Of a stretch of DNA of 37,170 nt, positions 1 to 37,170 are shown in pieces. Both the position numbers and the translations under genes were made by a program. The notes below the pieces were generated by a model. The model saw nothing but the letters and a program-made list of their open reading frames with translations, was not told the DNA's origin and did no database searches. The DNA is from Zetaproteobacteria bacterium CG1_02_53_45 (lineage in GTDB: Bacteria; Pseudomonadota; Zetaproteobacteria; Mariprofundales; Mariprofundaceae). The stretch spans positions 1 through 37,170 of the forward strand of contig MNWZ01000023.1 of NCBI GenBank assembly GCA_001871925.1, read 5' to 3'. Positions within the stretch are counted from its first letter, which is position 1. Every line of letters starts with the position of its first letter.

Positions 1-7
1 AAAAATT

Positions 8-30
8 CAAAGAGGCTCTAAGCCTCTTTG
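8..30 (-). terminator. Perfect hairpin, probable intrinsic terminator
   Basis: A perfect 10-bp inverted repeat (8-17 with 21-30) closes a 3-nt loop. Read on the reverse strand it is followed by a T-rich run (gaattttt), the pattern of a rho-independent terminator. On the forward strand there is no good T run. The gene it serves is not visible; it may predate the IS4 insertion just to its right. Confidence 0.45.
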
Positions 31-88
31 GCTACAAATAGTTCGCTTCTATACTGAAGCAGTGTCCGGGGAGGTGGTGGACAGCGTA

Positions 89-1635
89 GAATGGCACTAA
101 CTTAAGCGACTTTATGATCCTGAAGGGTGTGTTCATTGGCCTGATTATGAGAAGATCAGAGTATGAAAACGCACCCTTATCTTCCCGGTCTTCACCTTCC
201 CAGAGCGCGAGGCAAAGTTCGCTCTGCTAAAGAGCGATTTGCAGCCGAACTTGAGCAAGTGAAGCAGAAATCGTTCAGTCAGCTTGGCGAATGTTTTGGC
301 AGATTTATTCCCGGCCATTTTCTCAGTCCATCAGAGTCCGGCACATCAAGCCGTCGCAGACTTTTCAGCAAGGAGAACACCTTCTGGTCCTTCTTCGCCC
401 AGATTCTGGATGCGGATAGCGGCTGCAAAGAAGTTGTGCGAAAGCTTCAGGCGGCAGTGGTCGAAAAAGGGCAGGCGCTGCCCTCATCCTCAACGGCTGC
501 GTATTGCAAAGCGCGTCAACGGCTTGAGTTGTCGACACTTGAATCGATCCATCAGCATCTGTCGGATCAGCTGCGGAATCGAGCCCGTGGTGATTTACTG
601 AATAATCGGCGGATCATTGTTGTGGATGGCACTGGCGTAAGTATGCCTGACACAGAGGCGAATCAGGAGCCCTGGCCACAAACGAAGAGCCAGAAACCGG
701 GTTGCGGTTTCCCACAGGCAAGACTCTGTGGCTGTTTCAATTTGCAGAATGGTGCTTTGCTCAGTTATGAACTTGGCAACAAGAAGAGCCATGAACTGAT
801 GCTGCTACGCAAGCAGTGGGACACCTTTGAGGCTGGCGACATTTTCCTGGGAGATAAAGGCTTCTGCAGCTATTACGACCAGTCGAAGCTCAGAGACAGA
901 GGCGTTGACTCCATGATCACCCTGGCCCGGCGAAAGCCGGTTGAGCATGCCGAGGCTGTCGAAGTGCTGGGAGAAAACGACCTGCTCATTCATTGGTCAA
1001 GGCCAAAATGGAACAAGCACCTGAGCTACTCAGTACCGGAGTGGGAGGCACTGCCGGAAAAGCTGCTGCTTCGACAAATCAAGGTCATCGTCGATCAGCC
1101 GGGATTCCGGACCAAAGGCTTTTATATCGTCACGACCCTGCTGGATGCCGAAGCCTATCCGGCTGCTGAACTGGCCGAGGCATACTTTCGCCGCTGGGAT
1201 GTCGAGCTCTTCTTTCGGGATATCAAAACCACAATGGATATGGATGTGTTGCGGTGCAAGTCACCCGAGATGGTTCGCAAGGAGATTGCGATGCACCTGA
1301 TTGTTTACAACTGCATACGTGCACTCATCTCTGAGGCGGTGAGAGGTGGAGGAAAAGTGCGGCGAATCAGTTTCAAGGGCGCTCTGCAAGCTGTACGGAA
1401 GAGCCTTGCCTTAAAAGAGCCGCTCTCACAGCTCGCGAACTTGCCCGTATGATCCAGATTCTTTATCAAGCGATTGCCAGCAACATCGTGCCGCACAGGC
1501 CGGGAAGGAGCGAACCCAGAGCAGTCAAACGAAGACCGAAAAATTACCGACGCCTGACCAAGCCCAGACACGAAATGATCCCATGCCCACACCGAGGCAA
1601 ATATCGCGCTCAGAACGCTTAAGTTAGTGCCATTC
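89..1635 (+). mobile_element. IS4-family insertion sequence, 1547 bp
   Basis: The element is bounded by perfect 20-bp inverted repeats (gaatggcactaacttaagcg at 89-108 and its complement at 1616-1635). Between them lies one transposase gene that reads as IS4 family (YREK signature, see the gene entry). I could not find an exact 9-12 bp target duplication: the flanks (ggacagcgta on the left, gggacgctat on the right) are only loosely similar, so the insertion is old or the ends have rearranged. The transposase is frameshifted, so the copy is probably not autonomous. Confidence 0.85.
163..1622 (+). pseudogene. IS4-family transposase, frameshifted near its C-terminus
   Basis: DDE transposase of the IS4 family, which cuts and rejoins the inverted ends of its own element. 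The main frame runs 163-1452 (429 codons). It holds the first catalytic Asp in VVDGTGVSMPD (about residue 154), the second in FLGDKGF, and the YREK signature in YFRRWDVELFFRDIK (Tyr, Arg +3, Glu +7, Lys +14). Near residue 410 the reading departs from the family and stops at 1452. The expected IS4 C-terminus (LTARELARM..., then VPHRPGRSEPRAVKRRPKNY) continues in the -1 frame from about 1398 to the TAA at 1620-1622. One indel around 1393-1410 would explain this. Programmed frameshifting is not usual for IS4, so I read it as a disabled gene. Confidence 0.85.
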
Positions 1636-1713
1636 GGGACGCTATGGGCTTCCCCCGATTTAACGGACTCGAAAATTAAGAATCAATAGGTTCAGGCTCA
1701 CTGCTGTGATCGG

Positions 1714-1742
1714 TTGTGCATCAGGGAAATGTGATCTATAAC
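1714..1742 (+). promoter_or_regulatory. Candidate sigma-70 promoter for the 1751 gene
   Basis: TTGTGC (1714-1719) and TATAAC (1737-1742, 5/6 of consensus) are separated by 17 bp. Transcription would start near 1749, almost on the ATG at 1751, which has no Shine-Dalgarno sequence. This fits a leaderless transcript, but the -35 match is weak. Confidence 0.35.
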
Positions 1743-1750
1743 TTCGGGCT

Positions 1751-2485
1751 ATGGATGATCACACAGAACAACAAACTGATGATAACGGGGTGGATGGAAA
1801 ACATGCACTTCATACGCATGCAAAAACGCACTCTGCCCCTGAGTCGGAGCGCGAGGCTGTCAACAGGATCAGGTCGCGGCACAAGGTAAAGGCCGGCAAG
1901 GCGAAAAAAGCTCCTAAACGTCGTATGATTTTTTGGGCACAGGTACTGATCGTCGTGACTATCGTCGTGACTGCCGGTTTGTTCATTCGCGCTATTGAGC
2001 TTGCGACCAGTAATAGCGCCGGCATCACGTGGTTTGATGAGATTAAGCACGGTAACTACGATCTGGCCGCTGAGAAATTTTCGATCACGGCGACAGCCGC
2101 TGCCTCACAGGCATTCACTTCCGAGATAACGACCGAATCGCTTATGAGGGACTTCAATGCTGCCCTGCCGCATCTGAAGACGGCCGGATATACACTGACT
2201 GAAATGGAGGTGGAGGTGGGTATTCCTCCCAAGCTGATCCCTCACTTCTATCATGACCCCGACGTTAAACTGAATTTGGAAAAATCCCTCAAAGGGCTTG
2301 GCAATAACAGGCTCGGAGCAGCTCTGATCATGGCGCTTGCCGAAGCGGGCTCGCTGCAAAAACAGATCGAGGTGGCTGATATGCAGTTCAATCATATCGA
2401 GGTTGAGCTGGGGCTGATTCCGGCCCTCAGGCTGCAGTACAAAAACGATACCGGCATCAAAAATTACATTCACAAAGGCGATTAA
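1751..2485 (+). CDS. Hypothetical protein with one N-terminal membrane helix
   Basis: I do not recognise the family. The 244-residue product begins with a very hydrophilic, charged segment of about 57 residues rich in His, Asp, Lys and Arg, ending in KKAPKRR. One membrane helix follows at about 59-80 (IFWAQVLIVVTIVVTAGLFI). The positive-inside rule puts the N-tail in the cytoplasm and the roughly 160-residue remainder in the periplasm. That remainder is mixed alpha/beta-like with no motif I can name. The start is the first in-frame ATG. There is no ribosome-binding site, but a possible promoter ends 8 bp upstream. The IS4 element lies directly upstream and may have separated the gene from its original promoter. 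No operon partner is evident. Confidence 0.7.
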   Translation: MDDHTEQQTDDNGVDGKHALHTHAKTHSAPESEREAVNRIRSRHKVKAGKAKKAPKRRMIFWAQVLIVVTIVVTAGLFIRAIELATSNSAGITWFDEIKHGNYDLAAEKFSITATAAASQAFTSEITTESLMRDFNAALPHLKTAGYTLTEMEVEVGIPPKLIPHFYHDPDVKLNLEKSLKGLGNNRLGAALIMALAEAGSLQKQIEVADMQFNHIEVELGLIPALRLQYKNDTGIKNYIHKGD

Positions 2486-2503
2486 CCGCTAATTCTTGCA
2501 GGT

Positions 2504-2535
2504 TAACATGCCTGGAGTTGATTTTAGGCATGTTT
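2504..2535 (+). terminator. Weak hairpin after the 1751 gene
   Basis: A 9-bp stem (aacatgcct at 2505-2513 with aggcatgtt at 2526-2534) around a 12-nt loop lies 19 bp after the stop codon. Only a short T-rich stretch follows, so termination is plausible but weak. Confidence 0.35.
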
Positions 2536-2619
2536 ATTGCTGAGCTTAAAGTTGATTGGTAACAGATGGCTGGATTCATAATGTTTCAGCGCGTACGGTA
2601 GGGATCTGGATACAGGCAA

Positions 2620-2628
2620 GGGGGGGGG
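2620..2628 (+). repeat. Homopolymeric G9 tract at the translation start
   Basis: Nine consecutive G residues end one base before the ATG at 2630. They occupy the ribosome-binding-site position of the diguanylate cyclase gene. Slippage here would change the spacing or strength of the Shine-Dalgarno sequence rather than the reading frame. Confidence 0.8.
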
Positions 2629-2629
2629 C

Positions 2630-4072
2630 ATGTCAGTTGGTCAGAACATGAACAAAGCAGAACTGCTTGCGCTGTTTGCCCATGCCAGCAACTGCATGCA
2701 TGCATGCCTCGATATCCCTTCAATTTTGCGCATAGCTGTTTCTTCAGCAGTTCGACTGGTTGGTGCCAGAGCGGGTTCTGCCGGCCTTGTCGTAGATGGC
2801 AGGCTGGCCTTTAGCGAATACTCTGATGGCCAGAACTGGCTGCCGATGTCGTGCCGCTTTGGTGCTGAGGATGGCTGGGTCGGAGACCTGATCAAATATA
2901 GAAAATCCTTTATTGTGACCGAAGCCGACGCCATTACCGGTTTTGCACCGGAGGTGGCGCCCGGTCTGATTGAGATCGACCAGTTGATAGCCATGCCCGT
3001 TATCGGCAAACACGATGAAATGCTGGCCTGTCTGCTGGTGTTCGATAAAAACGATGGGCTGTTTGATGTCTGGGACGGGACGCTGCTGGATCAACTGGCA
3101 TCGATGGTTTCGGTTGCCCTTGAGAATAGTATTCAGCAGCAGGAGAGCCGCAGGGTCGAAGCGGATCTGGAGAAGTCTGTGGCGACCTATCGTACGCTGG
3201 TTGAACAGATTCCCGCCATTACCTATATCGCCACACTGGATCGCAGCCGGATCCTGTTTGTCAGTCCCCAGGTCGAAGAAATCCTTGGTTACAGTCAGGA
3301 TGATTTCCTGGCCAACCAGCAGATGTGGTCCGAGCAGATTCATCCGGATGATCATGACCGGGTGATTGCTGAGGTGAAACAGAGTCTGCAGGAGGATATC
3401 CCGTTTCACTCCGAGTACCGTATCTGTGCCAAAGGCGGCAGGGATGTCTGGGTGAAGGATGCCGCCGCTACCGTACGCGATCACGATCAGGCCCTCTACC
3501 TGCAGGGCGTGGTTTATGACATCACAGAGCGCAAGTTGTCAGAAGATAAGCTGGTGCAGATGGCCCATTTCGATCAGCTAACCGGGCTTGCCAATCGCTC
3601 GCTGTTTCATGATCGCCTTGATCAGGCTGTGGCGCAGGCGAAGCGCCATCAGCAGAAACTGGCTGTACTGTATCTCGATCTGGATGGGTTCAAGGCGGTT
3701 AACGACACGCTGGGCCACAAGGCCGGCGATACGTTGCTGGCAGAAACAGCGAAACGGTTGCGCGAGAGTGTGCGTGAAGTCGATACGGTGGCACGTATGG
3801 GTGGCGATGAGTTCACCATTATTCTCACGGATATCGTTTCGCTGGATAACATCAGGTTTGTGGCTGACAAGATTATCGATGCGGTCGGAGCACCCTATGC
3901 GTGCGTGGGGGAGAAACAGTCTGTAACGGCGAGTATCGGCGTGGCCGTGTATCCGGATGACAGCAAACATCGCGATAGTCTGATGACTGCGGCTGATAAC
4001 GCCATGTATGTGGCAAAAAACAGCGGCAAGAACCGCTGCTGTTTCCATCAGTCTGCAACAGAGAAGGTTTAG
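2630..4072 (+). CDS. GAF-PAS-GGDEF diguanylate cyclase
   Basis: Predicted to make c-di-GMP from two GTP in the cytoplasm. Order in the 480-residue protein: a GAF-like sensor (about 20-170), a PAS domain (about 185-300, ending in the usual VVYDITERK) and a GGDEF domain (about 310-475). The active-site signature GGDEF is intact at 391-395. An RxxD inhibitory I-site (REVD, 382-385) sits exactly five residues upstream, so product inhibition is expected. There is no EAL or HD-GYP domain, membrane helix or signal peptide, so the input is probably a soluble ligand or redox cue. ATG 2630 follows a G9 tract; Met7 at 2648 is an alternative start. The gene stands alone, and its TAG stop is part of the TTAG target duplication of the following MITE. 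Confidence 0.9.
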   Translation: MSVGQNMNKAELLALFAHASNCMHACLDIPSILRIAVSSAVRLVGARAGSAGLVVDGRLAFSEYSDGQNWLPMSCRFGAEDGWVGDLIKYRKSFIVTEADAITGFAPEVAPGLIEIDQLIAMPVIGKHDEMLACLLVFDKNDGLFDVWDGTLLDQLASMVSVALENSIQQQESRRVEADLEKSVATYRTLVEQIPAITYIATLDRSRILFVSPQVEEILGYSQDDFLANQQMWSEQIHPDDHDRVIAEVKQSLQEDIPFHSEYRICAKGGRDVWVKDAAATVRDHDQALYLQGVVYDITERKLSEDKLVQMAHFDQLTGLANRSLFHDRLDQAVAQAKRHQQKLAVLYLDLDGFKAVNDTLGHKAGDTLLAETAKRLRESVREVDTVARMGGDEFTIILTDIVSLDNIRFVADKIIDAVGAPYACVGEKQSVTASIGVAVYPDDSKHRDSLMTAADNAMYVAKNSGKNRCCFHQSATEKV

Positions 4073-4225
4073 GGATGCTCTGAAAAATTCAGAGTATCCG
4101 TGCAGGCCATGGACGGCCTGCCAAAATCATGCGCTGTAAGTGCCTGATTTTGTGAGCAAGGGCGAAATCACACTTTTGCCCTTGCGTGCTGAAAAGCTAC
4201 AAGGATGTAGTTTTTCAGAGTTTCC
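4073..4225 (+). mobile_element. 153-bp MITE with IS5-type ends and TTAG target duplication
   Basis: The left end reads GGATGCTCTGAAAAA and the complement of the right end GGAAACTCTGAAAAA. TTAG flanks both sides (4069-4072 and 4226-4229), matching the YTAR targets of IS5-group elements. The ends closely match those of the IS5-type element at 23402-24545 in this window, which could have mobilised it. There is no coding capacity. The interior is a chain of hairpins: 4073-4084/4089-4100, 4102-4108/4115-4121, 4122-4129/4145-4152, 4156-4167/4174-4185, and a last one within 4190-4218. The RNA would be strongly structured and could act on the end of the upstream transcript. Confidence 0.85.
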
Positions 4226-4296
4226 TTAGCAGAAGGGGTGAACAGGCGTTATAAGTGATGCTGTGGCGTAAACCGAATCGGTAAAGCCCGACAGTA

Positions 4297-4521
4297 TTAG
4301 ATGTCGCTCTTGCCTTTCTGGTTATACATTTCCATCAGCTTGGATTCCAGACTATTATTGCCTGGAGCATGTGATGCCTGACGGGCCTCGTTTGAGATGG
4401 ACATCTGATCGGGTCTGGGGGCGGACTGCTGGGGTTGAGGGGGAGTGCTTGGTGCAGGGCGATGAGCCTGCTGAAGCAGGCGACTAATGAAACCATCAGA
4501 GGGCAAAACCGTTAGCGCCAC
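4297..4521 (-). CDS. Small hypothetical protein, 74 aa
   Basis: A 74-residue soluble protein read on the reverse strand from a GTG at 4519-4521, with a good GGAG ribosome-binding site seven bases upstream. That site is the main reason I accept it as a real gene. The N-terminus is followed by a Pro/Gln-rich, probably disordered stretch (about 20-38). A C-terminal part contains DQMSISNEARQ and a short amphipathic helix (ESKLMEMYNQK). The 'SISNEAR' phrase resembles segments seen in small flagellum-associated proteins and FlgM-like proteins, but that is only a resemblance. It is divergent from glyQ and its 3' end faces the MITE. Function unknown. Confidence 0.6.
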   Translation of the reverse strand: MALTVLPSDGFISRLLQQAHRPAPSTPPQPQQSAPRPDQMSISNEARQASHAPGNNSLESKLMEMYNQKGKSDI

Positions 4522-4726
4522 AATTCACTCCTTTACCGTTTTATTACAAGGCTCACTGCCTTGTTTAGTCCTTGCATCATTAATCATCGGTCAGGAATCG
4601 GTCGACTTTAGGGTTTGGTGTAATTTTTTTTCATGATATGTGCAAACCGCTGTGATCCATACCTGCGTTCTGGCAAGCAGAGCCTTGCGAAGCTAGGCTT
4701 GCCGGCAATATATCAGGGAGTTTGCC

Positions 4727-5587
4727 GTGTTAACCTTTCAGGATTTGATTCTCACCTTACAGCAGTTCTGGGCCAGACAGGGATGCGTGGTTCAGCAGCC
4801 ATATGATTCATCGATGGGGGCTGGCACGTTTCATCCGGCCACGTTCCTGCGTGTGCTTGATGACAATGAGTGGAGTACGGCTTATGTGCAGCCGTGCCGT
4901 CGCCCGACCGACGGCCGTTATGGTGAAAACCCCAACCGTCTGCAGCACTACTACCAGTTTCAGGTGATTCTGAAGCCTGCACCGGAAAATATTCTCGACC
5001 TCTATCTGCAATCGCTGAATGAAATCGGCATTGATACCGAAGTGCATGACATCCGCTTTGTTGAGGATGACTGGGAGTCGCCGACACTGGGTGCATGGGG
5101 GCTGGGCTGGGAAGTCTGGCTTAACGGTATGGAAGTGACCCAGTTCACCTATTTCCAGCAGGTGGGCAGTGTGGAGCTTACCCGCACGCCGGGCGAGATC
5201 ACCTATGGCCTTGAACGTCTGGCCATGTATCTGCAGGGCGTCGACAACATTTATGATCTGGTCTGGGTGGAGACACCGGCAGGCAAAAAAGTGACCTATG
5301 GTGAAGTGTTCCATCGCAATGAAGTGGAGTTCTCGGCCTATAACTTTGAAGAGGCCGACACCGAGCAGTTGCATAAACAGTTCGATCACGCCGAAGGCGA
5401 GTGCAAACGTCTGACCGAAAAGAACCTGATATTGCCCGCTTATGAGGAAGTTATGAAAGCATCCCACTCCTTTAACCTGCTTGATGCCCGAGGTGCGATC
5501 TCCGTGGCCGAGCGCCAGCGCTTTATCGGTCGCGTGCGAGGACTCGCCAGAACCGTGGCGCGTGCTTATGCGGGGGTGGACGCATGA
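4727..5587 (+). CDS. glyQ: Glycine-tRNA ligase, alpha subunit
   Basis: Alpha subunit of the heterotetrameric (alpha2beta2) class II glycyl-tRNA synthetase, which activates glycine with ATP and charges tRNA-Gly together with GlyS. The 286-residue product is near the usual length of about 300. It carries family hallmarks: [13 protein letters not shown] at the start, [20 protein letters not shown], the [19 protein letters not shown] stretch and [19 protein letters not shown]. Translation starts at GTG 4727, preceded by agggag at a suitable distance. The stop overlaps the glyS start by four bases (ATGA), indicating translational coupling. No T-box or glycine riboswitch is apparent upstream. Confidence 0.97.
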
Positions 5588-7665
5588 GTATGCAACCACT
5601 GCTTATCGAAATCGGCATCGAAGAGATTCCTGCAGGTCTGTCTGAAAAGCTGCAGGGCAATTTGGCTGCAGCCGTTGATGTGCTGCTGAAAAACCATGCA
5701 ATTGAACTGGATGCCGGGAGCTGGACACACGCCTGTACGCCGCGCCGCATCCTGCTGCATGTCAACGCGTGTCCTGCCAAACAGGCTGATTGCGATGAAA
5801 CCATCTGGGGCCCGCCGGAGAAGGTGGCGTTTGATGCTGAAGGCAAGCCGACCAAGGCCGCTATCGGTTTTGCCAACAAGTCGGGCCTCTCAGTGGCAGA
5901 CTTCAGTCTGGCCGACAAGGGTGATGGCAAAACGCGTTACATGCAGGCGGTTGTTCACAGGTCAGGATGCAATGTGGTGGATATCCTGGCTGAAGCCATG
6001 CCGGATATTTTACGCAAGCTGCCCAGCCCGAAGCAGATGAAATGGAACGACGGCGACACCCGTGACGATGCCTTTATCCGTCCGGTGCGCTGGATTGTGG
6101 CCCGTCTTGGCGATGCCGTGATTCCGTTTGAATATGCCGGTGTGAAAAGCGGTAAAATCAGTCGCGGCCATCGTATTGCCGGCTCGACAGGTGAACTGGA
6201 CCTGCATGATCCGGTTATGTGGCTGGCGGATCAGAAGGTGATGGCCAAACGCGAAGCGCGTATCGCGCATATCAACAGGGCCATGCAGGTGTTATGTCAG
6301 GCCGAAGGCTTGAAAGTGGTTGCCGATGATGAACTGGTGGAGGAAGTGTCCGATCTGACCGAGTGGCCGGTGCCACTGCTGGCGACATTCGGGGAAGATT
6401 ACCTGCGCCTGCCTGAAGAGGCCATCCGCATCACCCTGAAAGCGCATCAGCGCTGCTTCGTTACCCACGATAAAGCCGGCAACATCTCCAACAAGTTTAT
6501 TGCCGTGGCCAATATTGAATCGAAAGAGGTCAGCAAGGTTGCCGAAGGCAATGCCCGCGTGGTCAATGCACGTCTGGCTGATGCCGCCTTCTATTATGAT
6601 CGTGATCCGTCCGAAACACTCGATGCCCGCGTTGAGAAGCTCAACGGTGTCACCTTCCAGGAAGGACTCGGCATGCTCAGTGATCAGGTGCGCCGTATGC
6701 GCTCGTTTGTGCTGGATAACGCCAGAGCTATCGGGGCCGATGGCAATGCCGCACAGCGCGCGGCCTATCTGTGCAAGTCGGATCTGACTACCGGTCTGGT
6801 GCATGAGTTTCCTGAACTGCAGGGCTATATGGGTGGCGTTTATGCCCGTATGGATGGCGAATCGGATGCCGTGGCTCAGGCCATTGCCGAACATTACCAG
6901 CCCGCCGGTGCTGAAGATGCCTTGCCGCAATCGCCAGAGGCCCGCGCTATCGCCGTTGCCGAACGCATCGACAAGCTGCTCGGCTATTTCCATCTGGGCC
7001 GTATTCCGACAGCCAGTGCCGACCCGTTTGGTCTGCGCCGTGCTGCTATTGGTCTGATCCGTCTGCTGGCCGACAGAACCACTGCGGTGGAGATGACACT
7101 GGATCAGGTGATCCATGAAGCGGCCAAACAGTGGAACCAGCAGCGCGTCACCATAGCCATCTCGCATGAGACAGAAGAGCAGGTGAAGACCTTTATCATT
7201 GAGCGACTGATGGGGCTTGCTGACCACCTTGGCCTGAGCAAGGCATCCATTGATGCCGCTATCTCCGGCAATGCGCAGCGGCCACTGTATCAACATCTGG
7301 CTATCGCAGCGTTGCTGATGGGTTTTGCCGATTCAGAGTCGGGCCAGGCCGTTGCCGCAGCCAATAAACGTATCGCCAATATCCTTAAAAAGGTGGGTGA
7401 TGTGGCGCTGGATGTGGATCCGGCACTGTTGCTGGAAGCCGCTGAGCAGGACCTGTACGACAAGCTTTGCGACGCCGAAAGCAGTTTTCCAACCGAGCCT
7501 GAGCATCAGCTCAATGTACTGGCCGACCTGCGCGAAGCCGTGGATGGCTTCTTCGATGATGTGATGGTCATGGCGGAGGATGAGAAGCTGCGCGCCAACC
7601 GTCTGGCCCTGCTGGCAAGACTGCGGGCTCTCTTCCTGCGTCTGGCGGACATTTCGCGCTTATAA
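5584..7665 (+). CDS. glyS: Glycine-tRNA ligase, beta subunit
   Basis: Beta subunit of glycyl-tRNA synthetase, needed for tRNA-Gly recognition and aminoacylation. The 693-residue length matches the family (about 690). It begins with the typical [13 protein letters not shown], contains RFIRPVRWI-like ([15 protein letters not shown]) and SHETEE-region features, has [11 protein letters not shown] in the HD-like middle region, and ends with a helical anticodon-binding (DALR-like) tail, [20 protein letters not shown]. It overlaps glyQ by four bases. A MEKHLA-domain gene starts two bases after the stop, so all three are probably co-transcribed. Confidence 0.97.
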
Positions 7666-7667
7666 GC

Positions 7668-8135
7668 ATGGAAGAGCCAAGCGAAGCTAATGCGTGGCAG
7701 GCAGAGCATGCCCGCCTGCTCAGCCGGAGTCTGAAGCACTGGACCGGCTGCGGCTTGATGGATGACGAGCCTGATCCCGTGATCGCTGCACGCAGGCTCT
7801 ATTTTGCCCCGTTTGTGCTGCTTTCTCACGCCACAGAGGCTGATCCGGTGATCAACTACGCCAACAGGGCTGCGCAACAGCTGTTTGAAATGGCGTGGGG
7901 TGATTTTGTGCAACTGCCATCGCGCTTGTCGGCAGAGGCAGTGGCCCGGCAGGAGCGCGACGGACTGCTCAGGCGGGTGAGCGAACATGGCTATATCGAT
8001 GACTATTCCGATGTGCGGGTCTCCAGTACGGGGCGCCGCTTTCTCATAGATCACGCCACAGTGTGGAATCTGATCGACGATGCAGGCCATTATCGCGGTC
8101 AGGCTGCCATGTTCTCGCTGTGGCGACCGCTCTAG
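7668..8135 (+). CDS. MEKHLA domain-containing protein
   Basis: A 155-residue soluble protein that matches the bacterial stand-alone MEKHLA domain, a PAS-related fold. Visible features are NYANRAAQQLFEMAWGDFVQLPSRLSAE, typed here only as the stretch starting NYANRAAQQLFE, then YIDDYSDVRVSSTGRRF and a C-terminal ATVWNLIDDAGHYRGQAA. Such proteins are widespread and their ligand is unknown, so no reaction can be assigned. The ATG is two bases after the glyS stop, suggesting read-through expression with glyQS. A poor GC-rich inverted repeat follows the stop, and the pqiABC operon begins about 90 bp later. Confidence 0.85.
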   Translation: MEEPSEANAWQAEHARLLSRSLKHWTGCGLMDDEPDPVIAARRLYFAPFVLLSHATEADPVINYANRAAQQLFEMAWGDFVQLPSRLSAEAVARQERDGLLRRVSEHGYIDDYSDVRVSSTGRRFLIDHATVWNLIDDAGHYRGQAAMFSLWRPL

Positions 8136-8223
8136 GCCGGCAAGGCATCCCGCTTTGGCCTGCGCCCGCTTTCTTGCTATGCTGTTTTGCAGTGTGCAAT
8201 GAGGCTATAGCGAGGTACCGTGG

Positions 8224-9537
8224 TTGATGGGGTCAAATGAACAACGCATAGAGCATGATCTCTTTTCCGGTGCAGCTCTGTCTATGACTGACAGCAGTCC
8301 CGGCATGGATGGTGTGCTTGCCTGCCACGATTGCGATTTGCTGCATCACATCAAACATGTTCCGGCAGGCGGCAAAGCGCTGTGCAGCCGTTGCGGTTCG
8401 CTGTTGTACCGCCATCATCCCGATGGCCTTACTCGGGTGCTGGCATTGAATCTTGCCGCACTGATCTGTATTGTACTGGTCAATGTGTTTCCCTTTCTCT
8501 CCATGGAGATCGCCGGGCGCGTGGAAGAAACCGTATTTATTTCCGGTATGCTGTCGCTCTACCAGCTTGGTATGGGTGAGTTGGCGCTGCTGGTGTTACT
8601 GACCAGCCTGCTGTTTCCGCTGCTGGGTATTCTCGGCATGTTGTATGTTTTGCTGCCTGTCCGCTTCGGTTTCCGGTTGCCGGGTCTGGTCCCTGTCTAC
8701 CGTCTGGTTCGGATCGTGACGCCGTGGTGCATGCTCGACGTGTTAATGCTCAGTGTGTTGCTCGCTGCGGTGAAATTGCTTGATCTTGCTCATGTCGTTC
8801 CCGGGATTGCGCTCTATGCATTTATCGCGCTCGTTGTGCTGGAGGCGGCAGCCTATGCAAGCTTTGACCGCGCCCTGTTGTGGCCGCCGACACCCCCCGA
8901 TTGTGCCGACAAAGGCGGCACGGCGGCAGATGCCGAGCTGATCAGTTGTCATACCTGCGCGCTGCTGGTGCCCGCTTCCACACTCAGCCGGACAGGCAGA
9001 GCGCACTGCCCGCGCTGCAATACGCCGCTGCATCAGCGCAAGCTCAACAGTCTCAATCGCACATGGGCGCTGATTATCTCGGCACTGCTGTTACTGATAC
9101 CGGCCAATGTCTATCCGGTGATGACCGTCATCCGCTTCGGGCAGGGTGAGCCGAGCACCATTGCAGCCGGCATCGAGCATCTCATCGAAGAAGGTATGTG
9201 GCCGCTGGGCATGATTGTGTTTGTCGCCAGCATCATCGTGCCGTTCATGAAACTGGCCGCGCTTTCTCTGCTGCAGATTTCAGTACAGAAGAGATCCGGC
9301 TGGCGTATGCGTGACCGGACGGTGCTCTATCGCCTGACCGAGCTGGTCGGTTCCTGGTCAATGGTGGATATTTTCCTGATTGCACTGCTGACAGGGCTGG
9401 TTAAGCTGGATGCATTGACCACGATTACGCCGGATATCGGTGCGCTGTTTTTTGCCGGAGTCGTGGTTACGACAATCTTTGCCGCCAACAGTTTTGATCC
9501 GAGGCTGATCTGGGACCACGGAGAGCGCCGGCAATGA
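8224..9537 (+). CDS. pqiA: Paraquat-inducible protein A family membrane protein
   Basis: Inner-membrane partner of the PqiB MCE tunnel, thought to take part in lipid movement across the envelope. The 437-residue protein consists of two similar halves. Each has a CxxC...CxxC zinc-ribbon-like motif (CHDC...CSRC at about 39-60; CHTC...CPRC at about 240-262) followed by about four hydrophobic helices (for example ALICIVLVNVFPFLSMEIAG and ALIISALLLLIPANVYPVM). This duplicated layout is that of PqiA/YebS. A gagg motif eight bases upstream favours the TTG at 8224, with ATG 8227 immediately after as the alternative. The stop overlaps the pqiB ATG by four bases. Confidence 0.93.
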   Translation: MMGSNEQRIEHDLFSGAALSMTDSSPGMDGVLACHDCDLLHHIKHVPAGGKALCSRCGSLLYRHHPDGLTRVLALNLAALICIVLVNVFPFLSMEIAGRVEETVFISGMLSLYQLGMGELALLVLLTSLLFPLLGILGMLYVLLPVRFGFRLPGLVPVYRLVRIVTPWCMLDVLMLSVLLAAVKLLDLAHVVPGIALYAFIALVVLEAAAYASFDRALLWPPTPPDCADKGGTAADAELISCHTCALLVPASTLSRTGRAHCPRCNTPLHQRKLNSLNRTWALIISALLLLIPANVYPVMTVIRFGQGEPSTIAAGIEHLIEEGMWPLGMIVFVASIIVPFMKLAALSLLQISVQKRSGWRMRDRTVLYRLTELVGSWSMVDIFLIALLTGLVKLDALTTITPDIGALFFAGVVVTTIFAANSFDPRLIWDHGERRQ

Positions 9538-11180
9538 CAGGGGATGGTGTCGATTTGGAAGCTGAAAAACTCGCGACTGCCGAAATCAAGGCGGGTTCCC
9601 CCTTTTCACTGATCTGGCTGATCCCCCTGATCACGGCCATTATCGGCGGTTGGCTAATCATCAAGACGCAGATGGAGAAGGGGCCGGAGATCACCGTCAG
9701 CTTCAAGACCGCCGAAGGCATCGAGGCCGGTAAAACGCGCGTCAAATTCAGGGATGTGGATGTCGGCGTCGTTAAAGGCGTGCAATTCAGTGATGATTTC
9801 ACCCATGTGGTCGTGACGGCGGAGCTGAACAAGGGAACCGAAACACTGCTGCACAAGCAGACACGCTTCTGGGTGGTCAGGCCGCGCCTGAGCCTGAGCG
9901 GTGTTTCCGGCTTGAATACGCTGGTCTCCGGCGCTTATATCCAGTTCGCGCAAGGGGACGGCGAAGAAAGCAGGGTATTTACCGGTCTGGACACTCCCCC
10001 GATCATCAGTCCGGGTCAGGCCGGAGTCGAGGTGGTATTAAAGAGTGAGGAGCTGGGCTCACTGGATATCGGTTCGCCACTCTACTACCAGGGGCTGCAG
10101 GCCGGAGAGGTGCTCGGTTATGAACTGGCCAAAGACAATAAAAGCGTATTCATTCATGCCTTTGTCAGAGAGCCGTTCAGTGGGCTTGTGAGCAGCAATT
10201 CACGCTTCTGGAATATCAGCGGCATCGATATTTCGGTCGGGGCCGACGGGCTCAATGCCCACATGGAGTCGGTGAAGAGTTTGTTGCTTGGCGGCATCGC
10301 ATTCGGAACGCCGGACACGCTGGAGCCTGCAAGCGGCGAGGTGAAGGATCTGGTGTTTACCCTGTTCAAAAGCCAGAGCGACATTCGGGAAAGCACGCTG
10401 TTCACCAGAAAAGAGAATATCATTGCCTTCTTTGACGGTTCGGTGCGCGGCCTGGAGGTGGGAGCACCGGTTGAGTTCAATGGCATCAAGGTCGGATCCG
10501 TGGCTGACCTGAGTCTTGAGTTCGACAAAAGCAACGCCAGTTTCCGCATTCCCGTGCTGCTGACCATCGAACTCGACAGATTCAAGATGCGCGGCGGTGA
10601 GCCTTTCATTGTGGATACCAAGGCGCTGTTTTATCAGATGGTCAAAAAAGGTCTGCGCGCGCAATTGAGTACGGGCAGCCTGTTGACCGGCAAGTTATTT
10701 GTTGAGCTGAATATCCATCCGGGCACACCGATACGACTACTGGCAGATGAAAGTTATCCTTATGCGGAAATACCGACCATCCCCGGCGGCCTGGATCAGA
10801 TTACGGCGGCAGTGCAGAACATTCTCGTCAAACTGGAAAAGGTGGACATAGAAAAGATCGGGTCGAACCTGGAGCAGACGTTGCAGGGTACCAACAACCT
10901 GATGAACGGGCCTGAGTTAAAGGGGGCCATGCAGGCCTTGCAACATACCCTGAGCAAAATCGACCGGCATGCAGGGCCTGTGGCGGAAAATCTCGATGCG
11001 CTACTGTCTCAGGCCGAAGTGACACTGAAGTTGTTGAACAGGCAGCTGAAATCCGGCTCATCGATCATGCAGATGTCCGAAGAGTTGACAGATATGGCGC
11101 GATCCATCCGTGCGCTGGTGGATATGCTCGAGCAGAGACCGGATGCACTGCTGTTCGGCAAGCCTGAATCCGGAGAGTGA
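9534..11180 (+). CDS. pqiB: PqiB-type MCE (MlaD) protein
   Basis: Builds a periplasm-spanning hexameric tube proposed to carry phospholipids between inner and outer membranes. The 548-residue protein matches E. coli PqiB in length. A short cytoplasmic tail precedes one membrane helix at about 20-42 (PFSLIWLIPLITAIIGGWLI). Three MlaD/MCE repeats follow, each starting with a variant of 'F..A.GI..G...V.FRDV.VG.V' (for example IEAGKTRVKFRDVDVGVV, GSLDIGSPLYYQGLQAGEV and LEVGAPVEFNGIKVGSV). A long helical C-terminal region (about 425-530) would form the needle. It overlaps pqiA by four bases and abuts pqiC. Confidence 0.95.
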   Translation: MTGDGVDLEAEKLATAEIKAGSPFSLIWLIPLITAIIGGWLIIKTQMEKGPEITVSFKTAEGIEAGKTRVKFRDVDVGVVKGVQFSDDFTHVVVTAELNKGTETLLHKQTRFWVVRPRLSLSGVSGLNTLVSGAYIQFAQGDGEESRVFTGLDTPPIISPGQAGVEVVLKSEELGSLDIGSPLYYQGLQAGEVLGYELAKDNKSVFIHAFVREPFSGLVSSNSRFWNISGIDISVGADGLNAHMESVKSLLLGGIAFGTPDTLEPASGEVKDLVFTLFKSQSDIRESTLFTRKENIIAFFDGSVRGLEVGAPVEFNGIKVGSVADLSLEFDKSNASFRIPVLLTIELDRFKMRGGEPFIVDTKALFYQMVKKGLRAQLSTGSLLTGKLFVELNIHPGTPIRLLADESYPYAEIPTIPGGLDQITAAVQNILVKLEKVDIEKIGSNLEQTLQGTNNLMNGPELKGAMQALQHTLSKIDRHAGPVAENLDALLSQAEVTLKLLNRQLKSGSSIMQMSEELTDMARSIRALVDMLEQRPDALLFGKPESGE

Positions 11181-11182
11181 CC

Positions 11183-11818
11183 ATGCGCATCTGTTTTATC
11201 CGAAACTGTATTATATCGCTGCTGGCCGGAGTGCTGCTTGTTGCCTGCGCCTCATCGACGGCTTCCCGCCTGTATGTACTCAATCCGGTCGCATACGTTG
11301 CTCCTCTGGCGCAAAGCAAAGCAGATGCAGTATCGGTCGGGCTGACGCTGAAATTGCCGGCATATCTGGAGCGCTCCCAAATTGTCACGCGCAGCAATGA
11401 CAGCCAGTTGAAGTTGGCCCAGTCGGACCGCTGGGCTGGTAACCTGAGAAAAAACATGACTCAGGTGCTGGTTAAAAACATGACTGCCCTGCTGGATGCT
11501 TCCCGCATCGCCGTTGTGCCTGCCGATTCGGATGTGCTTCCTGCCTTGAGTGTCGAACTGGAACTGTTCGGCTTTGAACGGTTTTCCGACGGTAAGGTTC
11601 ATCTCTCCTCTGCATGGCGCATCGTTGATGATTCAGGTCTGCTGAAGGCCCACCATACGTTTGAATCGAGTCGTGCAGCAGGCCTGAAGGGTTATGAAGC
11701 GACTGTTGAAGTGATGAGTGCCCTGCTTGGCGATCTTAGCCATGCTATGGCGGAATCGCTAGTGAAGCTGCTGGAGGCGGGTAGCCCTGATAAGGGAGTG
11801 GCCCCGGCAGCAGCCTGA
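11183..11818 (+). CDS. pqiC: PqiC-type outer-membrane lipoprotein
   Basis: Membrane-anchored lipoprotein of the ABC-type transport auxiliary (DUF330) family. In E. coli PqiC docks the end of the PqiB tube at the outer membrane. The start is ATG 11183, seven bases after a ggag site; a GTG at 11177 overlapping the pqiB stop is the alternative. A hydrophobic signal peptide leads to a lipobox with the lipidated Cys at residue 22 (LLVAC). The 211-residue product has the family's SRLYVLNP start and a 'W..NL...L...L' core (DRWAGNLRKNMTQVL). It closes the pqiABC operon; no clear terminator follows. Confidence 0.9.
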   Translation: MRICFIRNCIISLLAGVLLVACASSTASRLYVLNPVAYVAPLAQSKADAVSVGLTLKLPAYLERSQIVTRSNDSQLKLAQSDRWAGNLRKNMTQVLVKNMTALLDASRIAVVPADSDVLPALSVELELFGFERFSDGKVHLSSAWRIVDDSGLLKAHHTFESSRAAGLKGYEATVEVMSALLGDLSHAMAESLVKLLEAGSPDKGVAPAAA

Positions 11819-11882
11819 GCGGCCAGCTAACGCATAATTCTGAACCTATGCCGCAGTAGCAAAGCAGCAACAGCAGTGAAAT

Positions 11883-11925
11883 TGGCGCACTCTGGTGGAT
11901 TCGAACCACTGGCCTAGAGACCCAG
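11883..11925 (-). other. tRNA 3'-end fragment, possible integration (att) scar
   Basis: Read on the reverse strand, this stretch has a T-arm (GTGG-TTCGAAT-CCAC), a 7-nt acceptor 3' strand (AGAGTGC), a discriminator G and an encoded CCA. No matching 5' acceptor strand (GCACTCT), D-arm or anticodon arm lies upstream, so it is not a complete tRNA. Such 3'-only fragments are typically left as attachment sites by site-specific integrases. It sits at the left border of the chemosensory operon. No second copy or integrase gene is in the window. The amino-acid identity cannot be fixed. Confidence 0.55.
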
Positions 11926-11984
11926 TAAAAACATCAGGTATTGGCATCTGTTTTGCTAGTGGGTATGGCGGTTGGGGTATGCGA

Positions 11985-13070
11985 ATGAATGAAGTAGGAA
12001 ATGGAATAAATAACACTATCGCTCCGTTCCGGGTACTGATAGTAGATGATATGGCCACCAATCGTTTGGTGGCGAGATCTGTGCTGGCCCGCTACGGATA
12101 TGAAGTCGAAGAAGCTGAGTCTGGTGAAAAGGCTCTCTCTATGCTTGCTGAGCGTCAATATGACTCCGTGCTTATGGATATCATGATGCCCGGTATGGAC
12201 GGCTTTGAGGCCTGTCATAAAATCCGCACAGAACTTGAGTTAACACTGCTGCCTGTCATCATGTTAACATCTTTAAGCGGCCCTGATGACGTAGCCAGAT
12301 CCATGGCGGTCGGGGCCAATGATTTTATTCATAAACCATTCAATGCCACCGAATTGCTTGCCAGGGTGAATGCTGCGGTTACGCACAAGCGCCTCACCGA
12401 TCGCCTCGATGATACGGAGTCTGTACTCTTTGCTCTGGCCCGTATGGTTGAGGCGAAAGATTTAACCACGGGTGACCACTGTGATCGGCTGGCACACAGA
12501 AGTATCATGTTCGGCAAACATTTGGGCTGCAAGTCTGAAGAGCTTGAAGCCTTACGCCGTGGTGGAGTATTGCATGATATCGGAAAACTCGGCATTCCTG
12601 ATGCCATTCTGCTTAAGCCCGGCGCGCTTGATGATGAAGAGTGGGTTGTCATGCGCCGCCACCCGGAGATTGGCGCACGCCTGTGCAGCTCTCTGAAAAC
12701 CATGCAGATGACAACGGACATTATCAGTTGTCATCATGAACGCTGGAATGGCAGCGGCTACCCCAAAGGCTTGAAGGGTGAAGATATTCCCCTGCTGGCA
12801 CGGATTTTCCAGCTGGTTGATGTCTTTGATGCTTTAACATCTGATCGGCCTTATAAAAAGGCGCTTTCGACTGAAAAGGCGATAGAGATTATGCAACAGG
12901 AGTGCGCGAAGGGCTTCTGGGATCCTGAACTGCTGGGCCAGTTTATTGCCCTGCTTCGAGAAAGCGCAGAGGTGCTGGAGCTGCCGCGTAGCTTTGCTGG
13001 CGACAAGAGCTCAACTATCTTTGATAGTATCGCAGGGCTGGGCGTAGATGCGAAGCATTGGATAAAATGA
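11985..13070 (+). CDS. Response regulator with HD-GYP phosphodiesterase output (RpfG-like)
   Basis: Predicted to hydrolyse c-di-GMP when its receiver is phosphorylated. The 361-residue protein has a REC domain (about 15-130) with acidic pair Asp21/Asp22, phospho-acceptor Asp65 (LMDIMMPG) and Lys117 (KPF). The HD-GYP domain (about 145-340) has the metal-binding HD pair at 197-198 (HDIGK) and an intact GYP signature at 258-260 (NGSGYPKG). I chose ATG 11985 because upstream in-frame sequence encodes the tRNA-like fragment and a ggttgggg ribosome-binding site precedes it. ATG 11979 is possible. It is first in the chemosensory operon and overlaps cheW by four bases. With no CheY present, it is the likely phosphorylation target of CheA. 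Confidence 0.93.
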   Translation: MNEVGNGINNTIAPFRVLIVDDMATNRLVARSVLARYGYEVEEAESGEKALSMLAERQYDSVLMDIMMPGMDGFEACHKIRTELELTLLPVIMLTSLSGPDDVARSMAVGANDFIHKPFNATELLARVNAAVTHKRLTDRLDDTESVLFALARMVEAKDLTTGDHCDRLAHRSIMFGKHLGCKSEELEALRRGGVLHDIGKLGIPDAILLKPGALDDEEWVVMRRHPEIGARLCSSLKTMQMTTDIISCHHERWNGSGYPKGLKGEDIPLLARIFQLVDVFDALTSDRPYKKALSTEKAIEIMQQECAKGFWDPELLGQFIALLRESAEVLELPRSFAGDKSSTIFDSIAGLGVDAKHWIK

Positions 13071-13582
13071 CTGAGCCGACTGTCGAGCAGGGCAGCATGA
13101 ACATGCTTCATTTCCACATAGGCGACATGCACTTCTGTGTAAGTCTCGCTCAGGCAAGTCGGGTACTCCCCCTTGTCGCGCTGCAACAGCTCCCCGATGC
13201 ACCGGACTATATAGCCGGCCTGATGAATCTTCACGGTAGATCGGTACCTGTTGTGGATCTGATCTATCGGCTGAACCTGCCCTATAAGCGCTCCTATAAC
13301 ACAGACGCATGCATTATCCTTTGCCAAGTGGATGACAAAACAGTCGGCCTGATCGCCGATGATGTTGATCATGTCGGATCAGCAGATCACGCAATGGTCC
13401 AGCTGCAGTCCCTTTTTAACTGCAATACCCCCCCCCTGCTGGGGCTGGTTGAATCAAAACTGGGCATGGCGGCATGGCTGGCACTTGAGCCCATCCTTGA
13501 TTTTGATTTTTCCCTGCCGGATGGCCATGTCGCCGATGACTACCACCAGATACTCAGCGCATTGTCTGATCAAACACCGTGA
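13067..13582 (+). CDS. cheW: CheW-type chemosensory coupling protein
   Basis: A scaffold linking the chemoreceptor to CheA. About 171 residues from ATG 13067, which overlaps the preceding stop as ATGA; ATG 13097 could also serve. The CheW fold is clear: LHFHIGDMHFCVSLAQASRV at the start, then YIAGLMNLHGRSVPVVDL (the conserved 'G..N.RG...PV.DL' strand) and VGLIADDVDHV. The usual Arg of 'NLRG' is His here (NLHG). It ends next to cheR with a four-base overlap (GTGA). This operon contains a second, more divergent CheW-like gene at 15060, so the array may use two couplers. Confidence 0.9.
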   Translation: MTEPTVEQGSMNMLHFHIGDMHFCVSLAQASRVLPLVALQQLPDAPDYIAGLMNLHGRSVPVVDLIYRLNLPYKRSYNTDACIILCQVDDKTVGLIADDVDHVGSADHAMVQLQSLFNCNTPPLLGLVESKLGMAAWLALEPILDFDFSLPDGHVADDYHQILSALSDQTP

Positions 13583-15063
13583 ACATAGCTATGACTGCTG
13601 AGCTTCATCAATCAATTAATAACGCAGCCTTTGTTACACCTGAGTGTGAGAGGGTCTTTATCGATTTTCTCTATGAAAAACTGGGGTTGGTCATCAAAAG
13701 CCATCAGCTGAAAAGCCTGCACGATGGCATTGATAAGGGTTGCCGCCAGTTTGGCCACCTCAGGTGGCAGGACTATTTTGAAGCACTTAAGCAAAGCGAC
13801 AGCACATCCTCCGAAATGGAGCAACTTATTGCCGCGGTTACGATTGGAGAGAGCTACTTCTTTCGTGACCAAAACCAGATCGCCTGGCTGCGCGACATCT
13901 GGCTGCCTCAGATTATAGAGCAGCGTCGCAGCAAGGGTGAGAAATACCTGCGCATCTGGAGTGCGGGCTGCTCCAGCGGTCAGGAGCTCTACACCATGGC
14001 CATACTTCTTGCTGAAGCACTGCCAGATCTGGGCGAGTGGAAGATCCATCTCATGGGCACCGACATTAATGCAGCGGTGTTAAGCAGAGCCCTGCATGGC
14101 CACTACTCATCATGGTCATTCAGGGCAACCCCCGAAGCGGTGCGGGATAGATATTTCTTTAGCCAGGAATATGGCTATACCATCAACGATAACCTGCGTC
14201 AGATGCCACTCTTCACCTTTCTCAATCTGGCCGATGATGAGTACCCCTCGATATTAACCCAGACTAACGCCATGGATCTGATCCTGTGCCGCAATGTTTT
14301 TATCTATTTTGATAAGAGAGTGGTAAACATGGTGATGCATCGTTTTTCCCGTAGCCTGTTACCCGGAGGGGTGCTGATGTTGGGAGCTTCGGACCTGGTC
14401 GCCTCCGGTATGGATAGCCTCAGGCTGGTGCAACATGGAAATATTTTTTATTACCATAATAGTATCAAAGAAGAAAACCACACCACACCAATTCCGTCGA
14501 AAAAGCATACTTCTGACCGCCGGAAAATACGACATGTCTCTGCTGAGCCGGCACAACCAGTAATAGATGATACACTTCATGAGATGCTGCATGGTGGCCG
14601 CTGGCATGAGGCGCTAAGTCATATTGAAGTAGCAATAAAGCAGCAGGGAAAAACCGCCCCCCTGCTACAGCACAAGGCGAAAGTGATGGCCAATCTGGGC
14701 GATCTCCAGGCTGCAAAAGCGCTATGTGAAGAGAGCCTTGGACTTGATCCGCTGGATATGCATACCTATTTCCTGAAGGCCATGGTGCTGATTGAGCTGG
14801 GTGATGATCAGGGGGCTGAATCAAGCCTGCGCAAAACCATCTATCTGGAGCCATGCTTTGTAGAGTCCCATTTTCAGCTGGGCCTGCTACTCATCAGATG
14901 TGAGAGGGTTGCTGCCGGCAAGAAGGCACTTCACAACGCTTTGCGGCTGGCCAGAAGCGCTCCGCCTGAAGGTGAACTGCATCATGCGGCAGGTATGACC
15001 TTTAAGCGTTTTGTTGAAATACTGGAGCATGAGATGGAGATCTATGCAGGTGAATTCAATTGA
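13579..15063 (+). CDS. cheR: CheR-type receptor methyltransferase with C-terminal TPR repeats
   Basis: Transfers methyl groups from S-adenosylmethionine to glutamates on the chemoreceptor, for adaptation. It has an N-terminal helical CheR domain (about 20-85), the TIGESYFFRD stretch (88-97), the SAM-binding loop AGCSSGQELYT (129-139) and MDLILCRNVFIYF. A C-terminal extension from about 330 contains at least three TPR-like repeats (for example LGDLQAAKALCEESLGLDPL and LGDDQGAESSLRKTIYLEP). TPR-fused CheRs are known from non-flagellar or alternative chemosensory pathways. GTG 13579 overlaps the cheW stop; ATG 13591 is an alternative. The stop overlaps the next gene's TTG. Confidence 0.93.
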   Translation: MNIAMTAELHQSINNAAFVTPECERVFIDFLYEKLGLVIKSHQLKSLHDGIDKGCRQFGHLRWQDYFEALKQSDSTSSEMEQLIAAVTIGESYFFRDQNQIAWLRDIWLPQIIEQRRSKGEKYLRIWSAGCSSGQELYTMAILLAEALPDLGEWKIHLMGTDINAAVLSRALHGHYSSWSFRATPEAVRDRYFFSQEYGYTINDNLRQMPLFTFLNLADDEYPSILTQTNAMDLILCRNVFIYFDKRVVNMVMHRFSRSLLPGGVLMLGASDLVASGMDSLRLVQHGNIFYYHNSIKEENHTTPIPSKKHTSDRRKIRHVSAEPAQPVIDDTLHEMLHGGRWHEALSHIEVAIKQQGKTAPLLQHKAKVMANLGDLQAAKALCEESLGLDPLDMHTYFLKAMVLIELGDDQGAESSLRKTIYLEPCFVESHFQLGLLLIRCERVAAGKKALHNALRLARSAPPEGELHHAAGMTFKRFVEILEHEMEIYAGEFN

Positions 15064-15689
15064 CCGCTAAACAGACACCCCCTGCATCCAATGTGAGAAA
15101 GGAGCATGCAGATCTGCCGGTAGCTCACGGGAGACCTACTCCTCGTCCGTCACTGCTGCCCAAATCAAAGCAAAGTCAGCGTATCCTGCTGGAAAGGGCG
15201 GCTCTTCTGGCCAAAAAGAGAGATGATGAGCAGAGCCGCGGCGGTCATGACTCCTATCTGCTCTTTCGGCTGGGGCCATCTGAACTCTATGGTATTCAAT
15301 GGCATTATCTTGTTGAAGTCATGCCGGGCCGGCCGTTAAACGCCGTACCCGGAGCCCCTGCCTGTATCATCGGACTATTCAACCGTCGCGGTAAAATTCT
15401 CTCAGCCCTGAATATCGCTGAATTGATCGATTTGCCTGACAGGGGCGATGAAGAGAGGGGCGAGATGATTGTCGTGCAGGCTGCCGGGATAATGGTGGGT
15501 ATTGTTGTCAACCAACTAATGGGCAGTCAAAGCTATGACCCGGCCCACCTTGAGCCACCTCTCGCAGGGTTTAAAAAACGGGCACATGGATCATATGTAC
15601 ATGGCATTGATCAGGGGAAAGTCACCCTGCTGAATCTGGAAAAGCTTTTGCAACACCTACAATTTCGAATGAATGATACAGCTCTCTGA
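15060..15689 (+). CDS. Second CheW-like protein with N-terminal extension
   Basis: A 209-residue protein with a basic, Pro-rich, likely disordered N-terminus of about 55 residues, then a CheW-like domain (about 60-200): LFRLGPSELYGIQWHYLVEV, PGAPACIIGLFNRRGKILSALNI and MVGIVVNQLMG. The 'G..N.RG' motif is intact as GLFNRRGK, unlike in the first CheW. The proposed TTG 15060 overlaps the cheR stop by four bases; a GTG at 15091, just upstream of RKEHADLP, is the main alternative. It lies between cheR and the receptor gene, so it probably couples this globin receptor to CheA. Confidence 0.85.
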   Translation: MTAKQTPPASNVRKEHADLPVAHGRPTPRPSLLPKSKQSQRILLERAALLAKKRDDEQSRGGHDSYLLFRLGPSELYGIQWHYLVEVMPGRPLNAVPGAPACIIGLFNRRGKILSALNIAELIDLPDRGDEERGEMIVVQAAGIMVGIVVNQLMGSQSYDPAHLEPPLAGFKKRAHGSYVHGIDQGKVTLLNLEKLLQHLQFRMNDTAL

Positions 15690-15720
15690 TCAGAGACAGA
15701 GATATGGTGAGGTACGTGAT

Positions 15721-17265
15721 ATGAATATGGAAACCAATGCGACGCTGTTGTCAAAAATGGCCATGGGCAGCGCTGAACAGGCATCAATAAAAGCCTTTGT
15801 CGACTTTACCGACGAAGATGTCCGACTATTAAAGGATTTGGCCCCGTTAATCGCCGCACATGCCGATGCTATTATTGATGGTTTTTATGCCAATGTGGCG
15901 CGTTATCAAAGCCTGCAGAATGTCATCAAAAGTGCAGGTTCATCCATTGAGCGACTGAAAAGCGCTCAAAAGCAATACCTGTTGGAGCTGTTCAGTGGCG
16001 ATTACGGTGAAGCCTATTTTGAACGCAGGCTGATGATTGGTGTGGTGCATAATAAAATAGGATTAACGCCGCGCTGGTACCTTGGCAGTTACAGCGTGTA
16101 TGTGCAGCTGATTACACCACTGGTGATGAAGAAGTGTATCTTCAGACCGGGCCTGGCTGAAAGAACCATGATGGCAGTCAATAAAATTATTTCTATTGAT
16201 TCTCAACTGGCTATCGACACTTACATCCATGCTGTGATGGAGGATCTGAAGAGTATGAGCATGTCCAAGGGTGAGCTGGAAGAGACTGTTGCATCGTACC
16301 GCTCACTTGTCGAGAAGGTCGCAACCGGGGATCTGACCCAGAAACTTGAGGTCAGCGATAGCGATGATGACTTGTCGCAACTCGGAGTGAATCTGAATTC
16401 CATGACGGAAAATCTGCGCATAATGGCTGGCCAGGTGGCAGAAGCCAGCCATAGCCTGAGCACCTCCATGCATCAGGTGCAGGAGTCCATCAACTCACAA
16501 TCAGCAGGCGCATCCGAGCAGGCTGCATCCATCGCAGAAACCGTCAGCACATTGGAGGAGATCAGAGCAACATCCTCGCAAACCATGGAAAAAGCGGTGG
16601 AGATGGGGGATATGGCGACTCAGACAACTGAGGCAGGTGAGCAGGGTGTTCAGATGCTTGGTCACACCATAGAAGGGATGCACTCGATTCGTGAGCAGAT
16701 GGGGGCAATTGCCAGCACTATTCTCGATTTGAGCGATAAAACTCAGCAGATCGGTGATATTATTACCACAGTCAACGGCCTGACCCAGCAGACCAAAATG
16801 CTCTCCCTGAATGCCTCCATTGAGGCGGCCAAGGCTGGCGATGCCGGCAAGGGGTTTTCGGTGGTGGCAGCAGAGATCCGTGATCTTTCCGGGCAGTCGG
16901 AGCAGGCAACATCGCAGATCAGCAAGATATTAACCTCCATCAGAACCGGCGCTGAGAAGGCGGTCATGGCAACAGAAGAGGGGTTGAAAGAGGTGGATCA
17001 GGGAACATCTCTGGTTGATCAGTCCGGAGAGCGCCTGAACACACTGCTCGAACTGATTCGCAGTACGGCCATGTCCAGCCATCAAATTGTGGCAGCAGTG
17101 CGTCAGGGGGCGAGTGGTATTGATCAGATCGCCATTGCCATGGATGATATCAATAAAGCGACAAATCAGTTTGTTGCCGCTTCAAATCAGACCAAGGCGG
17201 TGACCAATGATCTCAATGCGCTGGCCGCAATTCTGCGCGAGCATGCGGGAGCATATAAGGTTTAA
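15721..17265 (+). CDS. Globin-coupled methyl-accepting chemotaxis protein (HemAT-like)
   Basis: A soluble haem-based receptor with no membrane helix, expected to sense O2 or another gas. In the 514-residue protein a protoglobin domain spans about 15-175, with predicted proximal haem ligand His110 in VVHNKIGLTPRWYLG, closely matching the HemAT pattern. A HAMP-like linker (about 185-235) leads to an MCP signalling domain (about 255-505) with the conserved tip LSLNASIEAAKAGDAGKGFS. It lacks the C-terminal NWETF-type pentapeptide, so CheR/CheB would act without that tether. Start ATG 15721 follows a gagg site; upstream in-frame codons overlap the previous gene and are unlikely. CheA follows after three bases. 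Confidence 0.93.
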   Translation: MNMETNATLLSKMAMGSAEQASIKAFVDFTDEDVRLLKDLAPLIAAHADAIIDGFYANVARYQSLQNVIKSAGSSIERLKSAQKQYLLELFSGDYGEAYFERRLMIGVVHNKIGLTPRWYLGSYSVYVQLITPLVMKKCIFRPGLAERTMMAVNKIISIDSQLAIDTYIHAVMEDLKSMSMSKGELEETVASYRSLVEKVATGDLTQKLEVSDSDDDLSQLGVNLNSMTENLRIMAGQVAEASHSLSTSMHQVQESINSQSAGASEQAASIAETVSTLEEIRATSSQTMEKAVEMGDMATQTTEAGEQGVQMLGHTIEGMHSIREQMGAIASTILDLSDKTQQIGDIITTVNGLTQQTKMLSLNASIEAAKAGDAGKGFSVVAAEIRDLSGQSEQATSQISKILTSIRTGAEKAVMATEEGLKEVDQGTSLVDQSGERLNTLLELIRSTAMSSHQIVAAVRQGASGIDQIAIAMDDINKATNQFVAASNQTKAVTNDLNALAAILREHAGAYKV

Positions 17266-17268
17266 GTC

Positions 17269-19557
17269 ATGGCGATGGATCTGGACCCTGAAATACTTAA
17301 GCAGATTGTTGAAGTCTTCTCCGTTGAACTGGAGGAGCAGCTTCAGACAATCACTGACAGCATCCTCAAACTCGAAAAGGAACCGGGGGAGGCTGAAAGG
17401 CTGGCTGAACTGGATATAATATTCAGGGCGGCACACAATATTAAAGGGGCAGCGCGTGCCATTGATGCGAACCATGTGGCAGATGTGGCTCACAAGCTGG
17501 AGTCACTGTTCAGCCACCTTAAACAGGAAAACCGGATGCCGTCGGCAGAGGCCATTGATCTTTGTCTGGGAGCATTGGACCACATCAAGGTCTGTATGAC
17601 GGCTTATGTGGATGATGTATCACCGGAAGTTGACTTGCAATCACTCTACCAGAGCCTGGAAAATATGCTGAGCTGTGCGCCTGAACTGCAGCCTGCAGAT
17701 GACACAACACCCAATCGCACTGAAGAGATACCTGCCGAAACTTTGCCAGACAACAGTGCTGCAGCATCCCCTGAATCTGACATTACAGCCTCTGGCAAGG
17801 AGGTTGTGGCCACTAAAACAGCCGCGATGGCGCGAAACGAAGGGGTGCTGCATGTAGTTGCTGATAAGATTGATCAGCTGATTGCATTGGGTGAAGATAT
17901 GCAGGTATCCAGCATCGAAGTTGCTCAGAACAGTGTGGCATTGCAACAGCTCAATGATAAGATTTTGTATCTGTCAGAAACTGTTGGTTCGTTAAGCGGC
18001 TTGCTGCGCAATGATCTTCACAGCGGCGTGCGCGACACGCTTCTACAGACGATTGATGCAGTCCATGAGATTAAAAATCACTCTGCCAAGCTGCTATCGG
18101 GCATGCGAAGTTGCGCCGGGGATTTAGGTTTTGTCACCTCCGAACTGAATCATAGCCTGTATAGCCTGCGCCTTGTTCCGGCAGCAACTGTGATGCAAGG
18201 CGTGACGCGCTCGGTACGCGATATTGCCAGAGAGATGGGCAAAAAAGTGGATTTTAAGCTGCTCGGTGATGAGATTGAGATGGACCGGGTTGTACTGAAC
18301 AATCTGAAAGCCCCTCTGCTCCACCTGATTAGAAATGCCATCGATCATGGTATTGAACTGCCCGATGATCGTATCGCAAAAGGCAAACCCGAAGCCGGCA
18401 TGATTTCAATCACCCTCAACAGTGCAGGCAGTGAAGTAAGCCTGACGGTCAGCGATGATGGCCATGGCATTGATATCAATAATGTGGCTGATGCCGCTGT
18501 AAGAAAAAAAATCATTCGCAGCGATGAGCGGCAAGACATGGATTCCGACAGCTTGCTGGATCTGATTTTCCATCCCGGTTTTTCAACCCGGGAGATCATC
18601 ACCGATATTTCCGGTCGAGGCGTAGGGCTGGATGTGGTGCGCTCCACGCTGGCCAATATCAAGGGTCGAGTCACTGTTCAAAGTGCGCTGAATCAGGGCA
18701 CATCATTTCAACTGTTTTTACCCCGCATGCTGACGACAGAGAGGGGACTGTTGGTCAAAGCTGCCGGCGACACCTATATCCTTCCGAGTACGGCTGTCGA
18801 TCGGGTCATGATTGTGCAGGCGGGTGAAATCGTTAAAGTGGATTGCAATGAAGCGATATTAATTGATGGTCGCGCCGTGCCTCTACGCTCTCTGGAGCAC
18901 GCACTTGGTTTCGGCAGTGGCAATGCCATTGAGCAAGACAGTGCTCTCTGTGTAGTCATCATCAGAAAGGGGGCTGCCGCCGTTGCTTTTCTGGTTGATG
19001 ATATTGTGCAGGAACGGGAAATTGTTATTAAATCGCTCATGCCTCCACTAACCTCGCTCCCCAATGTCATGGGAGCCGCGGTCAGCGCCAGCCATGGTAT
19101 TATGCTGGTCCTCAATGCCAACAGTCTGCTTGATCAGGCACTAAGCAGAGGCTCAGGCATAAAGATTCGCCAAAAAGAACGCAGGGATACAGTCAGCCAG
19201 CGCATTCTGCTGGTTGATGACTCCATCACCACACGGACTCTGGAGAAAAGTGTGCTGGAGAACAGGGGTTATGCCACCACACTGGCCGTGGATGGCGCTC
19301 AGGCATGGGAGATCCTTCAGCATCAGCAATTCGACCTCATTATTACCGATGTGGAGATGCCGGTCATGAACGGATTTGAGCTGACTGCAAAGATCAAAGG
19401 CAGCGCTGATCTTGCGGGTATCCCTGTCATTATTGTCACATCACTGGCCAATGACGCAGATAAAAAACGTGGCATTGAAGCAGGAGCTGATGCTTATATC
19501 GTCAAGAGCCAGTTTGAGAGCAAGGCATTGCTGGCGCTTGTTGAGCAGTTGATCTGA
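17269..19557 (+). CDS. cheA: Hybrid CheA histidine kinase with C-terminal receiver
   Basis: Autophosphorylates on a Hpt histidine and passes phosphate to receiver domains. In the 762-residue protein: P1/Hpt at about 1-110 with phospho-His56 (AAHNIKGAAR); a poorly conserved linker at about 130-195 with no recognisable P2 CheY-binding domain; dimerisation helices at about 200-330; an HATPase domain with the N-box LIRNAIDHG and the G-boxes DDGHG and GRGVGLDVV; a CheW-like P5 domain (about 500-625); and a REC domain (644-762) with phospho-acceptor Asp694 (ITDVEMP). The fused REC may act as phosphate sink or relay. ATG is three bases after the receptor stop. Confidence 0.95.
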   Translation: MAMDLDPEILKQIVEVFSVELEEQLQTITDSILKLEKEPGEAERLAELDIIFRAAHNIKGAARAIDANHVADVAHKLESLFSHLKQENRMPSAEAIDLCLGALDHIKVCMTAYVDDVSPEVDLQSLYQSLENMLSCAPELQPADDTTPNRTEEIPAETLPDNSAAASPESDITASGKEVVATKTAAMARNEGVLHVVADKIDQLIALGEDMQVSSIEVAQNSVALQQLNDKILYLSETVGSLSGLLRNDLHSGVRDTLLQTIDAVHEIKNHSAKLLSGMRSCAGDLGFVTSELNHSLYSLRLVPAATVMQGVTRSVRDIAREMGKKVDFKLLGDEIEMDRVVLNNLKAPLLHLIRNAIDHGIELPDDRIAKGKPEAGMISITLNSAGSEVSLTVSDDGHGIDINNVADAAVRKKIIRSDERQDMDSDSLLDLIFHPGFSTREIITDISGRGVGLDVVRSTLANIKGRVTVQSALNQGTSFQLFLPRMLTTERGLLVKAAGDTYILPSTAVDRVMIVQAGEIVKVDCNEAILIDGRAVPLRSLEHALGFGSGNAIEQDSALCVVIIRKGAAAVAFLVDDIVQEREIVIKSLMPPLTSLPNVMGAAVSASHGIMLVLNANSLLDQALSRGSGIKIRQKERRDTVSQRILLVDDSITTRTLEKSVLENRGYATTLAVDGAQAWEILQHQQFDLIITDVEMPVMNGFELTAKIKGSADLAGIPVIIVTSLANDADKKRGIEAGADAYIVKSQFESKALLALVEQLI

Positions 19558-19600
19558 TGAGGCCGGTTTCAGTTGAACAGCGTACAAGGGTGGTTGAGAG

Positions 19601-20647
19601 ATGATTCGCATTCTGGTTGTTGAAGATTCGATCGTCGTAACCATGCTGTTAAAAGCGATGTTTGCCGCGGAGAGTGATTTTGAAGTGGTCGGACATGCTC
19701 GCAATGGCGAGGAGGGTGTGCGACTTACACATGAGCTGAAACCGGATCTGATCACTATGGATATCCGCATGCCAGTGATGGATGGTTTCGAAGCCACCTG
19801 CGAAATCATGAGAAGCACCCCCACACCTATCGTGGTGATCAGCTCCAGTGTCGATGCGGAAGAGCTGCGCATCACCTTCCGTGCCATCGAAATGGGCGCA
19901 TTGGCGGTGATTGAAAAGCCCTTTGGCCCAAAGCACCCTGATTATGACAAGGGGCGTCGCAATATGATTGCGACGATTCGTGCCATGGCCAGTGTTAAAG
20001 TGGTAAGGCGCAACCGTAAAGAGGTCCGCATTCGACCGGCTGTAACGGCGATGTGCAGAACAGCGGTTCAAAAAGCATTTGAAGTCGTGGCTATTGGCTG
20101 TTCAACCGGAGGGCCACAGGCACTTAAAAGTATTCTCTCTGAACTATCGGCAAGCTTTCCGCTTCCTGTCGTGATTGTTCAGCATATCTCGCATGGCTTT
20201 GTACAGGGGCTGGTCTCCTGGCTGAACAGCGTCAGTCCATTGCAGGTGAAAATCGCGCAGCATGGTGAAGTGCTGTTGCCCGGCCACGTCTATATCGCTC
20301 CCGATGATCGCCATATGCTTGTCATCCGCCTTAACAACAGATTGATGGTCAGCCTTGATGACTCCCCGCTCATCGGTCAGTTCCGGCCTTCTGCCACGTC
20401 TCTGCTGCAGTCGGTTGCAACAACCTGTGGTGAAATGGCCATCGGCATGCTGCTCTCCGGTATGGGTGATGACGGTGCCTCCGGATTGCTTGAGCTGCGA
20501 CAGGCAAAAGGACACACGCTGGTTCAGGATCAACAGAGTTCGGTGGTCTATGGCATGCCGGGCTCTGCCCTGAAGCTGGATGCGGTGGATAAAGTACTGA
20601 ATCTGGACGAGATACCATCCTATCTAGAAAAGGCGGTGAATCGATGA
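19601..20647 (+). CDS. cheB: CheB receptor methylesterase/deamidase
   Basis: Removes methyl groups from the receptor when its receiver is phosphorylated by CheA, resetting sensitivity. The 348-residue protein has an N-terminal REC domain (1-125; phospho-acceptor Asp54 in ITMDIRMP, and Lys in EKPF) and a C-terminal esterase (about 160-345). The catalytic triad is visible: Ser168 in GCSTGGP, His195 in VQHIS and Asp291 in GMGDDGASG. It starts at ATG 19601 after a 43-bp gap, the longest in the operon, with ggttgagag just upstream. The stop overlaps the next ATG by four bases. Confidence 0.95.
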   Translation: MIRILVVEDSIVVTMLLKAMFAAESDFEVVGHARNGEEGVRLTHELKPDLITMDIRMPVMDGFEATCEIMRSTPTPIVVISSSVDAEELRITFRAIEMGALAVIEKPFGPKHPDYDKGRRNMIATIRAMASVKVVRRNRKEVRIRPAVTAMCRTAVQKAFEVVAIGCSTGGPQALKSILSELSASFPLPVVIVQHISHGFVQGLVSWLNSVSPLQVKIAQHGEVLLPGHVYIAPDDRHMLVIRLNNRLMVSLDDSPLIGQFRPSATSLLQSVATTCGEMAIGMLLSGMGDDGASGLLELRQAKGHTLVQDQQSSVVYGMPGSALKLDAVDKVLNLDEIPSYLEKAVNR

Positions 20648-21063
20648 ACAGTAATGATCAGTACCTCTGGCCCCTGTTCAAAGCCGAATATATTAGCCGG
20701 ATTGCTCACATACGAGAAATACTGAACGAGTGTTATGGTCAGGGATTCTCCAGAATTTATTTTGATCGTATTCATCAGGAGTTCGACAGTATCAACGGGG
20801 CTTCAAGGGTCGTGCACCGGGAAGATATCGGTGAGCTGGCCAGACTGTCTGCATCCTATGCTCGCCATCTCCGTATCCAGCTGCCGAATGGGCTGGATGA
20901 TTCTCAACTTGTGCTGCTTGAAGCATTGATAGTACTGGCTGAGAAGGTGATCCCGCTGATCAATATGGAAAGCGATTTCTACTGCTTGAAAGAATCGCTG
21001 CTGCCTCAGATTCGCAACATGCTGGCCTCCCCGCCCGACAGGGATGTGACAAGCAATGGCTGA
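20644..21063 (+). CDS. Hpt-like helical protein lacking the phospho-histidine
   Basis: A 139-residue all-helical protein that I tentatively read as a degenerate Hpt domain. The segment FDSINGASRVVHREDIGELARL (about 47-68, shown by its ends only: FDSINGASRVV then DIGELARL) lines up with the Hpt consensus 'aHslKGaar.vG...l..la'. The phosphorylatable His position is Asp48 and the following Lys is Asn51. It should therefore not carry phosphate but could still bind a receiver or CheA. It overlaps cheB by four bases and the downstream GGDEF-EAL gene by eight, so it is made together with both. Other readings, such as an unrelated four-helix bundle, remain possible. Confidence 0.7.
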   Translation: MNSNDQYLWPLFKAEYISRIAHIREILNECYGQGFSRIYFDRIHQEFDSINGASRVVHREDIGELARLSASYARHLRIQLPNGLDDSQLVLLEALIVLAEKVIPLINMESDFYCLKESLLPQIRNMLASPPDRDVTSNG

Positions 21064-23401
21064 ACTAATGACAGATAGTATGGGCTTGATCTCTGTAGTG
21101 ACACTTGCTGCCGCAATGGCATTGTTTTGGCTTAACGCCAGTGCCTCGCGGAAAAAAGATGCAATGCAGCAGCAGAAAAATCACCTGATGTTGAAAGCAA
21201 CCACTCGGGCACTCTCCGTTTTCGTGGCCAATGCAGACCGGCGGGCCCTGTTTTCCCAGATTCTAGAGGATCTCAAATCGTTGAGCGAAAGTGAATACGG
21301 TTTCATCGCTGTTGTTCTAAATCGATGCGATGGAAAGCCATATCTTAAAACACTGGCCATTACGAATATCGCCTGGAATGAAGATACACGCCGGATCTAT
21401 GATGAGCAGCAGGAGAAGGGGCTGGAGTTTAATAATCTGGATTCACTCTTTGGCAGTGTGGTGCGTACCGGAGACGTGGTCATTGCCAACACTCCGGCAA
21501 CCGATCCGGGCAGTGGCGGGCTGCCGCAGGGCCATCCTCCGATTCACGCCTTTCTCGGCATTCCGCTCCAGCTCGATGATCAACTGATCGGCATGATCGG
21601 TCTGGCTAATCGCCCCGGCGGCTATGACGATGCCATGGTCAGCTACCTGGAACCGATGCAGCAGGCCTGCGCCAATGTCATCGGTGCTGACCAAAATAAT
21701 CAACGAAGAGAGGTGGCAGAGGAGGATCTGCTGCTGGCCAGCAAGGTGTTTGAAAGCTCGTTGGAGGGTATACTGGTTACAGATCCGCTTGGAAACATTC
21801 AATCGGTAAATCCTGCCTTTTGCCAGATTACCGGTTACAGCGAAGCCGAAGTGATCGGCAAAAACCCGCGTCTGCTGAAATCTGAACATCATGATAGCGT
21901 ATATTATGAAAAGATGTGGGCATCCATTCTGACAACAGGCAAGTGGCAGGGTGAACTATGGAACCGCCGTAAGGATGGTGGCACCTTTCCGATATGGCAA
22001 ACCATCAGCGTCATTAACGATGATGCCGGAGAGGTCATCCACTATGTGGCGATCTTCTTTGATATCACTGAGCGCAAACTTGCCGATGAACAGTTGCAGC
22101 ATCAGGCCCAGCATGATGCCCTGACCGGACTGCCAAACCGCATGCTGTTTGACAACCTTCTCCGACAGATTTTAAGAGAAGAGCACCGTACTCACCAACA
22201 GAGTGCTGTTGTGTTTATGGATCTGGATCGATTCAAGGAGGTTAACGACACCCTTGGCCACCCCATCGGTGATATGCTGCTGCAGGAGGCCTCAAAACGG
22301 TTACGATCGTGCATTCGTGATTCAGATGTACTGGCCAGAATGGGTGGCGATGAATTCACCCTGATCCTTCTGGATGTAACCGGCATTAATAGTGCTGCAT
22401 ATATTGCAGAAAAGATTATCCGCAGCCTGAATAAGACCTTTTACTTGCTGGGTCATGAGTGCCATGTCGGAGCAAGTATCGGGATCAGCATGTACCCCAC
22501 TGATGGTACTGATGCCGAAACACTGATTAAATGTGCGGACACGGCCATGTATCGCGCCAAGGAGAGTGGGCGCAATAATTACCAGTTCTTCACTTCCAGT
22601 ATGGGTGATGAGTTGATGCTGCGCATCCAGATGAAAAAAGCGATTGATGAGGCGATCAAACATGGCGAGTTTCAGCTCTATTACCAGCCTAAAATCCATC
22701 TGGTGACCGGCCACTGTGTCGGGGCAGAGGCTCTGATCCGCTGTGTATTGCCAAACAATGAGTTGATTCTGCCCGATACGTTCCTGCCGCTGGCCGAAGA
22801 GACCGGGCAGATTATTGAAATCGGTGCATGGGTACTGCATCAGGCATGCTATCAGCTAAAGGCGTGGCATGAGAGCGGATATGATCATCACTCGCTGGCA
22901 GTCAATCTCTCTGCCCGCCAGTTTGAATCAAACCTGCTCATTGAACAGCTTGTTCAGGCGCTCGATGAGACAAAACTCGACCCCTCATTTCTTGAACTCG
23001 AAGTGACAGAGACCTGCGCCATGAAAGACTCGGACAAGACTATTGAGATTCTGGAAAAGATCAAAAAACTCGGCATCAAGGTATCGATTGATGATTTCGG
23101 CACCGGTTACTCTTCCTTAAGTTACCTCAAGAAGTTCCCTGTCAACACGCTGAAGGTGGATCGTTCATTTGTACGCGATATCCCCGATGACAGGGATGAT
23201 ATGGCGATCACCACAGCCATTATCCAGATGGCTTCCAACCTCGATATCTCGGTGGTTGCCGAAGGGGTGGAGACAAAACAGCAAGGCGAATTTCTTGCCG
23301 GCAAGGGTTGTGAGCTGGCTCAGGGGTACTTCTTCAGTCGTCCGCTGCCTATTGATGAATACATGATCTGGTTGAAAGGCTATGAAGCATTAGGGAACTA
23401 G
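21056..23401 (+). CDS. Membrane-anchored GAF-PAS-GGDEF-EAL c-di-GMP enzyme
   Basis: A bifunctional-type c-di-GMP protein of 781 residues. It has an N-terminal membrane helix (about 8-27), a GAF domain (60-215), a PAS domain (228-342), a GGDEF domain (350-510; GGDEF intact at 430-434, RxxD I-site RDSD at 421-424) and an EAL domain (525-775). The EAL domain keeps EAL at 558-560, the Asn in VNLSARQ, ELEVTE, DDFGTGY (679-685), the Lys in LKVDRSF and the Glu in VAEGVE. Both activities look intact; which dominates cannot be told from sequence. It is the last gene of the chemosensory operon. Its TAG stop is inside the CTAG duplicated by the IS, so the protein end is preserved. Confidence 0.93.
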   Translation: MAELMTDSMGLISVVTLAAAMALFWLNASASRKKDAMQQQKNHLMLKATTRALSVFVANADRRALFSQILEDLKSLSESEYGFIAVVLNRCDGKPYLKTLAITNIAWNEDTRRIYDEQQEKGLEFNNLDSLFGSVVRTGDVVIANTPATDPGSGGLPQGHPPIHAFLGIPLQLDDQLIGMIGLANRPGGYDDAMVSYLEPMQQACANVIGADQNNQRREVAEEDLLLASKVFESSLEGILVTDPLGNIQSVNPAFCQITGYSEAEVIGKNPRLLKSEHHDSVYYEKMWASILTTGKWQGELWNRRKDGGTFPIWQTISVINDDAGEVIHYVAIFFDITERKLADEQLQHQAQHDALTGLPNRMLFDNLLRQILREEHRTHQQSAVVFMDLDRFKEVNDTLGHPIGDMLLQEASKRLRSCIRDSDVLARMGGDEFTLILLDVTGINSAAYIAEKIIRSLNKTFYLLGHECHVGASIGISMYPTDGTDAETLIKCADTAMYRAKESGRNNYQFFTSSMGDELMLRIQMKKAIDEAIKHGEFQLYYQPKIHLVTGHCVGAEALIRCVLPNNELILPDTFLPLAEETGQIIEIGAWVLHQACYQLKAWHESGYDHHSLAVNLSARQFESNLLIEQLVQALDETKLDPSFLELEVTETCAMKDSDKTIEILEKIKKLGIKVSIDDFGTGYSSLSYLKKFPVNTLKVDRSFVRDIPDDRDDMAITTAIIQMASNLDISVVAEGVETKQQGEFLAGKGCELAQGYFFSRPLPIDEYMIWLKGYEALGN

Positions 23402-24545
23402 GGATACTCTGAAAAACTCTCTGAATATGTTATTTCAAAGGTATACGGAGGGTATGCCATGGATCAGTTGAGTTTTGCTGAAGCGGAATATGAGAACAAG
23501 CGGCGGAAGACCCGTCGTGAGCTTTTTCTTGAGGAAATGGATGCATTGCTTCCGTGGCAGAAACTGGAATCGAAGATCAAACGCCACTACTCGAACAGTA
23601 AGACGGGCAGGCCTCCATATCCGTTGTCAGTGATGCTTCGAGTTCACTGCCTGCAGCTGTTTTACAATCTGTCAGATCCGATGATGGAAGACTCTCTGTA
23701 TGAGATTGAATCGATGAGGCGATTTGCGAAGTTGCGACTGAGTGAACGCATTCCTGATCAAACGACGATTCTGAACTTTCGACACCTGCTGGAGTCCCAT
23801 GGTTTTGGGCAAAAGCTGATGTTGGAGATCAACAAGCATCTGACATCAAAGGGATGCAGTTTGCGGGAAGGTAGAATCGTAGATGCCACACTGATTTCAG
23901 CACCATCATCGACGAAGAACAAAGAGAATCAGCGCGATCCTGAGATGCATCAGACGAAGAAAGGCAACCAATGGTACTTCGGCATGAAGCTGCATATCGG
24001 CGTGGATGCTGACACGGGACTGGTACACAGTGCTGTTGGTACATCAGCCAATGAGCACGATATTACGAAGGCTGCTGATCTTCTGCATGGCCGTGAGAAA
24101 CGGGTCCATGGCGATGCCGGATATGCAGGCATTCACAAACGTGAAGAGCACAAGGAACGCGATGTGGAGTGTCATATTTCTGCCCGGCCAGGCAAGCGAA
24201 AACATGGCCGACGGCAGTAATGAGTCGAATCATGAGAAGGCCAAGGCATCGATCAGGGCAAAGGTGGAACATCCGTTTCGGTGGGTCAAAGGCATCTTTG
24301 GTTACAGCAAAGTGCGTTACCGTGGCCTGCACAAGAATATGAACAGACTCTACCTGCTGCTTGGCTTTACCAACCTGCTTCGCAGTCGAAGTCTTGGTTA
24401 TACAGGATAGGTCTGCCCGGAATACGGGCAAAACACCTGATCAAAGCCCATTTGGGCGATGATCGGGAGATAAAAATCGAAATGCGCCAAAATTTCACTC
24501 GAATTAGGGACGGTGGAAAATAACAGGGAGTTATTCAGAGCTTCC
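23402..24545 (+). mobile_element. IS5-group insertion sequence, 1144 bp, CTAG target duplication
   Basis: The left end is GGATACTCTGAAAAACT and the complement of the right end GGAAGCTCTGAATAACT (14 of 17 match). CTAG is duplicated at 23398-23401 and 24546-24549, as expected for the IS5 group. One transposase gene of IS5 type lies inside, on the forward strand, but it is frameshifted. The insertion point is the stop codon of the GGDEF-EAL gene, which it restores. The MITE at 4073-4225 has nearly identical ends. Confidence 0.92.
23459..24410 (+). pseudogene. IS5-group transposase, split by a frameshift
   Basis: DDE transposase very similar in plan to that of E. coli IS5. The first frame (23459-24220) carries SFAEAEYENKRRKTRRELFL, MLRVHCLQLFYNLSDPMMED, the first catalytic Asp in IVDATLISAPSSTKNKE, QRDPEMHQTKKGNQWYFGMK and the second Asp in HGDAGYAG. 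It then ends abruptly after RPGKRKHGRRQ. The expected C-terminus (KASIRAKVEHPFRWVKGIFG, KVRYRGLHKN) continues in the +1 frame to 24410. A single indel near 24200-24220 explains this. Joined, the product would be about 317 residues, normal for the family. IS5-group programmed frameshifts are not usual at this position, so I call it inactive. Confidence 0.85.
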
Positions 24546-24696
24546 CTAGGGCAAATAACGCCACTAATAATAACAAAACTGATAGGATTATAGCTGTAGC
24601 ATTTTGCAGCAAAAGGTCCCTCCCACTCAAACAACAGTAATTGCATATTATAGTCAAAATATGGAAAGTTACCCGCTGTTCAATTCGGGAGTGGAA

Positions 24697-24978
24697 ATGA
24701 TCAAACATATCGTGATGTGGAAACTGAGAGACAAGGCGGATGCGGTGGAGATCAAGACGCGGCTGGAAGCCTTGAACGGGAAGATTCCGGGGCTGATTAA
24801 AATCGAGGTCGGTATTGATTTTCTTGCGTCGGAACAGTCGGCAGATGTGGTGCTCTACTCAGAGCTGGAAAGCCGTGCGGCACTGGAAGCCTATCAGGCG
24901 CATCCCGAGCATCAGGCTGTGGTTCCACTGATTAAAGGCGCTGCGATTGCCCGCACCTTGGTGGATTACGAAGTTTAA
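24697..24978 (+). CDS. Dabb (stress-responsive A/B barrel) domain protein
   Basis: A 93-residue single-domain protein of the dimeric alpha/beta-barrel Dabb family. It begins MIKHIVMWKLRDKA, has GLIKIEVGIDF, SADVVLYSELES and the usual YQAHPEHQAV, and ends IARTLVDYEV. Members are small cytoplasmic dimers; some bind or cyclise hydrophobic ligands, but most, like this one, have no assigned reaction. ATG 24697 follows a cgggag ribosome-binding site; in-frame upstream ATGs at 24604 and 24661 add residues foreign to the family. Its stop overlaps the stop of the convergent engB gene by three bases. Confidence 0.88.
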   Translation: MIKHIVMWKLRDKADAVEIKTRLEALNGKIPGLIKIEVGIDFLASEQSADVVLYSELESRAALEAYQAHPEHQAVVPLIKGAAIARTLVDYEV

Positions 24979-25613
24979 CCCTTATGAACGATCAGGTCGG
25001 CGTAGGGTGATTTAAAGACTTCTTCCTGAATTTTGGCGCGCAGTTTGTCGATGCCCGTGCCCTTAAAACTGGAGGTAGGCATCGGGCTAAGCAGGCCGCC
25101 CATGGCCTCGGTCATCTCTTTCAGGCGTTTGCCGCGGTCATTGCCGGAGAGCTTGTCCACCTTGGTGGCAACCGGCATCCAGCGTATACCGCCTTCATTG
25201 AGCCACTCGATCAGCTGCAGGTCGGAATCCTTCGGCCCGTGGCGAATATCGAGCAGCAGCAACACCAGCTTGAGGTCGGAATGGATCAGATAACCGTCGA
25301 TCATATCGATCCAGCGTTTCTGCTCCTTTTTGGGAGCACGCGCATATCCGTATCCCGGCAGGTCAACCACCAGCAGTTTTCCATCCACATCGAACAGGTT
25401 GAGCAGACGTGTACAACCGGGATTCTTGGATGTTTTCACCAGCCCTTTACGGCCGAACAAAGCGTTCATCAACGAAGACTTGCCGACATTGGAGTGGCCG
25501 GCCACGGCGATCTGCTTCAGCTCGATCGCGGGGAACTCGCGCGGATCGGCAACCGACTGTACAAAGTTGGTGTTGGGCCAGTGGATAGCCTGCTGTTGCT
25601 GATCATTGCTCAT
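24975..25613 (-). CDS. engB: Ribosome-biogenesis GTPase EngB/YihA
   Basis: An essential-type TRAFAC GTPase assisting assembly of the large ribosomal subunit. Read on the reverse strand from ATG 25611-25613, the 212-residue product starts MSNDQQQQ. An in-frame extension upstream to 25697 lacks family similarity. G1/P-loop GHSNVGKSS (39-47), the G2 Thr in NPGCTR (65-69), G3 DLPGYGYA (84-91) and G4 TKVD are all present, and the tail TSSFKGTGID is typical G5. The gene is divergent from dusB and ends convergently against the Dabb gene with no room for a terminator. Confidence 0.95.
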   Translation of the reverse strand: MSNDQQQQAIHWPNTNFVQSVADPREFPAIELKQIAVAGHSNVGKSSLMNALFGRKGLVKTSKNPGCTRLLNLFDVDGKLLVVDLPGYGYARAPKKEQKRWIDMIDGYLIHSDLKLVLLLLDIRHGPKDSDLQLIEWLNEGGIRWMPVATKVDKLSGNDRGKRLKEMTEAMGGLLSPMPTSSFKGTGIDKLRAKIQEEVFKSPYADLIVHKG

Positions 25614-25684
25614 GCGCGAAAGCTGACGATTGCGGGTGTGAGTGGCAAGCTGCGAATAGCACTGGTGGATTGGCGGCGAATCGG

Positions 25685-25690
25685 TATAAT
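25685..25690 (+). promoter_or_regulatory. Perfect -10 box upstream of dusB
   Basis: TATAAT lies 37 bp before the dusB ATG in the engB-dusB divergent gap. The matching -35 is poor (ctggtg at 17 bp), so the call rests on the -10 alone. It could drive dusB-ntrB-ntrC. Confidence 0.35.
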
Positions 25691-25726
25691 TGCCCATTTA
25701 TTAGGCAACAGGACAGATAAATCACT

Positions 25727-26749
25727 ATGACAAGCAAACTGCTTCCCGGTTTCAAACTGGGAAATCATCACATCGATGTACCGCTGGTACTTGCCCCGAT
25801 GGCCGGCATCACCGACCTGCCGTTTCGCAAAATATGCAAACGCTTTGGCGTCGGCCTGATGGTTACCGAGATGATTGCCTCGCGTGCCGTGGACATGGGC
25901 CGCGAACGCACCGAGCGCATGGCGGAACTGGGAGGTGATGAACACCCTGCCTCCATCCAGATCGCCGGTTCCGACCCCCAGTTTGTCACTGAAGCAGCGC
26001 GATGGGCTGTCGACCACGGAGCCGATTTTGTTGATATCAATATGGGTTGCCCGGTGAAAAAGATCTGCAAGCAGACTGCCGGTTCCGCCATGCTCAGGGA
26101 TGAACCGCTGGTGGCGCGCGTACTGGAAGCGGTGGTGAAGGCTGTGGATGTGCCTGTCACCCTGAAGATTCGTACCGGCTGGGATGACGCTAGCAAGAAT
26201 GTGGAGAATATCGCCCGCATTGCCGAAGCCTCCGGCATCCGGATGCTTACCGTACACGGACGCACGCGTGCCCAGATGTTCCATGGCCATGCCAGCTGGG
26301 AAGATATCGGCTTGGCCAAAGCGGCCGTATCCATCCCCGTGATCGGCAACGGTGACATTGTCGATGGTGAATCGGCCCGGGAAATGATCCGCATCTCCAA
26401 TTGCGACGGTGTCATGGTGGGGCGTGCCGTACAGGGAAACCCATGGGTACTTGGCGAAGTGTATGCCGCGCTCACCGGACAGCCGAGACCGCCGGCACCG
26501 ACGGCGGCAGAGCGCTGGGCTATTGTGATCGAGCATATGAACAATCTGGCCGAACATCATGGCACCCAGTGTGCCTCGAAACTGGCCCGTAAACATGTGC
26601 TCTGGTACAGCAAGGGCTTGCGGGGATCGGCAGATTTCCGTGGCCATTTTCAGGTGATGACCGACTGGCAGCAGATGCTCGATATTGCCGAGCGTTATTT
26701 CCTCAGCCTCGACGAAGAAGATCACAGCGAGCTGGCGTATGCCGCCTGA
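25727..26749 (+). CDS. dusB: tRNA-dihydrouridine synthase B
   Basis: An FMN enzyme that reduces specific uridines in the tRNA D-loop using NADPH. The 340-residue protein shows the TIM-barrel Dus hallmarks: LAPMAGITDLPFRKICKRFG, MVTEMIASRA, the catalytic Cys in NMGCPVKKI, LKIRTGWDD, VHGRTRAQM and VIGNGDI, then VMVGRAVQGNPWVLGEV and the helical C-terminal RNA-binding part. It is followed, with an 11-base overlap, by ntrB and ntrC, the same order as the nifR3-ntrB-ntrC operon of alphaproteobacteria. Confidence 0.95.
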   Translation: MTSKLLPGFKLGNHHIDVPLVLAPMAGITDLPFRKICKRFGVGLMVTEMIASRAVDMGRERTERMAELGGDEHPASIQIAGSDPQFVTEAARWAVDHGADFVDINMGCPVKKICKQTAGSAMLRDEPLVARVLEAVVKAVDVPVTLKIRTGWDDASKNVENIARIAEASGIRMLTVHGRTRAQMFHGHASWEDIGLAKAAVSIPVIGNGDIVDGESAREMIRISNCDGVMVGRAVQGNPWVLGEVYAALTGQPRPPAPTAAERWAIVIEHMNNLAEHHGTQCASKLARKHVLWYSKGLRGSADFRGHFQVMTDWQQMLDIAERYFLSLDEEDHSELAYAA

Positions 26750-27758
26750 TTTCATTGCCCTGTCGGCGCTGCCGCTACCGCTGATCCTGCTCGACCATAA
26801 CAATCGCATTATGCAAGCCAACATTCTGGCGCAGGAGACACTGGGCAAATCAAACAAACGACTGATCGGTCAACAGTTGAGCGACATCTTTTCTCCCAAA
26901 GCGGAAATCGAAGAACTGCTCAGACGCCTGTCACCGCACAGCGGCGTGTCCGACCATCAAATCTGCATCCTTTCCAACCGCATGCCTGTGTCACTGCACA
27001 TGTGCTATCACGAAGACGGCTTATCAGCCATTTTTGTGCCGGAAGCACACCGTGCCGAGGTGGATCAACACACCAAACGCCATGAAATGGCAGAAGCTGT
27101 TGCACGCATTGCGCTGGAAATGGCGCATGAGGTGAAAAACCCGCTGGCCGCGCTCAGAGGCGCCACACAATGGTTATCCGAACAGGAGATGTCTGCCGGC
27201 AGCCACGAGGCACTGGCCCAGATGCTGGTCGGGGTGGACCGCATCCGCGACCGTATCGACAATTTCCTGCAGGTAGGTCCGCGTGCCTCCGTAAAAATGG
27301 AGATGACCAATATTCATACGCTGATTCAGGATGTCATCCACTATCAGGATGGTATTCATGTCGGCCGCGTATTTGATCCCAGTCTGCCCGAAATACTCGT
27401 GCATCCGGCCCGCTTCAGACAGGCGCTGGAAAACCTCTGGCAGAATGCTGTGGAAGCCGCCGACAAAAGAATCGAGTGGCAGACCCGTATGGCACCACTG
27501 GTACACCTGCCCGGTCATCAGGGTCAGGTGATCGAGATCGCCATTACCAATGATGGCGCAACCATTCCGCCAGAATTGCAGGAGCGCCTGTTCGAGCCCT
27601 ATGTCACCGGCAAGCAGCGCGGCAGCGGCCTCGGTCTGGCACTGGTTGAACGCGTCATGGTAGAGCACGGTGGACGGGTGAAAATGAAGAGTGAAAACGG
27701 ACGCACCACGCTGACATTGCAGTTGCCGGTAAGAAGTAAACAGGAGAACAGAACATGA
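26739..27758 (+). CDS. ntrB: Nitrogen-regulation sensor histidine kinase NtrB (GlnL)
   Basis: Cytoplasmic kinase/phosphatase that controls NtrC, normally under PII protein. From ATG 26739 the 339-residue protein has a PAS domain (about 5-100; PLILLDHNNRIMQAN), an H-box with phospho-His130 (EMAHEVKNPLAALRG), an N-box (LENLWQNAVEA), a G1-type NDGATIPPE and a G2 GSGLGLALV. It has no membrane helix. Extending to the upstream ATG 26685 would add 18 residues encoded within dusB in another frame, which is unlikely. The overlaps with dusB (11 bases) and ntrC (4 bases, ATGA) indicate one operon. Confidence 0.93.
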   Translation: MPPDFIALSALPLPLILLDHNNRIMQANILAQETLGKSNKRLIGQQLSDIFSPKAEIEELLRRLSPHSGVSDHQICILSNRMPVSLHMCYHEDGLSAIFVPEAHRAEVDQHTKRHEMAEAVARIALEMAHEVKNPLAALRGATQWLSEQEMSAGSHEALAQMLVGVDRIRDRIDNFLQVGPRASVKMEMTNIHTLIQDVIHYQDGIHVGRVFDPSLPEILVHPARFRQALENLWQNAVEAADKRIEWQTRMAPLVHLPGHQGQVIEIAITNDGATIPPELQERLFEPYVTGKQRGSGLGLALVERVMVEHGGRVKMKSENGRTTLTLQLPVRSKQENRT

Positions 27759-29158
27759 AAGCGCTGGTCATTGATGATGATGAAGGAATCCGCTGGATTC
27801 TTGATCGGGTATTGCAGGAAGAGGGACTGGAAGTGCTACAGGCCGGCAGCATAGGCGAGGCCGAAGCGGCACTGCTTGAGCATCATGATATCGGCATCAC
27901 CTTTCTCGATGTCTATCTGCCCGACGGCAATGGCATGGACTTTCTCTCCGGCGGCGCCCTGAATATGCCGGTGGTCATGCTCACGGCTGAAACCACCTTC
28001 GGCCATGCTGCCGAGGCCTACCGAATCGGCGCCATGGAATATCTGCCCAAACCGTTTGATCTCGATGAGGTGCGCCAACTGGTTCAGCGTGTGCGCCCGG
28101 TCAAGGCAAAGGCAAAAGCGAAAGCAACCCCAAGCGTAAAACAGGACCTGATCATTGGTCGCAGTCAGGCCATGCAGAACCTGTTTCGCATACTCGGTCG
28201 CGTCGCCGCATCCGACCTTACCGTACTGATTACCGGAGAGTCGGGAACCGGCAAGGAGATGGTCGCCAAAACCCTGCACGAGCGCAGCCAGCGCGCAGGC
28301 AAGGCGTTCATTGCCATCAATACCGCCGCCATCCCGGCCGACCTGCTCGAGTCCGAGCTGTTCGGCCATGAAAAGGGCTCATTCACCGGTGCCGATAAAA
28401 CCCGCGAAGGCCGTTTTGAACAGGCTGACGGCGGCACACTGTTTCTCGATGAAATCGGCGATATGCCCGCAGCCCTGCAGGCGAAACTGCTGCGCGTTCT
28501 CGAAGAGGGGCGCGTACAGCGCGTGGGCGGCAGCCTGTCAAAAAAAGTGAATGTACGGCTGCTTGCAGCGACACATCAGCACCTGCAGAAAAAAATTGAT
28601 AAGGGTGAATTCCGTGAAGACCTGTACTACCGCCTGAACGTAATTCCGGTGCATATTCCCCCGTTGCGCGATCGCCGTGACGATATTCCCGAGTTAGCCA
28701 ACTTTCTGCTGGATCAGGCGGTGGAAGAGCTGGGTATGAATGCGCCGATCCTGCTCGATGATGCAGCCGACCTTCTCTGCCGCCACGACTGGCCGGGTAA
28801 TGTGCGCGAGCTGAAAAATGTGATGCGCAGACTGGCTGTACTGACGCCTGGAGCCGCCATCACGCTCTCCGATGTGGCGCTGGCGCTGGGCAATGTCGAT
28901 AACAATAAAAAGGGAGAGGAAACCCTCTCCGACGCGGTCACGCGCTGTGTTCGCCAATACCTGCATCAACTCGGTTATGCCGAGGCGACCAATCTGCATC
29001 AGTATATGCTTGAGCAGATGGAGCCGTCGCTATTGATCCTGGCCATGGAGCGCAGCAACGGCAACCAGCTCAAAGTCGCCGAGATGCTCGGCCTGAACCG
29101 CAATACCGTGCGCAAACTGCTGCGCAAATACGATATCGATCCGACCTCGTTCAGATAG
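27755..29158 (+). CDS. ntrC: Nitrogen-regulation response regulator NtrC, sigma-54 activator
   Basis: When phosphorylated by NtrB, it activates sigma-54 RNA polymerase at nitrogen-assimilation promoters. The 467-residue protein has a REC domain (1-118; acidic DDD at 7-9, phospho-acceptor Asp52 in FLDVYLPDG), a Lys/Ala linker (KAKAKAKA), an AAA+ domain (about 132-370) with Walker A GESGTGKE (161-168) and Walker B LFLDEIGD, and a Fis-type HTH at the C-terminus (NQLKVAEMLGLNRNTVRKLL). The sigma-54 contact loop is GSFTGA (208-213), a variant of the usual GAFTGA. It is the last gene of dusB-ntrB-ntrC. An imperfect inverted repeat follows immediately. Confidence 0.94.
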   Translation: MKALVIDDDEGIRWILDRVLQEEGLEVLQAGSIGEAEAALLEHHDIGITFLDVYLPDGNGMDFLSGGALNMPVVMLTAETTFGHAAEAYRIGAMEYLPKPFDLDEVRQLVQRVRPVKAKAKAKATPSVKQDLIIGRSQAMQNLFRILGRVAASDLTVLITGESGTGKEMVAKTLHERSQRAGKAFIAINTAAIPADLLESELFGHEKGSFTGADKTREGRFEQADGGTLFLDEIGDMPAALQAKLLRVLEEGRVQRVGGSLSKKVNVRLLAATHQHLQKKIDKGEFREDLYYRLNVIPVHIPPLRDRRDDIPELANFLLDQAVEELGMNAPILLDDAADLLCRHDWPGNVRELKNVMRRLAVLTPGAAITLSDVALALGNVDNNKKGEETLSDAVTRCVRQYLHQLGYAEATNLHQYMLEQMEPSLLILAMERSNGNQLKVAEMLGLNRNTVRKLLRKYDIDPTSFR

Positions 29159-29312
29159 AGGATTTCACCGCAAAGTACGCAGAGTTACGCAAAGTACAGG
29201 CAGAATACTATATGTACGTATTTGCTACAGCCTCACTGAACCTGTCAGCCCGTTAAATTTATTATACTTCGGTTTCCTTTGCGTAACTTCGCGTCCTCTG
29301 CGGTAAAATCCT
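29159..29312. repeat. Imperfect 36-bp inverted repeat of the CACCGCAGAG type
   Basis: The arms at 29159-29194 and 29277-29312 are imperfect complements. The left arm holds ttcaccgcaaagtacgcaga; read in complement, the right arm holds tttaccgcagaggacgcgaa. Together they fill the gap between the convergent ntrC and flavoprotein genes. The right arm includes the last two bases of the flavoprotein gene's stop codon. A related unit occurs at 31724. It may act as a bidirectional terminator or be a dispersed repeat of the widespread 'CACCGCAGAGGACGCAGAG' kind. Confidence 0.75.
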
Positions 29313-30498
29313 ATTCTGCCCCGGCGATGGCCATACCTGCCGCATAGCCGGAGGACCAGGCCCACTGGAAATTGAAGCCGCCGAGATGGCCGGTCACATC
29401 CACCACCTCACCGATAAAATAGAGGCCGGGCACTTTTCTGGATTGCATGGTTTTGGAGGAGAGTTCATCGGTATCCACGCCACCGACGGTGACTTCGGCG
29501 GTGCGATAACCTTCCGTGCCATTGGGTTTCAGTTGCCAGTTCTGCAGGGTTTCCACAACCTGTTCAATCTGCCTGTGGTTCAGCTGCTTCAACAACACTT
29601 CCCGCAACTCCGGCTCAAACAGCATCTGCACCAGCCGTTTCGGCAGCAGTTCCGATAGCACTGTAGCCAGTTGTGCCTGTGGTCGCTGATGGCATTTCTC
29701 TGCCAGCACTTGGTGGATATCACAACCGGGCAGCAGGTTAATCGACAGGGATTCGCCGGGACTCCAGTATGATGAGATCTGCAGAATGGCAGGACCTGAA
29801 AGGCCGCGATGCGTGAACAGCATGGCTTCGGTAAAGGCTGTGCCGCGATTGCCGGCAGTCACATTGAGCGAAATACCGGCCAGCTCCTTCAGGCTCTCCT
29901 TCTGATTACCGGTAAACGTGAACGGCACCAGACCCGGAACTGCTTCGATAATATTCAGGCCGAAGGATTTGGCGACTTTCAAGCCGAACGGCGTGGCACC
30001 CATTTTCGGAATAGAGAGGCCGCCTGTGGCAACCACCAGAGATTCGGCGCTGAAATCACCCTTGCTCGTTTTGACCAGAAAATGCTCGAACTTCTCCACT
30101 GACTGGATTTCCGTATGCAGGGCAATCTCTACGCCGAAATCACTACAGGGAGCCAGCAGCATATCCAGGATTTGAGATGCAGACTGGTCACAGAACAGCT
30201 GTCCGTGTTCCCGCTCATGATAGCTGATGCCGCTCTTCTCCACCCACTCGATAAAATCAAACGCCGAAAAGCGTGCCAGCGCGGATTTACAGAAGTGGGG
30301 GTTGGTCGAGATAAAATTGGCCGGCGTGGTCAGACGGTTGGTGAAATTACAGCGTCCGCCACCCGAAATGAGGATTTTCTTACCGGCTTTTTCGGCATGA
30401 TCAAGCACCAGCACAGACTTGCCGTATGCGGCGGCCGTACCGGCACACATCAGGCCGGCTGCACCGGCGCCTATGACAATCACATCAACATGAAACAT
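29311..30498 (-). CDS. NAD(P)/FAD-dependent oxidoreductase, HI0933/BaiN-like family
   Basis: A flavoprotein of 395 residues whose family members have no firmly assigned general substrate. The FAD-binding Rossmann motif GAGAAG is at 10-15. It is followed by the family signature SGGGRCNFTN (45-54). The C-terminal part has GGVDTDELSSKTMQS and then GEVVDVTGHLGGFNFQWAWS, where the FAD ring is cradled. The insertion domain between shows VPFTFTGNQKESLKELAG. It is soluble, with no signal peptide. It is divergent from msrA, about 140 bp away, and convergent with ntrC across the inverted repeat. Confidence 0.9.
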   Translation of the reverse strand: MFHVDVIVIGAGAAGLMCAGTAAAYGKSVLVLDHAEKAGKKILISGGGRCNFTNRLTTPANFISTNPHFCKSALARFSAFDFIEWVEKSGISYHEREHGQLFCDQSASQILDMLLAPCSDFGVEIALHTEIQSVEKFEHFLVKTSKGDFSAESLVVATGGLSIPKMGATPFGLKVAKSFGLNIIEAVPGLVPFTFTGNQKESLKELAGISLNVTAGNRGTAFTEAMLFTHRGLSGPAILQISSYWSPGESLSINLLPGCDIHQVLAEKCHQRPQAQLATVLSELLPKRLVQMLFEPELREVLLKQLNHRQIEQVVETLQNWQLKPNGTEGYRTAEVTVGGVDTDELSSKTMQSRKVPGLYFIGEVVDVTGHLGGFNFQWAWSSGYAAGMAIAGAE

Positions 30499-30637
30499 GG
30501 CTGCATGCTGCCTGCATGGCCGGGTTCAGGCACGTTTCATCTTCGCTTCAGCATCCGCCTGTAATGATTTCAATCCTGTTCCGTCTAATGATTCAAGCAT
30601 GGAAAAAGAACAACGCGCCGACAGGGCAGGAGACGTG

Positions 30638-31231
30638 ATGAAACGAGTTCTATTATTGTGGATGGTGATCTTTATGGCAGCCATTCCGGCAAACGCAGCA
30701 ACTGAAAGGGAAAGCGCAATCTTTGCCGGTGGCTGTTTCTGGTGCATGGAGCACCCTTTTGATGAATTGCCCGGCGTGATCTCTACCACCTCCGGCTATG
30801 TCGGTGGTTTCAAGGATAACCCGACCTATGAGGAGGTGTCCGCAGGCAGAACCGGCCATACCGAAGCGGTACAGATCATCTTTGACCCGCGTCTGGTCAG
30901 CTATAAAACATTGCTTGATGTCTACTGGCGCAACTCCGACCCGACCACGGCGAATCGCCAGTTCTGCGATGTCGGCACCCAGTATCGACCGGGCATATTC
31001 TATCTCTCAGAAGCCCAGAAACAGGCCGCCGAAGCGGCAAAAGCCGCGCTGATTGAGAACAAGCCGTTCAAGCAGGATGTGGTGACCGAAATAACGGCTG
31101 CAGGCAACTTCTGGCCGGCTGAGGATTATCATCAGGACTACTACCTGAAAAATCCCCTGCGCTATAAATTCTACCGCTACAACTGCGGCCGTGATCAACG
31201 GCTTGAACAACTATGGGGGAGCAAACCATGA
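30638..31231 (+). CDS. msrA: Exported peptide-methionine (S)-S-oxide reductase
   Basis: Repairs oxidised methionine (S-form sulfoxide) in proteins. From ATG 30638, with a strong aggag site six bases ahead, the 197-residue protein starts with a Sec signal peptide (MKRVLLLWMVIFMAAIPANA, cleavage near ANA-A, residue 20). The MsrA core has the catalytic Cys33 in GGCFWCME, the conserved GYVGG, YEEVSAGRTGHTEAVQ, YWRNSDPTT, DVGTQYRPGIF and a C-terminal AEDYHQDYYLKNP. The signal peptide places repair in the periplasm. It overlaps msrB by four bases. Confidence 0.95.
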   Translation: MKRVLLLWMVIFMAAIPANAATERESAIFAGGCFWCMEHPFDELPGVISTTSGYVGGFKDNPTYEEVSAGRTGHTEAVQIIFDPRLVSYKTLLDVYWRNSDPTTANRQFCDVGTQYRPGIFYLSEAQKQAAEAAKAALIENKPFKQDVVTEITAAGNFWPAEDYHQDYYLKNPLRYKFYRYNCGRDQRLEQLWGSKP

Positions 31232-31716
31232 AACGTCGAACGTTTATCCAGGCAACACTGGCCGCGGCTGCACTGTTGAGCTTGCCGCGTTTCATGTTAG
31301 CCAGTGATGAAAGGAAGGGCATGATGAGTGACAGGATTATACGAAGTGATGCCGAGTGGCGCAAAATCCTGACTCCCGGACAGTTTGATGTGCTGCGAAA
31401 CGAGGCAACCGAACCGGCCTTCTCCAGTCCGCTGAACAAAGAGTATGGCAACGGCACCTACGTCTGTGCCGGTTGTGAACTGCCGCTGTTTGAATCCAGT
31501 GCCAAGTTTGACAGCGGCACCGGCTGGCCCAGTTTTTTCAAACCGATAGAAGGGCATATCGAAACCAAACGTGATTTCAAAATCATCCTGCCGCGCACCG
31601 AATACCATTGCAATCGCTGTGGCGGCCATCAGGGGCATGTGTTTAATGACGGGCCGCAGCCGACCGGTCAGCGCTGGTGCAATAACGGCGTAGCCCTGAA
31701 ATTCATCCCCGCCTGA
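31228..31716 (+). CDS. msrB: Exported peptide-methionine (R)-S-oxide reductase
   Basis: Reduces the R-form of methionine sulfoxide, complementing MsrA. The 162-residue protein starts at ATG 31228 (gggggag site; ATGA overlap with msrA). Its leader begins MKRRTFIQATLAAAALLSLP, a twin-arginine-like motif plus a hydrophobic stretch, so Tat export is likely. The SelR core has zinc-binding Cys80/Cys83 (CAGC) and Cys128/Cys131 (CNRC), DSGTGWPSF, GGHQGHVFNDGP and the catalytic Cys151 (RWCNNGVALKF). The position that is Cys in some family members (DSGCGWPSF) is Thr98. Exported as a pair with MsrA. Confidence 0.94.
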   Translation: MKRRTFIQATLAAAALLSLPRFMLASDERKGMMSDRIIRSDAEWRKILTPGQFDVLRNEATEPAFSSPLNKEYGNGTYVCAGCELPLFESSAKFDSGTGWPSFFKPIEGHIETKRDFKIILPRTEYHCNRCGGHQGHVFNDGPQPTGQRWCNNGVALKFIPA

Positions 31717-31723
31717 CTCTTCT

Positions 31724-31845
31724 CACCGCAGAGTACGCGGTGGACGCAGAGGGAGATAAACAGCGTTTTGTCATTTCCATGCGTCTTCGCCCGTGCAGCA
31801 AGCCTGTTTCTCCCATTCTTCGTGCTCTTCGTGGTAAAAAACAGG
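31724..31845. repeat. Dispersed repeat units (CACCGCAGAG and ACCACGAAGAGCACGAAG types)
   Basis: The msrB-aroB gap contains caccgcagagtacgcggtgg (31724-31743), related to the arms at 29159-29312. At 31815-31836, read in complement, it has an accacgaagagcacgaagaa-type unit. Short complementary arms (31751-31763 with 31804-31814; 31803-31809 with 31839-31845) could fold into alternative hairpins upstream of aroB. No gene is visible here. Confidence 0.6.
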
Positions 31846-31891
31846 TTTTTTCCGGCTTCTCGGAACGGCTTGAAAATGTCAGAGTCGGGCA

Positions 31892-33007
31892 ATGAGTGAA
31901 ACACGTTCTGTAGCGCAGGTTTACCACGTCGAACTGGGCCCGCGCTCTTATGATATCCATATCGAACCCGGCTGCCTGGATGACCTCGGTCAAGCCATGG
32001 GCAAGCTGTTTGCATCTCCGACCCGCTGCATGGTGATCAGCAATGTCACCATCGCTCCGCTGTATATGCAGCGGCTACGCGACTCGCTGGAAAGCGCCGG
32101 CTGGCATGTATCCGAATGCATACTGGCTGATGGCGAGCGCTATAAAACCATCGAAACCCTTGGCTTTATTATGGATGCGCTGATGGATGCCAAACTCTCC
32201 CGCAATGAGCCGGTGATTGCGCTTGGCGGTGGTGTAGTCGGTGATATGACCGGCTTTGCAGCATCCTGTTACCGTCGCGGCATTCCCTTCATTCAGGTTC
32301 CGACCACGGTACTGGCCCAGGTGGATTCGAGCGTGGGCGGCAAAACGGCAATCAACCATCCGCATGGGAAAAACATGATTGGTGCTTTTTACCAGCCGAA
32401 GCTGGTATGGGTGGATTCAATGGTGCTCAACACACTGGAACCGCGTGAAGTCAAAGCCGGCATCGCAGAAGCCGTCAAATACGGACTGATCCGAGATGCT
32501 GTTTTTTTCGACTGGATGAACAGCAATATGGCGGCAGCCATCGATCTGGACGCAGATGTGCTGAGTAAAATAATTCACACTTCATGCCGTCATAAAGCGG
32601 AAGTGGTTATGGCTGATGAAACCGAGCAGGGGCTGCGCGCACTGCTCAATCTGGGCCACACCTTCGGTCACGCGATCGAATCCATGACCCACTACAGCAC
32701 CTATCTGCACGGCGAAGCCGTTGCCATGGGCACACTGATGGCGGCCCGCCTGTCCGAGCAGCTGGGCTTTGCAGAGCCCGGCATCGAATCGCAAATCAGA
32801 GTTTGTTATGAGGCAGCAGGGCTACCCGTCGATGTTCCAGCATTTCATGCCGATGCCTGGCTCGATGCCATGGGGCACGACAAAAAGAACGTGGGCAGCC
32901 GCATCCGCTACATTCTGCTCAGAAACATTGGCGAGGCGTTTCTGGCAGAAAATGTCGCACCCGATGCCATTCGCCAATTGATTGACTCTTACCAGTCCGT
33001 GCATTGA
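31892..33007 (+). CDS. aroB: 3-dehydroquinate synthase
   Basis: Second step of the shikimate pathway: converts DAHP to 3-dehydroquinate with NAD and a divalent metal. The 371-residue protein has ADGERYKTIET, the NAD-binding GGGVVGDMTGFAAS, IQVPTTVLAQVDSSVGGKT, NHPHGKNMIGAFYQP, the metal-ligand regions AEAVKYG, NLGHTFGHAIES and HGEAVAMG, and DKKNVGSRIRYILL near the end. The start ATG 31892 has only a weak Shine-Dalgarno sequence. aroK, its usual neighbour, is not adjacent here. A repeat-bearing gap separates it from msrB. Confidence 0.96.
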   Translation: MSETRSVAQVYHVELGPRSYDIHIEPGCLDDLGQAMGKLFASPTRCMVISNVTIAPLYMQRLRDSLESAGWHVSECILADGERYKTIETLGFIMDALMDAKLSRNEPVIALGGGVVGDMTGFAASCYRRGIPFIQVPTTVLAQVDSSVGGKTAINHPHGKNMIGAFYQPKLVWVDSMVLNTLEPREVKAGIAEAVKYGLIRDAVFFDWMNSNMAAAIDLDADVLSKIIHTSCRHKAEVVMADETEQGLRALLNLGHTFGHAIESMTHYSTYLHGEAVAMGTLMAARLSEQLGFAEPGIESQIRVCYEAAGLPVDVPAFHADAWLDAMGHDKKNVGSRIRYILLRNIGEAFLAENVAPDAIRQLIDSYQSVH

Positions 33008-33026
33008 AGGAAGCATGGTCATGGCG

Positions 33027-33055
33027 TTCGCATATCATGGAAAACCGGCTATAAT
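33027..33055 (+). promoter_or_regulatory. Sigma-70-type promoter for the cobT-like gene
   Basis: TTCGCA (33027-33032, 4/6) and a perfect TATAAT (33050-33055) are spaced by 17 bp. Transcription would start about 45 bp before the ATG at 33107, and an agggggac ribosome-binding site lies in the leader. Confidence 0.55.
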
Positions 33056-33106
33056 GAACAGTGTTCTGCTGTTGTGTAATCTGACAGGCAAGGGGGACAA
33101 TTAAAC

Positions 33107-34093
33107 ATGGAAATCCCTTCCATTTATCCGGACCAGGAATACCACAGCAGCCTGATCAAACCGAGCGGCTGCATGGGCCGACTGGAAAACATTGCCGTCT
33201 GGTTCTCCACACGCCAGGGCAAAAAGATACCGGATGCCATTAAACCTGCCGTTGTACTGTTTGCTGCCGATCACGGCATCGCATCAGAAGTCGACTACGA
33301 GACATCGGCGACCACGGCTGAGCTGCTGACTGCTGCCCTGGCCGAAAACTCGACCATTCGCAAACTCTGCGCACAAGCCCACGCACCGTTATATATTGTT
33401 GATGTCGGTGTAAACGCAAACCTTGCCGAAGTTGATGGCATCGAACATGCCAAAGTCCGTGCAGGCACAGCCAACCCTGCCCACGAGTCGGCCATGAATC
33501 AGGGCGACTACTGGGAATGTACAGGCATTGGCGAGGAGATGGCCAATCGCATGATTGCCGATGGTGCCAACCTGCTGATTGCCGGCTCTATTGCTGCCCA
33601 CGATGAAGTTTCTGTTGCGGCCGTTATTTCTGAACTGACGGGCCTGGCGCCCGAGGAAGTACTCAGACCTGACGTTCACGGCAGTCCTGATATTTATGCC
33701 CGGGAACTGATTGCCATTGAAACAGCTCTTGCGCGTACTCAGGGAACGCCGTCGCATGACATACTGCGCGAACTGGGCGGACTGGAACTGGCTGCCATGG
33801 CCGGCTTTTACCGTGCTGCAGCGCATAAAGGTGTCCCTGTACTGCTTGATGGCCTCGCCTCCACAGCTGCTGCTCTTGCTGCTGCCGCATGGGATGTGCG
33901 TATAGCAGGCTGGATGCTGGCCAGCCACGTATCTGACGATGCCGGCCACAGGCAGGCGATTGAAGACCTGGGTCTGGAGCCGTTAATGCAACTGAAAAAG
34001 AGTATCGGCGAGGCCAGGGTTGCAACACTGCTGGTGCCTGTACTTCAGTCGGCCCTGACCATGCAGGCTGGCCTTGCCTTACTTGAAGCATAA
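33107..34093 (+). CDS. cobT: Divergent CobT-like phosphoribosyltransferase
   Basis: Belongs to the nicotinate-nucleotide--dimethylbenzimidazole phosphoribosyltransferase family, which makes the lower-ligand riboside phosphate for cobalamin. In the 328-residue protein: KPSGCMGRLE (18-27), AADHGIASE (53-61), GGLELAAMAGFYRAAAH (224-240), VPVLLDGLASTAAALAAA (243-260), SHVSDDAGHRQAIEDLGLEP, and SIGEARVATLLVPVL with Glu302 at the catalytic Glu position. Unusual: the family's GEMGIGNTT loop is GSIAAHDEVS here (160-169), and 'GEG.G' is GEARV. No other cobalamin gene is adjacent. It may use a different base or be a specialised paralogue; the gene symbol is provisional. Confidence 0.75.
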   Translation: MEIPSIYPDQEYHSSLIKPSGCMGRLENIAVWFSTRQGKKIPDAIKPAVVLFAADHGIASEVDYETSATTAELLTAALAENSTIRKLCAQAHAPLYIVDVGVNANLAEVDGIEHAKVRAGTANPAHESAMNQGDYWECTGIGEEMANRMIADGANLLIAGSIAAHDEVSVAAVISELTGLAPEEVLRPDVHGSPDIYARELIAIETALARTQGTPSHDILRELGGLELAAMAGFYRAAAHKGVPVLLDGLASTAAALAAAAWDVRIAGWMLASHVSDDAGHRQAIEDLGLEPLMQLKKSIGEARVATLLVPVLQSALTMQAGLALLEA

Positions 34094-34095
34094 GC

Positions 34096-34120
34096 AAGCG
34101 TCTTAAGCCCGCTTTTTTTT
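34096..34120 (+). terminator. Short stem plus T-run after the cobT-like gene
   Basis: A 5-bp stem (aagcg 34096-34100 with cgctt 34110-34114) continues into an uninterrupted T run to 34120, three bases after the stop. The stem is short, so strength is uncertain. Confidence 0.45.
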
Positions 34121-34179
34121 ATCCCCGCTTTCTGCAAGCCGCAGGCCTTTACCGAAAATCATTTTCAGGATGGTGAAAC

Positions 34180-35433
34180 ATGACGACATGGACATGGATC
34201 GTATTCAGCTTTGCATCTATCGCCACATTAACAACGCTGTATCTGTCGCTGCGACAAAAAGCTTCAGTGCTGGCAAACCGAGCTGCGGTACCGGCACGGT
34301 TTGCCGGGAAAGTCTCACTGGAAGCACATCAGAAAGCTGCCGATTATACCATGGCCAAGCTCAGCCTTGGCCGCATCTCTCAAGTCATCGGGCTGCTATT
34401 GCTGCTGGCGTGGACATTGGGCGGCGGTCTGGAATGGCTGGACGGCCTGTCGCGCTCATTCGGCTTTTCTGAAGTATGGACTGGCGTCAGCTTCCTGATG
34501 CTGTTTTTTCTTATCGGTCAGCTGCTGGACCTTCCGCTGGAAACGTACGCCACCTTTGCCATCGAAGCGCGTTTCGGTTTCAACAAAATGACTGCCGCCC
34601 TGTTTCTCTCCGATATAGTCAAACAACTGGGGCTGTTGCTGGCCATCGGCACACCCATCGCCTGGGTAATTCTCAGTCTCATGCTGGGTGCAGGAGAGTT
34701 GTGGTGGCTTTATGGCTGGGGCTTCTGGACAGCATTTATGCTGTTCATGATCTGGGCCTATCCGACATTCATTGCACCACTGTTCAACAAGTTTGAACCG
34801 CTGCCTGAGGGCGAGATGAAAGCAACGATTGAAGCGCTGCTCAAACGCTGCGGCTTTGAAAGCAATGGCCTGTTTGTCATGGATGGATCCAAACGCTCCA
34901 GCCACGGTAACGCCTATTTCACAGGCCTCGGCAATGCCAAACGCATTGTCTTTTTCGATACCCTGATTAAACAGCTGAAGCCGATCGAAACCGAAGCCGT
35001 ACTGGCTCATGAACTGGGCCATTTTCATCATGGCCATGTCAAAAAACGTCTGGTGATTATGGTGTTTTCGACCCTCATCGGCTTCGCCCTGCTCGGCTGG
35101 CTCAGTGCCCAGCCATGGTTTTACACCGGGCTCGGCATTACCACCGCTTCCAGCCATGCGGCTCTGGTTCTGTTCATGCTGGTGATGCCGGCCTTTACCT
35201 TTGCCCTGGCTCCGCTCATGAGTTACTTCTCGCGCAAGAATGAGTTTGAGGCAGATGCCTATGCCGTGGCCAACAGCAGCGGTGAGGCACTGGTCAGCGC
35301 ACTGGTCAAAATGTATGAAGACAATGCCAGCACACTGACGCCGGACCCGATCTACAGTGCGTGGAATGACTCACACCCGCCCGCCCCTGTGCGTATAAAC
35401 CATATCGAAAACCTGCTGAAACAACCGGCCTGA
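34180..35433 (+). CDS. M48-family membrane metalloprotease (Ste24/CAAX-protease-like)
   Basis: A zinc endopeptidase embedded in the inner membrane; bacterial members resemble yeast Ste24 but their substrates are mostly unknown. The 417-residue protein has an N-terminal helix (about 5-22), helices near 65-82, 102-120, 145-170 and 180-200, and a further hydrophobic pair at 293-345. The zinc motif HELGH is at 277-281 (VLAHELGHFHHGHV), and the third ligand is probably Glu357 in NEFEADAYA. The N-terminal CAAX-protease region includes FAIEARFGFNKMT, the usual 'E..FGFN..T' signature. ATG 34180 is preceded by agga. Confidence 0.93.
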   Translation: MTTWTWIVFSFASIATLTTLYLSLRQKASVLANRAAVPARFAGKVSLEAHQKAADYTMAKLSLGRISQVIGLLLLLAWTLGGGLEWLDGLSRSFGFSEVWTGVSFLMLFFLIGQLLDLPLETYATFAIEARFGFNKMTAALFLSDIVKQLGLLLAIGTPIAWVILSLMLGAGELWWLYGWGFWTAFMLFMIWAYPTFIAPLFNKFEPLPEGEMKATIEALLKRCGFESNGLFVMDGSKRSSHGNAYFTGLGNAKRIVFFDTLIKQLKPIETEAVLAHELGHFHHGHVKKRLVIMVFSTLIGFALLGWLSAQPWFYTGLGITTASSHAALVLFMLVMPAFTFALAPLMSYFSRKNEFEADAYAVANSSGEALVSALVKMYEDNASTLTPDPIYSAWNDSHPPAPVRINHIENLLKQPA

Positions 35434-35439
35434 TTGCTG

Positions 35440-35467
35440 TTAAAGCATCACAATCATCATGCTTTAA
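35440..35467 (+). terminator. Hairpin after the M48 protease gene
   Basis: A perfect 9-bp stem (ttaaagcat 35440-35448 with atgctttaa 35459-35467) with a 10-nt loop lies six bases past the stop codon. There is no long T run downstream, so it may protect the 3' end rather than terminate. Confidence 0.4.
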
Positions 35468-35889
35468 AGCTACAAGTTCATCGCGTAAGTCCGGGAATGC
35501 AGCTTTGGGCATACAAGGAGAAAGCGACTGTTGCGCGATAGACAATCTAGCCATCAGGTAAAGAGTATCCCCTGGGGGACGAATACACACGACAACCACG
35601 AATGACAAGACTATTCCTTAATTTTCATCACTATGACACACATCAGCCGTCAGGTGAAATAGTAAAACCGGAGAGCGTGCCCTGGAGCAATGATTTCACA
35701 CAGGTTCACTGATTATTATTCGTCCCCCAGGGAAGTTTCTCTTGCTTCGCACCACAGGCATTTCCTTCGGTCACAATTCACCTTCTGTTCATTCGTGGTT
35801 GTCGTGTAATTCGTGGCTGAATTTTTTTATCCTGAGTAACGCTGAACAGTTGCCATTAGTTGATGTGTCCCGCAAGTCAGCGATGAACC
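35468..35889. repeat. Gene-free stretch holding two interleaved inverted repeats
   Basis: I see no credible gene between 35434 and 35939. The stretch contains two perfect inverted-repeat pairs in interleaved order: A 35570-35584 (ccctgggggacgaat) with A' 35718-35732, and B 35587-35605 (acacgacaaccacgaatga) with B' 35789-35807. A further attcgtgg unit lies near 35809-35816. The ACCACGAA-type units resemble those at 31815-31836. Arrangement A-B-A'-B' cannot form a simple hairpin but could form a pseudoknot, or may reflect nested repeat insertions. Confidence 0.65.
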
Positions 35890-35922
35890 AATAAAAGGGC
35901 ACCCATAGGGTGCCCTTTTATT
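35890..35922. terminator. Strong bidirectional intrinsic terminator
   Basis: A perfect 15-bp stem (35890-35904 with 35908-35922) closes a 3-nt loop, with A runs on one side and T runs on the other within and after the stem. It lies 17 bases past the stop of the reverse-strand OmpA-domain gene and can terminate that operon as well as forward transcripts. Confidence 0.85.
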
Positions 35923-35939
35923 GTTTTCGGTGCTTACAA

Positions 35940-36584
35940 CTATTTGGCCAGTAAATAGATATCCACGCGGCGGTTTTTATTGCGCCCTTCAACCGTTGTG
36001 TTTTCAGCAATAAACAGCGTTGCGCCATAACCGGCTGCAGTGATCATGTCAGCCGAAATACCGGCTTTAACCAGCACATCCCTGATCGCTTCAGCACGTG
36101 CCTGACTCAAAGCCAATTGTGTATCATACTGATGGGATGACTTTTGCTTGCCATCGTAACCGCCAATCGGTTCATCATCACAGTAACCGCGCACTTCAAT
36201 TTTCTGGCCACTGTTGAGCGAGAGAAATTTACCTGCCGCATTTGTCAGTGCTGCCCGCGCATCGTCCGCCAGACGGGTCTGCCCGGGTTTAAATGCAACC
36301 CTCACCCACAACTGCTCTTGCGGCTGTTCGGCAACCGGCGGCTGCAGCTTGCTCTCGGCTGCCGCACGTCTGGCTTCCGCTTCGCGCACCGCAGCTTCTG
36401 CGGCACGCGCTTTTTCAGCTTCCCGGGCAGGATCTGCGCTGGCTGCGACCGGGCCGGGTTCTGCCCGCTGCTGACTGACCGGCGAACCATCCGGATATGC
36501 ATCGAACAGGAATTCATCAATTGTGGTACAGCTGGAAACAAGCGGTAACAACAATACTATAAAAAACAGTTTCAATCTGGACAT
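35940..36584 (-). CDS. OmpA-domain (peptidoglycan-binding) lipoprotein
   Basis: An envelope protein expected to tie the outer membrane to peptidoglycan. Read on the reverse strand, the 214-residue product has a signal peptide with lipobox LVSSC (lipidated Cys19), a variable stretch, and an Ala/Glu/Arg-rich helix (about 50-85, for example REAEKARAAEAAVREAEARR). An OmpA C-terminal domain follows (about 93-212; KIEVRGYCDDEPIGG, ALSQARAEAIRDVL and the closing GRNKNRRVDIYL). It differs from Pal in its long helical spacer. It is preceded by a small lipoprotein gene 28 bp upstream, probably co-transcribed, and ends at a strong terminator. Confidence 0.92.
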   Translation of the reverse strand: MSRLKLFFIVLLLPLVSSCTTIDEFLFDAYPDGSPVSQQRAEPGPVAASADPAREAEKARAAEAAVREAEARRAAAESKLQPPVAEQPQEQLWVRVAFKPGQTRLADDARAALTNAAGKFLSLNSGQKIEVRGYCDDEPIGGYDGKQKSSHQYDTQLALSQARAEAIRDVLVKAGISADMITAAGYGATLFIAENTTVEGRNKNRRVDIYLLAK

Positions 36585-36612
36585 AAACTCTCCCTCTTTT
36601 ATACAAACTGGA

Positions 36613-36804
36613 TCAATGCTGTTTGAGTGACTCTAGCACTGCCTGCTGCTCATTCACAGCCTTGCGCAGTGCCGATGCCTCGCTCTTCAAGCGGTCATTT
36701 TCCGCCCGTGCTTCAGCACTGGCAGCAGCATCCGGCTGGTGATTATTCGCGGCACAACCGGACATCAGCACAAGCAATACGACGAACACAGCTTTTCCGA
36801 GCAT
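36613..36804 (-). CDS. Small coiled-coil lipoprotein
   Basis: A 63-residue reverse-strand product. ATG at 36802-36804 is chosen because gggaggg lies six bases upstream; an in-frame GTG at 36819 falls within that site. The signal peptide ends in the lipobox LMSGC (Cys17). The mature part is a single charged helix with heptad spacing (AEARAENDRLKSEASALRKA, then QQAVLESL), like Lpp-type or other small envelope lipoproteins. No C-terminal Lys for Lpp-style cross-linking is present (it ends LKQH). It shares a promoter and probably an operon with the OmpA-domain lipoprotein. Confidence 0.8.
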   Translation of the reverse strand: MLGKAVFVVLLVLMSGCAANNHQPDAAASAEARAENDRLKSEASALRKAVNEQQAVLESLKQH

Positions 36805-36830
36805 GATGACCCTCCCCACAACGAGATGTG

Positions 36831-36859
36831 AGCATAGTCATTTTTCAAACTATCGACAA
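36831..36859 (-). promoter_or_regulatory. Candidate sigma-70 promoter for the two lipoprotein genes
   Basis: On the reverse strand, TTGTCG (36854-36859) and TATGCT (36831-36836) are spaced by 17 bp, each 4/6 of consensus. Transcription would start about 20 bases before the small lipoprotein ATG, leaving room for the gggaggg ribosome-binding site. Confidence 0.5.
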
Positions 36860-37059
36860 GATGGCAAGCCGGGGACTTCAGGGCAATCGCATTAAAATCA
36901 TGAGCAGCCATTGGTTGCAAAAATGGTTATTTCGACAATAACAGATTAAATTTGGTTAAGACGGAGTGAGTGTTTCTTAGTCGAAATTTGTCTTCACGAA
37001 TATAACAATTATCATTATAAAACAATGCTTTATACATCATTTTGTGGTAGCCTGACAAC

Positions 37060-37170
37060 ATGAAAACACTCACTATTCCAACCACATCCATCATCTCACA
37101 TTTCTCATCTATTGAAGACCCACGCATTGAAAGACGGAAACGACACGAGCTCAAGGACATCTTTTTTATC
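37060..37170 (+). CDS. ISAs1-family transposase, N-terminal part cut by window end
   Basis: The last 111 bases encode 37 residues with no stop, running off the window. IISHFSSIEDPRIERRKRHE followed by LKDIFF matches the N-terminal region of ISAs1-family (H-repeat-associated, DDE_Tnp_1-assoc) transposases, whose pattern is 'HF..l.DPR....+.H.L.dIl'. The catalytic residues lie beyond the edge, so integrity cannot be judged. About 200 bp of A+T-rich sequence precedes it; I did not find the element's inverted end. This marks a third IS type in the window. Confidence 0.75.
   Translation, partial: MKTLTIPTTSIISHFSSIEDPRIERRKRHELKDIFFI

Follow-up and report, generated by a model that had tools for sequence, protein, structure and literature searches.

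A nine-gene ACF-type chemosensory operon probably couples a predicted haem-globin receptor to c-di-GMP enzymes in a Mariprofundus-like zetaproteobacterium

Chemosensory clusters with a CheR-TPR protein carry multidomain response regulators, which is typical of the alternative-cellular-function (ACF) class (PMC3447774); Wsp belongs to this class and drives a protein of REC-GGDEF type (PMC8846402). The Che3 cluster of Rhodospirillum centenum has a non-motility function and includes a hybrid kinase, CheS3, and a stand-alone CheY3 (PMC3868531). Halomonas chemosensory cluster 2 is a further ACF cluster, with a CheR-TPR, a CheA-REC, one receptor and a receiver-GGDEF protein (PMC5907407). Globin-based sensors have been described in two related settings: B. 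subtilis uses HemAT as its receptor for aerotaxis (PMC6194562), and a globin fused to HD-GYP in Vibrio fluvialis is an O2-activated c-di-GMP phosphodiesterase (PMC10882959). Here, we analyze a chemosensory operon in a window of 37,170 nucleotides (the whole stretch of DNA studied) from a Mariprofundus-like zetaproteobacterium, a marine iron oxidizer represented by a metagenome-assembled genome (MAG) that is 86% complete.

Pfam domain searches and motif inspection identified nine genes, all on the + strand between 11985 and 23401, each where an earlier note made from the sequence had placed it and with its key motifs intact. The operon begins with a REC-HD-GYP response regulator (11985–13070; Pfam Response_reg and HD_5), a predicted c-di-GMP phosphodiesterase and candidate CheA target with its receiver Asp, HDIGK and HHExxxxGxGYP motifs intact. 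It is followed by CheW coupling protein 1 (13067–13582; Pfam CheW), a CheR methyltransferase with C-terminal TPRs (13579–15063; Pfam CheR and TPR), CheW coupling protein 2 (15060–15689; Pfam CheW) and a globin-coupled chemoreceptor (15721–17265). Downstream lie a CheA-REC hybrid kinase (17269–19557; Pfam Hpt, HATPase_c, CheW and Response_reg) with an intact AHNIKG in its P1 domain, a CheB methylesterase with a receiver (19601–20647; Pfam Response_reg and CheB, with an NCBIfam CheB subfamily above cut-off) and Orf8, a protein of 139 aa (20644–21063); the receivers of CheA and CheB both retain DxxMP. The last gene encodes a GAF-PAS-GGDEF-EAL protein (21056–23401; Pfam), which is predicted to be a bifunctional c-di-GMP enzyme; it has a single N-terminal transmembrane segment, lacks a receiver, and keeps GGDEF with its RxxD I-site and every EAL motif intact. 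The listed open frame of cheW1 opens at TTG 13058, and we took the ATG at 13067, which forms an ATGA overlap with the preceding stop, as its start. With this start, five of the eight junctions overlap by 4–8 bases (ATGA type) and the other three are gaps of 3, 31 and 43 bases; the overlaps had been described correctly, although calling the operon gapless slightly overstated the case. Promoter and terminator scans of the locus gave scores near chance. A candidate tRNA remnant upstream was rejected: neither Rfam nor ARAGORN matched it, and the genome has no other copy. Directly downstream lies an IS element that is not part of the system (23402–24545, + strand; DUF772/DDE transposase with Pfam DDE_Tnp_1 and DUF772, terminal inverted repeats), flanked by a CTAG or TA duplication.

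The receptor has protoglobin (Pfam E 1e-42), HAMP and MCPsignal domains. Its open frame begins at 15673, but homology starts at 15721 and homologues back a start there, which makes the proximal histidine residue 110, as the earlier note had predicted. In alignment, H110 corresponds to His123 of B. subtilis HemAT (1or4) and Y56 to Y70, and both residues are invariant in the aligned homologues within and outside the class. No transmembrane segment was found in the protein. The receptor is hence of HemAT type, with an MCP joined to a protoglobin that has both the proximal His and the distal Tyr, and its sequence supports a soluble haem-globin sensor with His110 as predicted haem ligand. The distal Thr95 of HemAT is replaced by Ala82, which leaves the ligand preference uncertain. 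Whereas HemAT feeds flagellar chemotaxis, this receptor sits in an ACF operon. The V. fluvialis protein likewise ties globin O2 sensing to c-di-GMP breakdown by HD-GYP (PMC10882959), but does so within one fused protein, whereas here phosphotransfer and a receptor array capable of adaptation would provide the link.

The assignment to ACF is based on gene content and a CheA tree: the cluster combines CheR-TPR with multidomain response regulators, has a CheA-REC hybrid and lacks cheZ, cheC and cheD, and cheY is likewise absent from the operon. The earlier note had likened the system to Wsp. The likeness extends to CheW, CheR-TPR, a second CheW, CheA-REC, CheB and a c-di-GMP output, and three relatives of the host carry a counterpart of the Wsp REC-GGDEF; the Pseudomonas system, however, has a membrane receptor and a different gene order, whereas the globin operon has a cytoplasmic receptor, an HD-GYP output, Orf8 and an additional GGDEF-EAL protein. 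Neither a membrane receptor of WspA type nor, in the host, a REC-GGDEF of WspR type accompanies it, and in the CheA tree the globin systems fall outside the Wsp clade (Wsp side of the branch 100/100). As its CheA stands apart in this way, the operon is, judged from sequence, a sister ACF lineage and not Wsp. Its core order, CheW-CheR-CheW-MCP-CheA-REC-CheB, is instead that of the Azospirillum lipoferum 4B ACF cluster, in which the receptor has no protoglobin, Orf8 is missing, and a receiver protein and a hybrid kinase lie downstream with no c-di-GMP enzyme annotated. A possible Orf8 homologue in the N-terminal part of the response regulator from A. lipoferum was considered and rejected. The gene set of R. 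centenum Che3 is similar, but neither a CheS3 nor a CheY3 counterpart is found in our operon, and Halomonas cluster 2 differs in its CheY, its Hpt-REC-REC-GGDEF and its gene order, with no globin mentioned (PMC5907407). In line with the earlier note, no system with exactly this gene set was found in the literature searched.

The same operon is present in three congeners, giving four Mariprofundus-like genomes, host included, in which c-di-GMP enzymes stand at both ends. All four copies open with REC-HD-GYP (in G058 the contig edge leaves just the 3' end of the gene) and the GAF-PAS-GGDEF-EAL gene is found in three, so the conserved synteny for which the earlier note had proposed a search does exist. 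Four genomes outside the class share a core of CheW, CheR-TPR, CheW, globin-MCP, CheA-REC, CheB and Orf8, and synteny across eight genomes shows that the arrangement is not due to chance. REC-HD-GYP occurs in the zetaproteobacterial copies only, so this output is not shared by all; loci outside the class instead have a REC-cyclase or a REC-PAS-GGDEF-EAL, the latter adjoining the core in three of the four. That HD-GYP is the sole receiver-linked output, as had been suggested, is thus true of the host genome but not of its relatives. As three of the four zetaproteobacterial copies include a REC-GGDEF, the ancestor probably signalled through a phosphodiesterase and a diguanylate cyclase of opposing effect. 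The REC-GGDEF is absent from the window and was not found in the host genome, which seems to have lost it, although at 86% completeness a REC-GGDEF, a CheY or a second array could sit in unsampled sequence. The IS was considered as the cause of this loss and rejected as unlikely, since its flanks are duplicated and no REC-GGDEF remnant lies beyond it. Plasmid records contained no globin-ACF homologue, and matches in Legionella and Niveispirillum were mostly in the MCP part.

Orf8 has no Pfam or NCBIfam match. Its predicted structure has four helices (pLDDT 82), and the natural PDB neighbours of the model are mainly CheA P1/Hpt, at weak E-values; as modelled, Orf8 has a CheA-P1/Hpt fold. The earlier note had called it Hpt-like, but the phosphorylatable His of HxxKG is absent: in the invariant HQE[FL]D motif an Asp occupies its position in all eight homologues, so that Orf8 cannot be an ordinary Hpt, and we term it a pseudo-Hpt. 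Strong matches to Orf8 and to the globin receptor fall in an identical set of genomes (8 of ~398 sampled). Within the core, Orf8 would have a dedicated place, probably binding the kinase or receivers and mimicking P1 without transferring phosphate.

We consider it reasonably probable, on sequence grounds, that the locus is an ACF chemosensory system that has a soluble haem-globin receptor of its own and sets c-di-GMP through phosphotransfer to REC-HD-GYP. A gas, most likely O2, would bind the globin haem and shift the signalling state of the cytoplasmic MCP/CheW/CheA array, with CheR-TPR and CheB providing adaptation by methylation. Phosphate from CheA would reach CheB, REC-HD-GYP and the C-terminal receiver of CheA itself, the last serving as a sink or brake; at REC-HD-GYP it would alter the rate of c-di-GMP breakdown, a step whose direction of signalling we infer. 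In the relatives, the opposing REC-GGDEF cyclase would be a second CheA target, and the ancestral array may have set c-di-GMP by driving synthesis and breakdown oppositely or in a timed manner; with the cyclase apparently lost, the host would retain a phosphodiesterase-only phospho-output. Gene linkage bears out the earlier proposal of an array wired to c-di-GMP enzymes, but placing the enzymes at both ends under its control goes too far: simple phosphotransfer from the array cannot control the terminal GAF-PAS-GGDEF-EAL protein, which lacks a receiver and would be co-expressed and bring its own input.

Linkage does not prove phosphotransfer either, given that the CheA of R. centenum Che3 does not phosphorylate its neighbour CheY3 (PMC3868531). 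The HD-GYP might thus escape direct CheA control, with the array modulating an unlinked hybrid kinase, as Che3 acts on CheS3 (PMC3868531), or working by protein binding, as RpfG acts on WspR as an adaptor (PMC9758175). The host genome has 67 receiver domains, many within long open frames of hybrid-kinase size; however, the zetaproteobacterial operons themselves contain no hybrid kinase and place REC-HD-GYP first in every copy examined, and we regard indirect control as unlikely. Aerotaxis, with the array steering flagella through an unlinked CheY and the c-di-GMP enzymes secondary, appears somewhat less likely still. A HemAT-like receptor would suit it, the host encodes flagellin, and no other chemosensory locus was found in the 86% complete MAG (three CheW domains and one MCP in total). 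Yet none of the eight stand-alone receivers tested outside the operon matched a CheY model; they matched NtrC, PleD, BarA, FixJ or similar models, or nothing. The ACF architecture also speaks against aerotaxis, as do the further MCPs alongside the operon in G051, G058 and G062 and the presence of flagellin without any MCP in some 99%-complete congeners.

The shared components and the relatives' REC-GGDEF, which is related to WspR-type proteins, would also fit a Wsp system in which a globin receptor took the place of the membrane receptor and HD-GYP that of WspR. This is already disfavoured, and we give it very little weight: CheA does not group with the well-supported Wsp clade; the MCP gene is placed between CheW2 and CheA, which is not the Wsp order; no additional small gene separates cheB from the cyclase in the Wsp operons annotated in Azoarcus and Mesorhizobium; and G058 has both systems side by side. 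Equally improbable is a decaying copy on its way out, for which the missing REC-GGDEF (in a genome 86% complete) and the IS next to the last gene could be cited; all nine genes and their motifs are intact, and the IS lies outside the operon and probably did not cause the loss.

Beyond phosphotransfer to REC-HD-GYP in the host, we propose, with slightly more doubt than confidence, a distinct and previously unrecognized globin-ACF lineage in Pseudomonadota, defined by a gas-sensing array, by Orf8 as an indispensable pseudo-Hpt and by interchangeable cyclic-nucleotide outputs. One CheA would drive an antagonistic REC-HD-GYP/REC-GGDEF pair in Zetaproteobacteria, and Orf8 would act as a non-phosphorylated P1 mimic gating phosphate between kinase and receivers. 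If so, a gas would govern both synthesis and breakdown of c-di-GMP through one adapting receptor array, and the conserved pseudo-Hpt would be a new component of chemosensory phosphate routing. As the only chemosensory system detected in this species, the operon offers a simple test case. The niche of these microaerophilic iron oxidizers is determined by O2, and a role for c-di-GMP as a requirement of their stalk formation has been proposed (PMC8250860); in such an organism, O2 would probably decide whether cells grow in a sessile state or disperse.

Pfam recovered every domain that the earlier note had assigned to the operon (11985-23401, + strand), and the observation of the operon itself holds, with intact catalytic and phospho-acceptor motifs in the kinase, the receivers, HD-GYP, GGDEF (I-site included) and EAL. 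With the cheW1 start at ATG 13067, neighbouring genes overlap by 4-8 bases at five of the eight junctions, while gaps of 3-43 bases separate them at the other three. The best receptor start is 15721, given that homologues align from there. The N-terminal domain of the receptor is a protoglobin (Pfam, E 1e-42), and its best solved relative is HemAT (1or4), in which His123, Tyr70 and Thr95 align with H110, Y56 and Ala82, respectively. Both H110 and Y56 are invariant among aligned homologues within and beyond the class, and we infer that the receptor binds haem and a gas. It is predicted to be cytoplasmic because no hydrophobic stretch reaches transmembrane strength. Directly upstream of the operon (8224-11818) are pqiABC-like genes (PqiA, MCE/MlaD and an ABC_trans_aux lipoprotein), and the upstream neighbourhood differs in the related genome G062, hence the operon occupies different genomic contexts. 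A short tRNA T-arm-like stretch also lies upstream (11880-11930, minus strand); neither Rfam nor ARAGORN gave a match for it, and it is not repeated elsewhere in the genome.

A search of 78 genomes of the class found a close receptor homologue in four, and Orf8, the 139-aa protein encoded after CheB, in the same four. Outside the class, a globin profile run against 398 evenly sampled genomes of the phylum yielded four further high-scoring long receptors, three in one family (G082, G085 and G088) and one in another (G105). All four loci have the order CheW, CheR, CheW, globin-MCP, CheA-REC, CheB and then an Orf8 homologue, and in none was HD-GYP found. A REC-PAS-GGDEF-EAL gene divergently adjoins the core in G082 and G085 (by Pfam) and in G088 (by homology and position). 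In G105 (stretch L077), a hybrid kinase lies upstream and a triple-receiver adenylate/guanylate-cyclase-like protein downstream, and there is a second receptor with a nitrate/nitrite-sensing NIT domain; the cyclase-like protein suggests an output of cAMP or cGMP rather than c-di-GMP. The globin-ACF (alternative cellular function) system has a constant core and a variable output. A further, distantly related globin-MCP occurs in genome G007 (L025), where it belongs to a different che cluster that also encodes homologues of CheA, CheB and CheR.

Within the class, REC-HD-GYP is the first operon gene in all four copies, of which that of G058 is cut by a contig edge. The GAF-PAS-GGDEF-EAL gene follows the Orf8 gene in G051 and G058, and in G051 it is in turn followed, with a 4-base overlap, by a REC-GGDEF gene. 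The G051 GGDEF-EAL gene is split by a frameshift within its EAL part (L031 3351-3379), which may reflect either a genuine lesion or a fault in the assembly. In G062, GGDEF-EAL is absent and REC-GGDEF comes directly after Orf8. G058 (contig C303; L032 5104-12000, L079) has a Wsp-order operon right behind the GGDEF-EAL gene, with a 4-base overlap, and then two REC-GGDEF genes, one of which shares 71% identity with the G051 gene; the locus thus joins two ACF systems. No REC-GGDEF was found near the operon in the window, and genome-wide there were only generic GGDEF domain matches. The earlier proposal that HD-GYP is the only receiver-linked c-di-GMP output therefore stands for this genome but not for its relatives, which have opposing receiver-linked enzymes. 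Directly behind the last operon gene lies an IS element (23402-24545) whose flanks show a CTAG or TA duplication, and it has therefore probably inserted cleanly, into sequence already without the cyclase. Two reading frames (23459-24220 and 24006-24410) cover its transposase, which may be frameshifted or two-ORF.

Orf8 has no match in Pfam or NCBIfam. Its predicted structure is a four-helix bundle (pLDDT 82), and its PDB neighbours are CheA P1, Hpt proteins and designed bundles, with weak E-values throughout. In a profile alignment to CheA P1, an Asp lies opposite the phospho-His, as it does in two weaker profile hits whose aligned stretch contains HSIKGA/HSLKGA, the motif of CheA P1 domains; all eight Orf8 proteins carry this Asp (motif HQE[FL]D). 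Strong matches (E <= 1e-45) are confined to exactly eight genomes, the same eight that have the globin-ACF core. Given this distribution and the Asp in place of the phospho-His, Orf8 is a core part of the system and no ordinary phosphotransfer protein. Its role is most likely that of a non-transferring P1 mimic.

In a maximum-likelihood tree of CheA, the globin systems fall outside the 100/100 branch of Wsp proteins (Mariprofundus, Azoarcus, Mesorhizobium and others), and the Wsp order A-B-C-D-E-F-R is seen in Azoarcus and Mesorhizobium. With A. lipoferum included, the union of the globin group is supported at only 81/86, and the long-branch rows A. lipoferum, E. coli and G007 are not firmly placed. 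The core gene order in the window instead agrees with that of an A. lipoferum cluster that lacks the globin. Genomes G046 and G048 (L093 and L094) carry a Wsp-type CheA and two tandem REC-GGDEF genes on the same stretches. The R. centenum Che3 gene set is also similar; there the substrate of CheA3 is a hybrid kinase rather than CheY3 (PMC3868531), so gene linkage is no proof of phosphotransfer.

The host genome (2.44 Mb, 171 contigs, the window being C125) is an estimated 86% complete, and at this completeness the operon is the only chemosensory array found, containing its single MCP and all three CheW domains. The genome encodes flagellin and 67 receiver domains; of eight short stand-alone receivers tested, none matches a CheY model, their matches being of NtrC, BarA, PleD, CckA or FixJ type, or none. 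In the class search, the congeners G049 and G053 (99% complete) had flagellin and no MCP, so the genus includes flagellated members that lack ordinary chemotaxis and apparently have no chemotaxis receptors. The closest named relatives of the receptor (77-90% identity) are from Mariprofundus and other Zetaproteobacteria MAGs, which are microaerophilic iron oxidizers.

Some of the pieces are known: a globin-HD-GYP protein is activated by O2 (PMC10882959), Wsp belongs to the ACF systems (PMC8846402), CheR-TPR occurs in ACF clusters (PMC3447774), and stalk formation in Zetaproteobacteria has been proposed to be linked to c-di-GMP (PMC8250860). Searches of open-licence papers on globin sensors with chemosensory systems, ACF, Wsp and Zetaproteobacteria yielded no account of this gene set. 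The operon is real and conserved, and its mechanism and ligand are predicted; a specialist would be surprised by an ACF core that is predicted to sense gas and in which a pseudo-Hpt is obligatory, and by c-di-GMP outputs that come in opposing pairs.
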